A stretch of 64,000 nt of DNA, from NCBI GenBank assembly GCA_028284865.1, contig JANQQV010000006.1:124001-188000 (forward strand). The letters are read 5' to 3'. Source of the DNA: Rhodothermales bacterium. Lineage in GTDB: Bacteria > Bacteroidota > Rhodothermia > Rhodothermales > UBA10348. Position 1 is the first letter of the stretch. Every line of letters begins with the position of its first letter. The notes under the pieces are model-generated. The model had not been told where the DNA came from and did not search any database. It saw only the letters and a list, made by a program, of their open reading frames with translations. Of this stretch, positions 1 through 64,000 are shown piece by piece. The position numbers were made by a program, and so were the translations under genes.

Positions 1-2051
1 CCCGACAGGCTGGAGGCTGGCTCGAATCCATCGATGATCCTGCTCACATCAAGCTCCCGCCAGGTCCAATCCTCTGATGTGAGACGAATCCCGTCGCCGC
101 GCGACCTGATGTCCATACCAGCCGACATGGCTGCGCCGTCAGAGGGCAAAAGCGACCAGTCCATGCTGCCCCGTCCAGCATTCCAACGCAGGGTGCTGCT
201 CAAACTGTCGAGGCGGACATCTTCCCACCGCATTTGTGAAAACGCCAGATTCCAGCGACCAGAACCGGTTCGCCAGTCTTCCAGAGATGCGGCCCCCTCG
301 ACGGTCGCAGAAATACGTGACGGAGGGATAGACATCGGATCATCCTGCAACAGCGTGGCGAACGCAACGCCTGACGCCCTCAGGCTGGTGGCCTCCATGC
401 GAAGAATCTCATCCAGGTTGATCCGTCCCTCAGCCAATACATCCCCGCCCGCCATGCGCCCGTCCAGCGACCATTGTGCCTGACCATCTGCTGCGCTGAC
501 TTCAAGTCGTGCATCCACGGTAGCCGCACCCACGCGGGACTCCGCCAGGTTGACAGAAAGCGCCGCATTCATATCCGCGAGGGATGACCCCGATGCATCA
601 CCAGAAAAAGAGAGCGTCGCATCGCTCGAAAGGTCTGGCGCATCGGCCCATCGCTGAATGTCCAAGCCCGTCACGCTACCATCGAACCGGGTAGAAGGAG
701 TCGCATCGAGCCAGCGACCAGTAATCTCAGCCTGAAGCGTCGCACCTTGCGCGCTGCCCCGGATGGAGCCTTCTGCTTCACCGTCTGTGAGGGCCACCTC
801 GATACTCGCCGCTCCCACTTTCATCTCTTCCAGCTTGAAGGCTTCTGACACGGCCCGAAGTGAACCGCTCAGCGAGTCGGAGGATGGACCTCGCAGATTC
901 ACGTCAATCGAAGCGGCCAAAGGAGATGTAGACGGCACGAGGGATGTGATGCGATCCACATCCAGCGCCTCCAGGCGCACCGACCCTTCAAGCGCAGCAC
1001 CGCCCGAGGCTTCCTCCCAGCGAAGATCTGCAGCCAATGATCCTCCCCTTCTGACCGCCACGTTAGCATCCAGATGGGTCGCTGTCCCCGTTTGGTCGAA
1101 GCGAAGCTGACCTTCAATTACCGCATCGGGGTTCAGGCCGGGAATGAATGAAGCCACATCGGCAAGCGAAAAGGGAGCGGCAAGGATCCAAAGCGATGTG
1201 GAATCCGACAGTCCGATGGGGGCTGAGGCCGACTCGGAATCCAATCCCGCGCTCAACTCCGTTTCCGCTCCCGTGAATGCGAATTGCGGTAGCCGCGCCA
1301 AGTCCAAATGGCCGCGACCGCTCAGTTGGCTCCGTTCCGACTGCAAGAGCAACGAATCCAGGCGAACCTGATCCCCTGAATAGCCGGCCATCACTTCCAA
1401 AAGCACCGAATCCTGGCGAGCCGGGGCCTGGAAAAGGGCACTCAGATTCAATCGCCCAACGTCCACGCTTCCATCCGCCTGCGAGCTGAAAGCGTCCATA
1501 CCGAACGAGACATTTCGTACGTCGAGCACAGAGTCGCCTCGGGCTGACCAGAAGGCGGCGCTTCCTGTGGCATCTCGTATCGACAACGTGTCCAGGATGA
1601 CGCTCCAGGTGCTTTCTTCCTCCGAGGGAGCAAGTAGGCCCGACCAATCCCATGTGCTGTCTGCGTTCTGTCGCGCCCGCGCGGTCACGGCGTGAAGATG
1701 GACGGCTTCGAGTTCAAGCCGAGACGAGAGCAGGGGCCAAAGGCGGTAGTCCGCGCGGGCGCGACCCACCAACAGAAGCGCTTCTCCCGTTGAGTCGGTC
1801 AAGGCGATGTCCTCGGCCGACAATCCGGAAAGCAGGTTGCCTTCCAGCCGGCCGATCTGAAGCTGCGCTCCCTGGAGGAGACCCGAGACGCGTGACTCGA
1901 CCACCTGACGCACCTGATCTCGACCGAATTGCGTGTTGGTCGCTCCGAAGACGACCCCGAATACCAGAAGCAGGATCATCCACAACACGTGTGGCCACCG
2001 TCGGCGACGCGTGGTCGGAGCCGAATCGATATGGTGTTGATCGACCGTCAT
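1..2051 (-). CDS. tamB: TamB-like translocation and assembly module protein, C-terminus cut by window edge
   Basis: An open frame of 683 codons runs from ATG 2051 off the left edge of the window. The product starts with a basic stretch (RRRR near residue 15) and one hydrophobic segment at about residues 20-38. It continues as a long, low-cysteine, beta-rich protein with many short repeats of alternating hydrophobic and polar residues, as expected for the AsmA/TamB superfamily that bridges inner and outer membrane and conducts lipid or helps outer-membrane assembly. The family's conserved DUF490 end would lie outside the window. The start overlaps the stop of the upstream Omp85 gene by one base (TGATG), so translation is probably coupled. 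The gene pair Omp85 plus TamB is the typical arrangement. The name rests on architecture and neighbour rather than on the C-terminal domain. Confidence 0.8.
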   Translation of the reverse strand, partial: MTVDQHHIDSAPTTRRRRWPHVLWMILLLVFGVVFGATNTQFGRDQVRQVVESRVSGLLQGAQLQIGRLEGNLLSGLSAEDIALTDSTGEALLLVGRARADYRLWPLLSSRLELEAVHLHAVTARARQNADSTWDWSGLLAPSEEESTWSVILDTLSIRDATGSAAFWSARGDSVLDVRNVSFGMDAFSSQADGSVDVGRLNLSALFQAPARQDSVLLEVMAGYSGDQVRLDSLLLQSERSQLSGRGHLDLARLPQFAFTGAETELSAGLDSESASAPIGLSDSTSLWILAAPFSLADVASFIPGLNPDAVIEGQLRFDQTGTATHLDANVAVRRGGSLAADLRWEEASGGAALEGSVRLEALDVDRITSLVPSTSPLAASIDVNLRGPSSDSLSGSLRAVSEAFKLEEMKVGAASIEVALTDGEAEGSIRGSAQGATLQAEITGRWLDATPSTRFDGSVTGLDIQRWADAPDLSSDATLSFSGDASGSSLADMNAALSVNLAESRVGAATVDARLEVSAADGQAQWSLDGRMAGGDVLAEGRINLDEILRMEATSLRASGVAFATLLQDDPMSIPPSRISATVEGAASLEDWRTGSGRWNLAFSQMRWEDVRLDSLSSTLRWNAGRGSMDWSLLPSDGAAMSAGMDIRSRGDGIRLTSEDWTWRELDVSRIIDGFEPASSLS

Positions 2052-4153
2052 CAGAATACCTGGCCGATGCTCAGGTGCAGGCTCCAGCGACGTGTCCACG
2101 AGGTCGTTGCGCCGGCGCCCAATTGGTCAAACGACTCGGCCCGTCTCAGGTCGGCATCATCCGGATTGATCTTCCACGCCAGATCGAGGGCCACCATGCC
2201 AACGGGCGTCGCGTAGCGAATCCCGCCGCCGGTTCCAAACCGGAACGGGCCTTCGAACAAGCCGCCATCCGAAAGCTGTCCGCCGCCAACAAACAGGGCT
2301 GTGCCCCATGCTTCGTCCATGCCGGGGAAGGGCAGACGCAGCTCAAGGTCCGCTGCCAGTTTGCCCAGGCCGCCAACCGCCTCGTAAACGAACGTGGTGT
2401 CGGATCCAACTACTTGAGAACGGACCACTTTCGGACCGGCCAGCTGACTGGTCCACCCGCGGACATCACTCGATCCGCCCAGATAAAAGCGCTCCTGGTC
2501 GAATCGATTTTCAATCGTGGGGTCGTCCTGATCCTTGCTCGCGCCGCGCGGCCAGAGCCGTCCGGCCTGCGCGCGAAAGGCCAGGCCACTTCCGTCGGTC
2601 AGTCGCCGCGACACTTTGACGGCCATGCTCGAGCGAAAGTAGTCGATGTCCGAGCCCAGTCCCGGTGATGCGAATTCCAGTCCCGGAATGACCAGGACCG
2701 CGTGCCGGTAGCGCAAGACAGAGCCGGCCCGACCCAAGAAACCGACCAGCGCCAAGGAGCCTCGATTGAACGCATCCGTGCTGCGCTCGAATCCTCCAGA
2801 CTGGGTGTACTGAAGGGCGCGACTCCAGTTGTATTGCAGCGTCAGCGTTCGACGGGGCAGGAATTCATAGGTGAGCGCGGCTTCCAGTCCACCCTCTCGT
2901 TCGTTGATGCCCAAGACCACGTCGGATGCCGGCAGCTCAGGGTCCCGCTTGTATTGCGCAAACAGCTGGCCCGCAACCGACAGCCGCGGCAACAGCACCC
3001 GCGGTTGCCTCAGGTTGATCGACGCGCGATACAGTCGCGGTGTCACGCGGTCCGTCGTCACAGCCAGAAAGCCCGTCTGGGATACGGCTCCGACCGTCAC
3101 GACACGGGTATCGCCGAACAGATTGCGATGGGTCCAGTCGCCCTGCACGGCCAGACCTTCGCGACGACCGTATCCGGTTCGATATGAAACCAGTCGCGGT
3201 CGCCCTTCGCGGACCCGGACGCGCACGGTCACCGTGGAGTCCTCGGGTTGTTCAGGAACGTCAATCAAGACGGTCCGAAAGAGGTTCATGTTGAAGAGCT
3301 CCCGCTGGGCATCGCGCAGATTTCGCTGGGAGAATCGGTCGCCAGGATCCATGTCCAACTCGCGCGCAATCAGCCTGCTCTCGACCTGTTCATTGCCCTC
3401 CACGCGAATGCTATCCAGAAACGCCTCCGGGCCTTCTTTCACGCGATAGGTGACGTCCGCGCGACGCTCCGCTTCATTGATGGCAACCGAGTCCGACACG
3501 ACGGCGAACGGGTATCCCCGCCATCGCAACCACGACACCAATTGCTCTTGGCTGCGTCCATGCTCGATGCGGGAAAACCGGCTTTCTTCCTGAAGCGTCA
3601 GGACATCACGAAGCGTTGCTCCGAGCTCCGTGTCCGCGGCAAGACTTCGACCTCCCTCTTCCTTGAGCGTAATGGAAGCCACGCGCACGGGCTCTCCTTC
3701 CTGGATGGAGAAGCGAAGCCAGAAGCGATTCTTGACGGGGTCGTAGCGCGAATCCGTGTAGGAGATCACGGCCTCCGGAAATCCGTTCTCGTCGTAGAAT
3801 TGGCGCAAGCGAACCACGTCGCGCTGCACTTCTTCGGGCACCAGGAGGATTTCTTCCTCGCTCAGAAACGGAAGCCAGCGTCGCAGCTTGGCGCCAAATC
3901 CCGGACCCCGGGAGGCTATCTGGGTACCGAGCTGGGTCTCCGAAAACGTCTGCGTATCCGCGAACCGGAATTCGACCCCACGCACAACGGTTTCTGCGTC
4001 AACCGTAAATCGGGCGGCCTGGGCGAGGACGTGGTGCGGGGATAGCCACACAACGAGGACAACAATGATGGCTGTGGTGATCCATGACGCTCGGGCAGGC
4101 ACCCCGAAAGGGAGCCCCATCGGAGGGTCCTGCCTGCGCGATCGTTGTGCCAT
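2051..4153 (-). CDS. Omp85 (BamA/TamA) family outer-membrane protein
   Basis: A 700-residue protein with an N-terminal hydrophobic segment at about residues 24-45 ending in LAQA, consistent with a signal peptide. Several POTRA-like modules follow at about residues 50-340; one contains the typical run FLDSIRVEGNEQVESRLI. A C-terminal 16-strand-type beta barrel covers about residues 350-700, with alternating aromatic strands and a final phenylalanine (SIGQVF), the usual beta-signal. The barrel contains the RFYLGGSSDVRGW stretch characteristic of the family, which holds the VRG motif of loop 6. It inserts or exports outer-membrane components. It is followed with one-base overlap by the TamB-like gene, so TamA is the more likely role than the essential BamA. 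The length is usual for the family. Confidence 0.9.
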   Translation of the reverse strand: MAQRSRRQDPPMGLPFGVPARASWITTAIIVVLVVWLSPHHVLAQAARFTVDAETVVRGVEFRFADTQTFSETQLGTQIASRGPGFGAKLRRWLPFLSEEEILLVPEEVQRDVVRLRQFYDENGFPEAVISYTDSRYDPVKNRFWLRFSIQEGEPVRVASITLKEEGGRSLAADTELGATLRDVLTLQEESRFSRIEHGRSQEQLVSWLRWRGYPFAVVSDSVAINEAERRADVTYRVKEGPEAFLDSIRVEGNEQVESRLIARELDMDPGDRFSQRNLRDAQRELFNMNLFRTVLIDVPEQPEDSTVTVRVRVREGRPRLVSYRTGYGRREGLAVQGDWTHRNLFGDTRVVTVGAVSQTGFLAVTTDRVTPRLYRASINLRQPRVLLPRLSVAGQLFAQYKRDPELPASDVVLGINEREGGLEAALTYEFLPRRTLTLQYNWSRALQYTQSGGFERSTDAFNRGSLALVGFLGRAGSVLRYRHAVLVIPGLEFASPGLGSDIDYFRSSMAVKVSRRLTDGSGLAFRAQAGRLWPRGASKDQDDPTIENRFDQERFYLGGSSDVRGWTSQLAGPKVVRSQVVGSDTTFVYEAVGGLGKLAADLELRLPFPGMDEAWGTALFVGGGQLSDGGLFEGPFRFGTGGGIRYATPVGMVALDLAWKINPDDADLRRAESFDQLGAGATTSWTRRWSLHLSIGQVF

Positions 4154-4168
4154 AGCTGTTGCTAAGGC

Positions 4169-5668
4169 TCACGCGTCGGGACGTTCCACGCGAAGCATCA
4201 ATCCAGCGGCAAGAATGAACGCCGCCCCGCCGGTAATGAGCACAAAGATGGACTCGCCTCCGAACAGATTTTCTAGCAGTGCGCCGTACACCGTAGAGGC
4301 CAAGATCTGCGGCAACACGATGAAGAAGTTGAAGATGCCCATGTAGATGCCAAACTTGCTCGAGGGCAACGAATCGGTCAGGATGGCATACGGCATCGCC
4401 AGGATGCTGGCCCATGCCATACCTACGCCTACCATGGCAATCAGGAGTGTCTCCGGACTTCCGATCACGTAGATGCTCATCAGGCCCAGTCCTCCCGCAA
4501 CGAGGCCGATGATATGCGTTTTGGAGCGTCCAATACGCTTGGAGATGGGCGCCAGAGCAAACGCAAACAGAGCGGCCACAGCGTTGTAGGCTCCGAAAAG
4601 AACACCAACCCAGTCAGCGCCGTCATTGTAGATCTGGGACGTTGGATCCGTCGCACCATAGATGTGACTGGTGACGGCCGGTGTCATGTAAATGAACATG
4701 GAAAACAGGCCGAACCAGGAAAAGAACTGCACCCAGGCCAGTCGGCGCATGGTGTCGGGCATGTTGAACAGATCAGAAAACACCTCGGCAAATCCATCCT
4801 CGCCGCCAGCGCGGGTGCGTGCCGCAGCCACGTAGAGCAGCAGGCCAAAGGCGATCAGTCCACCTCCAAGGATGAACATCTCTTTCTGCAGCACGTCGAG
4901 CCAGGCGACTAATGCGGTCAAGATGACGCCAGCCACCAACCAGCGTGGGGCCGTACTCGAAAACCGCTCAGCAGGCACCGGGGGAGGCAAGACGGCTCCA
5001 ATCCCTGCTTGCACCTCTGCCTCAGCAAAGGCTTCCATCTCTTCGGGCGAATATTCCCTGACCCGGAAGACTGTCCAGCACACAGCGCCCAGGAAGATGG
5101 CGCCGCCAACATAGAAGGAGAGCATAACCGATTGAGGAATCTCTCCGGCGGGCGCCGTATTGGCCACGTCAAACCAGTTGGCCAGCATCCAGGGAAAGAG
5201 CGAGGCCACGACCGAACCCGTCCCGATGAAGAAGCTCTGCATCGCGAAGCCTTTCGTGCGCTGCTCGGACGGCAGCATGTCGCCGACGAATGCGCGGAAG
5301 GGCTCCATCGAGACATTGATCGACGCATCCAGAATCCAGAGCAATCCTGCGGCCATCCAAAGCGCTGACGAGTTCGGCATCAGGACCAAGGAGACTGAGG
5401 CCAGGATGGCACCCCACAGGAAGTAGGGGCGGCGGCGTCCCATGCGTCCCCAGGTGCGATCAGAAAAGTGACCGATGATGGGCTGAACGATCAGTCCGGT
5501 AACCGGCGCGGCAATCCACAAGATGGCGATGCTGTCCACCTCGGCTCCCAGGGTCTGGAAGATGCGGCTCAGGTTTGCCAGCTGAAGACCCCAGCCGAAC
5601 TGGATGCCGAGGAATCCGAAGCTGATGTTCCAGATTTGCCAGAAGGATAGACGGGGCTTGGTAGCCAT
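4169..5668 (-). CDS. MFS transporter, SLC45/GPH sugar-cation symporter type
   Basis: A 499-residue integral membrane protein with about 12 hydrophobic segments. The N-terminus FWQIWNISFGFLGIQFGWGL and the cytoplasmic loop GRMGRRRPYFLWG between helices 2 and 3 are typical of the GPH/SLC45 group of sucrose- and maltose-type sugar transporters in Bacteroidota. A cytosolic loop at about residues 210-240 (RVREYSPEEMEAFAEAE) is also usual for the group. It presumably takes up a disaccharide or a related sugar with a cation; the substrate cannot be read from the sequence. It lies 15 bp upstream of the Omp85 gene on the same strand and could share a transcript with it, although the functions are unrelated. 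The start ATG 5668 precedes the first helix directly. Confidence 0.85.
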   Translation of the reverse strand: MATKPRLSFWQIWNISFGFLGIQFGWGLQLANLSRIFQTLGAEVDSIAILWIAAPVTGLIVQPIIGHFSDRTWGRMGRRRPYFLWGAILASVSLVLMPNSSALWMAAGLLWILDASINVSMEPFRAFVGDMLPSEQRTKGFAMQSFFIGTGSVVASLFPWMLANWFDVANTAPAGEIPQSVMLSFYVGGAIFLGAVCWTVFRVREYSPEEMEAFAEAEVQAGIGAVLPPPVPAERFSSTAPRWLVAGVILTALVAWLDVLQKEMFILGGGLIAFGLLLYVAAARTRAGGEDGFAEVFSDLFNMPDTMRRLAWVQFFSWFGLFSMFIYMTPAVTSHIYGATDPTSQIYNDGADWVGVLFGAYNAVAALFAFALAPISKRIGRSKTHIIGLVAGGLGLMSIYVIGSPETLLIAMVGVGMAWASILAMPYAILTDSLPSSKFGIYMGIFNFFIVLPQILASTVYGALLENLFGGESIFVLITGGAAFILAAGLMLRVERPDA

Positions 5669-5821
5669 GGAATGAAGCGGGACGGTGATTGAAGGGCGTC
5701 AAATCATCAAGCGTGAAGCTGGAATATCGCGCGAGCCGTCCATTCTTGCGCCGTGTGACACATATTTTCAGGGTCGATCAGTCGCTTCCCGTCCTTGAAC
5801 GCGAGCCTTTCCTCCTGCCCC

Positions 5822-6658
5822 ATGCCTTTCTCCGCCGTTCCCGAGCACATTCGAAGCTATCTGCGGGCGCCCTACGCGCTTGCGCCTGAGGCCATCGATT
5901 TCTACCGAGAGAATGCCTACATCAAGCTGAAGCAGGTACTCAACGCGGAAACCGTGGAAGCCTTCAATGAGATCATCTCGAGAGAAGTCCACCGACTCAA
6001 CACCCAGGACAAACCGCTCGAAGAACGGGACACGTATGGAAAAGCGTTCCTGCAGATAACCAATCTGTGGACCCACTCGGACCTGGTTCGCGAGCTGGTC
6101 TTCAGCCCGCGACTCGCGCGCATTGCCGCTGACCTGATGGAAGTTGAGGGCGTTCGGCTATACCACGACCAGGCCCTCTTCAAGGAAGCGGGTGGTGGTT
6201 ACACGCCTTGGCACGCGGACCAATACTACTGGCCACTTACTTCAGACAAGTCCATCACAGCCTGGATACCCTTGCAGGAGATCTCTTTGGAGATGGGGGC
6301 ACTTGAGTACTCTGCCGGTAGCCATCGCCTGGAGGTGGGCCGCGATGCTCCCATCAGTGATGAAAGCGAGTCCCTGATCGACCGCGCGTTGGCCGAATCG
6401 AATTGCCCTCACGTCATTGAGCCGTTCGACCTGGGCGAAGTGGGTTTTCATGCCGGGTGGCTTTTTCACCGCGCCGCTCCCAATACCACATCCGTTCCTC
6501 GCGGCGTGATGTGCATCATCTACATGGATCGAGACATGCGTCTGAAGGAGCCAACCAACGACCATCAGCGTCTGGATCGAGACGTCTGGTGCCCCGGCGT
6601 TCAGACGGGAGCAGTGATCGATTCTCCTTTGAATCCCGTCCTGATCTCACGCGGGTAA
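5822..6658 (+). CDS. phytanoyl-CoA dioxygenase (PhyH) family protein
   Basis: A 278-residue soluble protein of the Fe(II)/2-oxoglutarate-dependent oxygenase superfamily. The iron-binding HxD is visible in YTPWHADQYYWP, and the distal histidine in GWLFHRAAPN. The segment between them carries the usual WIPL and GALEYSAGSH motifs of PhyH proteins. The substrate is unknown; relatives hydroxylate lipids, compatible solutes and small secondary metabolites. I prefer ATG 5822 (MPFSAVPEHIR) to an upstream TTG at 5795, because the family domain starts close after it and ATG is the stronger start. It is divergent from the MFS gene. No operon partner is evident. Confidence 0.85.
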   Translation: MPFSAVPEHIRSYLRAPYALAPEAIDFYRENAYIKLKQVLNAETVEAFNEIISREVHRLNTQDKPLEERDTYGKAFLQITNLWTHSDLVRELVFSPRLARIAADLMEVEGVRLYHDQALFKEAGGGYTPWHADQYYWPLTSDKSITAWIPLQEISLEMGALEYSAGSHRLEVGRDAPISDESESLIDRALAESNCPHVIEPFDLGEVGFHAGWLFHRAAPNTTSVPRGVMCIIYMDRDMRLKEPTNDHQRLDRDVWCPGVQTGAVIDSPLNPVLISRG

Positions 6659-6716
6659 TCTTTCTCGGCAGAGAGGTGCAACTTTTTTAACACCCCCCAC
6701 GAAGAAGCATCCATAC

Positions 6717-6734
6717 GTGCTAATTAATTAGCAC
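6717..6734. promoter_or_regulatory. perfect 18-bp palindrome, putative operator
   Basis: GTGCTAATTAATTAGCAC reads the same on both strands. It lies 39 bp upstream of the start of the small secreted protein at 6774, in promoter position. The shape fits a dimeric repressor site, but no regulator can be assigned. Confidence 0.5.
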
Positions 6735-6773
6735 CGACACTTGATTCACAGCCCCGTACAAACTCCCGACATC

Positions 6774-7241
6774 ATGAAACGCAGCACCCTTTTGATGGCG
6801 GCCCTGCTGGCCCTCGTCACGCTCTACCCCTCCACGTCCCAGGCACAGGATCGCCTGCGCACCCGCGATCTGGAAGGAACTACCTGGAAGATGGTCTTTG
6901 ATATCGACAACCGGGAAGCCAAGGAGGAAGCCGACAATCCGTTCGCACGTATCGTTCTCAGCGCCGTCGACGGCCTCCTGGATGAGATCGACATCTACTT
7001 TGAATTCAGTCGCAAAGGACACCTTTCTGTCTGGGTCGGTGTGTTCGGAGAAGAAGAAGAGGACGAGCGCAGTGATTGGCGCATCAACCAGGACGGCCAA
7101 CTGGAATTTGGCGAAACGGACTCGTTCGAAGTGGACGATACTGTCTGGCTCCGCTACGGTGACCGTCTCGTGCCGTTTGAGCGTAAACGCGGCGGAAGAC
7201 TTGAGCGCCAGAATGCCGTCTACCTCAAGCGGGTGGACTGA
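6774..7241 (+). CDS. small secreted protein of unknown function
   Basis: A 155-residue product. MKRSTLLMAALLALVTLYPSTSQAQ is a clear signal peptide with cleavage after QAQ, so the mature protein is periplasmic or secreted. The mature part starts DRLRTRDLEGTTWKMVF and continues with alternating beta-like segments, an acidic run GEEEEDERSDW and FGETDSFEVDDTVWLRYGDRLV. This resembles small lipocalin-like 'DLEGTWKM' proteins, but I do not recognise a named family. An upstream TTG at 6741 in frame is unlikely as the start because the signal peptide begins at ATG 6774. A perfect palindrome precedes it. Confidence 0.75.
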   Translation: MKRSTLLMAALLALVTLYPSTSQAQDRLRTRDLEGTTWKMVFDIDNREAKEEADNPFARIVLSAVDGLLDEIDIYFEFSRKGHLSVWVGVFGEEEEDERSDWRINQDGQLEFGETDSFEVDDTVWLRYGDRLVPFERKRGGRLERQNAVYLKRVD

Positions 7242-7259
7242 CGCAAAAAAAAGGATGAC

Positions 7260-9380
7260 CTACCGCGCGGCGGTGCCCTTGTTCAGGGTGCCGCCGCCGT
7301 TGGTTGTACCGGGCGGTACGGGCGTTCTGTCGGGCGTCGTCGATGACGTGTCTTTCTCCGATTCGCTGGCCAGCGCGTTCTTGAACACGACGCGGAAGGT
7401 CGAGCCCTCTCCAGGAGCGCTCTCGACTTCGATGCGGCCATTCATTTTTTCCACGATGCGGGACGTGATGGCGAGTCCGAGTCCACTTCCCTCCGCCGGG
7501 CGATCAGCCCCCATGTGCTCCTGTCTGAACTCATCAAACAGGAGGGGAAGGAAGTCAGAAGAGATGCCAATTCCGGTATCCGTGACAACGAGGGCCAGAT
7601 CGGACTGCTCACGGAAAAGCTGAACGGTCACTGATCCTTCCTCGGTAAACTTGAAAGCATTGCCAACCAGGTTGTTGACCACGGTTTCGAGGCCTTTCCG
7701 GTCTAGCATCGCTTCCAGATCGGCATCCACATCGTAGCGAAATTCCACGCCACGTTGCGTTGCCAACGGTGCGAGCAACTGAAGCGCATGCTCAACAACG
7801 CGACTCGCATCGAGCGCCTCCATATTCAATGTCGCCTTATCGGCCTGGAGTCGAGACAGATCCAGTACCGAGTTGATCGTGCTCATCAGGCGCTGCCCGG
7901 CCGTCTGAATCAAGCTGGCAAACTCCTGGCGTTCATCGTCCAACTCTTCATGCAGGACCTGGGCAAATCCGATGATTCCCGATAGCGGCGTACGGATTTC
8001 ATGGGTCATGTTGGTCAGAAAGGCTGTCTTCAGTCGAGCCATTTCCTCAGCCCGATCGCGCTCGGCGATCAATTCTTCGTTGTAGCGCTGGCGTTCCTGT
8101 TGATGAACGTGCTGGCGTAGGGCGATGGAGAGCAAGTCAGCCACATCGCGCACCACCTTCAAGTACGCTTCGTCAAACTGGGCCGGTTGACTGTGCGCAA
8201 CGTGCAGCGCTCCGGCGACGGATTCGCCTGCCGTGAGCGTCACGCGACAATAACTCTGGATTCCGATCTCAAGGGCCCGCTTCTCGATCTCGGCCAGTTC
8301 GTCCATGCGGCCAAGATTACGGGCGACAAAGAGACCTTTCCGGAAGGGTCGGTACCACTCGAGTGGGAGCGTCTGTTCGTCCTCCTCGTCCCGGATATCC
8401 TGTCCCGTTTCCGCTTTGATCCGGACCAGTCCGTTTTCCTTGTCAACCTGGATTACTGAAATGCGATCAGCGCCCAAAATCTCCTGAAGCTCATCCACGG
8501 CGTTTGAAACAATGGCGTCCAGAGGCTCCTCATCCACAATCATTCGCTCAATGCCGTTCAGCATCCTCAATCGCCGCATGGTTTGATTGAGGACTTCCTG
8601 GGTCGCCGTCTTTTCCTCTACTTCTTTTTCGAGATTCTTTTTCTGCCGTTCGAGATCCTTGAATGCCGCTTCCATCGTCGTCTCCAGCAGTGAGCGGTAG
8701 CGTTCCTCGCTTTGCTTCAGTTGGGCTTCCTTCTCTCGCTGCTCGTGGACCTCGGACTCCAGCGATCCTTTCTGCAATGCCAGGTCCCGGCGAGCCTGCC
8801 GGAGCGTCGACATCGATAGCTCCAGGGCATGGAATCGCCCGATGGATGCCATCAAAACAATGGCTACGAATAAGAGGGCCCATCCCACCCAACGAAGCGA
8901 TTGCTTGTCCTTCTGGACCCCTGCGACCAACGGCTGCTTTTCCATACCGACGAACAGCTCCCCGGTAAACATGGTGGTCTCCAGCGGGTGCACAAACCGG
9001 AAGAGCTGTTGAGCGGTATCGGACGAAACCGTGGCCGATGGTTGACGATACCCAGCCCGAAGTGCTCCCGCTTCGTTGATCGCACCCCGCACGGCACCTA
9101 CTGAGTCGGTAACCACCAGGTAGGACAAGTGGTCAACCATGCGGGCCGAGGCCACGAAACGAGCAACATCCGTGGCGTCCACCGCCGAGGGACCCATCGT
9201 TTCGTGGAACATGGACGCCAGTTGTTCGCTTTTTCGATGGGCATCCGTCTCCGACAGGTCTTCCAGATGGTCGTGAGTGGAAAGGATCATCCACAAGGCC
9301 ACGGACAACATCAACATGCACACGATTGCGAGAACGATCGTGTGCCCATGGAGGGCAATCTTGAAGCGTGATGCTGGCAT
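7260..9380 (-). CDS. membrane sensor histidine kinase with extracytoplasmic sensor and GAF domain
   Basis: A 706-residue kinase. Order: transmembrane helix at about 14-34; a periplasmic sensor of about 125 residues; second helix at about 163-181; coiled coil at about 190-265; GAF-type domain at about 275-430; HisKA with phospho-acceptor His460 (TNMTHEIRTPLSG); then HATPase_c with the N box (NNLVGNAFKF) and G boxes (DTGIGIS and GSGLGLAI). It autophosphorylates in response to an unknown signal. There is no receiver domain and no adjacent response regulator, so it is an orphan in this window. The start is ATG 9380; longer in-frame versions reaching 9602 would run into the divergent recJ gene and lack a sensible N-terminus. 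Confidence 0.9.
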   Translation of the reverse strand: MPASRFKIALHGHTIVLAIVCMLMLSVALWMILSTHDHLEDLSETDAHRKSEQLASMFHETMGPSAVDATDVARFVASARMVDHLSYLVVTDSVGAVRGAINEAGALRAGYRQPSATVSSDTAQQLFRFVHPLETTMFTGELFVGMEKQPLVAGVQKDKQSLRWVGWALLFVAIVLMASIGRFHALELSMSTLRQARRDLALQKGSLESEVHEQREKEAQLKQSEERYRSLLETTMEAAFKDLERQKKNLEKEVEEKTATQEVLNQTMRRLRMLNGIERMIVDEEPLDAIVSNAVDELQEILGADRISVIQVDKENGLVRIKAETGQDIRDEEDEQTLPLEWYRPFRKGLFVARNLGRMDELAEIEKRALEIGIQSYCRVTLTAGESVAGALHVAHSQPAQFDEAYLKVVRDVADLLSIALRQHVHQQERQRYNEELIAERDRAEEMARLKTAFLTNMTHEIRTPLSGIIGFAQVLHEELDDERQEFASLIQTAGQRLMSTINSVLDLSRLQADKATLNMEALDASRVVEHALQLLAPLATQRGVEFRYDVDADLEAMLDRKGLETVVNNLVGNAFKFTEEGSVTVQLFREQSDLALVVTDTGIGISSDFLPLLFDEFRQEHMGADRPAEGSGLGLAITSRIVEKMNGRIEVESAPGEGSTFRVVFKNALASESEKDTSSTTPDRTPVPPGTTNGGGTLNKGTAAR

Positions 9381-9473
9381 GAGATGAGGGGCTCGAAGCG
9401 AAGGCGCCTGAGCTTGTCGAGGAGTTCCAATCGATATATCGGCGAAATCCACACGATTGTAAGGCCCTGAAGG

Positions 9474-9502
9474 GGGGGTGCCGACCTTATATTGGCGCCC
9501 CC
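9474..9502. other. hairpin in the recJ leader
   Basis: Arms GGGGGTGCC and GGCGCCCCC (one G-T wobble) enclose an 11-nt loop. The structure ends 24 nt before the recJ start. It may be a leader or promoter feature; no function is shown. Confidence 0.3.
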
Positions 9503-9525
9503 TGAAAGCGGCATTGAGGAGACCT

Positions 9526-11268
9526 GTGGGCACGAAGCGCTGGAACATCAAAACGATTCCCGATCCCGACGCGGTCGGTGAGCTGCAAAAGGCGCTCAAC
9601 AACCTGCCTCATGCGCTGGCCAGAACCCTTATTCTGAGGGACATCGACTCGTTCGAGACCGCGCGTTCCTTCTTCCGTGATGGACTGGACAGACTGCACG
9701 ATCCGGCCGAATACACAGGGATGCATCTGGCTGTGGAACGCGTCCTGAATGCCATCGAAAAGGGCGAACAGATCACGGTTTACGGCGACTATGACGTTGA
9801 CGGTACGACCTCAACGGCACTGCTGACCCACTATCTGAAAAGTGTCGGTGCACGGGTTCAGTTTTTCATTCCCGACCGATTCAAGCATGGTTACGGATTG
9901 AGCCCGTCCGGCTTGAACGCCGTCAAGGAGTTGGGGACTGATTTGATCATCGCCCTGGACTGCGGCGTGACGGCGGTCAGTGAAGCGGAGCTGGCCCGGG
10001 ACCTGGGCATGGAGCTGATCATCTGTGATCACCACACGCCCCAGGATGAACTGCCGGACGCCGTTGCTGTCCTGGATGCGAAGCGCGAAGACTGCGACTA
10101 CCCGTTCAAAGACCTTTGCGGATGTGGAGTGACCTTCAAATTGGTTCGGGCCGTTCACCAGGCGCTTGGCCACGATCCCGACGAACTGTTGCACTACCTC
10201 GACCTGGTGGCGGTCGCAACAGCTGCCGACATGGTGCCGCTGAAAGGTGAAAACCGCATCCTGCTGCGCGAGGGTCTCAAACAACTGCGCCGGCGACCTC
10301 GCATGGGACTGCGAATTCTGGCCGACCAAGCTGGAGCCCGCCTGAGTGAGGCCACCACGCGCTCGATTGTGTTCTCCCTGGGTCCGCGCATCAATGCCGC
10401 AGGAAGGCTGGGCGATGCCGCGCGCGCCGTCAACCTGCTGCTGGCGGATGACCAGATCGAAGCCACCGCCCGGGCCCGCCAGCTCGAGCGTCTCAACGAG
10501 GAACGGCGCGCGCTGGACCGGGAAACCCAGAAACAAGCCTTTGCCCAGGCCGATCGATTCCTGGCCGGAAAGGAGCGCCATGCCGTTGTCCTGCATCATC
10601 CGGACTGGCATCTGGGCGTGATCGGCATCGTCGCCAGTCGGCTGGTCGAACGGCACTACCGACCGGCCGTCATGCTGGCCACCTCCGGAAAAGTGATCAA
10701 GGGCAGTGCGCGCTCCGTGGCGGGCATCAACATCTATAATGCACTCACAGCGTGTGAGGACCTCCTCGAAGAGTATGGCGGTCACGATTATGCTGCTGGC
10801 CTGACGATGAGGCCCGAGAATCTGCCCGATTTCATCGATCGCTTTGACAAGGCCGTACTCGAATCCGTATCCGAGGATACGCTCGAACCAGTGATCCATG
10901 TGGATGCTGAGATGCGCTTATCCGAACTCGATGAGCGATTCTGGGCCGTCCTCAAGCAGTTCGAACCCTTTGGTCAGGAAAACCCTTCACCTGTTTTCGT
11001 CGCACGGGATCTGGACATCATGGGTCCGGTGGCGGGCGTGGGTAAGAAGCGGGACCATCTCAAGTTCTCGGTTCGGGAGCGGGGCGCGACGCACCCGGTG
11101 CGCAATGTCATCGGTTTCGGATTGGGCAAATACATCTCAGAGGTAGCCGAAGCCCAGGCCGCCCAGCAACCCATCGATCTCGCATTCTCGATCGAAGAAA
11201 ACACCTGGAACGGTCGCACGAGCTTGCAGCTGAACGTGTTGGATATCCGGACGACTACGCCCCAGTAG
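9526..11268 (+). CDS. recJ: single-stranded-DNA-specific 5'-3' exonuclease RecJ
   Basis: A 580-residue protein of the DHH phosphoesterase family. Motif I is ITVYGDYDVDGTTSTALL, motif III is LIICDHHTP with the DHH triad, and the DHHA1 region has GSARSVAGINIYNAL and the GGH of YGGHDYAAGLTM. The C-terminal OB-type domain contains PFGQENPSPVF. RecJ resects 5' ends in RecF-pathway recombination, mismatch repair and base-excision repair. I place the start at GTG 9526 (MGTKRWNIK), which has a GAGGAG element just upstream. The frame extends to a GTG at 9478, but that lies in the hairpin leader. It is divergent from the sensor kinase. Confidence 0.95.
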   Translation: MGTKRWNIKTIPDPDAVGELQKALNNLPHALARTLILRDIDSFETARSFFRDGLDRLHDPAEYTGMHLAVERVLNAIEKGEQITVYGDYDVDGTTSTALLTHYLKSVGARVQFFIPDRFKHGYGLSPSGLNAVKELGTDLIIALDCGVTAVSEAELARDLGMELIICDHHTPQDELPDAVAVLDAKREDCDYPFKDLCGCGVTFKLVRAVHQALGHDPDELLHYLDLVAVATAADMVPLKGENRILLREGLKQLRRRPRMGLRILADQAGARLSEATTRSIVFSLGPRINAAGRLGDAARAVNLLLADDQIEATARARQLERLNEERRALDRETQKQAFAQADRFLAGKERHAVVLHHPDWHLGVIGIVASRLVERHYRPAVMLATSGKVIKGSARSVAGINIYNALTACEDLLEEYGGHDYAAGLTMRPENLPDFIDRFDKAVLESVSEDTLEPVIHVDAEMRLSELDERFWAVLKQFEPFGQENPSPVFVARDLDIMGPVAGVGKKRDHLKFSVRERGATHPVRNVIGFGLGKYISEVAEAQAAQQPIDLAFSIEENTWNGRTSLQLNVLDIRTTTPQ

Positions 11269-11392
11269 TACATTTTGGCCTTCCCATGGCCATGTGAAAG
11301 AGGAGCCAGTCTCTCCATAATGAGCGCAAAGTTCGTGCTCTCCATCATCGTATGTAACATTTGTCCGAAGGACCTATCTTAGCCCCGGGAAC

Positions 11393-11408
11393 ACTTGTTA
11401 TGACAAGT
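11393..11408. promoter_or_regulatory. putative GntR operator 1 (sulfur regulon)
   Basis: ACTTGT-TATG-ACAAGT is a 6-bp perfect inverted repeat with a 4-bp centre. It is one of five related sites in the window and lies 33 bp upstream of the first YeeE-type gene, so it would control the five-gene run 11442-17545. Confidence 0.65.
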
Positions 11409-11441
11409 TAATACAAGGCGTCTCACCACCCTGACAAGACT

Positions 11442-11996
11442 ATGATCGAATTCATCTCCCAACCCTGGCCCTGGTACGTGGCCGGGCCCCTGATCGGGAT
11501 CGTCGTTCCGGCGCTCTTCCTGATCGGCGGTAAACAATTCGGCCTGTCCGAAAACCTCCGTCACGTCTGTGCGATGCTGCCAGGCAAAACGGACTTCTTC
11601 AACTATGATTGGAAGAACGGTGCCTGGAATCTGACCATGATTGTCGGCATCATCATCGGTGGATTCATTGGATCCACACTCCTGGCCAATCCTGATCCGG
11701 TGGCCATTTCGGAAGCCACGAAATCAGATCTCGCACTGCTCGGAGTGACCCAGTTCGATGGGCTGCTTCCTTCGGACATTTTCTCCTGGGAAGGCCTCGC
11801 TTCCGTGCGCGGATTCCTGATGATGGTCGTAGGCGGCTTCCTCGTCGGCTTCGGTTCTCGGTACGCCGGAGGATGTACGTCCGGCCATGCCATCTCCGGG
11901 CTTGCTGATCTCCAGCTGCCCTCTCTGATTGCCGTCATCGGTTTCTTCGCCGGCGGCCTGATCGCCACGTTTTTCCTGATTCCCATCATCCTGTAG
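11442..11996 (+). CDS. YeeE/YedE (TsuA-like) family sulfur transporter, half-length subunit
   Basis: A 184-residue membrane protein with about five hydrophobic segments. It carries the family signature YAGGCTSGHAISG, whose cysteine lies in the part of YeeE proteins that handles thiosulfate or persulfide sulfur. E. coli-type YeeE is about twice as long with both halves in one chain. Here the second half is the next gene, 9 bp downstream, so the transporter is probably assembled from two subunits. It would move reduced sulfur compounds across the inner membrane to feed the downstream persulfide enzyme. A GntR-type operator sits just upstream. Confidence 0.85.
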   Translation: MIEFISQPWPWYVAGPLIGIVVPALFLIGGKQFGLSENLRHVCAMLPGKTDFFNYDWKNGAWNLTMIVGIIIGGFIGSTLLANPDPVAISEATKSDLALLGVTQFDGLLPSDIFSWEGLASVRGFLMMVVGGFLVGFGSRYAGGCTSGHAISGLADLQLPSLIAVIGFFAGGLIATFFLIPIIL

Positions 11997-12005
11997 GGCA
12001 CCACA

Positions 12006-12446
12006 ATGACCGAGTCCAGAAACTCATTCGGCCGTTTGCTTCCCTACCTCCTCGTGGGAATCTATTTCGGCATCATCTTTACAAAGTCTGAAGTCATTTC
12101 CTGGTATCGCATTCAGGAGATGTTCCGTTTCCAGGCCTTCCACATGTACGGCATCATCGGTAGTGCCATTGCGGTCGCTGCCATCTCGGTGCAAATCATC
12201 AAACGGAAGGGCATCCGGGCCATGGACGGCTCTGAAATCACCATTCCTCCAAAAGTTATGGGTAGCGGGACGCGCTACTGGCTGGGTGGCACCTTCTTCG
12301 GGCTCGGTTGGGCCCTGACTGGTGCATGCCCGGGCCCGATGTTCGCCCTGGTCGGCAACGGCGTCCTCGTCATGCTGGTCGCCGTCGCCTCAGCCATCGC
12401 AGGGACATACACGTATGGCGTGCTACGCCCCCGGCTTCCCCATTAG
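12006..12446 (+). CDS. YeeE/YedE-related membrane protein (DUF6691 type), second half
   Basis: A 146-residue protein with about four hydrophobic segments and the conserved GLGWALTGACPGPMFALVG stretch, matching the second cysteine motif of YeeE-type transporters. It follows its partner at 9 bp and precedes the persulfide dioxygenase. This gene order (two half YeeE genes plus an MBL-rhodanese) is common in sulfur gene clusters of Bacteroidota and Proteobacteria. The direction of transport and the exact substrate (thiosulfate, sulfane sulfur or sulfite) cannot be read from the sequence. Confidence 0.85.
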   Translation: MTESRNSFGRLLPYLLVGIYFGIIFTKSEVISWYRIQEMFRFQAFHMYGIIGSAIAVAAISVQIIKRKGIRAMDGSEITIPPKVMGSGTRYWLGGTFFGLGWALTGACPGPMFALVGNGVLVMLVAVASAIAGTYTYGVLRPRLPH

Positions 12447-12518
12447 GTAGGTCGCGCAAGACCGTTTTCAGCGCGCCTCAAACGACATTCTCAAACACAA
12501 CAATCCTCGATAAACACC

Positions 12519-13970
12519 ATGCTGTTCAGACAGATCTGGGATCCCAAGCTCGCCCAGTACGCTTACCTCATCGGCTGCCAGGCCACTGGCGAAGCCATCA
12601 TTGTTGACCCCGAGCGCGACATCGACCAGTATCTCGAACTGGCCGAGAAAGAAGGTGTCGAAATCGTGGCCGTCGTGGACACGCACATCCACGCCGACTA
12701 CATCTCTGGCATGCGCGAGTTCGCTGAGCATGGCGTCCACGTCTACGCTTCGGATGAAGGCGATGCCGACTGGAAGTACGAGTGGCTGATCGACTCGGAC
12801 TACAAGTACACGCTGCTCTATGATGGTGACGAGTTCAAGATCGGCAACATCAAGTTCACCGCCGTTCACAACCCGGGTCACACGCCCGAGCACTTGTCCT
12901 ACCTCGTGACGGACCTCGGCGGTGGCGCGGAGAAGCCGATCGGCTATTGCACCGGGGACTTCGTATTTGTCGGCGACCTCGGCCGCCCCGATCTCCTCGA
13001 GTCCGCTGCCGGCATGGCGGGAGTCATGGAGCCATCGGCTCGCACGCTGTACAAGTCGGTCCAGGATTTCCTGACCCTGGATGACTTCGTCCAGATCTGG
13101 CCCGCCCACGGCGCGGGTAGCGCCTGCGGAAAGGCCCTGGGTGCCGTTCCTTCCTCAACGGTGGGGTATGAGCGGGAGTACAACGCGGCCATCGACGCCG
13201 CTTCCCGTGGCGAAGACGCCTTCGTGGAAGCGATCCTCGACGGACAGCCTGAGCCTCCGATGTACTTCGCGCGGATGAAGCGGGACAACAAGATTGGCCC
13301 GAAAGTCCTCGGCACCGTTCCAAAACCGAAGCACCTCTTCGCCGAAGATCTCAAAGCGCTGGCTGGCAACACGGATGTCGCCGTGCTCGATACGCGCCTG
13401 GATCGTTCGGCCTTCATGGCCCGGCATCTGCCTGGATCCATGTATGCCGGCTTCAACAAGTCATTCAATACGGCTGCCGGCTCGATCATCGAGGAAGACA
13501 TGCCGATCTACCTGATCATCGAAGAAGAGCATGTCGATGAAGCCGTGCGCGACCTGATCCGGATCGGTCTCGACAACATCGAGGGATACGCCACGCCGGA
13601 AACGCTGGAAGCCTACGCCGACCACGGCGGAGAAATGGCCAGCATCCGCGAGATCTCGATCGAACAGGTCCCGGAAACGCTGGAGGCCATCGATGATGCC
13701 ATCGTTCTCGATGTGCGCAACGCGAGTGAGCACGAACCAGCACACATGCCGGATTCGGCCAACATCGCCTACACCCGTCTGTGGGTGCGCCGCGATGAAG
13801 TGCCTGCCGGTACGAAGTTGATCCATTGCGTCTCGGGTGGACGAGCAGCGGTTTCATCGGCGCTGCTGTCCCGTCTGGGACACGATGTGATCTTCGTCAA
13901 TGGCGAATGGGATGCGTGGGTAGCCAACCCCGACAGCACCATCGCCAGCGGTGCGCCGGTATCGGCGTAG
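12519..13970 (+). CDS. MBL-fold persulfide dioxygenase fused to two rhodanese domains
   Basis: A 483-residue protein. Residues 1-250 are a metallo-beta-lactamase fold of the ETHE1/CstB type. THIHADYISG gives His56, NPGHTPEH gives His121 and CTGDFVF gives Asp147, which correspond to the three ligands of the mononuclear iron. HADY replaces the more usual HADH; the lost residue is not an iron ligand in ETHE1. Two rhodanese domains follow, at about 265-365 and 375-483. The first lacks a cysteine in its active loop (YLIIEEEHV), so it is probably structural. The second has Cys437 in HCVSGGRAAV. The expected reaction is oxidation of a low-molecular-weight persulfide to sulfite with O2, with sulfur transfer by the rhodanese. 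It supplies sulfite to the SoeA-like enzyme at 19862-22846. Confidence 0.88.
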   Translation: MLFRQIWDPKLAQYAYLIGCQATGEAIIVDPERDIDQYLELAEKEGVEIVAVVDTHIHADYISGMREFAEHGVHVYASDEGDADWKYEWLIDSDYKYTLLYDGDEFKIGNIKFTAVHNPGHTPEHLSYLVTDLGGGAEKPIGYCTGDFVFVGDLGRPDLLESAAGMAGVMEPSARTLYKSVQDFLTLDDFVQIWPAHGAGSACGKALGAVPSSTVGYEREYNAAIDAASRGEDAFVEAILDGQPEPPMYFARMKRDNKIGPKVLGTVPKPKHLFAEDLKALAGNTDVAVLDTRLDRSAFMARHLPGSMYAGFNKSFNTAAGSIIEEDMPIYLIIEEEHVDEAVRDLIRIGLDNIEGYATPETLEAYADHGGEMASIREISIEQVPETLEAIDDAIVLDVRNASEHEPAHMPDSANIAYTRLWVRRDEVPAGTKLIHCVSGGRAAVSSALLSRLGHDVIFVNGEWDAWVANPDSTIASGAPVSA

Positions 13971-14040
13971 CGAAAGCGTGGTTGCTACCGGACTGCGCCC
14001 TGCGCCGTCCGTGGTTCTGAAGCAGCCACACAGGGTGGAG

Positions 14041-14070
14041 CGTAGCGGCGGGCCTTGGCCCGCCGCTACG
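14041..14070. repeat. long perfect palindrome (14-bp arms, 2-bp centre)
   Basis: CGTAGCGGCGGGCC and its exact reverse complement are separated by TT, between the persulfide dioxygenase and the first SulP gene. No T-run follows on either strand, so an ordinary intrinsic terminator is unlikely. It may be an extragenic palindrome of a repeat family or an mRNA processing or stability element inside the operon. Confidence 0.6.
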
Positions 14071-14107
14071 TGATTCATCCGGTTTCCACTTCGGGTTTCT
14101 GTTGCTC

Positions 14108-15814
14108 ATGCTCTCCCGTTTCGTACCCATAATCGACTGGGCTCCCCGCTACGACCGCAAGCATCTCGCTGGAGATCTGAATGCCGGTCTAACGGTGGGC
14201 GTGATGCTGATTCCGCAAGGATTGGCCTACGCCCTGATTGCCGGCCTTCCGCCGATCTACGGTCTGTACGCCGCGCTGGTACCCATTGTCATCTACGCTT
14301 TCTTCGGGACATCCGGCCAACTGGCGGTCGGGCCCGTTGCCATGGTGTCCCTGCTGGTGGCCACCGGTGTTTCGGAGTTGGCGCCCCAGGGATCTGACGA
14401 ATACATCTCCCTGGCTATCCTGCTGGCGTTCATGGTCGGCGTCATCCAGTTGGTGCTCGGCCTCCTGCGCTTCGGGTTCATCACCAATTTCCTGTCGCAC
14501 CCGGTCCTGAGCGGATTCACGAGTGCGGCTGCCCTGATCATCGGCCTGAATCAGCTCAAAAACCTGACTGGCATCCCGATTCCGCGCTCCAACAGCGTGT
14601 TTGAAATCATCTTTGAAGCGGGCAGCGGGCTTGGCGCAACGCACCTACCGACCCTGGCGATGGGAATAGGGGGGATCGTGCTGATCGTCGGATTGCGGTG
14701 TCTGAGTCGGCGCATTCCTGGAAGCCTGATTGCCGTGATCGCGGCCACCGGAATTACGGCATGGATGGCGCTCGATCAGTCTGGTGTCGCCATCGTCGGA
14801 TCCGTCCCTGCCGGTCTTCCCGCACCATCGGTGTCCTTCCTGAACGTCAATGCGATGATGGACCTGCTTCCCATCGCGATGGCGATTGGACTGGTTGGGT
14901 ACATGGAATCCATCGCTGTGGCCAAAGCCTTTGCGACCAAACACCGCGATACCATCCAGCCCAGCCAGGAGTTGACAGCGCTGGGTCTGGCCAACCTCGT
15001 GGGGGCGTTCTTCCAGTCTTATCCGACTACAGGCGGGTTTTCCCGTACGGCTGTGAACGATCAGAGCGGTTCGCGCACCCCGCTGGCCAGCCTGTTTTCT
15101 GCTGCCATCGTTGGATTGACGCTGCTCTTCTTCACGCCCCTGTTCACGTATCTGCCCAAAGCCCTCCTGGCCGCCATCGTCATGGTGGCCGTCTTTGGTC
15201 TGCTCGATGTCAAGGAAGTACGCTTCCTCTGGAAGTCCAACCGGACCGATCTGGGATTGCTGCTGATCACTTTCTTCTCGACGCTTCTCATGGGCATCGA
15301 GCAAGGGATCCTCATCGGGGTCGCCGTTTCCATGCTTTCGTTCGTCTACCAGGCTTCCCGGCCCCACATGGCCCGGCTTGGACGCATGCCAGGCACAGAA
15401 GTCTATCGGAATGTGGACCGCTACCCGGAGGTCGAGCGAGCCAAGGGTGTAGCCATTTTCCGTATCGATGCATCGCTGTTTTTTGGCAATGTCGAACACA
15501 TCAAGGATGGGCTTTCCAGTCTCCTGGCAGACGAACCGGATACGCATGTATTGATTCTGGATCTGTACCCGGTCAATCGTGCCGACTCGTCAGCCATCCA
15601 TGCTTTGATGGATACACATCAGCGACTGGAAGAAGCGGGTGTGACCCTGTTGCTCTCTGGAGTCAAGGGACCGGTCAGGGATGCGTTCGAGCGAAGCGGA
15701 CTGACCGAACGTATCGGAACGGGATCATTCTACATGCGCATCCAGGATGCCTGCGATGCGGCTGAGCGGATCCTGAACCCCTATCTTGTAAAAGATGCCG
15801 ACCGCTCCGGCTGA
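14108..15814 (+). CDS. SulP/SLC26 family anion permease with STAS domain (first of tandem pair)
   Basis: A 568-residue protein. About 12 hydrophobic segments cover residues 20-430. The SulP signature is seen in VGVMLIPQGLAYALIAGLPPIYGLY, and YPTTGGFSRTAVNDQSG lies in the transport core. A cytoplasmic STAS domain occupies about residues 445-560 (GVAIFRIDASLFFGNVEHI). It probably transports sulfate, or bicarbonate or another anion, and in this context may export sulfate produced by sulfite oxidation. The start is taken as ATG 14108; a TTG two codons earlier is less likely. The next gene is a paralogue of the same length 18 bp downstream. Confidence 0.88.
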   Translation: MLSRFVPIIDWAPRYDRKHLAGDLNAGLTVGVMLIPQGLAYALIAGLPPIYGLYAALVPIVIYAFFGTSGQLAVGPVAMVSLLVATGVSELAPQGSDEYISLAILLAFMVGVIQLVLGLLRFGFITNFLSHPVLSGFTSAAALIIGLNQLKNLTGIPIPRSNSVFEIIFEAGSGLGATHLPTLAMGIGGIVLIVGLRCLSRRIPGSLIAVIAATGITAWMALDQSGVAIVGSVPAGLPAPSVSFLNVNAMMDLLPIAMAIGLVGYMESIAVAKAFATKHRDTIQPSQELTALGLANLVGAFFQSYPTTGGFSRTAVNDQSGSRTPLASLFSAAIVGLTLLFFTPLFTYLPKALLAAIVMVAVFGLLDVKEVRFLWKSNRTDLGLLLITFFSTLLMGIEQGILIGVAVSMLSFVYQASRPHMARLGRMPGTEVYRNVDRYPEVERAKGVAIFRIDASLFFGNVEHIKDGLSSLLADEPDTHVLILDLYPVNRADSSAIHALMDTHQRLEEAGVTLLLSGVKGPVRDAFERSGLTERIGTGSFYMRIQDACDAAERILNPYLVKDADRSG

Positions 15815-15832
15815 CCTTTCCCGACCCACATC

Positions 15833-17545
15833 ATGTCCTTCACCCTTCGGACCGACAAGCTGATTCCCGATTGGATGCGGACATACAGCCGCTCCGACTT
15901 CGGTGGCGATCTGGCGGCAGGCATCACGGTCGGCGTCGTGCTGATTCCACAAGGGATGGCCTACGCACTACTCGCAGGCGTCTCCCCGGTCTATGGACTG
16001 TATGCGTCCCTGATACCGCTCCTGGTCTACAGTCTGTTCGGGACCAGTCGACACCTGGCTGTCGGGATCGTTGCGATCGATTCCCTCATCGTTGCCGCAG
16101 GCGTAGCTGCCATGGCACCCTCGTCTGCCGCTGAGGCCCTGTCCCTGACCATTCTGCTGGCGCTCATGGTGGGGATCATCCAGATCGTGATGGGACTGCT
16201 TCGCTTCGGGTTCGTCGTGAATCTCCTTTCCCGCCCCGTGATCACCGGGTTCACCAGTGCTGCCGCGTTGATCATCGGAATGAGCCAGTTGAAATACCTG
16301 CTTGGTGTGGACCTGGAACGCAGCCTCAACATCTTCACACTGCTCGCGCAGGCGGGAACGAAGATTGCCCAGCTGCACACGCCTTCACTGGTCATCGGTC
16401 TCGGCGGGATCGTCCTGTTGGTGCTCGCGCGAAAACGCTTCCCCCGTCTGCCCGGCCCCTTGATCGTGGTCGTGCTTTCAGCTCTGGCCGTGGTCTCGCT
16501 CAATCTTGAATCTCGCGGCGTTTCCCTGGTCGGCGAGATCCCGTCCGGGCTGCCCTCACCCGACGTGCCGGTCTGGTCCCTGGAAACCATCCGCGGGCTG
16601 TTCCCGACCGCCGTCACGCTCTCGCTGATTCAATTCGTTGGTGTGATCTCGCTGGGCAAGCTGTTCGCGGCGCGGCATGGATATCGAATCCAGCCCAGTC
16701 GAGAATTGATCACGCTCGGCGGTATGAACGCGGTGGGATCCCTCTTTCAGAGCATCCCCGTCTCTGGAAGCTTTTCCCGAAGCGCCGTCAACGAGCGCGC
16801 GGGTGCACGCACTCCCGTGTCCAATGCTGTTGCCGCCTTGTTGGTCGCAGGCGTGCTGCTCTTCCTGACCCCGTTGTTTGCTTGGCTACCCATCCCCGTC
16901 TTCGCCTCCATCATCATGGTGTCCGCGTTCGGTCTGATCGATGTGGACGAGGTGCGGTATCTGCTCAGAACCAAGGCCATGGATGGCGTCATTGCCATGC
17001 TCACCTTCCTGGCCACTTTGATACTGGGCATTCATCAGGGCATCCTGACCGGCATCGGGCTTTCGGTCGTTGCAGTCATGTACCGGATTTCCCGTCCCAA
17101 CATCGCCGTCCTTGGGCTTCTTCCGGAGACGCGCTCGTTCAGGGATATCACCAATTATCCGGATGCCCGCACATTCGACAATGTGGTCGTTTTGCGAGTG
17201 GATGCTTCCTTCTCTTTCGCTAATGCGGATCACGTCCGGGATCGCATCATCCAGAAAGCCCGGAAGGACCAGGCCAGTGCCGTGATCATCGACGCATCCA
17301 CCATGAATGACCTGGATTCGACGGCCCTGGCGATGCTCGAGGACACCTACCGGATTCTCAGAGCTGCCAATATCCGGCTTCTCGTTTCCGGCGCACACCA
17401 ATCCGTGATCGATGTCATGCAGGCCTCCGGCCTGTGGAACGAAATGGGCGCGGAGTCCTTTTTCTTGAGTCCGTGGCGGGCCTTGAATGATGTGCTCACC
17501 GCTGCAGGGCGGCGCTCAGAACTGACTCGTTTGTCTCACGAATGA
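15833..17545 (+). CDS. SulP/SLC26 family anion permease with STAS domain (second of tandem pair)
   Basis: A 570-residue paralogue of the preceding gene with the same layout: VGVVLIPQGMAYALLAGVSPVYGLY in the first helices, SIPVSGSFSRSAVNERAGARTP in the core, and a STAS domain at about residues 445-560 (VVVLRVDASFSFANADHV). The proteins clearly align end to end but differ at many positions, so the duplication is old. Two permeases may differ in anion or direction. It closes the plus-strand sulfur operon and overlaps the TorD gene tail-to-tail by 10 bp. Confidence 0.88.
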   Translation: MSFTLRTDKLIPDWMRTYSRSDFGGDLAAGITVGVVLIPQGMAYALLAGVSPVYGLYASLIPLLVYSLFGTSRHLAVGIVAIDSLIVAAGVAAMAPSSAAEALSLTILLALMVGIIQIVMGLLRFGFVVNLLSRPVITGFTSAAALIIGMSQLKYLLGVDLERSLNIFTLLAQAGTKIAQLHTPSLVIGLGGIVLLVLARKRFPRLPGPLIVVVLSALAVVSLNLESRGVSLVGEIPSGLPSPDVPVWSLETIRGLFPTAVTLSLIQFVGVISLGKLFAARHGYRIQPSRELITLGGMNAVGSLFQSIPVSGSFSRSAVNERAGARTPVSNAVAALLVAGVLLFLTPLFAWLPIPVFASIIMVSAFGLIDVDEVRYLLRTKAMDGVIAMLTFLATLILGIHQGILTGIGLSVVAVMYRISRPNIAVLGLLPETRSFRDITNYPDARTFDNVVVLRVDASFSFANADHVRDRIIQKARKDQASAVIIDASTMNDLDSTALAMLEDTYRILRAANIRLLVSGAHQSVIDVMQASGLWNEMGAESFFLSPWRALNDVLTAAGRRSELTRLSHE

Positions 17546-18486
17546 ATTGAGGCCTCGGCTTCTTTGAGTCTTTGGAGCACGGTGCGGGTGACGGTCAGTC
17601 GTTCCTCCCAGATGGGCGCCCATGGCGATGATGGACGATTCCGCCAGCAATGTTCGGCAGCCTCACAGTCTTCCAGCAATGCGTCGCACACAGCCTCCCA
17701 GCCCTTGTATTCGGCTCCCGATCGCAACAGACCTTCGATAATGCGCGCGCGCGAGCCAAAGCCGGTCGGAAGACGAAATGAGCGGCCTATCCAGGCGATA
17801 CGCGAACGCGTCAGTGCCAGACCGGAGTGCGAGGGTATCGAGAGAAATCGCCCGATACGCGAAAGACCCACCTTGGGCTCATCCAGATCCAGATTGGCAA
17901 AGGGGAGGGAAGACGGAATCAATGGCACTTCCGACGGTTCTGCGGGCATCTCCCCGGCACACGATAATTCGATATCGGCCAATGCCACGTCCATCGCCTG
18001 TCCAAGCGCTTCAAAGGGCGGCGCATCACTACGGCGCAGGACCATCGACACCAGCGGCATCCACCCGGACGCGTGACCAAACCAGAACGCGGCCAGTACG
18101 TCCGCGCGGCGCGAGCGCACCAAGTGCGCCATGAATCCTAGCTCATTCACGATGTGGCCCGTGGAACGAGCCGACTCATCGGGCTCAAATCCCTGGTCCA
18201 TCATGAGGGAATGCAGCTCACGAGCCAACGGACCTCCAAGCATGCCATCCGCCTCAAAGAAGACACCGGCATCCGGGACCAGGTCGTGCGTCAGGATCCG
18301 ATAGTGTTCGGCCGCCCGATCATCTTCGTCTCCCGCCGTGATCCCTGCCGCATCCAACCCGGCAGCGGTCAAGGTCTCCTCATCTGCGATCGGGGAGGCA
18401 AACAAGCGTGCCAATGCTGCGAGCCGGCCGGCGAGATCGCCGGCCGGCTCGCCCCGGTCCGTTGACGTATGCGAATCGTTGTCCAT
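17536..18486 (-). CDS. TorD/DmsD-family chaperone for a molybdoenzyme
   Basis: A 316-residue, mostly helical protein. The first part, at about residues 15-200 (LAALARLFASPI, HYRILTHDLVPDAGVFFEADG, DQGFEPDE and HIVNELGFMAHLV), matches the TorD-like fold that binds nascent molybdenum enzymes and guides cofactor insertion. The C-terminal 110 residues are an extra helical domain. It follows the SQR gene by 6 bp on the same strand and is near the SoeA-like molybdoenzyme at 19862-22846, its probable client. A 30-bp hairpin-forming palindrome lies in codons 13-22. Confidence 0.8.
   Translation of the reverse strand: MDNDSHTSTDRGEPAGDLAGRLAALARLFASPIADEETLTAAGLDAAGITAGDEDDRAAEHYRILTHDLVPDAGVFFEADGMLGGPLARELHSLMMDQGFEPDESARSTGHIVNELGFMAHLVRSRRADVLAAFWFGHASGWMPLVSMVLRRSDAPPFEALGQAMDVALADIELSCAGEMPAEPSEVPLIPSSLPFANLDLDEPKVGLSRIGRFLSIPSHSGLALTRSRIAWIGRSFRLPTGFGSRARIIEGLLRSGAEYKGWEAVCDALLEDCEAAEHCWRNRPSSPWAPIWEERLTVTRTVLQRLKEAEASIHS
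18421..18450. repeat. GC-rich palindrome inside the torD start region
   Basis: GAGCCGGCCGGCGA and its exact reverse complement flank a 2-bp centre, within codons 13-22 of the TorD-like gene. The mRNA would fold into a very stable stem about 36 nt after the start codon. It has the same geometry (14-bp arms, 2-bp centre) as the palindrome at 14041-14070, but a different sequence. Confidence 0.6.
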
Positions 18487-18492
18487 CTATGA

Positions 18493-19701
18493 TCAGGCGC
18501 GTCCGCGCAGCATTCCTTTCCAGTACATCACCGGAAGAATGTACTTCTTCAGGATCCACATGGAATAGCGCGGCTTGGCCGTGTTGATCGGAATGGATGG
18601 TGCCGGATTGTTGTCATAGTCGAACTCGGCCAACAGCATTTCACCATAGCCGGTCGTGAGCGGACACGATGTATAGCCATCGTAGCGCTTGTCATCCGTC
18701 ACCTTGCTTTCCTTCATCACCCGCATCATGTTCGCGACCAGTACCGGGGCCTGCTTGCGTACGGCTGCACCCGTCTTGGCGTTGGGCGTGCCAGCGGCAT
18801 CCCCGAGGGAGAACACATTGGAAAAGCGATTGTGCTGCAATGTGTTATGGTCAACGTCAACCCAGCCGTCAGCATTCGACACGTCGCTTTCTTTGATGAA
18901 GTCCGGTGCGGACTGAGGAGGCACGACATGGATCATGTCATACTTCTCAACGCGTTGACCAGTTACTTCTCCCGTCTCCTTGTCGATCAGGTCAAAGACG
19001 GCCTCGTTTTGATCTCCGCGAATCTCGACCAGGTTCGTGTAGTGGCTCCACTTCGCGCCATATCGGGCCTGCACTTTTTCAAGCTCTTTGCGGAAGACGG
19101 GAACGCCAAAGAGCATCGTGCCCGGTGACATCATTTCCACATGGACCTTGCCCTGCAATCCGCTGCGACGGATATGGTCGGACGTCAGCCACATCGCTTT
19201 CTGCGGTGCGCCACCACATTTGATCGGCGTGTTCGGTTGGGTGAAGAACACCCTGTCGCCTTCTTTGAGATTGCGAGCGCACTCCCACGTGTATTCCGCC
19301 TTGTCGTGCCCATAGTTCGAGCACACCCCGCCCTTTCCGAGCGCTTCGGGGAGACCTTTGACTTTGTGCCAGTCGATCTGGATACCCGGGGCAACTACCA
19401 AGAAGTCGTAGGAGACTTCTTCTCCCGATGCGAGGACCACTTTGTTGTCGGCTGCGGTGATGGAAGCCACGCGGTCCTTAATCCAGGCAACGCCTTTGGG
19501 AATGAAGTCGGCTTCGTTCTTGATCGTCGCCTTCATGTCGAAGGTCCCCGCCCCGACCAGGGTCCATGCTGGCTGGTAGTAGTGTTTGTCGGAGGGCTCG
19601 ATGATGGCAACGCCGAGCGAGCGATCAGCCCGGCGAAGTTGGGCGGCCACGGTGATGCCAGCTGTGCCGCCGCCAACAATGAGTACGGGATGGTGGGTCA
19701 T
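18493..19701 (-). CDS. sulfide:quinone oxidoreductase-like FAD protein
   Basis: A 402-residue FAD oxidoreductase of the SQOR type found in mitochondria and many bacteria. IVGGGTAG (residues 8-15) binds FAD. The redox-active cysteines are expected at Cys162 in TPIKCGGAPQKAMW, a hallmark of this SQR type, and Cys346 in YTSCPLTTGYG. Cys127 (GVCSNYG) is also present. The C-terminal amphipathic region (YSMWILKKYILPVMYWKGML) fits monotopic membrane attachment. It would oxidise sulfide, pass electrons to quinone and make persulfide for the dioxygenase at 12519-13970. It lies upstream of the TorD-like gene in the same operon. A GntR-type operator lies 66 bp upstream of its start. Confidence 0.88.
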   Translation of the reverse strand: MTHHPVLIVGGGTAGITVAAQLRRADRSLGVAIIEPSDKHYYQPAWTLVGAGTFDMKATIKNEADFIPKGVAWIKDRVASITAADNKVVLASGEEVSYDFLVVAPGIQIDWHKVKGLPEALGKGGVCSNYGHDKAEYTWECARNLKEGDRVFFTQPNTPIKCGGAPQKAMWLTSDHIRRSGLQGKVHVEMMSPGTMLFGVPVFRKELEKVQARYGAKWSHYTNLVEIRGDQNEAVFDLIDKETGEVTGQRVEKYDMIHVVPPQSAPDFIKESDVSNADGWVDVDHNTLQHNRFSNVFSLGDAAGTPNAKTGAAVRKQAPVLVANMMRVMKESKVTDDKRYDGYTSCPLTTGYGEMLLAEFDYDNNPAPSIPINTAKPRYSMWILKKYILPVMYWKGMLRGRA

Positions 19702-19767
19702 AGTTAACTCACGAATGTCTTCTACCGAATGCGTGTTACCGAAGGATCATCCGGTCGTGATTGGGCA

Positions 19768-19783
19768 ACTTGTCATTACAACT
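19768..19783. promoter_or_regulatory. putative GntR operator 2 (sulfur regulon)
   Basis: ACTTGT-CATT-ACAACT has one mismatch between the arms. It lies 66 bp upstream of the SQR start and downstream of the SoeA-like gene, in promoter position for the SQR-TorD unit. Confidence 0.6.
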
Positions 19784-19861
19784 GAATATCGGACGTTCGT
19801 GCGCCCTGCGGTGTAGGGAAAACCCCAACCGTTTACCGTCTCTGCCACCGTCAGGAGTCGG

Positions 19862-22846
<2,985 letters not shown>

Positions 22847-22870
22847 GATGGGTTACCCAGAAGTGGGCGA

Positions 22871-24529
22871 TCAGCTGTTGGGGAGTTCCTGTGGAGCCGT
22901 CACGTAGGCGTGCTCGAAAGCATAGAGACCCACGAGAACCAGTAAGCCTGCTATCCATGCCGGATAGAATCCCGCGAAGAGAGGCACAATGTGGCCCAGC
23001 ACAATGGTCACCAACCAGAACAGCTTGGCATAGCGACCCTTGATGATCATGTGCGCAGCTTTCGCAGCCTGCTCCGAAGCGTGTGGCATGCCGAACTCAC
23101 CCAGCAGGGTTACGGCCAGATTGACGACGACGCTGACCAGGAGGGTGGTTTGGACCAGGCTGGAGAGACTGGAATGGAAGCCGACAAACGCATCCAGGAC
23201 GAGCATGAACGCGGCGCCTCCCATGACAGACTGGATCAGCATATGGATGGGGAGCAGCGGGCTCTGCCAGAGGTCGCGGCCCTCGGCCTGACCGAACAGG
23301 AACGCGGTGTAGATGGCCGTTCCGATGCCAAAAGGAATGGCAGGTACCATGATCCAGAGTCGCCAGTCCGGATTGTCCAGCGTGTACCAGCCCATCGTAT
23401 TCGCCAGTTCGCCGGCCCACCAGAGCGTGATCAGTCCGCTGAAGCCAATCAGCAGATACGCCCCTCGAACCAGCCACGATTTGAATTGCGGCCGCAAGAC
23501 GATGCGCAAGAAGCGCTCAGGGCGTTCCAGGTCGTAGACCAGCAGGGCCGTCGTGACCAGCAGGAAGAAAAGCGAAGCGGATGAGGCGGCGAGCATGTCC
23601 GCGCTTTCCATCGCAATTCCCGCGATCGGACCAAGGAGCGAAAGGATCAGGAAGAGACCAGCAGCAATTCCCTTGGTGACCAGATAGGCCGGAACCGGCC
23701 AGTGCCACGGCACCTTGTGCTGGGCATTCCAGACAACCTGGGTCATCTGCTCGGCCATGCGGCCTTCGCCGATCTGGATGGGACCGCCCATCGGGTCCCC
23801 TTGTGGACCCGGCTCCTGAATCGGGTAGCCGGAAACAGAGGTGCGATTGGAAACGGTAGGCGGTGCAGACCCGTGACCATCACCGCTGCTGTCTCCATCT
23901 CCATGTAGCGGAAGCACATCTGCCCACGCAAACGTATCCGGCGCGCGGTCCGTCGCCGTCGGATGCATCGCTACATCGTCCCCTCCGATGTAAAACAGGT
24001 TGGGTGCCGTTCCCTGCTCAGGTTTGCGCACGGTGACCTTGTTCTTCGCGACCGTCTGGGCGATTTCAGAGTTCGGATCGTCGAGATCTCCAGCCAGGAT
24101 GGCATGTTCAGGACAAACCACGACACATGCCGGCTCGAGCCCCAGGTCGACCTTGTGTGCACAATAATGACACTTGGCGGCGGTCCCGGACTCGGGATCA
24201 ATGTATATCGCGTCGTACGGGCAGGCTTGCATACAGGCTTTGCATCCGATACAGACGTCTGGATCGAATTCCACGATGCCGTCGTCACGCTGATACATGG
24301 CGGTGACGGGACAGATACGCACACAAGGTGGATTCGCACAATGATTGCATCGCGTCACTTGAAAGGAGCGGGTGACGTTGGGGTAAAGACCCGACTCAAC
24401 GCTTTTCACCCACGTGCGCTGCACACCGAGAGGGACTTCATTCTCGCTCTTGCACGCTGTCGAACACGCATGACACCCGATGCAGGCATCATTGTTGATC
24501 AAAAAGCCGTAGTTCATGCCAAACTGCAC
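22871..24529 (-). CDS. fused SoeB/SoeC-like protein: four-cluster ferredoxin plus NrfD membrane subunit
   Basis: A 552-residue protein. Residues 1-145 hold four [4Fe-4S] cysteine sets: 16/19/22/26, 61/64/69/73, 93/96/99/103 and 120/123/135/139, as in DmsB, PsrB and SoeB. A low-complexity linker of about 100 residues follows (DGDSSGDGHGSAPP). About eight hydrophobic helices at 275-545 are of the NrfD/PsrC/SoeC type that exchanges electrons with quinone. In characterised SoeABC and PsrABC these are two genes; here they are one chain. It is the first gene of its operon and is followed by the SoeA-like subunit. A GntR-type operator lies 107 bp upstream. Confidence 0.88.
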   Translation of the reverse strand: MQFGMNYGFLINNDACIGCHACSTACKSENEVPLGVQRTWVKSVESGLYPNVTRSFQVTRCNHCANPPCVRICPVTAMYQRDDGIVEFDPDVCIGCKACMQACPYDAIYIDPESGTAAKCHYCAHKVDLGLEPACVVVCPEHAILAGDLDDPNSEIAQTVAKNKVTVRKPEQGTAPNLFYIGGDDVAMHPTATDRAPDTFAWADVLPLHGDGDSSGDGHGSAPPTVSNRTSVSGYPIQEPGPQGDPMGGPIQIGEGRMAEQMTQVVWNAQHKVPWHWPVPAYLVTKGIAAGLFLILSLLGPIAGIAMESADMLAASSASLFFLLVTTALLVYDLERPERFLRIVLRPQFKSWLVRGAYLLIGFSGLITLWWAGELANTMGWYTLDNPDWRLWIMVPAIPFGIGTAIYTAFLFGQAEGRDLWQSPLLPIHMLIQSVMGGAAFMLVLDAFVGFHSSLSSLVQTTLLVSVVVNLAVTLLGEFGMPHASEQAAKAAHMIIKGRYAKLFWLVTIVLGHIVPLFAGFYPAWIAGLLVLVGLYAFEHAYVTAPQELPNS

Positions 24530-24636
24530 TGAAACTGGCGAAAGACCGGGTACCTCCCTGTCCGGCGGTTCCGGAGGAGGTCAACCCGGCTCGTCTCGTT
24601 GCCGAAAACAGGGCAGACGAGGGCCACGGTAGAGGT

Positions 24637-24652
24637 AGTTGTAATGACAGGT
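24637..24652. promoter_or_regulatory. putative GntR operator 3 (sulfur regulon)
   Basis: On the minus strand it reads ACCTGT-CATT-ACAACT. It sits between the mobA stop codon and the start of the fused FeS/NrfD gene, 107 bp upstream of the latter. Confidence 0.55.
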
Positions 24653-24660
24653 TACTACAT

Positions 24661-25257
24661 CTACTCCAAAAGGTCCAGATCTTCAGGTCGATTAATGTTG
24701 ATCAATTCGTCATCCGGGATGGAGACGACGTCGTATTCGACGGATTCGATCAAGCCCATCACGCTGCGAGCACCCTGCTCCAGATACTGGCCGAGTGGCT
24801 CGAGGATCGCTTGCTTCCACACGGCGCAGAGCGGTTGTTTCTGGCCCGATTCGCGGCCTGCCGCCAGGACGACGATGGCTGAAGATGCGGAGGCCCTTCT
24901 GATCAGTACGTCTAGTGACGCCGCCGAGACGCACGGCAGATCTCCAGCCAACACCAGCACGTCAGCCTGCCGAACCGAAAGCACTGAACGAATCCCCTCC
25001 AGCGGACCCCGATCGCCGTGCTCATCAGGTAGTACACGCCAGGGGGTAGTCTCGATCTGCGGGAAGTCAACAGAGGATGCCATATCCGACCCTGTCGATA
25101 CCGAGACGAAATCACATACACTGGCCAAGGCGTAGAACGCTGCGTGGGCCAGGGGTTGGCCATTCCATTCATGACGCATCTTGTCGCTGCCGAAGCGACT
25201 CGCCTGACCACCCATCAGCAATAACCCTTCCGTCTGAATGGCTTCGTCCGCGTCCAT
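24661..25257 (-). CDS. mobA: molybdenum cofactor guanylyltransferase MobA
   Basis: A 198-residue protein. The nucleotide-binding signature LLLMGGQASRFGSDK is present at residues 12-26, GDRGPLEGI in the middle, and the metal-binding region LAGDLPCV follows. It attaches GMP to molybdopterin to form the guanine dinucleotide cofactor used by DMSO-reductase-family enzymes. This is precisely the cofactor needed by the SoeA-like enzyme downstream. The start ATG 25257 gives a normal family length; longer in-frame extensions have no family resemblance. Confidence 0.85.
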   Translation of the reverse strand: MDADEAIQTEGLLLMGGQASRFGSDKMRHEWNGQPLAHAAFYALASVCDFVSVSTGSDMASSVDFPQIETTPWRVLPDEHGDRGPLEGIRSVLSVRQADVLVLAGDLPCVSAASLDVLIRRASASSAIVVLAAGRESGQKQPLCAVWKQAILEPLGQYLEQGARSVMGLIESVEYDVVSIPDDELININRPEDLDLLE

Positions 25258-25403
25258 GCGTCTACGATTCGAATTTGTGGAAAGAAAGTGGGAGCAATGA
25301 CACCCAGCGCGCTGTTGCAGCCGTGTCGACACGATATCTTTGAGGATAGGACCTCCTCCCCGAATCACGCCAGAAGGACCCACCGATTTTGAAAACCCGT
25401 CCC

Positions 25404-26045
25404 ATGCTCTATTTCTACGTGGCCTCGCCAGAGGAGATGAAGGGCGGCGTGGATCCGGACGCGTTCGATGAAACGCGTCTGTACCGGAGTCTGCAAATGG
25501 CCAAGCTTGACAAGCGGGGACAAACGTTCGTGGTTGATGCCCGCATGATTCCAGCCACCTTGAGCGGCGACGTCGGTGGTATCCCCAAGTATGCCATACT
25601 GAACCGAAAGCCCTACCTGAAACCAAACGAGCGAACAGCTGGCGGAGGAGTGGTCACGAAAGTCAGCAAAGGCAAGCTCAAGGTGCTGCTGATCTACCGG
25701 AAAGGTCTTTGGGACATTCCCAAAGGTCTGCAGGAAAAAGACGAGTCGATCAAGGACTGCGCCCAACGCGAGGTCATGGAAGAGCTGGGCATCGACCAGG
25801 TTGATGTCCACAGCTTTCTCGATACCACCATCCATGGGTACCCCGAGAAGGATCGTTTCATCGTAAAGACCACGCACTGGTATCACATGACTACCGAGGC
25901 TTCGGATTTCATCCCGCAGCGCGCGGAGAAGATTACGAAGGTGAAGTGGTTCCGTTTGCAGAAGGCCAAGGATGTGCTGGGACACGAAAATCTTATCCGA
26001 CTCTTGAACAGGGTGGAGCACAAACTGCTGGTTACGCATCCCTAG
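25404..26045 (+). CDS. NUDIX hydrolase
   Basis: A 213-residue protein. A complete Nudix box GLQEKDESIKDCAQREVMEELGI (G-x5-E-x7-REVMEELGI) is preceded by LWDIPKG. The box lies in the second half of the protein, behind an N-terminal extension of about 90 residues (SPEEMKGGVDPDAFDETRLYRSLQMA) that I do not recognise. It hydrolyses a nucleoside diphosphate linked to another group; the substrate is not predictable. ATG 25404 is chosen, and an in-frame TTG at 25389 would add five residues. Confidence 0.85.
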   Translation: MLYFYVASPEEMKGGVDPDAFDETRLYRSLQMAKLDKRGQTFVVDARMIPATLSGDVGGIPKYAILNRKPYLKPNERTAGGGVVTKVSKGKLKVLLIYRKGLWDIPKGLQEKDESIKDCAQREVMEELGIDQVDVHSFLDTTIHGYPEKDRFIVKTTHWYHMTTEASDFIPQRAEKITKVKWFRLQKAKDVLGHENLIRLLNRVEHKLLVTHP

Positions 26046-26144
26046 ACTGTCCTATATTGACGGCCTGTTTGACCACGATGGCCCACATTCTGGTCTGATG
26101 GCACACCAAGTGCCGTCCCACCCATCAGTATTCCCATCTCCTCC

Positions 26145-26531
26145 ATGGAAACGGCAGCGTCCGATCTGGACAGCAAGTTGGCCCGCCGCGCCGCCCGGGG
26201 CGGCAACAAGCGCAAGCGTCGCAGCGACCGCAAGGTCGGGCTACCAGCACCCGTCGTCTTCTGGCTCGTGGCCCCGGTCGGCGCGGCCGGCGTCGTCATG
26301 CCCGTCATTGAGGACGTGAACTGGGTGTGGCTGACCGGCTTCGCCATCATCCTGCAGATCGTGATTCTGCGCATCAACGATGGACGCGGATTCATCCGTT
26401 CCAAGGAAATGCGTCGCGCCTACGAGGCACGCCGACACTTCTCCATCCTGGAAGTGATCATCCTCTTCGTGCTGATCATGGCCGACATGCTGGCCATGGC
26501 CTATTCCTTGCTGATGGCCGCAGCACCTTGA
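26145..26531 (+). CDS. small membrane protein of unknown function
   Basis: A 128-residue product. The N-terminus is very basic (RRAARGGNKRKRRSDRK at about 13-29). Three hydrophobic segments follow at about 32-55, 60-76 and 100-125, with a positively charged loop RSKEMRRAYEARR between the second and third. The charge distribution suggests a cytoplasmic N-terminus. I do not recognise the family. It is convergent with the M14 peptidase gene. Confidence 0.65.
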   Translation: METAASDLDSKLARRAARGGNKRKRRSDRKVGLPAPVVFWLVAPVGAAGVVMPVIEDVNWVWLTGFAIILQIVILRINDGRGFIRSKEMRRAYEARRHFSILEVIILFVLIMADMLAMAYSLLMAAAP

Positions 26532-26572
26532 GCTGACGGGCCTCAATGGCCAGCTTCAACAAGCAGCGGGAT

Positions 26573-26594
26573 TGCCAGCTTTGCTTTGCTGGCA
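26573..26594. terminator. hairpin between convergent genes
   Basis: TGCCAGC and GCTGGCA enclose an 8-nt loop in the 92-bp gap between two convergent genes. It has no T-run, so it is at most a weak or factor-assisted terminator. Confidence 0.35.
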
Positions 26595-26623
26595 CACCAT
26601 CAATCATCAGCCTGGTTGCAGTC

Positions 26624-29179
26624 CTACTGACCTGCCATGAAGACCGCATTGGCGAACAGGTGCAGACCGGATTGCCAGAAGCCGCGGAATAGCGGATTAT
26701 CCAACAGGTAGACCCACTCACCTGAGCCGTCAGATTGGACACCGAAAGCGAGTGACCCTTCGAGGCGCTGCTCAGCGCGGTACCCCGTGTGCCCGGAAAC
26801 ACGCCCGTCCTCCTGGATGACGCCCACGTTCCAGTCACCTCCGCCCATCATCATCGCAGGGCGATCTGATCGGCTTCGCAAGACAAAGGTCTCCTCGCCA
26901 AATCCGAAGGCCAGCGGATGGGAGTCGTCCACGTCCACGCGATAGACGGCCCCGGGATTGCTCAGCGGCGCCCGGTCACGATTGCGGTCAGCATAACGAC
27001 GGGTACGTGCCTGCTCGGCCCGAACGCTGTCCGGCGTCTCTTCCGGACGATCGAAGGCCAGCGAGATGCCATCCTTGCCAGCCAACCATGAAGCAGCTCC
27101 GTCCAGAGCCACCACGCGTCCACCGTCGCGTACCCAGTCGCGCAGACGCTTCAGCCCCGATTCGCCCAAAACAGACCCGTAGGACCCGGAGGGTAGAATG
27201 ATGACATCGAATGCATCGAGATCCACAGAGCCAAATCGATCGGCAGCAAAGCGGGTGATCGGGTAGTCGATCACCTGATCGAACCAGTGCCAGATTTCAC
27301 CGACACTGGAAGAGCGCAGAGGCGAACCGAACGGCATGCCGATGCGGGGAGGTGTCATGCCACGAACCCGTGAAGAGCCCATGTCATTGCCCGAATCGAC
27401 AAATCCGGTTGCAATGGGCACGAGGTCTTGATGATGGGCTTCAGCCAGCGTGCCGAGCCGCTCTTCCACCCCATCCCCGAAGCGTTCGTTGTTGCGCCGC
27501 GTGACGATGACTGCGCCCCTATCGAACGAGGCCTCTCCAATGGTGAATGGATTGTCATTGCGACGAACCACGAATCCTTCTCTGAAAAGCGCAGCCAGAT
27601 AGGCCGCATCGCCTGCGTCATCCCAGGGAGTGACCCACGCGTAGGCCGCCATGTCATTCGACTGAACGCTCGAGACTGTCTCCGACCATTCGGTCGTGGC
27701 AACGTCCGCTGTGGTCGCAACGGCATCGACATCGTAGGCAAACGGCAGAGCCCAACCCGTGATGTCGTACGTCAACGTGTCCGTCAATACGACCTCGGGG
27801 TCAAACAGGACTCGCGCCAGCACCGCCCGTGGCTGTGATGCTGGAATGACCAGATCGCCTGCGTGAATCTGATGGCGGCCTTCTCGACCGCTTCGGTAAT
27901 CCATCCCGGAAACCGTTTGATCCGAGCTCGCCTGGCCATACTGGATGCCGAGGCGATCCAGGTGCTCGGCCAAGCGGGCCTCGCGCCGGCCCGGAGAAGC
28001 GGAGCGAATGACATAGGCGGCGTAGTCCCCTGGCGGGTCAGAGACGGCGCGCTCGAAGTAGTTCGCAAACTCATCGACTACGCGCTCGTGGTTGAGTGCA
28101 GTGGCTTCAATCGTTGACAGCCCGGCCACGGTATGATGAGTGAGTCGATCGAGCAGCGTCAAGGTGTCGCCCAAGGCCGTCTCGATGCCCAGCCCGGCAC
28201 GACCACTTCCGGCCTGTTCGTATGTCATCCCGATGGAGCCATTGAACATCGGAAAGGAATCGCCATAGCCCGGGTACAGGATGTCGAAGGACTCCTTGGT
28301 GAAATACAGCCAGCCTTCGCGATCGAAGTGCCGGGCGTGATTGCGGCCGATGATCTCCTGGAGTTCGCGCTGCCAAGCGGTCACCTCTTCATGAACGGGC
28401 TCGGCAGCCGGTGCGAAGTAATACGGAGAGTTGAATCCCTGCTCGTGGAAGTCCACGTGAACGTGAGGCATCCAAGCCTGGTAGAGCGGAATGCGTTGCT
28501 GCGTTTCAACCTGGGTCTGCCAGGACCAATCGCGGTTCAGATCAAAGTAGTAGTGATTGGTCCGCCCACCTGGCCACGGCTCGGCGTGTTCGACCGCCAT
28601 GGGATCGACATCGTGCAGCTCTCCCACGGCCATGTTGTACCAGTTGACGTAGCGGTCCCGGCCATCCGGATTGAGGCTGGGATCCATGATCACGATCGTG
28701 TCCTCAAGCCAGGATGTGATTTCCGCCGATTCCGGCTGGACGAGTCGATACAGCGTGGCCATGGCGGCTTCACCTGAATTCGACTCGTTTCCGTGAACGC
28801 TGTAGGAGAGCCACACGATCGCTTTTTTGTCACCCGAAGGTTCACCGTCCAGCAGTCCCGTACGACGGAGGTTGTCCTGTCGAATCTGCTCCAGATTGGC
28901 CAGGTTTTCAGGCGTCGAAACCATGGCCAGGACCAGTTTTCGACCCTCATTGGAATGGCCGTAGGTCATCAGTTGGGCGCGGTCACTTTGTGCTGAAACC
29001 GCTTCGAAATACTCCACGATTTGGTGATGTCGAGAGAACCGATCCCCCAGTTCATATCCAAGGATCTCTGCAGGAGAGGGGACCTGCTGAGCGAGGACCG
29101 GAAAGGCTGAAAAACCTACAGCTGCAACGATGCCGAAGATGAACAACTGACGGAAGGGCAGGCGCATGAAAGTGGTCAT
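26624..29179 (-). CDS. secreted M14-family zinc carboxypeptidase
   Basis: An 851-residue protein. A signal peptide covers about residues 5-31 (FIFGIVAAVGFSAFPVLAQ). The M14 catalytic domain follows with zinc ligands His129 and Glu132 in SVHGNESNSGEAAM, and with the substrate-contact region MDPSLNPDGRDRYVNW. The C-terminal 450 residues are a beta-rich and glutamine-amidotransferase-like region (DVIILPSGSYGSVLG) usual for the large M14 proteins of Bacteroidota. It probably trims peptides in the periplasm or outside the cell. ATG 29179 is preferred to a TTG two codons upstream. Confidence 0.88.
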   Translation of the reverse strand: MTTFMRLPFRQLFIFGIVAAVGFSAFPVLAQQVPSPAEILGYELGDRFSRHHQIVEYFEAVSAQSDRAQLMTYGHSNEGRKLVLAMVSTPENLANLEQIRQDNLRRTGLLDGEPSGDKKAIVWLSYSVHGNESNSGEAAMATLYRLVQPESAEITSWLEDTIVIMDPSLNPDGRDRYVNWYNMAVGELHDVDPMAVEHAEPWPGGRTNHYYFDLNRDWSWQTQVETQQRIPLYQAWMPHVHVDFHEQGFNSPYYFAPAAEPVHEEVTAWQRELQEIIGRNHARHFDREGWLYFTKESFDILYPGYGDSFPMFNGSIGMTYEQAGSGRAGLGIETALGDTLTLLDRLTHHTVAGLSTIEATALNHERVVDEFANYFERAVSDPPGDYAAYVIRSASPGRREARLAEHLDRLGIQYGQASSDQTVSGMDYRSGREGRHQIHAGDLVIPASQPRAVLARVLFDPEVVLTDTLTYDITGWALPFAYDVDAVATTADVATTEWSETVSSVQSNDMAAYAWVTPWDDAGDAAYLAALFREGFVVRRNDNPFTIGEASFDRGAVIVTRRNNERFGDGVEERLGTLAEAHHQDLVPIATGFVDSGNDMGSSRVRGMTPPRIGMPFGSPLRSSSVGEIWHWFDQVIDYPITRFAADRFGSVDLDAFDVIILPSGSYGSVLGESGLKRLRDWVRDGGRVVALDGAASWLAGKDGISLAFDRPEETPDSVRAEQARTRRYADRNRDRAPLSNPGAVYRVDVDDSHPLAFGFGEETFVLRSRSDRPAMMMGGGDWNVGVIQEDGRVSGHTGYRAEQRLEGSLAFGVQSDGSGEWVYLLDNPLFRGFWQSGLHLFANAVFMAGQ

Positions 29180-29391
29180 CGACAAAAGGAGATGGAGGAA
29201 ACGGCGCGTTTACTAAATTGACCGGCCGAAAGGTGACTCCCGAGCAGCGTTGTCCCCGGTCCAGGGGTCCACCCCTCGGTCTGGCACGTGCCAATCGTCA
29301 CTCAAAAAAAAGATCATGAGGGCGCCAACATAGCGGCTTCGAGCATCCTCTGCAACGTCCCAGCCCAAGCCCTGAATCAAGGATCGCATCC

Positions 29392-32300
29392 ATGCCATTT
29401 TCTGCGCTTTCACATTCTTCCCTCAGGCGTGTACGCCTCGCGCGCATCCCACTTGCTGCACTCTTCGTACTGATGGCCGTCGCGCTTCTGGATTCTAGGG
29501 CTCCGTCTTCTATCGAAACGGATTCGTTTCGACAAGGCTTCCCGGATGAGTTCGCCAGGCATTTTCACGAGATCACCGTTCCCGAAGGTGCCGAGCGCTC
29601 GGGTTACACGGCAGGATATCGCCGCACGGCCCTGCAGACACTGAAAGCCATCAAGAAAGGAGGGTCCGAGATCCTCCCCTGGGTCGAGCGCGGCCCCGGC
29701 AACGTGGGTGGACGAACGCGTGGCATTGTGATTGATGCAAATGACCAGTCCGGAAACACGATTCTGGCAGGGTCCGTGGCTGGGGGCATCTGGCGAACGG
29801 AGGATGCGGGCATTACATGGGAGGCCATGACCGAGGATGCACCCCGGCTTACAATCACCTCCATCGCCCAAGCAGCTTCGAATCCTGATGTCCTCTATGC
29901 AGGAACGGGAGAGGGCTTTCCGAATGCCGATGCGGCCATCGGCGATGGCATCATGAAATCAACGGATGGTGGCCTGACCTGGTCATTCCTGGAATCCACC
30001 ACAGGCGGAACGGACTTCCTGTTCGTGAACCGTGTCATCGTTTCGGAAACGGATGAGAATCTGGTTCTGGCCGCTGCCCAGACCGGGATCTGGCGAAGCA
30101 CGGACGGAGGAGGTTCCTGGACCAAGACCCAGGACCGAGGCAGCTTTTACGGCTATTATCAGATCATTGCCGAACCTGGGAATTTCAGCAACCAGTACGC
30201 TGTCGACGATGGGACTGGTGTCTGGAAATCCACCGATGCCGGCCTGACGTGGCAAGAGTCAAACTCCGGGTTGGTGGAAGCTGGATCCGGATCCCGAATC
30301 GAGCTCGATGTTTCACCGGTTGAACCGAACCGATTGTATGCGCTCGTGGAGAATGGTAGCGGCATCGACCCGACGTATGTGTCTGTAGATCGAGGTGAAA
30401 CCTGGAGTCTCATGGCCGCTGGTACGGGCACGACCAATGCAGATATCGCGGGCACGCAGGGATGGTATGACCTGTTGGTCCATGCGCATCCCGCTTTCGT
30501 GGACCGCGCCTTCATGGGAGGAATTGGCCTCTATCGTCTCAATCAGACCGGCGACACGTCGCTGCGCATGTTCTTCGACGGTGCCGACCAGGAAAACACC
30601 GAGTCATTTCTCTCCTTCGTCAACTTTGGCGCTCCACATCTCGGTGGCGGCCTGCGATTGGGAATCGAAGAGGAAGAGAGTACGATCACCGAAGAGCAGA
30701 TGGTATCGGTCGAGGTTCGCTTCGGACTGGGCAAGGCCCAGATGGCCCACCGCTATGTACCAGCCGACCAGTCGGGAGTCGACTTCGTGGACTATCCATA
30801 CGTGGACTATGTCGAAGTGCCCTTCGAGGTTTGGGATATCACCAACAACCGTCAGTTGGGCGTTTCATTCCGTGATCGGGAAGGGAATGGCGTGTTCGAC
30901 CTCAGCGAATACAACGCGGAGGACGTGGATCGTGAGTATGTCCTGATTTCCGCCCGCAACTACACGGGAGACACCCCGGATGCTGCGCTTTCCGTGGATG
31001 GTGGACTGCGCACGGACCTGGCCTACTTTTTCTGGCCGGTCCTGGCAACCGGTGCTACCTGGGACCCAGACAACCTTCCTGAATCCTTGCTTCGATTCAA
31101 TTGGCTCGAGCAGGAAACGTCTGAGCGGGCCCTGACGCAGATCGGCAATGGTGTGCACGTGGACCAGCATGTCATGCGTTCGGTCCGTACGGGCACGGGG
31201 GACGACGCCTTCCGGTTGGTGCTCGGCAATGATGGCGGCGTATTTGTATCGAATGACGGTGGCCAGAATTGGATCAGTCGATTCCGAGGCTACAACACGA
31301 CGCAGTTCTACGGGGTCGACAAGAAGCCCGGGCGAACCATTTATCTCGGCGGCACTCAGGACAACGGCTCGTGGCGTTCACTTGGAAACCCGGGACCGAC
31401 CTCATCCTGGTTCAATGCCGGTGGAGGTGACGGTTTCGACACCGTCTGGCACAAACAGGACGACCGCAAGCTGCTGACTACCTCGCAGTACACGTATATC
31501 CGTCGCAGCGTCGATGGGGGAATCTCGTTTGATGACGCCATCACTGGCCTGCTCGACACGGGACAGGAAAACCAATCCCAATTCCTGACAGCCCTTTCGG
31601 CCCGAACAGACAACTCTGACGTGGTCTACACCATTGGCGGAAGTGGCGTCTGGCGATCCGCTGATTTTGCCGAAACCTGGCAGCTGCGTCCCATCCCTGC
31701 ATCGGAATGGGGATATACAGGTGGCAGCGGCAAGGTGCATGTCTCGAATGCCAATGGTGATATCGTGTGGGCCGGCTACGAAATGGATCCCACCTCGTCA
31801 GGTAGCGATAACGCAGGTCATCTGCATCGCTCTCTGGACAACGGGGCCACTTTCGAGCCCATGCCGACGCCATCGTGGGCACCTGGACGCATCAGCGGAT
31901 TGAATAGCAGTCACGAGAATCCGAATGAAGTGTTCGTGACATTCGCCTTCTTCGGTCGCCCCAAGGTGATTCGCAGCCTGGATGCCGGTCAGACCTGGGA
32001 AGACCTGAGTGGCTTCCGGACCGGATCAAGCGGCGTTGTTTCCTCGAATGGCTTCCCGGACGTGACTACCTACGATGTGCTCGACTTCCCGGGCACGAAC
32101 ATCATATGGGCCGCAACGGAGATTGGAATCGTTGAGTCCCGGGACAATGGGGCCACCTGGCAGATTGCAGACAACGGCCTCCCTGCCGTGTCCATCTGGC
32201 AAATGCGACTGCTCGATGACGAAGTCGTCCTGGCCACGCACGGCCGCGGCATCTGGACGCTCCCTCTGACAACCGTGGCCACCGATACGGAACGTGCATT

Positions 32301-32577
32301 CGAGGTACTGCCCGAATCGTTCCAGATCGAATCAGCCTGGCCGAATCCGTTCCAGGATCAAGTGACCGTCCAGTGGAGCCAACCGGAAACGGAATCCGTT
32401 CGCATCGACGTATTTGATGTTCAGGGCCGTCGGGTGGCCACCTTGCATGAGGGCATGCTGGCCGCCGGAATCCATGACGTGACATGGGATGCTTCCACTG
32501 CGGTTGCTGGGGCCTACTGGATCCGGATGACGACCGACTCCGGCTCCCAGACACGGTCCATCGTCAAGGCGAGATAG
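29392..32577 (+). CDS. secreted Asp-box beta-propeller protein with T9SS type A sorting domain
   Basis: A 1061-residue protein with an N-terminal hydrophobic signal (PLAALFVLMAVALLDS). About ten Asp-box repeats follow, of the form S-x-D-x-G-x-T-W: GIWRTEDAGITWEAM, GIMKSTDGGLTWSF, GIWRSTDGGGSW, GVWKSTDAGLTW, GVFVSNDGGQNW and GIVESRDNGATW. This is a VPS10/sortilin-like or sialidase-like propeller. The last 85 residues (ESAWPNPFQDQVTVQW ... GAYWIRMTTDSG) are a T9SS type A sorting domain that sends the protein across the outer membrane. A region at about residues 390-500 interrupts the propeller with acidic, non-repeat sequence. No catalytic residues can be named. It is likely a cell-surface or secreted binding protein. 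Confidence 0.88.
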   Translation: MPFSALSHSSLRRVRLARIPLAALFVLMAVALLDSRAPSSIETDSFRQGFPDEFARHFHEITVPEGAERSGYTAGYRRTALQTLKAIKKGGSEILPWVERGPGNVGGRTRGIVIDANDQSGNTILAGSVAGGIWRTEDAGITWEAMTEDAPRLTITSIAQAASNPDVLYAGTGEGFPNADAAIGDGIMKSTDGGLTWSFLESTTGGTDFLFVNRVIVSETDENLVLAAAQTGIWRSTDGGGSWTKTQDRGSFYGYYQIIAEPGNFSNQYAVDDGTGVWKSTDAGLTWQESNSGLVEAGSGSRIELDVSPVEPNRLYALVENGSGIDPTYVSVDRGETWSLMAAGTGTTNADIAGTQGWYDLLVHAHPAFVDRAFMGGIGLYRLNQTGDTSLRMFFDGADQENTESFLSFVNFGAPHLGGGLRLGIEEEESTITEEQMVSVEVRFGLGKAQMAHRYVPADQSGVDFVDYPYVDYVEVPFEVWDITNNRQLGVSFRDREGNGVFDLSEYNAEDVDREYVLISARNYTGDTPDAALSVDGGLRTDLAYFFWPVLATGATWDPDNLPESLLRFNWLEQETSERALTQIGNGVHVDQHVMRSVRTGTGDDAFRLVLGNDGGVFVSNDGGQNWISRFRGYNTTQFYGVDKKPGRTIYLGGTQDNGSWRSLGNPGPTSSWFNAGGGDGFDTVWHKQDDRKLLTTSQYTYIRRSVDGGISFDDAITGLLDTGQENQSQFLTALSARTDNSDVVYTIGGSGVWRSADFAETWQLRPIPASEWGYTGGSGKVHVSNANGDIVWAGYEMDPTSSGSDNAGHLHRSLDNGATFEPMPTPSWAPGRISGLNSSHENPNEVFVTFAFFGRPKVIRSLDAGQTWEDLSGFRTGSSGVVSSNGFPDVTTYDVLDFPGTNIIWAATEIGIVESRDNGATWQIADNGLPAVSIWQMRLLDDEVVLATHGRGIWTLPLTTVATDTERAFEVLPESFQIESAWPNPFQDQVTVQWSQPETESVRIDVFDVQGRRVATLHEGMLAAGIHDVTWDASTAVAGAYWIRMTTDSGSQTRSIVKAR

Positions 32578-32775
32578 ATCCTCGCGATCAACCTGTGCGT
32601 TTGAGCCATCTCGAGCCGCCCGGGTAGCGAAGTATAGCCGGCTTGGATCGGCGAGGATGCGGCGTAGTCGGACGCAAATTTTGCGTTTTCAGGCGTTCCC
32701 AAGACTGGACGAACCGCCGCCTCTCGTACGTCCGTTGCCCTTTCCGACGGCCCTCGTCGCTGTCGAAAACGCCTC

Positions 32776-34641
32776 ATGCGCCGTTTCCCGGCCCTTTTTC
32801 TGCTGTTTCTCCTGACAGCCGTCGCGACGACGGCCATGGGTCAGGTACGCGTTGTCTACACGGTCGACAACGTCCACGAAGGCCAGTACACGTCCCACGT
32901 CATGATCACGAACATGACGGCGACGCCCGTTTCTGATTGGGAAATGACCTTCCGAATGGATCAGCATGTCACGGACATCGAGCATGCCGAGTGGGAAGAA
33001 TTCCAGAACGTGTTCACCGTCCGGGGACAAGGCTGGACGAATACCATCCAGCCGGGCGACGTGGCCTGGTTCACGCTGACGGGTGTTGCCTATGGGGAAG
33101 AGCCTGAAATCCCGCGAAGCTGTTTCTTTGACGGTGACCCATGTACGGTGGAGCTGCACCCGGACGCCGACGTCCAGGTGGCCCAGCCGTCCGACATGAT
33201 TGTCTCGGCCTGGATTGAGGACTACGACTTCACAACCTACACCGGATACTTCGTCCTCCAGAACCCGACCGACCACGTGTTTCCTGCAACATGGGGACTG
33301 CAGTTCTCGACGCCCTCGCAGATCATGGAGATCGACGAAGTCATCTGGCGACGCAGCGGGACGAATTACCAAATCAACGGCAATGCGCACACGGACCGCG
33401 TCGATCCTCATGACTTTGTGCTGATCCCGTTCCGCGGGGTTCACTCCGGCACCCCGGTCGAACCGGCCAACTGCCGACTGAATGGCGTCGCATGTTCATT
33501 TCAGCCTCCTGATGCCCTCGTTGATATTCCCGACCTGAAAGTGTTCTTCAAGCTGGGTGAGGTCACGGAAGACGAATGGGAAGGCTATATCCGCATCGAG
33601 AATCCAACCAAGCAGATCCTCTCGAGCTGGGTGCTGCGCTTCTCGATGGACAACGTCATCACCGACGCCGAGGACATGATCCTCGATCGTTCGGGAAGCA
33701 ACTATACCATCCGTCCGGCATTTGGCCGCGGTCGGATCATGCGGGAGACCGACTACGTGTTTGCCATCCGCGGAACGTATTCCGACAGTCTCGACGTGCC
33801 CACCGGATGCACCATCAACTCCGTGCGATGCAACGTCAGCTTCCAGATCCAGGATGCCGTGGACGCAACCGGGGACTCAGGTGGCGGTGACGATGGCGGC
33901 GGCGACGACGGAGGGGGAGACGATGGCGGTGGCGACGACGGCGGTGGAGATGATGGCGGCGGTGGCGACGACGGGGTGACGTGCGCCAACCCGGCCTCCG
34001 GACTCCTGCCCACAATCGATTTCCGATTCCTGTTCACCCGGGCTACTTCCTATGTGGCGTTCCTCGACATCACGAACAACGATATCGCTCCGATCCTCGA
34101 TTGGTCGCTTGAATTCCGGCTTGTCGATGGCATGGGCATTTCGACCATCACCAGTGCACGGGATGTCGAATGGGAATTCATTGGCGGCAATTACCGCATC
34201 GAGCCCACGGCTGACAGCAATTGCATCCTGCCCGGAGAAACGATCCGCTTGAACGTACTCGGGCCTCATGATGGTCGCTTCGGGGAACCGATCGGGTGCA
34301 ACTTCGGCGGCAACATCTGTCAGTTCCAGCAGAAGCTGGCTACCAACCTTGAAGACGAATGGGCCGTGCCCAATGCCGTTGTCCTCAATCCGGCCTACCC
34401 GAACCCCTTCAATCCCCAGTCGACCATCTCTTTCGAAGTCGGGCGGTCCCAGGCCGTTCGGGTTGAATTATGGGATGCGCTCGGCCGGCGTCAGGCCCTG
34501 CTCTACGACGGATTCGCCGCCGCCGGCATGCAACACTCTGTTGCCATTGACGGCAGCCGGCTGGCCTCAGGTATGTACTATGTCCGCCTGCTTCCCGAGA
34601 GTGGGATGATGCAGACCCAGACGATCATCCTGCAGAAGTAG
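32776..34641 (+). CDS. secreted protein with four CBM2-like modules, Gly/Asp linker and T9SS sorting domain
   Basis: A 621-residue protein. The signal peptide covers residues 1-22. Four related beta-sandwich modules lie at about 23-133, 140-247, 250-358 and 405-515. Each has the pattern 'Y-x-V/x-N/x-W-x-F-x-M ... W ... pG' and two cysteines, like family 2 carbohydrate-binding modules. Between the third and fourth is a repeated GGGDD linker. The last 90 residues (NPAYPNPFNPQSTISFEV ... GMYYVRLLPESG) are a T9SS type A sorting domain. There is no catalytic domain, so it probably binds a polysaccharide or acts as a surface adhesin. The CBM2 assignment is by pattern and could be another bacterial Ig-like carbohydrate module. 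Confidence 0.75.
   Translation: MRRFPALFLLFLLTAVATTAMGQVRVVYTVDNVHEGQYTSHVMITNMTATPVSDWEMTFRMDQHVTDIEHAEWEEFQNVFTVRGQGWTNTIQPGDVAWFTLTGVAYGEEPEIPRSCFFDGDPCTVELHPDADVQVAQPSDMIVSAWIEDYDFTTYTGYFVLQNPTDHVFPATWGLQFSTPSQIMEIDEVIWRRSGTNYQINGNAHTDRVDPHDFVLIPFRGVHSGTPVEPANCRLNGVACSFQPPDALVDIPDLKVFFKLGEVTEDEWEGYIRIENPTKQILSSWVLRFSMDNVITDAEDMILDRSGSNYTIRPAFGRGRIMRETDYVFAIRGTYSDSLDVPTGCTINSVRCNVSFQIQDAVDATGDSGGGDDGGGDDGGGDDGGGDDGGGDDGGGGDDGVTCANPASGLLPTIDFRFLFTRATSYVAFLDITNNDIAPILDWSLEFRLVDGMGISTITSARDVEWEFIGGNYRIEPTADSNCILPGETIRLNVLGPHDGRFGEPIGCNFGGNICQFQQKLATNLEDEWAVPNAVVLNPAYPNPFNPQSTISFEVGRSQAVRVELWDALGRRQALLYDGFAAAGMQHSVAIDGSRLASGMYYVRLLPESGMMQTQTIILQK
33880..33976 (+). repeat. in-frame GGGDD-coding tandem repeat
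   Basis: About six copies of a 15-bp unit of the form ggNggNggNgaNgaN encode a Gly/Asp linker inside the CBM2-like protein. Acidic Gly-Asp runs resemble calcium-binding flexible linkers. The synonymous positions vary, so it is not a recent perfect expansion. Confidence 0.8.
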
Positions 34642-34879
34642 TTGAAGTTCCGCCGCGTGCCTTTGGAGGCGCCCCGGTATCGGCCCGATCAGATCGAAAA
34701 CAAGGCTCTCAAGGTCGATTTACGCGGGTTCGCGTAGCCATCTACGCAGAAGTACGAAGCCGATTGCGCAAGCATCGGTATCCAGTCGCCTATCCATCGA
34801 ACCGATCACCACTCCAGATCACTAACGCATGGGTTTCTTTCGTACTCTCCTGTACCCCTTACCCATGTCCTGACTGACC
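34642..34879. other. gene-free stretch with a small palindrome
   Basis: 238 bp without a convincing coding frame. It contains one inverted repeat TACGCG-GGTT-CGCGTA at 34721-34736, about 145 bp upstream of the next gene. It has the same arm/centre geometry as the operators near 36.4 and 41 kb but a different sequence. Otherwise nothing is visible. Confidence 0.4.
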
Positions 34880-35446
34880 GTGAAAATCCGCCCCCTCCGT
34901 TGTCTGCTGCTGCTGATTCTGCTCTCGTGCGGATCATTGTCCGCCTACGCGCAGACTTCGGCTTCCCACACGGTGCGGATCGGGATCCAACCCATCACTG
35001 TCATCGCTGTCTCCGGCAATCCTCTTCCCATGATGATTGACCGTGATACGCAGACCGCCATTCGCGACATCACGACGCACTACAATCTGACCACGAACGT
35101 TGATGATGTTTGGATCGAGGCATCCCTGGACTTTCCGATGCCCAACGGCCTGGAGTTGCGCTTGAGTGCAGAAACCGGTCTCGGCCAGTCTCGCGGCTTC
35201 ATGGTTCTGACACCCCGCGCCAGTGGTGGACGCCTTGTAGAAGGTATTTCTCGTGGGTTGGAGAACGGTCGGCTGCTGGCCTATGAGCTGGTTGTCAAGG
35301 ATGAACAGAAGAACATCCCTCTCCAGGATCGCCGTGTGACGCTGGCCATCGTGAACCCTGAAACGGGTTACCGTCAGGAAGTCGTTCAGACCATCACGTT
35401 CTCGTTGGGTGATCCGTTCGACACGTCGGACATCACGAACGAGTAA
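34880..35446 (+). CDS. small secreted protein of unknown function
   Basis: A 188-residue product starting at GTG 34880. VKIRPLRCLLLLILLSCGSLSAYAQ is a signal peptide; the cysteine lies inside the hydrophobic core, so a lipoprotein is less likely. The mature part is beta-rich (SHTVRIGIQPITVIAVSG and THYNLTTNVDDVWIEASLDF), consistent with an Ig-like or pilin-like fold. It resembles in style, not clearly in sequence, the small secreted protein at 40429-40911 of the usher-like locus. It is convergent with the sigma factor gene, 9 bp apart. Function unknown. Confidence 0.65.
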   Translation: MKIRPLRCLLLLILLSCGSLSAYAQTSASHTVRIGIQPITVIAVSGNPLPMMIDRDTQTAIRDITTHYNLTTNVDDVWIEASLDFPMPNGLELRLSAETGLGQSRGFMVLTPRASGGRLVEGISRGLENGRLLAYELVVKDEQKNIPLQDRRVTLAIVNPETGYRQEVVQTITFSLGDPFDTSDITNE

Positions 35447-35455
35447 GAGAGCCGT

Positions 35456-36280
35456 TCAGGCAGCCGTTCGTAACTCGGGCTCGACGGATGCAGCCAGTTT
35501 GTTGAGCGCACCACGCCGAAGCTGGGACACGCGTGCCTCGGAAACTCCGAGGAATGATCCGATCTCTCCCAGGGTCAGCGACTCTCCGAAGTAGAGCTCG
35601 AGAATGGTTCGATCTCGATCATCCAACACCTCGGCACACGACTCAAGGTGAGCACGGATGTCATCCCAATCCATTTTCTCGAATGCCTCACCGGCACCTT
35701 CGTCGGGAAGAATGTCCACCAGACGCAGACCGTTTTCTTCGTCGCGGATTTCGTCCAGGGAGTCCTGATAACGACGAACGGCATCCATGCGGATGACACG
35801 CAACTCGCCGACGGAGATATCCATGGCCTCGGCCAACTCGGGCTCCGATGGAATGGCGCCACGCTCCTGAGCCAGTCGCTCAGACGTTTCGCGCTCACGA
35901 GCAACCTTGGCGCGACGGCGTCGCGGCAACGGGTCGAGTCGACGGAGGAAGTCGATGATCTCACCACGAATGCGCGGGTAAGCAAAGGTGATAAACCGGC
36001 GATTGATGGTCGGGTCAAACAGATCGAGTGCCTGCAGCGTCGCAATCACACCGACATTGAACAGTTCGTCGGGGTTGGCGAGTGCTTCGCCGGGAAGCGC
36101 GATCTTCGAGATGATCGAGCGGATGATGGGCTCCGTGGCGAACACAACGGAGTCACGGGCTTGCTGGGAGGGACACGCATGATAGGCGACGGCCCACCGC
36201 TCAGCTCCTTGCAATTCAGACATGGGAAGAAGGGGTTTGTTGGCGGTTGCGCGGATCGATTCCGCGGCTGCCAACCCCAT
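35456..36280 (-). CDS. FliA/WhiG-type alternative RNA polymerase sigma factor
   Basis: A 274-residue sigma-70-family protein. Region 2 contains PDELFNVGVIATLQALDLFD and the -10 recognition helix FITFAYPRIRGEIIDFLR. Region 3 contains IPSEPELAEAMDISVGELRVI. Region 4 has the helix-turn-helix LTLGEIGSFLGVSEARVSQLRRGALNKL. The layout is that of FliA, WhiG and SigD. There are no flagellar genes in the window, and the neighbours are surface-structure genes. ATG 36280 gives the longest frame. An in-frame ATG at 36223 (MSELQGAERW, 255 residues) would be correct if the sigma54-like promoter at 36282-36297 is used. Confidence 0.88.
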   Translation of the reverse strand: MGLAAAESIRATANKPLLPMSELQGAERWAVAYHACPSQQARDSVVFATEPIIRSIISKIALPGEALANPDELFNVGVIATLQALDLFDPTINRRFITFAYPRIRGEIIDFLRRLDPLPRRRRAKVARERETSERLAQERGAIPSEPELAEAMDISVGELRVIRMDAVRRYQDSLDEIRDEENGLRLVDILPDEGAGEAFEKMDWDDIRAHLESCAEVLDDRDRTILELYFGESLTLGEIGSFLGVSEARVSQLRRGALNKLAASVEPELRTAA

Positions 36281-36281
36281 T

Positions 36282-36297
36282 TCAATCGCCGTGCCGA
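36282..36297 (-). promoter_or_regulatory. sigma54-like -24/-12 element upstream of the sigma factor gene
   Basis: TCGGCACG-GCGA-TTGA on the minus strand has the spacing of the sigma54 consensus TGGCACG-N4-TTGC. It differs by A for C at -12. The same arrangement occurs at 40930-40945. Transcription would start near 36270, downstream of ATG 36280. Confidence 0.4.
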
Positions 36298-36375
36298 CTT
36301 GTCCCGAAGCGAGCAGGCCGTCTTCCCAATTGGCCCTCAGGTTCTCAAAACGCCCTTTTTACGTATCGCGCGTGC

Positions 36376-36406
36376 AAAAAAAGGCCCGGGCATGCGCCCG
36401 GGCCTT
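36376..36406 (-). terminator. rho-independent terminator of the usher-like operon
   Basis: A perfect 11-bp stem AAGGCCCGGGC / GCCCGGGCCTT with tetraloop is followed on the minus strand by seven T. It lies 75 bp after the stop of the usher-like gene and separates that operon from the sigma factor gene. Confidence 0.92.
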
Positions 36407-36413
36407 CCGAGAT

Positions 36414-36431
36414 TGTTTCGCTACCGAAACA
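36414..36431. promoter_or_regulatory. palindromic operator TGTTTCG-N4-CGAAACA, copy 1
   Basis: TGTTTCG-CTAC-CGAAACA is a perfect 7-bp inverted repeat, about 135-150 bp upstream of the sigma factor start. It is a member of a three-copy set (also 40985 and 41525). The distance to the sigma54-like element suits an enhancer-binding protein. Confidence 0.6.
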
Positions 36432-36481
36432 CTGGCGAACCGCTCGCACAACATCCCCGAGCGAACAGGCCTTGGCGGGAC

Positions 36482-39400
36482 TTATCCGCCATCTGCCCAG
36501 TCCAGCAACGCCTGACGCTCCTCGGATGTCAGGCGCCCGGATTCGGGTATCGTCAGGACCTGACCGGGGAGGATGTGATCCGGGTTCGAGATGACGTCGC
36601 GGTTGGCACGCCAGATCCGGATCCAGTGGATCGTGGACCCGTCGTAGTAGCGCCGGGCCAGTTGGGCCAGTGATTCGTTCGTGCCCACCGTGTGGCGGAG
36701 AAGTCCGTCGGAGGAGCGGATGGACTCGCTTTCTTGAGTTCGTTCATCATCCGTTGCCACGTCCTGGTCGGCCTGATCGACCGCGGCGGGTGCGTCCTCT
36801 CGATCGGCATTTTCCTGCGCTTGGTCGTCCGCAGCGGGCTCGTCCCGTTCCAGGGACACACTCACCGACTGGACTGGACGGATGCCGCCTGAAAGCGAAA
36901 TGCCTCCCGAACCCACTAAACGAACCTCCCGACGCTCAGGAGCGATCGTGAGTTCGAGCTCTTGCTGGGATCCGGGGGGCAACTCGACCGAAAGCGTGTC
37001 AGGCCGCGAAACCGTTTCGCTTGGCAACGAGCCTCCCACGATGAATACCTTGAGAGGGCCAGGTACCAGATCCGGGAAGCGGGCCATCCCCTCGCGGTCC
37101 GTGACCCGACGCAGTCTTTCTGAGCCAGAACGGATCTCAACCAATACGCCGGCCTTGTCCGTCTCATCCAGGTCCGTATTGAGTGCCGATTGACGGGCAC
37201 CACCCGTCCCGGTATCGACCCCCACGCGGATCGTGACCTCGGCGCTACGCACGACTGCAATCTCGATGCCCCCTTCCGGCACCAGGCCCGGATCGATCGG
37301 CAGCGGCATGACCGCAATCGGGCGCCGATCGAAGCCTATGCTTGAGCGATCGACGGTCAAGTAGCTCAGTCCCTCAGGCTTCATCCGAACAGCAAATCGC
37401 CCATCCGAGTCTGTCGACGCAGAACGCTCATCCAGCTCGATGATGGCATCAGCAATGGGCTCACCTGTCTCCGCATCCACGATCCTTCCTGTCAATTCCG
37501 TACGCTGGGAATCCATACCCGGGACTGGAAGGAAAAGAGGTACGGACCAGGCTACCGAGAAGCTGGCATTCCTGATGGACGTTTCAAATGCTGTCTGGAC
37601 CGTCCGAGCGCGAAGGGTGAACTCGTGACCGAACGCGAACTGATGCTGGAATCGAACATCCGCCATGGAGAAGGACTGCTCCGAGCGCTTCCGGTCCTCG
37701 CTGTGCAAGCCGCTCACGGTGAGACGTGATCCACTTCCGTTGTCCCACCCGAGATTGAGTCCAAACGTGACTCGCTGCTGTTCGACTGGGTTGTAGAACG
37801 TCGGACCGTCCAGCAGGGAGCCCGTCAGATTAACAGAAAGTGAGCGGCGACTTCCGAAGAGCGAGACCTGGCTGGAGAGATACGGATCGAGTTGTGCACG
37901 CGACGGGTCCTTGCTTTGGCCCCTGCGGGCCTGGGCGTTGATCCCGAAACGCCGGCGATTCAGTGTTACCCGGGACTCCAGGGCGACCTCTTCGCGCCGC
38001 AAATCATTGAGCGTGTTGTCATTGACTTGGCCGATGGCAGTGACTGTCCATGAAGCACGATACGCATCCCGCGTAAGCAGCATCGTGAGCGCCGTGCGAC
38101 CGAGACCAAACGTCTGTTCAGCCCTGCCATCCGCGCCTAGGTCATATTGTCGCTGACGCATGCGGGCCTGGGATGTCCAACGGAGTCCATCGCTGAGCAC
38201 CACGCGCGACGACAGCGTTCCACCCCGTGCACCCCGGATCGCTCCCAGAAAATCGTCATCCGCAGCTTCAGCCTGCATGGATAGCATCGAAGCCCCCCGC
38301 TGCAGGACCATGTTCATCTGGGCCGCCCGACCGGGTTCGTCTCCGAACCACCCCTGCGCGATCTCCGCGCTGAAAAACTGATTGCCCGGCTCATAGGATA
38401 GTCCGAGAGAGGCTGATTCTCCTTCTTCGAATGATCGCTTGGCCATCCCATTGAGTCCCATCGAAAGGTTGGGACGAAGGTTGGTCGACACAAAAGCGAA
38501 GGCCTGCTGCTGATCCGGAAAAACGCGTCGGCTGCGTTGAACGAATCCCCCTGTCTTCAAGCGGGATCGCGTCAGGTCGCCACCGACTCCGAAGCCAAGA
38601 GATCCGACCTCCAGCAGATCTGTCGCATCCCAGTTTTGATCGCCCAACTGCATGGACCAACGCTGGGATGCCATGCGAAAGGCGTAGCGATCCGGCTGGG
38701 AAAACGTCGACTGCTGCCGGGCATCCGGAGCCCTGATCAACGCCTCGATTACCTTACCCTGGACCTGTGTTTCCGGAATGAACAGTTCGAGCTGTCCGGC
38801 ATGGGTTCCGTCCTCAGTCGTGGCCGTGGCGGTGAAGGTTGCCGGCACCGCGTTTTCGGATCGTCCCTGTGATCGAGCGCGTGTCGGGTAAATATCCGTA
38901 TTGAGCGTCAACTGCTTGGATACCTCCTGGCTCCCGTCCGACGTGCTCCCTTCCGCCCGGATTGCTACGGATAACGCATGTGTCAGGCGATTCGTGATGT
39001 CATCACTCGTGTTCACCACCAGATCGACGGAGGCGCTTTCTCCCTCTTCAAGGTCGAGAAAGGCGGGCCGCACGTCCGTTGGCAATGTGAGGGAGCTTCG
39101 CGACTCGATTTCCCATCGGGTTGGAGCGTTTCCGGTATTGGTCACCCGCAACGTCGCTTCTATGCGGGAGCCGGCCCGAACCAATTCCTGCGTGTCCAGC
39201 CACTCGGCACTCACCTGCGGGCGAGCGGGTACCGTGACGCGCAAGGTCAGCCGATTCTCTTCATCGGCCTCCGTGCTTATGACAATCTCGTAGTCAGCGG
39301 CTATCGCGTCGGAAGGGACGGTGAACGTCAGCAACTGACTCGTTGACGTACCAGGCTGGACCACGACCGACGGAGGTGGAATCAAAATCGACCAGCCGGT

Positions 39401-39625
39401 TGGAAGGACAGGTCTCAAGCGCGCGGTGAGTGGAACGTCTCCGGTGTTGTGGATCTGGATTGGGCGACTTCCCACCGATCCGGGAGCCAGGACCAGGACT
39501 GCCTCGTCTGCAACGCGCAGATCGAGCGCGTCCTGTCCGCTCGCCATCCCGACCGGCAGAGCGGCCAAAAACCAGGCGAACAGAACTCGTGTGATGAATG
39601 AGGGGGTACTAGAGGGTAAGCTCAT
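36482..39625 (-). CDS. usher-like outer-membrane protein with C-terminal LysM domain
   Basis: A 1047-residue protein. A signal peptide covers about residues 10-31 (VLFAWFLAALPVGMASGQ). Two to three Ig-like (NEW3-type) modules follow at about 40-250. A central region at about 275-730 is composed of alternating amphipathic strands and looks like a large beta barrel; it opens with WSMQLGDQNW, reminiscent of the GD motif at the start of fimbrial usher barrels. A carboxypeptidase-regulatory-like module (LTGRIVDAETGEPIADAIIEL) lies at about 735-820 and an acidic linker (about 935-985) follows. The chain ends in a LysM domain (HTVGTNESLAQLARRYYDG), which would anchor it to peptidoglycan. The usher reading is inference from architecture and from the chaperone-like neighbour. 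It overlaps that gene by 17 bp. Confidence 0.65.
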   Translation of the reverse strand: MSLPSSTPSFITRVLFAWFLAALPVGMASGQDALDLRVADEAVLVLAPGSVGSRPIQIHNTGDVPLTARLRPVLPTGWSILIPPPSVVVQPGTSTSQLLTFTVPSDAIAADYEIVISTEADEENRLTLRVTVPARPQVSAEWLDTQELVRAGSRIEATLRVTNTGNAPTRWEIESRSSLTLPTDVRPAFLDLEEGESASVDLVVNTSDDITNRLTHALSVAIRAEGSTSDGSQEVSKQLTLNTDIYPTRARSQGRSENAVPATFTATATTEDGTHAGQLELFIPETQVQGKVIEALIRAPDARQQSTFSQPDRYAFRMASQRWSMQLGDQNWDATDLLEVGSLGFGVGGDLTRSRLKTGGFVQRSRRVFPDQQQAFAFVSTNLRPNLSMGLNGMAKRSFEEGESASLGLSYEPGNQFFSAEIAQGWFGDEPGRAAQMNMVLQRGASMLSMQAEAADDDFLGAIRGARGGTLSSRVVLSDGLRWTSQARMRQRQYDLGADGRAEQTFGLGRTALTMLLTRDAYRASWTVTAIGQVNDNTLNDLRREEVALESRVTLNRRRFGINAQARRGQSKDPSRAQLDPYLSSQVSLFGSRRSLSVNLTGSLLDGPTFYNPVEQQRVTFGLNLGWDNGSGSRLTVSGLHSEDRKRSEQSFSMADVRFQHQFAFGHEFTLRARTVQTAFETSIRNASFSVAWSVPLFLPVPGMDSQRTELTGRIVDAETGEPIADAIIELDERSASTDSDGRFAVRMKPEGLSYLTVDRSSIGFDRRPIAVMPLPIDPGLVPEGGIEIAVVRSAEVTIRVGVDTGTGGARQSALNTDLDETDKAGVLVEIRSGSERLRRVTDREGMARFPDLVPGPLKVFIVGGSLPSETVSRPDTLSVELPPGSQQELELTIAPERREVRLVGSGGISLSGGIRPVQSVSVSLERDEPAADDQAQENADREDAPAAVDQADQDVATDDERTQESESIRSSDGLLRHTVGTNESLAQLARRYYDGSTIHWIRIWRANRDVISNPDHILPGQVLTIPESGRLTSEERQALLDWADGG

Positions 39626-40424
39626 ACTGGCCGCCGAACACGGCATCATCTCCGTCATCCACGATCAACAGCGCCTGGTACGTGCCCGGTTCGAGCGACG
39701 TCAGGTCAATGCGCTGCTGGACGCTCGTACCTGGATAGAGTCGGTACTGAACGCCCTCGAACGGTCCGTATTCACTGCCGTCTGCAGCGAAAACCCGCAT
39801 GTACACGTTCGGGTGCATCATGAGGTCGCCCACATTGATCACGTCCGAATGAAACCACGTATTGCCTTCTTCATCGGCGACAAGCTGGATGCGATCGAAC
39901 GCGACGTCACGGGAGGATCCGTCGCGAATGTGCGCAGCCAACTGGATGCCGTAGCGCGTCACCTGACGAAATCCGAGCGCCTGCTGGTCGTCGGCTTGCT
40001 CGCCGACAGTCGACTCAGCAGAGTTCGGGTCGACGCCCTCGACCATCAACATGGACCACCATGATCCAGCTGTTGCCGAATCCGGTATGGCGATGGAATA
40101 AGAGACAGTCGCAGACGCTCCTGCCGGAATGGTCGCGTTCTCAGGAGAGAACTGTACCCAGGGAGCATTCGAGCGCTCAACTGTGCCAGGGGGATCGTAG
40201 GCGTTCGTGCCATCGGCGAAAAACAGGTAGTCCCGCAGATAGATGCGCGCCTGTTGAGCCTGGTCCGTCTCATTGTCAATCGTGACCGTTCCCGAGACGG
40301 TCTGTCCCGGTCCGGCCTCCAGGTCGTGAGCCAGCCGTCCGCGGACGGTAATCTGCGCCGAGCTGGTCTCCACGAGGAAAACAGCGAGCAGCGCGAGGAC
40401 CATCACTGACCGACGAAAGGCCAC
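39609..40424 (-). CDS. periplasmic chaperone-like Ig-fold protein
   Basis: A 271-residue protein. GTG 40424 starts VAFRRSVMVLALLAVFLVETSSAQ, a signal peptide, four bases after the stop of the preceding gene. Longer starts overlap that gene. The mature protein has two Ig-like halves: GTVTIDNETDQAQQARIYLRDY, then APWVQFSPENATIPAGASATVSYSIAIP. This resembles the first domain of PapD-type chaperones (DUF916-like proteins share the pattern). The expected role is to hold secreted subunits for the usher-like protein. No classical PapD Arg/Lys pair can be assigned with certainty. Confidence 0.6.
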   Translation of the reverse strand: MAFRRSVMVLALLAVFLVETSSAQITVRGRLAHDLEAGPGQTVSGTVTIDNETDQAQQARIYLRDYLFFADGTNAYDPPGTVERSNAPWVQFSPENATIPAGASATVSYSIAIPDSATAGSWWSMLMVEGVDPNSAESTVGEQADDQQALGFRQVTRYGIQLAAHIRDGSSRDVAFDRIQLVADEEGNTWFHSDVINVGDLMMHPNVYMRVFAADGSEYGPFEGVQYRLYPGTSVQQRIDLTSLEPGTYQALLIVDDGDDAVFGGQYELTL

Positions 40425-40428
40425 CGGA

Positions 40429-40911
40429 TTACATGTCCGTGACCGTGTAAGTAACTGTGTGCACATCGCTCAACCCGTATTCGGTACTGCCGTTTTCAAT
40501 GGAGGCACTGGCCGTGTAGACTAATCGCGCGGAGCCAAAATTGTTCTTCCGCACGTTCGTGAGCAGCGTCGTCTCCTGCATGCCGTCACGCAGCTGAATG
40601 CGACCCGTTGCATTGGCACGACTCACATTGGTCGCCTCAACGAACAGATCGAATTGCTGGCCCGGGCTGAAGGTAGACACTGTGATCTTGCTGTTCTGCC
40701 GTCCGCGTCCCCAGATCAGCAGGGTTGAGTTGTCTTCATCCTGCGCACCCGCACCTTCGGATGTCGGATCCACATCCAGCTGGACATTCGGAGTCCCCCA
40801 AAGGTAGAGGCTCCGATTGTCCGATCCACCCCACCACTGAGCCGACGCTTCAGGAGCTGCCAGGATGCCCAGGAAGAGGGTGAGAAGTGCTATGTGCAGA
40901 ATGCGTTTCAT
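40429..40911 (-). CDS. small secreted pilin-like subunit, first gene of the usher-like operon
   Basis: A 160-residue protein. MKRILHIALLTLFLGILAAPEASA is a clear signal peptide. The mature chain of about 136 residues is beta-rich (NSKITVSTFSPGQQFDLFVEATN and GRIQLRDGMQETTLL), has no cysteine, and ends with alternating strand residues (HTVTYTVTDM), like donor-strand complemented subunits. It is followed by the chaperone-like and usher-like genes, the usual subunit-chaperone-usher order. Family not recognised; the pilin role is inferred from context. Confidence 0.6.
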   Translation of the reverse strand: MKRILHIALLTLFLGILAAPEASAQWWGGSDNRSLYLWGTPNVQLDVDPTSEGAGAQDEDNSTLLIWGRGRQNSKITVSTFSPGQQFDLFVEATNVSRANATGRIQLRDGMQETTLLTNVRKNNFGSARLVYTASASIENGSTEYGLSDVHTVTYTVTDM

Positions 40912-40929
40912 GGTTGTGTGCGAAAAGAA

Positions 40930-40945
40930 TCAAATCCCGTGCCAA
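40930..40945 (-). promoter_or_regulatory. sigma54-like -24/-12 element upstream of the pilin-like gene
   Basis: TTGGCACG-GGAT-TTGA on the minus strand has exact sigma54 spacing, with A for C at -12. A start near 40918 would leave only a 7-nt leader, which is unusually short. The parallel with 36282-36297 supports it. Confidence 0.45.
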
Positions 40946-40984
40946 GCCGAAAAGGCGCTCTTGGGCCGCAATTGGCGATTTGAA

Positions 40985-41003
40985 GTGTTTCGCTGGCGAT
41001 ACG
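40985..41003. promoter_or_regulatory. palindromic operator TGTTTCG-N4-CGAAACA, copy 2 (imperfect)
   Basis: GTGTTTCG-CTGG-CGATACG lies about 75-90 bp upstream of the pilin-like gene and 40-58 bp upstream of the sigma54-like element. Confidence 0.5.
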
Positions 41004-41082
41004 GCTTCGTGTTTTGAGTGGAACAGGTCGGAGTCTTCGGCGACCAGCGTCGAGGGACCCAATCACTCGAGTGATTCGGGGC

Positions 41083-41508
41083 TTAGAGGATCCAGTTGGC
41101 TTGCTCGCGATCGCCAGACCAGGGATTGACATACTCGGGTCCGACGCGGGCGAAGATCAGGCACTGTGATCCGCGGTGGATTTCGTTGGCGCGATAGGCA
41201 TCGCGCAGGCCGAGCTGGTTCAGATCGACGACAAAGCTGAGGGGATCAGCGTCGCTGTTGTTCTGGGAGGCGAGGGAAGACGTGGTGGCCTGTAGTGCCG
41301 GATACTCGGGCGTCGACAGGGCTTCAAGGCTTGAATACATGAACATGGTCGTGTCCAGGTTGGGGTTCTCGTTCGGGACACTCCCCTTCAATTCGCATGC
41401 CTTTGTGCTCCGAGCCCCCTTGGGGACGACGGCAGATTGCACCATTTTCCGCCTTAATGTGCCTGAATAGGCGGTTTTGAGCTCCTTGGCCCGCATATGT
41501 GCCGTCAT
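41083..41508 (-). CDS. hypothetical protein
   Basis: A 141-residue product from ATG 41508. It has no signal peptide, a basic N-terminus (MRAKELKTAYSGTLRRK) and a more ordinary C-terminal half (DPLSFVVDLNQLGLRDAYRANEI and LIFARVGPEYVNPW). The open frame continues upstream without a convincing start, and the coding nature rests on composition and position. It precedes the pilin-like gene on the same strand by 171 bp. A perfect TGTTTCG palindrome sits 17 bp before its start. I do not recognise the family. Confidence 0.45.
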   Translation of the reverse strand: MTAHMRAKELKTAYSGTLRRKMVQSAVVPKGARSTKACELKGSVPNENPNLDTTMFMYSSLEALSTPEYPALQATTSSLASQNNSDADPLSFVVDLNQLGLRDAYRANEIHRGSQCLIFARVGPEYVNPWSGDREQANWIL

Positions 41509-41524
41509 CAAGCCGGCCCTACAA

Positions 41525-41544
41525 GTGTTTCGGTGGCGAAACAC
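41525..41544. promoter_or_regulatory. palindromic operator TGTTTCG-N4-CGAAACA, copy 3
   Basis: GTGTTTCG-GTGG-CGAAACAC is a perfect 8-bp inverted repeat, 17 bp upstream of the hypothetical gene at 41508 and 145 bp upstream of the divergent receiver-kinase gene at 41689. It could serve either. Confidence 0.6.
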
Positions 41545-41621
41545 CATCGTTCTGTACCCACGGCGCTGGCGTGGCGTCAGGGGAGGCGCTAGATTGCTCC
41601 AGCGCGCGGCCTTGCGCGATC

Positions 41622-41662
41622 TGGCTCGGCCTGGCACGAGCAGGATCGGGCCAGGCCGAGCC
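41622..41662. other. 13-bp inverted repeat upstream of the receiver-kinase gene
   Basis: GGCTCGGCCTGGC and GCCAGGCCGAGCC are separated by 15 bp and end 26 bp before the start at 41689. The mRNA could form a stable stem in its leader. No T-run. Confidence 0.45.
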
Positions 41663-41688
41663 TGCCGAATGACCCACCCGACACCCAC

Positions 41689-42864
41689 ATGACGTCACCT
41701 GCTGAATCATCCCCATCCGCTGCTGCGCCTCGATCCGTCCTGGTCGTGGATGACAATGCGTTGAACCGACAGATGCTGTCGGATTTCGTCGAGATGCTGG
41801 GCCATGAATGCCGGGATGCGGACAACGGCGCTTCAGCCCTGGAAATCATCCGCTCCTGGCGTCCCGATACCGTGCTTCTGGACAACCAGATGCCAGAGAT
41901 GAGCGGGATCGAGGTACTTCAGGCGCTGGCCGATGATGAGGAGCTGCGCCACATACCCGTTATCATGATTTCGGGCAAGGACGATCTGGGCACGGTAACC
42001 GAGGCGCTCGAGGCAGGCGCCGTCGACTTCATGGGCAAGCCGTTCAATCCGGCCATCCTGAAAGCCCGATTGACCTCCAGCTTCGAACGGAAAGCGCTCC
42101 GGGACCGGGAGCGGGAATTGCTGCACACGCTGGAAAAAAGCTACCAGGACCTGCGCCAGGCCGAAGCCGGTCGGGATGCGCTTACCCATATGATTGTCCA
42201 CGACCTGGGTAATCCGCTGGCGGTCATCAAAATGAACGCCGAGATGCTGGACATGACGGCGGCGATGGGGATAGCCCCCACGGCTGAAGCGCTGCACCAG
42301 CGGGTTGGGTACATCACATCGGCTTCGTCGTCCATGGACACCATGATTCGAAGCATGTTGGATGTCTCCAAGATGGAATCCGGCCAGTTGGAGCCCTCGC
42401 TAACGGCGGTCGATATCACCGCGCTCCTGAACGAGCTTCAAACGCGGTTTGCACCCATCAGTGAAGACGCCGGAATGGCCATCCGTGTGGAGGCTGACGA
42501 GACCATCACGGCCTCAACCGACCAAGTGCTCATTGAACGCATGATCGGCAACCTGCTCTCGAATGCATTCAAATATGCCGAAGGTGCTTCCGAGGTGGTT
42601 CTATCCGTCGGCCGGGATGCGAGCGACATCGTGGTCGGTGTCAGCGACAATGGGCGCGGCATACCCGAAGAGGTGCACGATCGGATCTTCGACAAATTCT
42701 ACCAGGTCGAGTCGCGCGAAGACGGCGCAGCTCGCGCTGGAGTCGGACTGGGACTCGCATTTTGCCGCATGGCGGCCGACGTCCTGGGAGGCAGCATCCG
42801 TGTCGAGACCAACCAGCCCAACGGAACCCGTTTCGTGATCACCCTGCCCGGCGTCAGTCCTTGA
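41689..42864 (+). CDS. soluble hybrid kinase with N-terminal receiver domain
   Basis: A 391-residue protein. An N-terminal receiver domain at about residues 15-130 has phospho-acceptor Asp65 (TVLLDNQMPEMSG). A HisKA domain follows with His171 in MIVHDLGNPLAVI, and a HATPase_c domain at about 265-388 (NLLSNAFKY, DNGRGIPEE and GVGLGLAFC). There is no membrane segment. The receiver-first order suggests a kinase whose activity is set by another kinase. It is convergent with the sigma54 activator gene, overlapping it by 11 bp. Confidence 0.88.
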   Translation: MTSPAESSPSAAAPRSVLVVDDNALNRQMLSDFVEMLGHECRDADNGASALEIIRSWRPDTVLLDNQMPEMSGIEVLQALADDEELRHIPVIMISGKDDLGTVTEALEAGAVDFMGKPFNPAILKARLTSSFERKALRDRERELLHTLEKSYQDLRQAEAGRDALTHMIVHDLGNPLAVIKMNAEMLDMTAAMGIAPTAEALHQRVGYITSASSSMDTMIRSMLDVSKMESGQLEPSLTAVDITALLNELQTRFAPISEDAGMAIRVEADETITASTDQVLIERMIGNLLSNAFKYAEGASEVVLSVGRDASDIVVGVSDNGRGIPEEVHDRIFDKFYQVESREDGAARAGVGLGLAFCRMAADVLGGSIRVETNQPNGTRFVITLPGVSP

Positions 42865-44224
42865 TCCCGAACTTCTTGAGCTTGGCGTAGATGTTCGATC
42901 GCTGCAGGTCGATGGCTTCGCTCAGACGGCTGATGTTGCCGTCAAACTCCATCAGCTTGCGGCGCAGGAAGGCAGCTTCCGCGGCGTCCCTGAACTCGGC
43001 GATCGTCGGATTCTCGCCGACCAGATAGGCAATCGAATCCTCCGGTGCTGAACCCGGATTGGTGAACAGGTCGACATCCTCTTCCGTGATGGCGTCTTCT
43101 TCGCTGAGCACGATCAACCGTTCGACGGCGTTGTGCAGCTCTCGCACGTTTCCGCGCCAGGGATAGGTGGCCAACAGGGCCAGCGCTTCCTTGGTGAAAT
43201 GCTTCTCAGGACGCGCATTGCGCTTGCTGAGTTTGTCGCAAAAAAACTCGGCCAGCTGAGGGATGTCCTCGGCGCGATCCCTGAGTGGTGGCGATTCGAT
43301 GCGGATGACCGCCAATCGATGGAAAAGGTCATCGCGGAACGTGCCTTCCGAAATGGCCTTCTCGAGATCCTTGTTGGTGGCGCACACCACACGCACGTCC
43401 ACGCGGATGTCCTTGTCACCACCCACGCGTCGGATCATGCTTTCCTGCAAGGCGCGCAGGACTTTCGCCTGCGCCGGGTAGGCCATGTCGCCCACCTCGT
43501 CCAGGAAGAGAGTGCCGCCATCGGCCTGTTCAAACGAACCAATGTGCTGCTTGTGCGCGCCCGTGAATGAGCCCTTCTCGTGACCAAACAACTCGCTTTC
43601 GATCAGCTCGGACGGAATGGCTGCACAGTTGACCGCGATGAACGGGCCATCCTTGCGATCGGACAGGTGATGGACCCACTGTGCCACGAGCTCCTTGCCG
43701 GACCCGGCTTCACCGGTCACCATGACGCGTGCTTCGCTCGGCGCAGCGCGTTCGAGCAGCTTTTTGATGCGCTGCATCGCCTTGCTTTCACCCAGCAGCG
43801 GGGGAATGTTGCTGTCGATTTTCGAGAGCCGCGCCTTCATGCGCGTGTGCTCCGTCTTCAGCTGTTTGGTATCAAGCGCATTACGAACCGTGACCAGGAA
43901 GTGCTGCAGGTTCGGGGGCTTGGGGACGAAGTCGTAGGCACCCTCCTTGATGGCTTCAACGGCCTTCTCGATCGTGGCGTGGGCCGTGAGCATGATGAAC
44001 GGCAGCTCGGGATACGCCGCTTTGGCATCTTTGAGCAAACCCATGCCATCCTTGACCGGCATCTGGATGTCCGAGAGTACCAGGTCGTACGAACCTGCAG
44101 CCAGCTTCTCCAGGCCTTCGACGCCGTTGCCGGCCTCATCCACCTCGTGCCCCTGCATGCTCATCAGGTCTTTCAAGGTGCGGCGGATACCAGCTTCGTC
44201 GTCTACTATCAGGAGGCGAGCCAT
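42854..44224 (-). CDS. NtrC-family sigma54-dependent response regulator
   Basis: A 456-residue protein. A receiver domain at about 1-120 has Asp52 (LVLSDIQMPVKDG). An AAA+ domain at about 143-375 has Walker A GEAGSGKE (171-178), the sigma54-contact loop GSFTGA (218-223, Ser for the second Ala of GAFTGA), Walker B GTLFLDEVGD and the arginine region FRDDLFHRLAVI. A C-terminal Fis-type helix-turn-helix follows (ISRLSEAIDLQRSNIYAKLKKFG). It activates sigma54 promoters. The sigma54-like elements at 36282 and 40930 and the palindromes near them are its candidate targets. Confidence 0.93.
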   Translation of the reverse strand: MARLLIVDDEAGIRRTLKDLMSMQGHEVDEAGNGVEGLEKLAAGSYDLVLSDIQMPVKDGMGLLKDAKAAYPELPFIMLTAHATIEKAVEAIKEGAYDFVPKPPNLQHFLVTVRNALDTKQLKTEHTRMKARLSKIDSNIPPLLGESKAMQRIKKLLERAAPSEARVMVTGEAGSGKELVAQWVHHLSDRKDGPFIAVNCAAIPSELIESELFGHEKGSFTGAHKQHIGSFEQADGGTLFLDEVGDMAYPAQAKVLRALQESMIRRVGGDKDIRVDVRVVCATNKDLEKAISEGTFRDDLFHRLAVIRIESPPLRDRAEDIPQLAEFFCDKLSKRNARPEKHFTKEALALLATYPWRGNVRELHNAVERLIVLSEEDAITEEDVDLFTNPGSAPEDSIAYLVGENPTIAEFRDAAEAAFLRRKLMEFDGNISRLSEAIDLQRSNIYAKLKKFGIKD

Positions 44225-44411
44225 AGCCTGTACAGGGAAAAAAGGGTCTCAGGAGGGGAGCGAGCCGAAAAAGACTCGCCGTCAGGGCTATCAATATACC
44301 GTCAGCAGCCGATCCCTGAAATGTGCATCGTATCGCTATCACTACACCTGATGGCGGGCACGAACAAGAATGAACCCAACGTATACTGTATAAACGCCCT
44401 TTTCAGCGCTC

Positions 44412-47400
44412 TTGAACCGAATCTGCTCCATATCGACCGGCGTCGTACGCGTCTTTCTTTGCGTCCTCATGTCGCTGCTCGCCATTCCAGGTGGGGCGCG
44501 CGATGCGGCTGCGCAGGATTCGGCGTCTCTTCAGGAGCTGGGGTATCCCGTCATCCGGCACTATCGCGCGTTCGAATACGGACAAAATCCGGTCAACCAC
44601 GACATCGCCGTCTCGAACGAAGGCTTGGTCTACGTGGCCAATCAGGACGGATTGCTTGAGTTTGATGGTACCGAATGGCGACTGATTCCGCTGGCTGGGC
44701 GCCAAACGCCGACCCGTCTCACCCTGGCTGCTGATGGATCGCTCCTTATTGGCTCCGAAGGTGATGTGGGCACTCTCATGGCGGACGATGCCAATCGGGC
44801 GGTCTACTCGTCCCTCCTCGAGGGTTCTGGCGAAGAGCGCAGTCCGGACAATGTGAGTCAGCTGCTGAAGGCTGGCGAAACCACGTTTTTCATCACGCCC
44901 TCGCGCATCCTTGCTCACACGGTGGATACGCTCCGGACCTTTACACCCGTAGCTCCGATCCAGCGCGCTTTTGTCAACGATGACAGCCTGTTCGTCGTGC
45001 TCTGGGGTCGCGGGCTGACCCGCCTGCAGAATGGCGAGTTCGTGGATGTGGCTGCCGGTCTCCCGTTTGCACGAGATGAACTCCGGTACTCGGCGGCCTT
45101 GAGTGATTCGACAATTCTGCTTGGTCGTGCCTCCGGCGCGGCCGACGTCTATTCGCGAGGCCAGCTGGCCTCAGCGGACTCGGTACTGGGCGCCAATCCA
45201 CTCGCATTGAATGCGCTGGGCGACGATGTGCGGACGGCCAAGCGACTTACAGACGGTACACTGGTCATGGGTTTTTCGGACGGTCGCTTGGCCGTCCGCA
45301 CCCCGCGTGCTTCCGGATTCGAATTCCTGGACTTTACAGACGGCCTTCCTTTTGGGGACATCAACGGCCTCAGTGAGGATGCCTCCGGGAATGTCTGGTT
45401 GGCCACGAGCGATGGGGTCGCCCGATTGGATATCCGCAGTGCCGTGTCCTCACCACCGGCCAGCTCGGGCTGGTCCGGCCCCGTTCGGGCCGTAGCTCAT
45501 CTTGGGAACGACCTTTACATCGGCACCGATCGGGGTTTGCTCATGGCGGACCGCACTGATCAGCGCTTGCCCATGGCCTTCGAGCCTGTACCTGGCGCGG
45601 ACGAGCCCATCTCGAATCTTATCTCGGCCCGAGGCGACTTGATCTCCGTCAGCGGAAGCCGAATCCGGGTCCTGCCGCTCGGCAATGCCAACCTGGCCTA
45701 TGTGATAGACCTGGAGACCCAGGTTCACACCCTCACGCCTTCCCAACGTCAGGAAGATGTCATCTGGGTGGGTGTCGATGGAGGTGTCATTCGCCTCTCC
45801 TACAATCCGCTGCCTTCCCGCTGGTCACCATCGGGTCGATTGGAGGGCGAGGGACTTTCCCCTCATGCCCTTTCAGAGGACGCCACGGGAGCCATCTGGG
45901 CAGGGCTCGCCCCGTCAGGCCTGGCGCGTCTCGTATGGCCGCCCACGGACTCGACGGCCACTGCGGTTACCCGGTTCGATGAGCGCAACGGGCTCCCGGC
46001 CAGCATGGCGCGACCGTTCCGGATTGATGATCGTCTTGCCGCGTGGGCACGTTCGGGTTTCTACGTTTTCGACTCAGCAAACAACCGCTTCTTCGCTTCC
46101 AACAGCCTGGGTCTGAATACCGTAACCATCCCCACCGATCTGCGCTTTGTGACGTCCACACCGGGCGACAGCATTTGGGTCGTTGGGGCCTCCCTGGCTG
46201 GTATCGTGCCACCGACCGAAGGAGACACCGGACGGCGATTCGATCTCAATGATGGCCTTCAGCGCATCAGTGACGCGGCCATCCATCAACTTTCATGCGA
46301 CCCCGGCTCGGAGGGCAAGCGATGCTGGTTTGCCACGGACCGCGGTCTGCTGCTGTTCCTGGTCGAAGCCGGGCGCGCCACCGGCGCCGAGCTGCCGGTT
46401 CGCATTCGCAGTGTCGAAGCCGGTGGACAGCCGATTTATGGCGGTGGCGCCCCCGGTCAGCACGAAATCCCGGACTTCAAATTATACTTTGAAGACAACG
46501 ACGTGGCCTTCAATTGGTCCGCGCCGGACTTCGATGACTTCTCCGGTATCCGATTCCAGTACCGACTCGTCGGACTGGACGATGCCTTCTCCGAGTGGAC
46601 GGCCGACACGCGGGCGCTCTACACCGAGCTGCCCGAAGACTCGTACGCCTTTGAGGTACGCGCCCTTTCGCCAACCGGCCGCACAGGTCCCGTCTCGCGC
46701 GTGACCTTCACCGTCTCACCCCCATGGTTCCGGACACTGTGGGCCCTCGCATTGTATGCCATCCTGTTCGTCGTGTCGATCTATGTCGCCGGCAAGAGCC
46801 TCGCTCGCTATCACGTTGGCCAGCTCAGCGAGAGCAATGAACGGTTGGCCGCGCGCCTTCAATCGCGGACACAGGAAGTGGAAGCTCAGCGGCAGCAGCT
46901 CGAATCTCACAACCAGGAGCTTGAGTCCCGTCACCTGGAGCTGATGCAACAACAGCGGCAGCTGGAGATCCGGCACGAGGAGCTTCGCAAGAGCAAGCTC
47001 CGGATTGAGGATCAGGCCGCTCAGATGGCTTCGCAGAACAAGGAGATGGAGATCCAGCGACGAGAAATGGAGCGCCAGCGACGACTGCTGGCCCGGGCCA
47101 ACGAAGCACTCGAAGAAAGCAGTGAGCGGGCGGCACGTTTCGCCGAAGATGCCCAGCAGGCCACCAGTGCAAAGAGCCGCTTTCTGGCCAACATGAGTCA
47201 TGAGATCCGCACACCGATGAATGCCATCATCGGCTTCACCGACCTGCTTTCGCGTAAGGTGCAGGATGCCGAGCTGAATCGCTACGTGACCCAGATTCAG
47301 TCTTCGAGCCGCTCCCTGCTCACGTTGATCAACGACATCCTCGACCTTTCGAAAGTCGAAGCCGGAAAGCTCGACATCGTCCCGGCGCCCATGGATTTGC

Positions 47401-48599
47401 GTGTGGTGATGGAAGACATGCCCATGATGTTCGGCGAAAAAGCCCGACTGAAGGGACTCTCCTTCCAGGTCAACACCGATCCGGGCATGCCCGCTTCCCT
47501 GGAGCTCGATGAAGCACGGATTCGCCAGATCCTGATCAATCTGATCGGCAATGCCATCAAGTTCACCGAGTCTGGAAGTGTGACCGTTCAGGCAAGAGCC
47601 GATCACTTCGAAGGAGATGGACCGAATGAGCGCACCGTACTCATTCGCGTTGCCGACACCGGCATCGGGATTGCCGACGAAGACAAGGGGCACATTTTCG
47701 GCGCGTTTGACCAGTCCCGCGGTCAATCGGTCTCCGAGTATGGGGGGACGGGATTGGGACTTGCCATCACCAAGAAGCTGATCGACCTCATGGGAGGAGC
47801 CATATATCTGGACTCCCAGAAGGGTCGCGGTTCGGTTTTCATTGTTCGTATCCCCCGTGTGGCCCTGCCCGCTGCGCCCAAGAAAGCTCGACGAAGCGGC
47901 CGCGTTGATCCTTCGACCATCCGATTCCACGACGCGCACGTCCTGGTGGCCGAAGACAAAGAGCAGAATCGAGAACTGATCCAGCGGATGCTGGAGCTCT
48001 CTGGCTTGCGATGCACGTGTGTGGTAAACGGTAAACAGGCCGTTGAAGCATTGAAAACCACGTCGTATTCGGCTGTGCTGCTCGACCTGCAGATGCCGGT
48101 CATGAGTGGTATCCAGGTGGTTCGCGAATTGGAATCCCTAGGCATGCGTTCGCAAGCGCCGGTGATTGCTTTCTCCGCCAGCGTCGTAGGGGAGGAAGCG
48201 GACACCTTCCGCTCCCTGACGGACGACTTCCTGGCCAAGCCGATCACCCGGGCTGACCTGGTGACGGTCCTGATGAATCACCTCCCGTATGACACGGTCA
48301 CCGAAGACGCTCCTGCCTCGCCGCCGCCGAAACAAGCCACCGAGGCGCCTTCACGCATTGAAGATGTGACACTTCGCGGGCTCCTGGCTGACATGCGAAC
48401 CGAATGGCAGGACCTTTCGTACCGTCAGACCGTCAACGAAATGGAAGAGTTTGGTGTACGGGTCTCTGATCTGGGCGCTGAACACAACCATGATGGACTC
48501 CAGCAGTGGGGTCGCGCCGTTCGCGACGCTGCCCGCCAATTCGACCTCGAAGCACTGAACAGGCTCTTCGCCCAATTCCCGACTTTCATCGATGCCTGA
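44412..48599 (+). CDS. giant hybrid histidine kinase with periplasmic two-component propeller
   Basis: A 1395-residue protein. The N-terminal signal region lies at about 10-35. A periplasmic propeller of Reg_prop-type repeats covers about 60-690 (e.g. DINGLSEDASGNVWLATSDG). A Y_Y_Y domain at about 690-775 ends in VSPPWFRT. A transmembrane helix follows at about 778-798. A long coiled coil (about 805-915, Q/E/R rich) leads to HisKA with His930 (ANMSHEIRTPMNAI), HATPase_c, a receiver domain with Asp1225 (AVLLDLQMPVMSG), and a C-terminal helical domain resembling Hpt. Such sensors in Bacteroidota often detect polysaccharide fragments. The likely start is TTG 44412; ATG 44469 would remove the charged N-region of the signal. 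The next gene overlaps by 8 bp. Confidence 0.9.
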   Translation: MNRICSISTGVVRVFLCVLMSLLAIPGGARDAAAQDSASLQELGYPVIRHYRAFEYGQNPVNHDIAVSNEGLVYVANQDGLLEFDGTEWRLIPLAGRQTPTRLTLAADGSLLIGSEGDVGTLMADDANRAVYSSLLEGSGEERSPDNVSQLLKAGETTFFITPSRILAHTVDTLRTFTPVAPIQRAFVNDDSLFVVLWGRGLTRLQNGEFVDVAAGLPFARDELRYSAALSDSTILLGRASGAADVYSRGQLASADSVLGANPLALNALGDDVRTAKRLTDGTLVMGFSDGRLAVRTPRASGFEFLDFTDGLPFGDINGLSEDASGNVWLATSDGVARLDIRSAVSSPPASSGWSGPVRAVAHLGNDLYIGTDRGLLMADRTDQRLPMAFEPVPGADEPISNLISARGDLISVSGSRIRVLPLGNANLAYVIDLETQVHTLTPSQRQEDVIWVGVDGGVIRLSYNPLPSRWSPSGRLEGEGLSPHALSEDATGAIWAGLAPSGLARLVWPPTDSTATAVTRFDERNGLPASMARPFRIDDRLAAWARSGFYVFDSANNRFFASNSLGLNTVTIPTDLRFVTSTPGDSIWVVGASLAGIVPPTEGDTGRRFDLNDGLQRISDAAIHQLSCDPGSEGKRCWFATDRGLLLFLVEAGRATGAELPVRIRSVEAGGQPIYGGGAPGQHEIPDFKLYFEDNDVAFNWSAPDFDDFSGIRFQYRLVGLDDAFSEWTADTRALYTELPEDSYAFEVRALSPTGRTGPVSRVTFTVSPPWFRTLWALALYAILFVVSIYVAGKSLARYHVGQLSESNERLAARLQSRTQEVEAQRQQLESHNQELESRHLELMQQQRQLEIRHEELRKSKLRIEDQAAQMASQNKEMEIQRREMERQRRLLARANEALEESSERAARFAEDAQQATSAKSRFLANMSHEIRTPMNAIIGFTDLLSRKVQDAELNRYVTQIQSSSRSLLTLINDILDLSKVEAGKLDIVPAPMDLRVVMEDMPMMFGEKARLKGLSFQVNTDPGMPASLELDEARIRQILINLIGNAIKFTESGSVTVQARADHFEGDGPNERTVLIRVADTGIGIADEDKGHIFGAFDQSRGQSVSEYGGTGLGLAITKKLIDLMGGAIYLDSQKGRGSVFIVRIPRVALPAAPKKARRSGRVDPSTIRFHDAHVLVAEDKEQNRELIQRMLELSGLRCTCVVNGKQAVEALKTTSYSAVLLDLQMPVMSGIQVVRELESLGMRSQAPVIAFSASVVGEEADTFRSLTDDFLAKPITRADLVTVLMNHLPYDTVTEDAPASPPPKQATEAPSRIEDVTLRGLLADMRTEWQDLSYRQTVNEMEEFGVRVSDLGAEHNHDGLQQWGRAVRDAARQFDLEALNRLFAQFPTFIDA

Positions 48600-49731
48600 A
48601 TCAACCGGCCTGATCCTGATCGTGGACGACACGCAGGAGAACATCCAGGTGCTCGGTAGTCTGTTGCGCGACGCCGGCTACCGGATCAACGTGGCCATGA
48701 ACGGTGAGCAAGCGCTGTCCACGCTCGAGCGCGTTTCGCCAGATCTGGTGCTGCTCGATATCATGATGCCCGTGATGGACGGCTTCGAAGTGTGTCGCCG
48801 GATGAAGCAGGAGCCCCGCTGGGAGGACATTCCTGTCATTTTCCTGACCGCGAAGATCGAGACCGAAAGTGTCGTCGAAGGCTTCGAGCTCGGCGCTGTC
48901 GACTACGTGACAAAGCCTTTCCAGGCAGCCGAATTGCTTCAACGCGTGGACACCCATCTGACCCTGTCCCGATTGCGTCGCGAACTGGCCATGCGAGTCA
49001 GCGAGCTTTCCGACGCCCTGGGTCGCATCGAACAATTGCATCGCGAACAGGATGCGTTCCTGCGACACGAGCTCAACAACGTCATCAATCCGATTGCCGG
49101 ATACTCAGACATGCTTCGCTCAACGCTGGGTGGACAGGTAGGAGAGAAACCGCTCCAGTGGCTGGATGCCATTTCGAGGGGAACGTCATCGATGCAGGGG
49201 ATGCTGACGAATCTCAAGGACTTGAATGAGGTCGAGCGGGGAGCCCGCGCATTCTCATTCATGCACGTTCCGCTTTATGGCATCCTCGGGGACGTCATCC
49301 AGGATGTGCGCTCTGCAAGTGGCAACGGCATACCGATTTCCCTCACCCCCGACATGATGGACGATCGTGTGCCGGCCGATCTGTCTTTCTTGCCCGGGGT
49401 GTTCAAGAACCTGATCAAAAACGCCGTCGAGCACGTGGAGGTTCACGCCGGTGCGGGCGTCAATGGGCAAGCGGGCGTGCAAGTCCGCTGCTCCAGTGAG
49501 GGTGACACCGTCGTCGTGGAAGTTGCCAACGGCGGTCCGGCCATTCCTGAAGATCGCTTGGCGACGTTCTTCGACAAGTTCAACTCGACGAAAACAGGCG
49601 CAGGAGGCACCGGCCTAGGGACCACGTATGCCCGAATCGTGACAGAAGCCCACGGAGGGTCCATCTCCGTGAGCTCCTCAGAGGCAGACGGGACCCGGGT
49701 TCGCGTTACGCTCCCCCGGGCCGTCTCCTGA
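48592..49731 (+). CDS. receiver-first histidine kinase
   Basis: A 379-residue soluble protein. A receiver domain at 1-125 has Asp56 (LVLLDIMMPVMDG). A coiled coil (about 126-155) precedes an H box with His159 in LRHELNNVINPIAG, and a HATPase_c domain at about 245-378 (LIKNAVEHVEVHAG, GGTGLGTTYA). HELNN is an uncommon H-box form. Its ATG overlaps the end of the giant hybrid kinase, so it is co-translated and probably receives phosphate from it. No DNA-binding output is present. Confidence 0.88.
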   Translation: MPESTGLILIVDDTQENIQVLGSLLRDAGYRINVAMNGEQALSTLERVSPDLVLLDIMMPVMDGFEVCRRMKQEPRWEDIPVIFLTAKIETESVVEGFELGAVDYVTKPFQAAELLQRVDTHLTLSRLRRELAMRVSELSDALGRIEQLHREQDAFLRHELNNVINPIAGYSDMLRSTLGGQVGEKPLQWLDAISRGTSSMQGMLTNLKDLNEVERGARAFSFMHVPLYGILGDVIQDVRSASGNGIPISLTPDMMDDRVPADLSFLPGVFKNLIKNAVEHVEVHAGAGVNGQAGVQVRCSSEGDTVVVEVANGGPAIPEDRLATFFDKFNSTKTGAGGTGLGTTYARIVTEAHGGSISVSSSEADGTRVRVTLPRAVS

Positions 49732-49735
49732 TGTC

Positions 49736-49753
49736 CTGACGAGGACTCGTCAG
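49736..49753. terminator. hairpin between convergent genes
   Basis: CTGACGAG-GA-CTCGTCAG, perfect 8-bp arms, spans the gap between the receiver-kinase gene and the end of the FadL-like gene. It has no T-run, and the loop is short. Confidence 0.35.
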
Positions 49754-51102
49754 AAGCTGACACTCACCCCGCCGATGAGCGTCAACGTGGACAATTCGTT
49801 GGTTATGCTGGTAGCAGGGTTTTCGCCGTTCGGAAACATCGGATTTTTCCAGATGCCCGTGTTTTCGACGTTGGGCGCATACTGCCCGGCAAACGAGACA
49901 TTGAACTTGTCGTTTACGAGGTAGCTGAATCCGGCTGAAATGTGCTGCTCGACCAGCGCGGGGGCCGGAGCATTGAAGAAGGCCACGTCATCGCCGATGG
50001 GCGAATTGTTGAATGCGTAACCGACGCGAAGAGGCAGGCCTTCAGCAACCATGTACTGGGCGCCGATGGCTACTTCTGTGATGGAATCCCAACCGAAGCC
50101 GGCAACGGCAAACTGGTTGTCAAAACCCTCGTCGTCGAATCCGGCGGTGTTGGCATAGTCGATGTATCGCACATCAAGGGCCAGCAGCAGATCTTCGACG
50201 CCTGTGTAGGCCACGCCACCCGATACGATCATCGGAAAGTCCATCAGGAAGGTGTAGTCAGCTGCTCCGGCCGTAGTTGGCTCATACTCGAAGTCGTCGA
50301 ACATCTGGGGGCTCTTGTAAGAGAAGCCTACCGACAGATCTTCGTTCACGACGGCATGCAAGCCGGCCTGGAAGCCATATCCCATCGCCCACGTAGCAGG
50401 GGCATCCGGATAGAGCGGCAGATCGTCTTGGGGTACGTTCGGCGTTCCAAAGGCATCAATGAACTGAGGAGGAGTGGCCGGAAATACGGACAGTTCCAAC
50501 GAAGCAAAGTTCAGGGTCGGAGCGAAGCCGAATGAGATCTGGTCGCTCAGCTGGTAAGCCACCGTCGGTGAAATCTGAAGCAGCATGAATGTCGACTCCA
50601 TGGCTCCAAAGCCCATGCCACCTTGCGGCATCTGCGGAGTGAGAATGGGGTTGGTAGAAGACATCTCGTAGTCGACACCGAAGCCTCCCACGCCATAGAC
50701 ACTGAAGCCGTAGGCCAGCTTGCTATCCTCTGGCGCATAGACAAATCCCAGGGAAGGGATCGGGAATGGTCCGGCTTCACTGTCGGTGGAGCCCGTCATC
50801 GTGACCGGGGGGCCGAAGCCCGGGCCAAACGCACCTGCCTGCACCGTGGAAGAAAGCGTACTCGTTGGCATCATCAACTGAAGGCCGATATCAAACGTCT
50901 TTCCGGGCACCGCCTTGATGGAAGCCGGATTCCAGTGCAGGGCCGTCAACGCATCCTGTGGTGCGGCCATTCCGGCACCGGACATACCCTGATCAATGGG
51001 GCCAACACCATTGAGGACATGGCCAGTCTGGGCTTGGGCAAGCCCGACCGTGATCAATGCCACCAGAACGAATGAAAAAAGTTTGGCGGGAAACTGTGAC
51101 AT
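49750..51102 (-). CDS. FadL/OmpP1-type outer-membrane transporter
   Basis: A 450-residue protein from ATG 51102, with a GGAGG element about 7 nt upstream. The signal peptide is MSQFPAKLFSFVLVALITVGLAQAQ. The mature start is FadL-like: NGVGPIDQGMSGAGMAAPQDALTALHWNPASI, the N-terminal plug with the NPA motif. The rest is a 14-strand-type barrel with a C-terminal phenylalanine. The family imports hydrophobic compounds such as fatty acids and aromatic hydrocarbons. A perfect GntR-type operator 101 bp upstream links it to the sulfur genes, which is unusual. Confidence 0.88.
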   Translation of the reverse strand: MSQFPAKLFSFVLVALITVGLAQAQTGHVLNGVGPIDQGMSGAGMAAPQDALTALHWNPASIKAVPGKTFDIGLQLMMPTSTLSSTVQAGAFGPGFGPPVTMTGSTDSEAGPFPIPSLGFVYAPEDSKLAYGFSVYGVGGFGVDYEMSSTNPILTPQMPQGGMGFGAMESTFMLLQISPTVAYQLSDQISFGFAPTLNFASLELSVFPATPPQFIDAFGTPNVPQDDLPLYPDAPATWAMGYGFQAGLHAVVNEDLSVGFSYKSPQMFDDFEYEPTTAGAADYTFLMDFPMIVSGGVAYTGVEDLLLALDVRYIDYANTAGFDDEGFDNQFAVAGFGWDSITEVAIGAQYMVAEGLPLRVGYAFNNSPIGDDVAFFNAPAPALVEQHISAGFSYLVNDKFNVSFAGQYAPNVENTGIWKNPMFPNGENPATSITNELSTLTLIGGVSVSF

Positions 51103-51202
51103 AGTGATTCCTCCGACTTGAATGCTTCGTCGCTCGATGCGACTTATCGATGGGGACGACGGGCTGACCGCTGGGTGTCGTGTCAGCCTTGGACAAAGAT
51201 GC

Positions 51203-51226
51203 CACAACTTGTCATTACAAGTTGTG
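51203..51226. promoter_or_regulatory. putative GntR operator 4, extended perfect palindrome
   Basis: Arms CACAACTTGT and ACAAGTTGTG, 10 bp each and perfect, around CATT. It lies 101 bp upstream of the FadL-like gene and 189 bp from the divergent GntR gene. It is the strongest of the five related sites. Confidence 0.75.
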
Positions 51227-51323
51227 CGGGAGGGCGCATATGGACCTGTAGATGAATTCCTTACAGGCCTTTTGCGTGGTCTCACGGTCCTGAATTGGCC
51301 TCATGCCAAGGGTTCATGACGGG

Positions 51324-51352
51324 TTTTCCACAATTCGGCCCGTTGTGGATCA
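51324..51352. other. pair of DnaA-box-like words in inverted orientation
   Basis: TTTTCCACA (51324-51332) and TGTGGATCA (51344-51352) face each other upstream of the GntR gene. They may bind DnaA or simply form an inverted repeat CCACAA-N9-TTGTGG. Confidence 0.35.
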
Positions 51353-51355
51353 ATC

Positions 51356-51371
51356 ACCTGTAATGACACGT
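51356..51371. promoter_or_regulatory. putative GntR operator 5 (autoregulation)
   Basis: ACCTGT-AATG-ACACGT (minus strand ACGTGT-CATT-ACAGGT) lies 43 bp upstream of the GntR start, where a repressor would block its own promoter. Confidence 0.55.
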
Positions 51372-51414
51372 ATGCTCTCGAACTTTCTCTTTCCGGATCT
51401 CAGCCCTTCATCCC

Positions 51415-52200
51415 ATGGCCACCGCCGCAACGCCCCGACACGAACGCGTCAGCTCCTGGATTCGGGACCAAATTGAGTCCGGGGCACTCCTGGAGAACGA
51501 TCAGCTGCCGTCGGAAAATCAGCTCGGCAATCGCTTCGGTGTAAGTCGCATCACGATCCGTCGCGCACTACAGACGCTCGAGAGTGAAGGCCTCATTTAT
51601 CGGCGCCAAGGGCTGGGCTCATTTGTTGCCGATACGCGTCTTCACCAGGGCCTGGAGCACCTCTCGGACTTCGTCGAGGACATGGAGGCAGCAGGCCTCG
51701 AGCCGGAGACGATCATTCTTGAGGAAGGCCAGGAGCCTGCCGGACCTCGGGTGGCCGCGGCGTTGGCTATTGAGGAAGGCACGTCTGTCTATCGCATAGA
51801 CAGGCTCCGGAAAGGCGGAGGAGAGACGTTGGCATATGACCGTACCTGGATGCCCATGTTCTATGCGCATCTTCTCCAGCAACAGAACCTTGAAGCAACG
51901 ACCATTTACCGCGTGCTCGAGGAAGAACACGGCATCTGTGTCTGCAAGGGGACGTTCCGGATTGAAGCCATCAATGCCCCCAACGATGTAGCACAACACC
52001 TTGATGTGCCATGGGGACGCGCTCTGCTGCTGATGGAACGGACTACACTCACCGACGCCGACCAAAGCGTGTATTTCCAACAGCGCTTCTACCGATCGGA
52101 CAAGATTGCCTACGAACTGGAATTGCGACGGACCAAGCGACCCAAGGCAACCATCGATGACCCAGTAAAGGGACTCGAACCAGTATTCAAGGACCAGTAG
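51415..52200 (+). CDS. GntR-family (HutC/UTRA) transcriptional regulator
   Basis: A 261-residue regulator. The winged helix-turn-helix spans about residues 10-72 (LPSENQLGNRFGVSRITIRR and QGLGSFVAD). A UTRA effector-binding domain covers about 95-250 (TSVYRIDRLRKGGGE, YDRTWMP and LLLMERTTLTDADQSVYFQQ). HutC-type regulators bind palindromes built on GT-N-TA-N-AC or similar. The five operators in this window have GT-N-AT-N-AC cores, and two flank this gene and its divergent neighbour. It is therefore the best candidate to control the sulfur-oxidation genes. The effector is unknown. Confidence 0.92.
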   Translation: MATAATPRHERVSSWIRDQIESGALLENDQLPSENQLGNRFGVSRITIRRALQTLESEGLIYRRQGLGSFVADTRLHQGLEHLSDFVEDMEAAGLEPETIILEEGQEPAGPRVAAALAIEEGTSVYRIDRLRKGGGETLAYDRTWMPMFYAHLLQQQNLEATTIYRVLEEEHGICVCKGTFRIEAINAPNDVAQHLDVPWGRALLLMERTTLTDADQSVYFQQRFYRSDKIAYELELRRTKRPKATIDDPVKGLEPVFKDQ

Positions 52201-52224
52201 CGTACCGATCCAGCCTGCTGAACG

Positions 52225-53451
52225 TCACGAGAGGTCAGCCCAAGGCAGCATCTGGATGCGAACGTGTGAGCCGGCCTCAACCTGTTCGCCTGTTTCGGGA
52301 AGGTGAACGATGCAGTTCGCCCGAACCACTGATCCGTACAGATTGGATCGTTGAGGACCGGTGTCCTCCACCGTCAGTTGGCCGTTCTCGTTCACCGTGG
52401 CCAGGCCTCGCGTGAAGAAGTGCAATCCGTCCACTTTCCGGATACTCCGGATGAGCACCGCAGAAAGGAGCGGCGTTCGAACCTGCGCGCGGCCCAGCAT
52501 GGATTCGATGAGCGCACGTCCGTAGATCTCGAAGCACATGGCCGAAGAGACCGGGTTGCCGGGCAAGCCAAGGAAGAGCGCATTCCCAAGCCGGCCGAAG
52601 GCCAACGGCTTACCAGGACGCTGGCGAACTTTCCAGAACAGCATTCCCGCGCCCATGTCATCGAGCACTTGCTTCACGTGGTCGTGATCGCCAACAGAAA
52701 CGCCACCGGAAAACAGGAGCACATCCGCGTCCAAGTCCCTTCGAAGTAGGGCTTCAATGGCATCACGATCGTCGGCAACGTGCTCATGCTGCGTGCATGA
52801 ACCACCGGACTCGATGACCTGGGCGCGCAACGAAGGACCATTCGAATTGAATATCTGCCCCGAACCAAGCGACAAGCCTGGCTCGACAATCTCATCTCCT
52901 GTAGAAATGACTCGCACTCGGGGTGCCCGGCGAACAGGCACGTTCGCCATGCCGAGCGTCGCGAGCATACCAGCGATGGCCGGCGTGATGCGCTCACCCC
53001 CTTTGAATACAACGTCTCCCGCCCGGATGTCCTCAGCGGCTGGTCGGACATGCTTGTTGGGCTCCGGACTCCGTGAGAAGGAGACGCGATCTCCCTCTTT
53101 GACTTCCACCCATTCAATGGGAGCAACGGCATCGGCGCCCGAAGGAAACGGTGCGCCGGTCATGATCTCCAGACACGTGCCCGGCTCAACGTGCTGTCCG
53201 CCAGAGTCGCCCGCGGCAATGTGCCCCACGATATGAAGCGAGCAATCTGGATCATCCATCAGATCCTGGGAACGAACAGCGTAGCCATCCATGGCCGAAG
53301 ACGGGAACGGAGGTACATCGCCGGGCGCAACGACGGGCTGCGCCAGCGTTCTGCCTCCAGCCTCGGACAACGCAACCGTCTCGACGGACATCAACGATGC
53401 TTCGCCAAGAACACATGCAATCGCTTCGTCAAATGAAATGAATGTTCGCAT
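52225..53451 (-). CDS. moeA: molybdopterin molybdenumtransferase MoeA
   Basis: A 408-residue protein. VVAPGDVPPFPSSAMDGYAV is the classic MoeA start, RVRVISTGDEIVEPG and LLFSGGVSVGDHDHVKQVL form the MPT-binding domain, and LGLPGNPVSSAMCFE the conserved C-terminal motif. It inserts molybdate into adenylylated molybdopterin. With MobA and TorD it supplies the cofactor machinery for the SoeA-like enzyme. The start ATG 53451 avoids overlap with the divergent pgi gene. It is convergent with the GntR gene. I see no GntR-type operator near it. Confidence 0.93.
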   Translation of the reverse strand: MRTFISFDEAIACVLGEASLMSVETVALSEAGGRTLAQPVVAPGDVPPFPSSAMDGYAVRSQDLMDDPDCSLHIVGHIAAGDSGGQHVEPGTCLEIMTGAPFPSGADAVAPIEWVEVKEGDRVSFSRSPEPNKHVRPAAEDIRAGDVVFKGGERITPAIAGMLATLGMANVPVRRAPRVRVISTGDEIVEPGLSLGSGQIFNSNGPSLRAQVIESGGSCTQHEHVADDRDAIEALLRRDLDADVLLFSGGVSVGDHDHVKQVLDDMGAGMLFWKVRQRPGKPLAFGRLGNALFLGLPGNPVSSAMCFEIYGRALIESMLGRAQVRTPLLSAVLIRSIRKVDGLHFFTRGLATVNENGQLTVEDTGPQRSNLYGSVVRANCIVHLPETGEQVEAGSHVRIQMLPWADLS

Positions 53452-53524
53452 CCAGAACGGGGATCTACGTACCTTTGTCGGCTGAAAGAAACGATACGCG
53501 CACCAGCTGCACCGCCCCTTTTTC

Positions 53525-54892
53525 ATGATCTCTCTGGACCTTCATCGTTCCGACCCGTTTGTAGCCTCCCATCTAAAGGATGGGCTCGGCCCCCGCGTGA
53601 AAGCAGCTCATCAAGCTGTCGTCCAATCCTCGGGTGCTGGCGCAGAGTGGCTGGGCTGGCGACGTATCCTGGATCAGCCCAACGACGCGCTGCTCGAAGA
53701 GCTTACCCGCCAGGGCCAGGAAATCCGCGAACGGGCTGACGTACTCCTCTGCATTGGAATCGGCGGGTCCTATCTGGGCGCCGAGGCTGTCATCAAGGCG
53801 CTTCGCCCGTACTTCTCGCCAACCAAGTCGGAGTCTGCATCCGAACCAGCGGCTTCTCCTTCGGCTGCGCCTTCCATGTTTGATCCGGCTCCGGCCGCGA
53901 CTTCACCCGTGGAAGTGCTGTTTGCTGGGCATCACCTCTCGGGGCGCTACTTGGAGCAATTGTTGACCTACCTGGACGGTAAGTCTGTGTACGTCAACAT
54001 GATTTCAAAGAGTGGCACCACCCTCGAGCCCGGAATCGCATTTCGTGTTGTTCGGCAGTGGATGGAGGCGCGATTCGAGGACTGTGACCGTCGAATCATC
54101 GCAACGACGGACGCAAGCCGTGGGGCGCTACGTTCCCTGGCCAACCAAAAGGGCTACCGCACGCACGTGATTCCCGATGATGTTGGCGGGCGATTCTCCG
54201 TCCTCACTCCGGTTGGATTGCTCCCCATCGCAGCTGCGGGCCTGGATATTCGGGGGCTGTTCTATGGCGCCGTTTCCATGATGTCACAGATCGATCAGGA
54301 TGACCATCACCCGGTTTTTTCATACGCAGAGAGGCGGTATGCTCTGCATGAATCGGGATTCACCACCGATGTCCTGGCTGTTTTCGAACCCGGATTGCAC
54401 GGCCTTGGTGGATGGTGGCAACAGCTCTTCGGTGAGAGTGAGGGTAAAGAGCGAAAGGGCCTCTTCCCGGCAACATGCCTCTTCTCAACCGATCTGCATT
54501 CGCTCGGTCAATATCTGCAGGACGGTCGGCGCAACGTGACCGAGACCTTCCTCACGCTCCGCGATGATCGCGGAAGTTTGGAAGTACCATCCTCTGCCGG
54601 AGATGATGAAGGACAAGGGGCCGACGGACTGGCCTTCGTTGCTGGTAAAACGTTTTCTGAAGTGACGCGTGCTGCGCTTCTGGGAACGATGGAAGCCCAT
54701 GCGCAGGGCGGCGTCCCGGTCCATCACCTGGAGATCGAGCGATTGGATGAAAATGCCCTGGGAGGCCTCATCTACTTCTTCGAGCATGCCGTAGCCGTGG
54801 GTGGCTATTTGCTGGGCATCAATCCCTTTGATCAGCCAGGAGTCGAGGCCTACAAAAAGGCGATGTACGCCCAGCTGGGGCGCGACACCTGA
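53525..54892 (+). CDS. pgi: glucose-6-phosphate isomerase
   Basis: A 455-residue protein of the PGI superfamily, of the short bacterial type (about 445-450 residues). LLCIGIGGSYLGAEAVIKAL binds the phosphate, NMISKSGTTLEPGIAFRVV carries the SIS motif, PDDVGGRFSVLTPVGLLP follows, and HHLEIERLDENALGGLIYFFEHAVAV is the C-terminal active-site region. It interconverts glucose-6-phosphate and fructose-6-phosphate in the cytoplasm. Odd: a Ser/Ala/Pro-rich insertion at about residues 98-127 just after the phosphate-binding loop. Confidence 0.93.
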   Translation: MISLDLHRSDPFVASHLKDGLGPRVKAAHQAVVQSSGAGAEWLGWRRILDQPNDALLEELTRQGQEIRERADVLLCIGIGGSYLGAEAVIKALRPYFSPTKSESASEPAASPSAAPSMFDPAPAATSPVEVLFAGHHLSGRYLEQLLTYLDGKSVYVNMISKSGTTLEPGIAFRVVRQWMEARFEDCDRRIIATTDASRGALRSLANQKGYRTHVIPDDVGGRFSVLTPVGLLPIAAAGLDIRGLFYGAVSMMSQIDQDDHHPVFSYAERRYALHESGFTTDVLAVFEPGLHGLGGWWQQLFGESEGKERKGLFPATCLFSTDLHSLGQYLQDGRRNVTETFLTLRDDRGSLEVPSSAGDDEGQGADGLAFVAGKTFSEVTRAALLGTMEAHAQGGVPVHHLEIERLDENALGGLIYFFEHAVAVGGYLLGINPFDQPGVEAYKKAMYAQLGRDT

Positions 54893-55482
54893 GAAGAAAG
54901 ATCAGGATCCTGCGTAGGGTCCTAGGTGCCGAAACCCGGCATCGCACCAGCGACAGAATCATTCGTTGAATAACGGTGAGGAAGTCGTGCGCAAACCGTG
55001 CGCAACTCTACTTCCGTTGTTGAAAACAGCAACCCTCATGGGTCCCTTGTGAATCACCGTGAATAACCCTGGTCTCCAGAAACCAGATCCACGTTTTTCC
55101 CACGTGGTGGACAACCGGCACACGACCAAGGGTCTTTTCCACAAAATCCCTGTGGATTGATGTGGAAATGTGCACGTGATTAAAGAATCATGGCCGGATC
55201 GATCCAAAAATCACAATCTGGTTCGGTCTCCTCGGGGATAACAATCAACAAGCACATCCACAATTCGGGGTCAACCACCGTTCACAACTCGATTGCACAC
55301 ATATCCACCGCCCCTATTACTACAGACAACAAATAATCTTCTCTTATTTATTCATTTATAGAAGGGGTGGATAGCTGGGGAAAACCCGTCTTCCAGGCAT
55401 TCATTGATTCCTCCTGATTGTAGAGCCAGCAGGTACCCATTACCTTGGCAGTCCGACCTCCTTCCAACTGCCTCCCAATCCC
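54893..55482. other. 590-bp gene-free region with DnaA-box-like cluster and AT-rich stretch (possible oriC)
   Basis: No convincing coding frame. DnaA-box-like words (TTATNCACA allowing one or two changes) lie at 55058 (TTATTCACG, minus), 55106 (minus), 55135 (TTTTCCACA), 55151 and 55161 (minus), 55254 (ACATCCACA), 55301 (ATATCCACC) and 55366 (minus). Between the last two is an AT-rich stretch, about 55313-55362, that could serve as an unwinding element. The combination is typical of a bacterial replication origin. dnaA itself is not in the window, and in many Bacteroidota oriC is not beside dnaA. Confidence 0.45.
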
Positions 55483-56325
55483 ATGATCAAGCGCATCCTG
55501 GTTGCTCTCGATCCCGATTCCGATTCAAAGGTGGCCACTCAGTATGCGGTCCACATCGCCAAGCAAACCGATGCACGGATCACGGGACTGGCGGTCGTGG
55601 ACACCCGGAATATTCAGGCCAGTTCACGCGGAGGAGGTATTGGTTCGATGTACTACGCGGAGAAGCTTCGCGAGAACCTGACCCAGGAGACCAGGGATCA
55701 GGCTCGGGCACTGATCGCTCAGTTCGAAGCCCACGTCGAAGGCTGTGGAGTGCGACACATCGAGGTGGTCGAAGAAGGCGTTCCGTTCGAACGCATCGTC
55801 GAGGACATGAAATACCACGATCTGCTCGTGGTCGGATGTGATCCCCACTTCTTTTACGGTCACCCAAAGAAACGCACCAATACGCTGGCCGGGGTTTTCC
55901 ATCACACGATTGGTCCGACCATTGTCGTTCCGAAAGCGCACCGGGACGTGAAGAAAGTCCTGTTTGCCTCGAATGGGGATAACTCGGCCTCCCGTGCCAT
56001 CCGACTGTTCGTTGAACTAGAACCATTCGGCACCGATCTGGATGTCGAAGTAGTATGCATCCACGGAAAGGATGAACGGGTTGATGCCGAGTTCCATCTG
56101 CAGTTGACCAAGGACTATCTGTCCGATCACGGGTACGAAGCGCGTGTTCACGCCATGCGGGACAATGAGCCCGGCGAACGCATCCTTGAGTTGGCTGGGG
56201 AAATAGGGGCGGATTTGATTGTGGCCGGGTCGACGACCAGCAAAGGCCTCACCGGTTACTCGATGAGTAAAACCACGGAGACGCTGACGAACAACGAACA
56301 GATTGCCGTTTTCGTCGAGCACTAG
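55483..56325 (+). CDS. tandem-domain universal stress protein
   Basis: A 280-residue protein with two Usp domains. The first (about 1-150) starts MIKRILVALDPDSDSKVATQYAVHIA and ends HTIGPTIVVPK. The second (about 155-280) starts VKKVLFASNGDNSASRAIRLF and has the ATP-type ending LIVAGSTTSKGLTGYSMSKTTETLTNNEQIAVFV. It is a cytoplasmic protein linked to stress and energy limitation. The single-copy gene lies directly right of the candidate origin. No partner gene. Confidence 0.9.
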   Translation: MIKRILVALDPDSDSKVATQYAVHIAKQTDARITGLAVVDTRNIQASSRGGGIGSMYYAEKLRENLTQETRDQARALIAQFEAHVEGCGVRHIEVVEEGVPFERIVEDMKYHDLLVVGCDPHFFYGHPKKRTNTLAGVFHHTIGPTIVVPKAHRDVKKVLFASNGDNSASRAIRLFVELEPFGTDLDVEVVCIHGKDERVDAEFHLQLTKDYLSDHGYEARVHAMRDNEPGERILELAGEIGADLIVAGSTTSKGLTGYSMSKTTETLTNNEQIAVFVEH

Positions 56326-56340
56326 GGCACTCGAAAGAGT

Positions 56341-58779
56341 TTAATCAGGGATGGCTCTCCAGCGGCCGTTTTCAAAACGCTGCAGTCTGCTAGTTGAGCC
56401 GTCCGTTTGAACGCGAAGGGACCCCAGACGAGCGGTACCAGCAATTCGAACGTCCGCATGATTGAGCCGGTCCAAGATTTCCTGGTGAGGGTGACCAAAA
56501 GCGTTGTCTTGACCCGCGCTGATGATGGCCAATTCCGGATCCAGCGTGTCGATCAGGACCTGGCTAGTCGACGTATTCGAACCGTGATGCGCTGCCTTCA
56601 GAACAATGGTATCCACGGATCTGAACAGTGGTTCGAATCGATCAACAATCGCGCGTTCTGCTTCCGCATCGATGTCTCCCGTCAGCAGGAAACCGACACG
56701 ACCATGAACGAGGAAAATCACCATGGAGTCAGCATTGTCTGATCCAGGACGTGCCGGGTGAAGAACCCAGGCTCGGAGATGGGAGGGCAGGTCGATCCGG
56801 TCACCCATTCCGAGGGTGTGAATACCTGAGTACCGTGCTTGTTGGCCCGAAGCTTCCCAAGCAATCCAGGTCGTGCGAATGTCCAGTCCGTCCATGAGGG
56901 CAGCCCAGCCACCGGTATGATCGCGATCATCGTGGGTTACCAGCAGGTTCGCCGAGAAGTGGGCCCTGGATTGCAGCGCGTCAATCAATGCACGACCGGC
57001 ACGCGCACCGGGGCCGGTGTCAATAATGAGAGGTAATGCGCCTGGCGCCTGGACGATGATGGCATCGCCTTGCCCGACATCGAGGAACGTGACCGAAAGC
57101 GGCCCGGGCCTGAGCATGGTGAATACCGCGAATCCGGACAGCAAGACAATGGACAAAAGGCGCGGAAACCTGGTCAGTGAACCGTAGCGCTCAGGAGCGG
57201 TGAGCACGGTAAACACAATGACCATCGCGGTGACAGCTGACAGGTCCCACCCATCCCTCGCGACGAGGATCGGGGCCGACACATCTGCACCCCAGTGAGC
57301 GAGGGCAATGACCGAGTCGATGCCAAGAGATGCCAATGCGGCTAGTCCGTGTCCTCCAACTGGCATCAATAAGGCGACAACGGCTGCGGTCAAGGACACC
57401 GATGTCAGCGCTACGGCCAGTGGGCTGATGAGCAGACCTATCAGAGGAACCCAGCCTATATGGAAAAGCAGTACGGGCGCGGTGGCGACAAATGCGGCCG
57501 AGGAAACGAAGACGGCTCCCATCCAGGACGGCAATTGTTTATTGGTAGAGCGCAGCGCTTGCAGGGCCACACTGATTCCAGCCACTGCAGAGAATGACAG
57601 CTGGGTCCCAACGGAAAGCCATTGCCTTGGTTGGAATGCGGTGATTAGAAGGCCGGCAATCAGCAAACTGCGTGCGACCCATCCTGTTCGACCGCTCACT
57701 CGGCATGCCAGGCTCACACACAGCATGATGAAGGCCCGCTGTACGGATGGTGTCCACCCAACCAGGTTGGCGAACGCCCAACCCACCAACAGGACAAGCA
57801 ATGAGATCGAAGCCGATCGGACATGGGGTGAACCTGGCAATCGATGGATCACAGTCCCGGCCAGCAGCCAGATCAACAAAACGATGCATCCAAAGTGCAG
57901 TCCGGATATGGCCAGCAAGTGGGTCAATCCAGACAATCGGAATGCGCGTTCGAGTTCTTCGCTCAGCGCGGACCGGTCCCCAATCGTCATAGCCGATACG
58001 ACGGAAGCGACAGTGCTATCGGGAAAGAGCCGATGTATGCGATGCGACACCCACGATTTTGCCTGGGACATGTCGATTCCCGAGTCGCCGACTCCCAATG
58101 TGCCGATTCCTGATTCCATCTGGCCACCAGAGCGAACGCGGAGCGTATGCACGTCCATCTGGCCAATCCATCCTTTCTGGATCATCCATCTCGTTGGATC
58201 GAAGCCCCCCGGACTGCGTGGTTTTTTTGGTGGTCGGAAGGTCCCGGCCACAACGACGCGATCTCCGTGGCGGATGATCTTCGTCGAAAGTGCGGTGGGC
58301 AGAACCAGTCGCACAGAAAATGGCGCTCCCTCACCTTTCTGGACGCGGAATTCAACACCTGTCGAGGTATCCGTAATGACACCGGACCAGACCACTTTGG
58401 ATGATGATCCTACGGCCCATTGATGCTGGGCACGATTCCAAGGCAGGCTGAGGCTCCATCCAATCAAGGTCGCGAGCAGAAATGGAATCCACGGCAGGAC
58501 CCGCGGCCTGGTACGATGCGCTCGGGAAAACCAGCACATCTCACGGGAATGCGCCGCTCGAAGGTCAACCCACCATCTCCACGCTGCAGTAATCGCAGAG
58601 AACCCCAGGATTCCGAGCAGCATGAACACACTTGCATCCGGAATCCATGCATTGCTGAAGACGAGACGTTGAGCGGCGCGCAACACGACGCCAAAACCAA
58701 TCCACCAACCAACCCTCGAAAGCAGGGAGTTCCGAACCTGAGCATCTTGACGTGCCGGATCAGTCGGACGGGAGTTCAT
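56341..58779 (-). CDS. comEC: ComEC/Rec2 DNA-uptake channel protein
   Basis: An 812-residue membrane protein. Two or three helices lie at about 20-110, then an OB-like soluble part (RVVVAGTFRPPKKPRSPGGFDP). The competence domain covers about 265-540 (LTHLLAISGLHFGCIVLLIW and GWTPSVQRAFIMLC). A metallo-beta-lactamase-like domain covers about 565-812 (FLDVGQGDAIIVQAPG, LLVTHDDRDHTGGW and KAAHHGSNTSTSQ). It forms the inner-membrane channel for single-stranded DNA in natural transformation, and the MBL domain is thought to degrade the second strand. Full length, with all motifs present. It ends 16 bp from the convergent universal stress gene. Confidence 0.93.
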   Translation of the reverse strand: MNSRPTDPARQDAQVRNSLLSRVGWWIGFGVVLRAAQRLVFSNAWIPDASVFMLLGILGFSAITAAWRWWVDLRAAHSREMCWFSRAHRTRPRVLPWIPFLLATLIGWSLSLPWNRAQHQWAVGSSSKVVWSGVITDTSTGVEFRVQKGEGAPFSVRLVLPTALSTKIIRHGDRVVVAGTFRPPKKPRSPGGFDPTRWMIQKGWIGQMDVHTLRVRSGGQMESGIGTLGVGDSGIDMSQAKSWVSHRIHRLFPDSTVASVVSAMTIGDRSALSEELERAFRLSGLTHLLAISGLHFGCIVLLIWLLAGTVIHRLPGSPHVRSASISLLVLLVGWAFANLVGWTPSVQRAFIMLCVSLACRVSGRTGWVARSLLIAGLLITAFQPRQWLSVGTQLSFSAVAGISVALQALRSTNKQLPSWMGAVFVSSAAFVATAPVLLFHIGWVPLIGLLISPLAVALTSVSLTAAVVALLMPVGGHGLAALASLGIDSVIALAHWGADVSAPILVARDGWDLSAVTAMVIVFTVLTAPERYGSLTRFPRLLSIVLLSGFAVFTMLRPGPLSVTFLDVGQGDAIIVQAPGALPLIIDTGPGARAGRALIDALQSRAHFSANLLVTHDDRDHTGGWAALMDGLDIRTTWIAWEASGQQARYSGIHTLGMGDRIDLPSHLRAWVLHPARPGSDNADSMVIFLVHGRVGFLLTGDIDAEAERAIVDRFEPLFRSVDTIVLKAAHHGSNTSTSQVLIDTLDPELAIISAGQDNAFGHPHQEILDRLNHADVRIAGTARLGSLRVQTDGSTSRLQRFENGRWRAIPD

Positions 58780-58997
58780 ACAGCACTGACCCGAGCGGGG
58801 AAGCCACGTGACTTCCGCCTGTGTCGCGCTTCAAACGCCAGTCAAAGGCGGGCACCCGTCAATTGCCAGCCCAAGACAGTGTGAAAGCGTGGCGATGCAA
58901 TTGTATTCCTTTCCGAAGCATCCTATCCTTTCGCGGCGGTTGATCACCGCCCCCACCCACCACCGGATGAGATCTTCACAGGTATATGCTGCCTGAA

Positions 58998-59028
58998 AAG
59001 CTCGCCGGCGATTCAACGAGCGTTTTTT
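58998..59028 (+). terminator. intrinsic terminator-like hairpin upstream of nusB
   Basis: GCTCG and CGAGC with a 12-nt loop are followed by G and six T. The nearest upstream gene on this strand is far away (universal stress protein, ending 56325). So it could end a short unannotated transcript in 58780-59028, or act as a leader attenuator for nusB. Confidence 0.45.
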
Positions 59029-59060
59029 GACAGGCTGAGTCCCCGAAAGCAGCAGACGAG

Positions 59061-59537
59061 ATGAGCAGCAGACGAGAAGCACGTGAGCGTGCCATGCAGG
59101 CCCTCTACGCCTTTACCATTGGAGGAGACGAAGCCACACACGTTCTTGAAACCGTGGTCGACGAGAAGTTGGGTGATGACGCCACGACCAAAGAATTCGC
59201 CAAAAAACTCTTCCTGGTCACCATGGACCTGTCCGACGAAGCCGATGCGTTGGTGAGCCGGCACACACAGAACTGGGATCTGGAGCGCATGGCCTGGATC
59301 GATCGACTGCTGCTCAGAATGGCCATCAGCGAGATGCTGCATTTTGAGGATATTCCGCCCAAGGTGTCGATCAACGAAGCCATCGAAGTGGCCAAGCGCT
59401 ACAGCACGGCAAAGAGTGGGAAGTTCATCAATGGAATCCTCGATGCGGTCCTGCTGGATCTGCACAAGGAAGGACGGCTGAAGAAGAGCGGTCGCGGTCT
59501 GGTCGGCATGGATGCGCTGCTCGGAGGTCGCTCATGA
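59061..59537 (+). CDS. nusB: transcription antitermination factor NusB
   Basis: A 158-residue all-helical protein: SRREARERAMQALYAFTIGG, the WDLERMAWIDRLLLRMAISEML core, PKVSINEAIEVAKRYSTAKSGKFINGILDAV, the last being the family signature. It binds boxA RNA with NusE to permit rRNA antitermination. It overlaps the following phosphatase gene by four bases (ATGA), so the two are co-translated. Length normal. Confidence 0.95.
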   Translation: MSSRREARERAMQALYAFTIGGDEATHVLETVVDEKLGDDATTKEFAKKLFLVTMDLSDEADALVSRHTQNWDLERMAWIDRLLLRMAISEMLHFEDIPPKVSINEAIEVAKRYSTAKSGKFINGILDAVLLDLHKEGRLKKSGRGLVGMDALLGGRS

Positions 59538-60190
59538 GCATCATCGCGATTGGAGATGTCCACGGCTGTCCACTCTCGATGGACGCACTCATCGAAAAGC
59601 TGCAGCCCACGGCTGACGACACGTTGGTGTTCATCGGTGATTACATCGATCGTGGTCCTGACTCGAAGGGCGTGATCGACCGACTCATTCGCCTGAAGGA
59701 CCAGTACAACTGTGTTTTCCTGAAGGGCAATCATGAGGAACTCATCCTCGGATACCTGGATCGAGGGGAGTATGACCTGTGGGCCATCAACGGCGGCATT
59801 CAGACGCTCGCCAGCTATGGCCTCGGTGGCGATGGTGCCCGCATCCCGGATGATCACGAGGCGTTCATTCGTGAGACTGAACTCTACTACGAGACGGAAG
59901 AATTCTTCTTTGTGCACGCTGGAATCCGTCCCACGCTGACCGTCGCCGAAAACGTTGCGGCGAACGATCCGATGGTTTTCCTCTGGGAGCGCGGCCACCT
60001 CAAAGTGACGGAAACGCCCTGGGAGAAGACGGTTGTGTGTGGACATACGCCCGTGTCCGATCCCGTCGATCGTCCTCACCTGATCAACATTGACACGGGT
60101 TGCGTCTTTTTCACGCACCCTCACCTGGGTCATCTGACGGCGGTCCGCTTGCCGGAGCGGGAGTTTGTGTCCGTGCCCTTCATGGGTTGA
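59534..60190 (+). CDS. PP2A-type metallophosphoesterase
   Basis: A 218-residue calcineurin-like phosphoesterase. Metal motifs GDVHG (residues 7-11), GDYIDRGPDSKG and GNHEE are all present, with VCGHTPV and DTGCVF in the second half. It is of the bacterial serine/threonine phosphatase (PrpA/ApaH-like) group. The substrate may be phosphoproteins or diadenosine tetraphosphate. It is translationally coupled to nusB. Confidence 0.9.
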   Translation: MSIIAIGDVHGCPLSMDALIEKLQPTADDTLVFIGDYIDRGPDSKGVIDRLIRLKDQYNCVFLKGNHEELILGYLDRGEYDLWAINGGIQTLASYGLGGDGARIPDDHEAFIRETELYYETEEFFFVHAGIRPTLTVAENVAANDPMVFLWERGHLKVTETPWEKTVVCGHTPVSDPVDRPHLINIDTGCVFFTHPHLGHLTAVRLPEREFVSVPFMG

Positions 60191-60212
60191 GGCTCGGGAC
60201 TATCCCAGTCCC

Positions 60213-60788
60213 TCAGTAGTCGATCCAGACGCCGAGACGCATGGCCGGCCGGGTTGTCCCCAACTCAAGTAGCCAGCTCCAGCCACTGGTCCGCGCGGCG
60301 GTCATCCGGACAAAGGGCTCAACCACAAGTTCGAATCGGCGATTCCTTTCGGCGAAGTTCTCATCCGTATCAAAGGTGAGTCCTGGCCCGGCGCGCAAGC
60401 CCAGGTCGACATCGAATCCCCGATAGGCCGCACCCCCGATCAGCCGTTCGAATCCCAGCGTTCGGATCGAGACCGCCGGCATCAGGACAACGCGTGACCG
60501 TCGACCGCTGGTCCGGAAAAGGGGTTCTAGGTCGGCCAGCACCATCACTTCGCGTGTGTACACGGTCCGCGCGGAAACGAGGCCGATCTGCAGTCCATTT
60601 CCTCCAAGCGATGAAAGGGCTGCCTGGATCTGCGGACCCCACGGCGCCTGGATGAAGGAAACGGGATCTGTTTCACCCTCCGAAATGTCCTGTGCAGCGG
60701 AGGGAAGGACCCACCCAACGATCAAAATCATGGCCATAACAAACCGGGTAGCGGCCCTGGTTGCGACCTTGGTTACTTTTATGGCCAC
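60213..60788 (-). CDS. secreted or outer-membrane protein of unknown function
   Basis: A 191-residue product. The start is set at GTG 60788, which gives the basic N-region VAIKVTKVATRAATR before the hydrophobic stretch VMAMILIVGWVLPSAAQ, a signal peptide. ATG 60737 is an alternative. The mature part is beta-rich with alternating hydrophobic residues (GLQIGLVSARTVYTREVMVLADL and GFDVDLGLRAGPGLTFD) and ends in an aromatic residue (WIDY), like a small outer-membrane barrel. Family not recognised. It is convergent with the phosphatase gene. Confidence 0.65.
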   Translation of the reverse strand: MAIKVTKVATRAATRFVMAMILIVGWVLPSAAQDISEGETDPVSFIQAPWGPQIQAALSSLGGNGLQIGLVSARTVYTREVMVLADLEPLFRTSGRRSRVVLMPAVSIRTLGFERLIGGAAYRGFDVDLGLRAGPGLTFDTDENFAERNRRFELVVEPFVRMTAARTSGWSWLLELGTTRPAMRLGVWIDY

Positions 60789-61008
60789 GACACCAGCGGC
60801 ACGCCAAGGCCCTGGGTACAAAACGGCGAACGTGACGGCGTACGCATCCCTCGTCGCCCTCGACGGTACAGGATTCGGGTGATCTTTATGATTGTTCAGA
60901 AACAATTGGATAGCGCCGGATTAACCGAGCGGTTCGAATTCCCCGTCCGCGGACACGGTGATTGGCGACCAAGTCGCGACCAATCCGTTCGCAAAATAGG
61001 ATACAGAC

Positions 61009-62103
61009 ATGGCCCTTCGATGTGGCATTGTAGGACTTCCCAACGTAGGCAAGTCCACCCTCTTCAACGCGCTCAGCCAAGCCGGTGCCGAGTCGGCGAA
61101 CTATCCCTTTTGCACGATCGAGCCAAACGTCGGGATGGTCTCCGTACCCGACGCGCGTCTTGACACCCTCTCGAAGCTGAACAATTCGGCCAAGACCGTT
61201 CCGACGACGATCGAGTTTGTCGACATCGCAGGTCTGGTTGAGGGAGCATCCAAAGGGGAGGGTCTGGGTAATCAGTTTCTGGGTCACATCCGGGAAGTGG
61301 ACGCCATCATCCACGTGGTTCGGTGCTTCGACGACGAGAACGTGGTCCACGTCTCCGGATCCGTCGATCCATTGCGGGACATTGAGGTTATTGAAACAGA
61401 GTTGCTCCTCAAGGACCTGGAAGCCGTCGAGAAGCGCATCGACCGGACGCGAAAAGCAGCCAAAGGGGGAGACAAGAAGATTCAGGATGAGTTGGCATTC
61501 TACGAGCGCCTGCTCGGTCAGCTCTCGGACGGTACCCCTGTTCGCAGCATCGAGACCAATGACATCCAGGCTGAGTGGATGAAGTCGCTGTTCCTGCTCA
61601 CGGCTAAGCCTGTTCTGTATGCGGCCAACGTCGGTGAAGACGATCTGCCGGATGGCAACAGCTTCGTCGAGACGGTCCGTGGCCGCGCAGATGAAGAAGG
61701 AGCTGGCGTGGTGATTGTCTCGGCCGATCTCGAAGCGCAGATCGCTGAGCTGGATCCAGACGAGAAAGAGCTCTTCCTCGAAGAGATGGGGCTCGCGTCA
61801 TCAGGGCTGGATCGCCTGATTCGTGCTGCTTACGAATTGCTGGGCCTGATTACATTTTTCACCGCAGGGCCGAAAGAATCCCGTGCCTGGACACTGACCC
61901 GTGGCATGAAGGCGCCACAGGCTGCGGGGCAGATCCATACTGATTTCGAGCGCGGCTTCATTCGCGCCGAGACCATCAAGTTTGACGATTACGTCTCCTA
62001 CAAAGGCGAAGCCGGTGCGCGCGACGCGGGCGTGATGCGTTCAGAGGGCAAGGAATACACCGTCGTCGACGGTGATGTGATTCTGTTCCGTTTCAACGTC
62101 TGA
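61009..62103 (+). CDS. ychF: YchF/OLA1 redox-regulated ATPase
   Basis: A 364-residue GTPase-fold protein. G1 is [10 protein letters not shown]3 is [20 protein letters not shown], and the NxxE specificity region ([10 protein letters not shown]) replaces NKxD, giving ATP preference. A coiled coil lies at about 130-165 and a TGS domain at the C-terminus ([24 protein letters not shown]-type repeat and FRFNV end). It binds ribosomes and modulates stress translation. Length exactly as in the family. Confidence 0.96.
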
Positions 62104-62157
62104 TCGTGTCAGAAGTCTGACGGCGAATCGCCAGCCAAACGCTCTTTGATTGGCTTG

Positions 62158-62835
62158 TCAATTCCGAAGACTTCCGAAGTAGACGGTCACGACAGGCGTC
62201 ACGAACTGTGACGAAGGTGCCTTGATGGATTCCTCAAGGAGAGCAATGTCAGACGTGTATCGGGTGAATCGGTAACCGAAGCGAACCCCGTAGCCCGGTG
62301 CGTTCATCGCGCCAAATCGAGCCCCGAAAGAGACCGACGCAGTCACACCGGTTTTGAGCGAGCCGTGTCGAAGTCCGCTCAGCACGTCATAGGTGACTTC
62401 GCCTTCGTCAAAGCGATCGTTCTCGTTCTCATCATCGAAATACGGGTATACCCATCCCAGTGCCGGTCCCGCGGATACAGACAGGAACGGGCGGAAATTG
62501 GCTTCGATGCGGGAGGCGAACAATCGCCGTTCCACCCCGACTACTACAGGTATCTCGACCAGATAATTGGCCTTGTTGGGCACGTCACGACGTCCGAAGC
62601 GATCGAAGAAGGCGACTTCGCGCTCGTCCTTGACCGCACCGATGCTGGCTTCGAGCCGTATGCCCCACTGATGATTCAGCGAGCCGGTCAGGAATCCGCC
62701 CAAGCCGAATCCGCTGTTGGTCAGAACCACTTCGCCGCCGCGACCAATGGCAGATCGCGAAGAATCCGGCTGCTGGCCCAGAGCCGGGGAGCACGCCAGC
62801 AACGTGATGACAATGATGAGGGAATAGCGGGGCAT
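62158..62835 (-). CDS. secreted outer-membrane beta-barrel protein
   Basis: A 225-residue protein. MPRYSLIIVITLLACSPALGQ is a signal peptide. The mature chain alternates short turns and amphipathic strands (FGLGGFLTGSLNHQWGIRLEASIG, YLVEIPVVVGVERRLF and VRFGYRFTRYTSDIALL), typical of 8-strand barrels (porT/OmpW-like set in Bacteroidota). An acidic loop DDENENDRFDEGE may bind calcium. Function unknown. Confidence 0.75.
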   Translation of the reverse strand: MPRYSLIIVITLLACSPALGQQPDSSRSAIGRGGEVVLTNSGFGLGGFLTGSLNHQWGIRLEASIGAVKDEREVAFFDRFGRRDVPNKANYLVEIPVVVGVERRLFASRIEANFRPFLSVSAGPALGWVYPYFDDENENDRFDEGEVTYDVLSGLRHGSLKTGVTASVSFGARFGAMNAPGYGVRFGYRFTRYTSDIALLEESIKAPSSQFVTPVVTVYFGSLRN

Positions 62836-62972
62836 GGACGGGCGGTTGGTGCCTGCGCAGGATAAGCACCCGGCAAAACCGAATCGTTCCTGGTTTGTTC
62901 ACCGCAGCAGACCAACCCCGCTGCGCTGTCGGGCGAGGCATCATCTCCTGGCTCACTTCGGCCTTTTTCTGC

Positions 62973-64000
62973 GTGGACTACCGGACCCTCATCGCCAAAC
63001 GATACCTGACGAGCCCACGCTCGGTGTCCCTGATTTCCCGTATCACGGCGATTTCAGCGACAGGGGTTGCACTGGGAGTGGCCGCGCTGATCGTCGTTCT
63101 CTCGGTCCTGAACGGTTTTTTCGAGTTCGTTCGGGATATGCTGGTCTCGTACGATCCCCATGTGCGGATCGTATCCGTCGAGGAGCGTGGTTTCCAGCCC
63201 GATGACAGCTTGATGGCGACCATCGAGGCCTGGCCCGGTGTTCGCTCCGCTGCGCCCTATGTGGAGGGCAAGGCGATGCTGCTGCATGACAGCCGATCAG
63301 ACGTCAACAAAGTCGTCATCGTGCGCGGCATGGACGCCTCGACCTTGAATACGGACGATGGCGTCGTAGCGGGGACAACGTTCGGGGAATTCAACCTCGA
63401 TCGTGTGGATGGTCGTCCGGGCATCGTGATGGGACGGCGCCTTGGCGAGCGTCTTCTGATTTCGCCCGGCGGTGGCAGCGCGCCACCCAGTCGCGTGGCG
63501 TTGCTTTCGGCTCCCGCCATCGAGCGCATGGTGACTCGGGTGCTCAGTAGCTCACCCATTCGCCAGTTTGAGGTTCGCGGGCTGTTCCAGCTTGAAACCG
63601 TGTTCGATGAAAGTCACGTTTTCGTTGGTCTTCCCGAAGCGCAATCACTCTTCCGAATGGGAAGGTCTGTTTCAGGAATCGACGTGCGACTGGACGACCT
63701 GGATGATGCGGAAGCCTATCAGGAATGGTTGGCTTCCCAGCTTGACGCAGAACAGTATGAGGTCCTGACCTGGTACGACCTGCAGAAGTCCCTCTATGAT
63801 GTGATGCAGCTCGAGAAATGGGGTGCATCGGTTGTGCTATTCCTGATCGTGATCGTGGCTGCTTTCAACATCATCGGTTCGTTGACCATGATCGTCATCG
63901 AAAAACGACGTGACGTGGGGGCGCTGCGCGCGATGGGGGTCTCAGCGAAGAATGTTCGACGCATCTTCCTGACCGAAGGAGCGCTGATCGGTCTGGTGGG
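62973..64000 (+). CDS. LolC/LolE-family lipoprotein-releasing ABC permease, 3' end outside the window
   Basis: An open frame from GTG 62973 to the right edge (342 codons). An N-terminal RYLTSPRSVSLISRITAISATGVALGVAALIVVLSVLNGFF is the typical first helix of LolC/E. A periplasmic MacB-like domain follows at about 55-270 (GVVAGTTFGEFNLDRVDG, PIRQFEVRGLFQL), then the FtsX-type helices (VLFLIVIVAAFNIIGSLTMIVIEKRRDVGALRAMGV). With LolD it extracts lipoproteins for the outer membrane. The last two helices are missing. Confidence 0.88.
   Translation, partial: MDYRTLIAKRYLTSPRSVSLISRITAISATGVALGVAALIVVLSVLNGFFEFVRDMLVSYDPHVRIVSVEERGFQPDDSLMATIEAWPGVRSAAPYVEGKAMLLHDSRSDVNKVVIVRGMDASTLNTDDGVVAGTTFGEFNLDRVDGRPGIVMGRRLGERLLISPGGGSAPPSRVALLSAPAIERMVTRVLSSSPIRQFEVRGLFQLETVFDESHVFVGLPEAQSLFRMGRSVSGIDVRLDDLDDAEAYQEWLASQLDAEQYEVLTWYDLQKSLYDVMQLEKWGASVVLFLIVIVAAFNIIGSLTMIVIEKRRDVGALRAMGVSAKNVRRIFLTEGALIGLV

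Follow-up and report, generated by a model that had tools for sequence, protein, structure and literature searches.

The palindrome TGTTTCG-N4-CGAAACA stands upstream of both a sigma-factor gene and a group of surface-protein genes in the 64-kb stretch of Rhodothermales DNA analysed here (the window), and this raises the question whether both are controlled through it by a sigma54-dependent activator. The sequence data make it probable that a receiver-type enhancer-binding protein (bEBP), acting on this palindrome, activates E-sigma54 at pilin, assembly-operon and second-tier sigma promoters. The palindrome would be the upstream activating sequence (UAS) of an NtrC-class enhancer-binding protein; upon phosphorylation of its receiver domain the activator would assemble on the palindrome, loop the DNA and remodel the RNA polymerase-sigma54 complex, the -24/-12 promoter being 41-138 bp away on the downstream side. 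The targets would be (i) dispersed, near-identical pilin-like genes, (ii) a surface cluster coding for an 87-aa protein, a 160-aa protein, a chaperone-like and an usher-like protein and (iii) a FliA/WhiG-like sigma gene with a conserved -12 A promoter, so that a single signal would switch on the genes for surface fibres together with a sigma factor of the second tier.

Occurrence of the palindrome

The exact palindrome is present in seven copies in the 3.48-Mb genome, where 0.007 would be expected from the base composition (calculated for its 14 fixed bases), and in two copies in the window (expectation 0.00013); the reversed control gave no exact copy genome-wide. The repetition noted in the first-pass annotation of the locus is thereby confirmed. 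No copies with one mismatch were found in the genome search. Within the window, palindromes with up to three mismatches (4 versus 2.7 in shuffled sequences, no excess) and promoter matches with up to two mismatches were as frequent as in the shuffles; the case therefore rests on the exact copies, the other loci and conservation, and the imperfect copy has to be judged by its context and conservation alone.

All three window copies are read on the minus strand. UAS 1 (TGTTTCGGTAGCGAAACA, 36414-36431) is exact and precedes the promoter of the sigma gene by 117 bp, UAS 2 (CGTATCGCCAGCGAAACA, 40986-41003) lies 41 bp upstream of the promoter of the 160-aa gene, and UAS 3 (TGTTTCGCCACCGAAACA, 41526-41543), again exact, separates a small gene on the minus strand from a hybrid kinase gene on the plus strand. 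The position first given for UAS 1 was right, those for the other two (40985 and 41525) were off by one, and UAS 2 is indeed imperfect, with two mismatches. Its promoter-proximal half CGAAACA is intact, which is the half-site pattern of the sigma-gene UASs: UAS 1 has a positional counterpart in the eight other orthologous loci, and the promoter-proximal half GAAAC is invariant in 9/9. Exact or near counterparts of UAS 3 were found in the same place in six relatives (L033, G008, G016, G017, G020 and G023).

The five exact copies outside the window are situated upstream of sigma54 promoters of one secreted-protein family. Nearly all copies precede pilin-like, surface or sigma genes, so they are not confined to unrelated genes, and the composite of UAS and promoter could be detected in 9 of 114 genomes of the order, all belonging to one family (control: 0). 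These comparisons indicate that the palindrome is a genuine regulatory site which a whole family of uncultured Rhodothermales has kept.

Candidate activators

The presence of rpoN was checked, and an intact gene was found (Sigma54_DBD E 1.2e-60; full frame with the RpoN box ARRTVTKYREQQGIP). A sigma54 activator, referred to as B, is encoded at 42854-44224 (minus strand) with hybrid kinases on either side, in agreement with the earlier annotation. It has a receiver and a Sigma54_activat AAA+ domain by Pfam (E 2.7e-70, loop GSFTGA) and, by sequence, a C-terminal Fis-type HTH, whose recognition helix LQRSNIYAKL is invariant in eight orthologs. One of the neighbours, a receiver-histidine kinase hybrid identified by Pfam (41689-42864, plus strand), is syntenic in all nine loci and is a candidate sensor partner; the other is a hybrid sensor kinase with a Reg_prop/Y_Y_Y sensor region, also found by Pfam (44412-48599, plus strand). 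Receiver, AAA+ domain with GSFTGA and C-terminal Fis-type HTH are shared by B and the NtrC/NtrX-family response regulators, but B scores below the curated thresholds set for the equivalogs NtrC, AtoC and NtrX.

The earlier proposal that one NtrC-type regulator serves both the surface structure and the sigma gene agrees with the shared UASs and sigma54-type promoters present at both (9/9 sigma loci). B as the only binder fits less well. In the operon-bearing loci B is syntenic with the palindromes, but six relatives that bear palindromes (G002, G004, G006, G011, G021 and G024) have no ortholog of B, hence at least there another bEBP must act, most likely the C6 paralog A. It is a serious, though not the favoured, possibility that the palindrome is generally read by this universal paralogous bEBP (G000:C6:97943-99298), while B controls other promoters. 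A is present in every palindrome-bearing genome, also in G004 and G006, where the bEBPs are limited to types A, C and D, and the recognition helix of A, IQRSHLYNKM, closely resembles that of B. However, the helix of A is unchanged across the order whereas the palindromes are confined to one family, no near-palindrome occurs in the fetched surroundings of A, and it is B, not A, which is syntenic with the sigma-gene and surface-operon sites. Around the genes of A, C and D only one match with two mismatches was obtained, near C. The candidate binders are B, the universal C6 paralog A, or both. Two further proteins, bEBP E (C15) and F (C10), were rejected as cognate regulators since their distribution does not track the palindrome.

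Promoter elements and the base at -12

Elsewhere in the genome (five copies) and in nine relatives, where it also precedes sigma54 promoters of the secreted-protein family, the palindrome is separated from the promoter by 43, 52, 64, 74-75 or 107-108 bp. These spacings group near steps of 10.5-11 bp, in a helical-phase test which counts related genomes as independent; the window spacings of 41, 117 and 123 bp fit the helical steps more poorly. Perfect dyads with 4-bp spacers would suit one-component repressors too, and the palindrome might be the operator of an unrelated dimeric regulator or of a DNA-architectural protein, the bEBP being bound elsewhere or not bound to DNA. This is unlikely, because dozens of promoters have the palindrome at UAS distance, always upstream and never overlapping, and the spacings change in near-helical steps.

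Exactly two places in the 64 kb match YGGCACG-N4-TTGM, both on the minus strand, and these are the twin YGGCACG-N4-TTGA elements annotated before: CGGCACG-GCGA-TTGA (36282-36296) in front of the sigma gene and TGGCACG-GGAT-TTGA (40930-40944) in front of the 160-aa gene. Since YGGCACG-N4-TTGCW with up to one mismatch is not enriched genome-wide (76 versus 87 in the reversed control), the promoter elements were assigned by position and conservation, not by the motif alone. The sigma gene (35456-36223, minus strand) codes for 255 amino acids beginning with MSELQGAE; its corrected start is the ATG at 36223, conserved in the orthologs, and the ATG at 36280 was discarded since it overlaps the promoter. 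The best family is TIGR02479 (E 2.6e-44), with 151.6 bits under the curated cut-off of 189.6, therefore the protein is named FliA/WhiG-like only; sigma-70 regions 2, 3 and 4 are above the Pfam cut-offs. In all nine orthologous loci a palindrome, perfect or degenerate, and an invariant GGCA-N6-TTGA precede the sigma gene, and both are kept although identity between the sigma proteins is no more than 43-69% and the flanking sequences give poor alignments. Upstream of the neighbouring genes, FliA/WhiG-type promoters (TAAA-N15-GCCGATAA) were not found above random.

In sigma54 promoters C is normally strongly preferred at -12. It is present in 16/22 pilin promoters and 4/4 small-gene promoters, in 0/9 sigma promoters and in 0/3 window elements, while GG and TTG are always there. 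The first-pass annotation had regarded the A at -12 as a weak point; being fixed in 9/9 orthologous sigma promoters, the surroundings of which drift, it is better described as a conserved promoter variant. That the 36282 and 40930 elements are not sigma54 promoters, the A making them inactive or serving another sigma factor, would explain the missing C in all three window elements, but it is improbable in view of the same fixation amid drifting sequence and of the variants elsewhere: TTGAA also occurs in one G004 pilin promoter and TTGTA in others, and at the position of the 40930 element relatives have TTGCA (G008) or TTGCC (G023), besides TTGTA (G016 and G020). Counterparts of this element are absent from G017 and L033. 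Taken as a sigma54 promoter feature, the -12 A, which is fixed in three genera, amounts to a natural experiment in how strictly sigma54 reads this base.

The surface cluster and the pilin-like family

The cluster lies on the minus strand and begins with an 87-aa protein (41083-41346); tblastn finds homologs of it at the corresponding site of G017 and L033. Its candidate -24/-12 element AGGCATG-CGAA-TTGA (41387-41402) is the weakest of the three window promoters; at the equivalent site G008, G016, G020 and G023 have TTGCC promoters, 53-75 bp from their own palindrome. The 160-aa secreted protein (40429-40911), the first of three syntenic surface genes, matched no Pfam or NCBIfam family. Its C-terminus HTVTYTVTDM resembles RTVTYTITNN of the pilin family and it may be a fibre subunit; the gene opens the pilin/chaperone/usher-like operon, and its promoter position is kept in four relatives. 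It is followed by a 285-aa chaperone-like protein (39609-40466), 57-63% identical across genera, with a weak WxLIP_PGBD match (E 5.8e-4), and by an usher-like outer-membrane protein (36482-39658) consisting of Ig domains, a long beta-barrel, CarboxypepD_reg and Ig domains and LysM. When the AF2 model of the latter was submitted to Foldseek the best matches were FimD/PapC (E 3e-12), with low TM (0.2-0.4) and pTM (0.44) values and no obvious plug. UAS 1 follows directly after the stop of this gene and several palindromes lie near contig ends, i.e. in repeats, but it is most improbable that the palindrome is a repetitive (REP/MITE-like) element or terminates transcription, since no U-run follows it (the GC-rich hairpin and T-run after UAS 1 are a separate structure), the repeated pilin genes, copies of which are collapsed at the ends of contigs C5, C8, C12, C14, C16 and C28, account for the contig-end palindromes and the sequences around copies in different genes are unrelated.

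Every pilin-like gene that shares more than 60% identity with the family and has enough upstream sequence carries a palindrome with 0-2 mismatches, followed after 43-108 bp by a -24/-12 element; one of these palindromes is cut by Ns. In these elements GG, C and TTG are invariant in 22/22. In G024 a palindrome precedes a weak CGGCATG-GCGC-TTCCA element, with no pilin. A divergent member in the window (34880-35446, plus strand) is 34-36% identical to family members; its profile E of 2.2e-54 was obtained with an alignment (A1) of which this protein is itself a part. The predicted fold of the family is best matched by chaperone-usher pilins: most top VIA matches of the AF2 model (pLDDT 82.7) are CfaB, CfaE, FimG, FimA, PapA and CsuA/B, with Z values of 6-8.2 which are suggestive only, archaeal cannula proteins being tied with them and integrin domains scoring lower. 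None of the pilin, PapD-like chaperone and usher families in Pfam/NCBIfam was matched by sequence apart from CooC_C at E 0.067, and PDB sequence searches with the chaperone, usher-like and pilin profiles yielded only LysM and very weak matches.

Comparison with known systems

Subunits with a possible pilin fold, a putative assembly gene set and, by predicted structure, a possible usher-like barrel would be shared with the chaperone-usher pili (type 1, P, CFA/I, archaic Csu), while the extra LysM and CarboxypepD_reg domains, the lack of a family sequence match and the low global TM-scores of the usher-like protein set the present system apart. No paper on chaperone-usher systems of Rhodothermota was found in the literature search. 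Tentatively, and with the odds against it, the genes might form an undescribed chaperone-usher-type pilus unrecognisable by sequence, with dispersed, near-identical major pilins that have their own enhancers, switched on by sigma54 along with a FliA/WhiG-like sigma factor whose obligatory -12 A promoter would be a distinct functional sigma54 class. Sigma54 has been proposed to control the bacterial exterior (PMC3162934), and its probable link to a pilus-like surface system missed by the domain libraries agrees with this proposal. The proposed regulon, with UAS, promoters, activator candidates and targets, is testable in a family for which metagenome assemblies were nearly the only source here.

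The proposed circuit is of a known kind, on a previously undescribed surface system; no paper came up in a search for bEBP-dependent sigma54 regulons of Bacteroidetes, and other literature searches yielded just the precedents named here. Surface circuits with sigma54 and sigma28-family tiers are known from the RpoN-bEBP to FliA flagellar hierarchies (FleQ/RpoN2, Xanthomonas, PMC5550985), whereas here the structure is pilus-like and target promoters of the second sigma are not above background before the neighbours. QseF/GlrR of enterobacteria, acting on the sigma54 promoters of glmY and rpoE, shares the receiver-type bEBP, an 18-bp TGT-N12-ACA UAS (that of E. coli QseF), a sigma54-driven sigma-factor gene and the envelope theme (PMC6075780, PMC4987338). 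Unlike in that system, the inner bases here are TTCG...CGAA, the -12 base is A, there is no glmY, the phylum is different, binding to the UAS is presumed, and the genes served would be those of pilin-like and usher-like proteins and of a FliA/WhiG-like sigma factor.

The palindrome and the pilin-like genes

The palindrome TGTTTCG-N4-CGAAACA was confirmed at, or one base from, the three sites where the first-pass annotation had placed it, exactly at 36414 and 41526 and with two mismatches at 40986, and the two promoter elements claimed with it proved to be the sole exact YGGCACG-N4-TTGM matches in the window. Since under relaxed matching the window counts of the palindrome and the promoter motifs were no higher than those of shuffled sequences, support was needed from beyond the window (C8:124001-188000 of a genome of 3.48 Mb in 28 contigs). 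Seven exact palindromes were found in the genome against 0.007 predicted from base composition, and neither one-mismatch copies nor a reversed control palindrome were detected in it. Among the 41 genomes searched the exact palindrome occurs in nine, the window's own included, all belonging to one family; the reversed control gave zero in all 41. The composite of palindrome, gap and GG-N8-TTG was found in 9 of 114 genomes from the order, and its control in none; the assemblies of some relatives are fragmented.

At the five palindromes outside the window, -24/-12 elements follow after 64 or 75 bp (TGGCCCG-TGCC-TTGCA, TGGCGCG-TGGC-TTGCA, CGGCACG-TGCT-TTGCC). Those copies behind which the contig continues precede a pilin-like family of secreted proteins of ~157 aa; some copies reach the contig end first. 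A family profile search detected this family in 19 of the 41 genomes. All members more than 60% identical to the family and with enough upstream sequence carry the palindrome (0-2 mismatches; one copy is cut by Ns), 43, 52, 64, 74-75 or 107-108 bp upstream of promoters in which GG, C and TTG are invariant. These distances agree with 10.5-11 bp steps (for the unique pilin values, R was 0.82 at 10.5 bp and P 0.005 versus random gaps, with related genomes counted as independent). That a receiver-type bEBP can bind a dyad 40-140 bp upstream and loop from there to E-sigma54 is well established.

Near-identical pilin-like genes or promoters lie at contig ends of the window's genome (C5, C8 at 306909-307052, C12:1-110, C14:1-110, C16 at 238602-238828 and C28:1-190; L001, L004-L007), thus one pilin gene with its enhancer probably exists in several scattered, almost identical copies at which the assembly breaks. 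Contig ends of relatives also hold pilin-family fragments (G016 C17, C51, C41, C57; G017 C226/C227), suggesting that multi-copy pilins are a family trait. The palindrome at G024:C95:31954 (L024), with a weak -24/-12 element, CGGCATGGCGCTTCCA, and without a pilin gene behind it, is possibly a decayed promoter remnant.

Promoters of the sigma gene and the surface operon

In sigma54 promoters C is normally strongly preferred at -12, and the A found there upstream of the sigma gene (35456-36223, minus strand) had been regarded as a weak point. GGCA-N6-TTGA is, however, invariant at all nine sigma gene loci despite poorly aligning flanks and sigma proteins of 43-69% identity, and its background density is 0.007 per 100 bp; the A is therefore a fixed feature. 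The palindrome upstream is exact or degenerate at these loci; its promoter-proximal half, GAAACA, is identical in all but one, where the last base is G. The coding start is ATG 36223, conserved in the orthologs; ATG 36280 overlaps the promoter. The protein is FliA/WhiG-like with a score under the curated family cut-off, and a promoter scan before neighbouring genes found no second-tier targets of it. Between the palindrome and the sigma promoter, a strong GC-rich hairpin with a T-run (36376-36406) probably terminates the usher-like gene, which locates the putative enhancer before the terminator of the upstream operon.

Upstream of the 160-aa gene, -24/-12 elements occupy the equivalent place in G008 (TTGCA), G016 and G020 (both TTGTA) and G023 (TTGCC), so the element at 40930 has counterparts, which were absent from the corresponding upstream regions of G017 and L033. 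The short leader at 40918, also considered a weakness earlier, is matched by short ones in G016, G020 and G023, as far as the starts can be placed. Before the 87-aa gene the palindrome stands 53-75 bp from a TTGCC promoter in G008 and three further g3 genomes; the window's own element there, AGGCATG-CGAA-TTGA (41387-41402), is the weakest.

The gene order, T9SS-type cargo genes, pilin-like gene, sigma, usher-like, chaperone-like, 160-aa, 87-aa, hybrid kinase, bEBP, hybrid kinase, is kept wholly or partly across the orthologous loci. Two loci (L030 in G005, L032 in G003) are without the surface operon and retain the bEBP, a hybrid kinase and the sigma gene, whose promoter keeps the A at -12 and a degenerate palindrome; the sigma factor must thus serve other purposes too. 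The region 29392-34641, next to the pilin-like gene at 34880, encodes a protein of 1061 aa and another that combines CBM_2 domains with a Por_Secre_tail (T9SS sorting) domain; in L030 and L032 the CBM_2 and pilin-like genes are absent along with the operon and the 1061-aa gene is present.

Nature of the surface system

None of the pilin, chaperone or usher families of Pfam and NCBIfam was matched by these proteins. The best structural alignments of the pilin model (pLDDT 82.7) were to the chaperone-usher pilins CfaB, CfaE, FimG, FimA, PapA and CsuA/B (Z 6-8.2); archaeal cannula proteins scored equally high. The model of the 1058-aa usher-like protein (36482-39658; pLDDT 75.6, pTM 0.44) shows a long barrel together with Ig domains and domains at the C-terminus. 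FimD and PapC, both ushers, were its top structural matches (E 3e-12, low TM), and a weak CooC_C match points in the same direction. These modelled structures make it plausible that the system works like a chaperone-usher system, a claim about working rather than about family membership.

Candidate activators

The dyad shares the TGT-N12-ACA frame with that of QseF/GlrR, which also activates the sigma54 promoter of a sigma factor gene, rpoE (PMC6075780, PMC4987338). In flagellar systems sigma54-to-FliA relays are known (PMC5550985), and one proposal gives sigma54 control over the cell exterior (PMC3162934).

Six bEBPs are encoded in the genome. The window's activator, B (42854-44224, minus strand), whose named orthologs come from Rhodothermales metagenome assemblies, is present in G000 (the window's genome), G003, G005, G008, G016, G017, G020 and G023 and absent from G002, G004, G006, G011, G021 and G024. 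In the genomes without B the palindrome (0-2 mismatches) still accompanies pilin promoters, except in G024, where it stands alone; G004 (two contigs, 96% complete) has only bEBP types A, C and D. A (G000:C6:97943-99298) is a paralog of B with 54% identity, and their recognition helices read IQRSHLYNKM and LQRSNIYAKL, respectively. The simplest reading is that A and B would recognise identical or closely similar sites, B being specialised to the sigma/operon locus; the helix of A is, however, invariant across the order, yet the palindrome is confined to one family. Types E and F were rejected as readers, as their distribution does not track the palindrome. The bEBP at C15:4056-5411 of this genome (L134) has a degenerate receiver and GAFTDA in place of the GAFTGA loop, and is possibly unable to activate sigma54.
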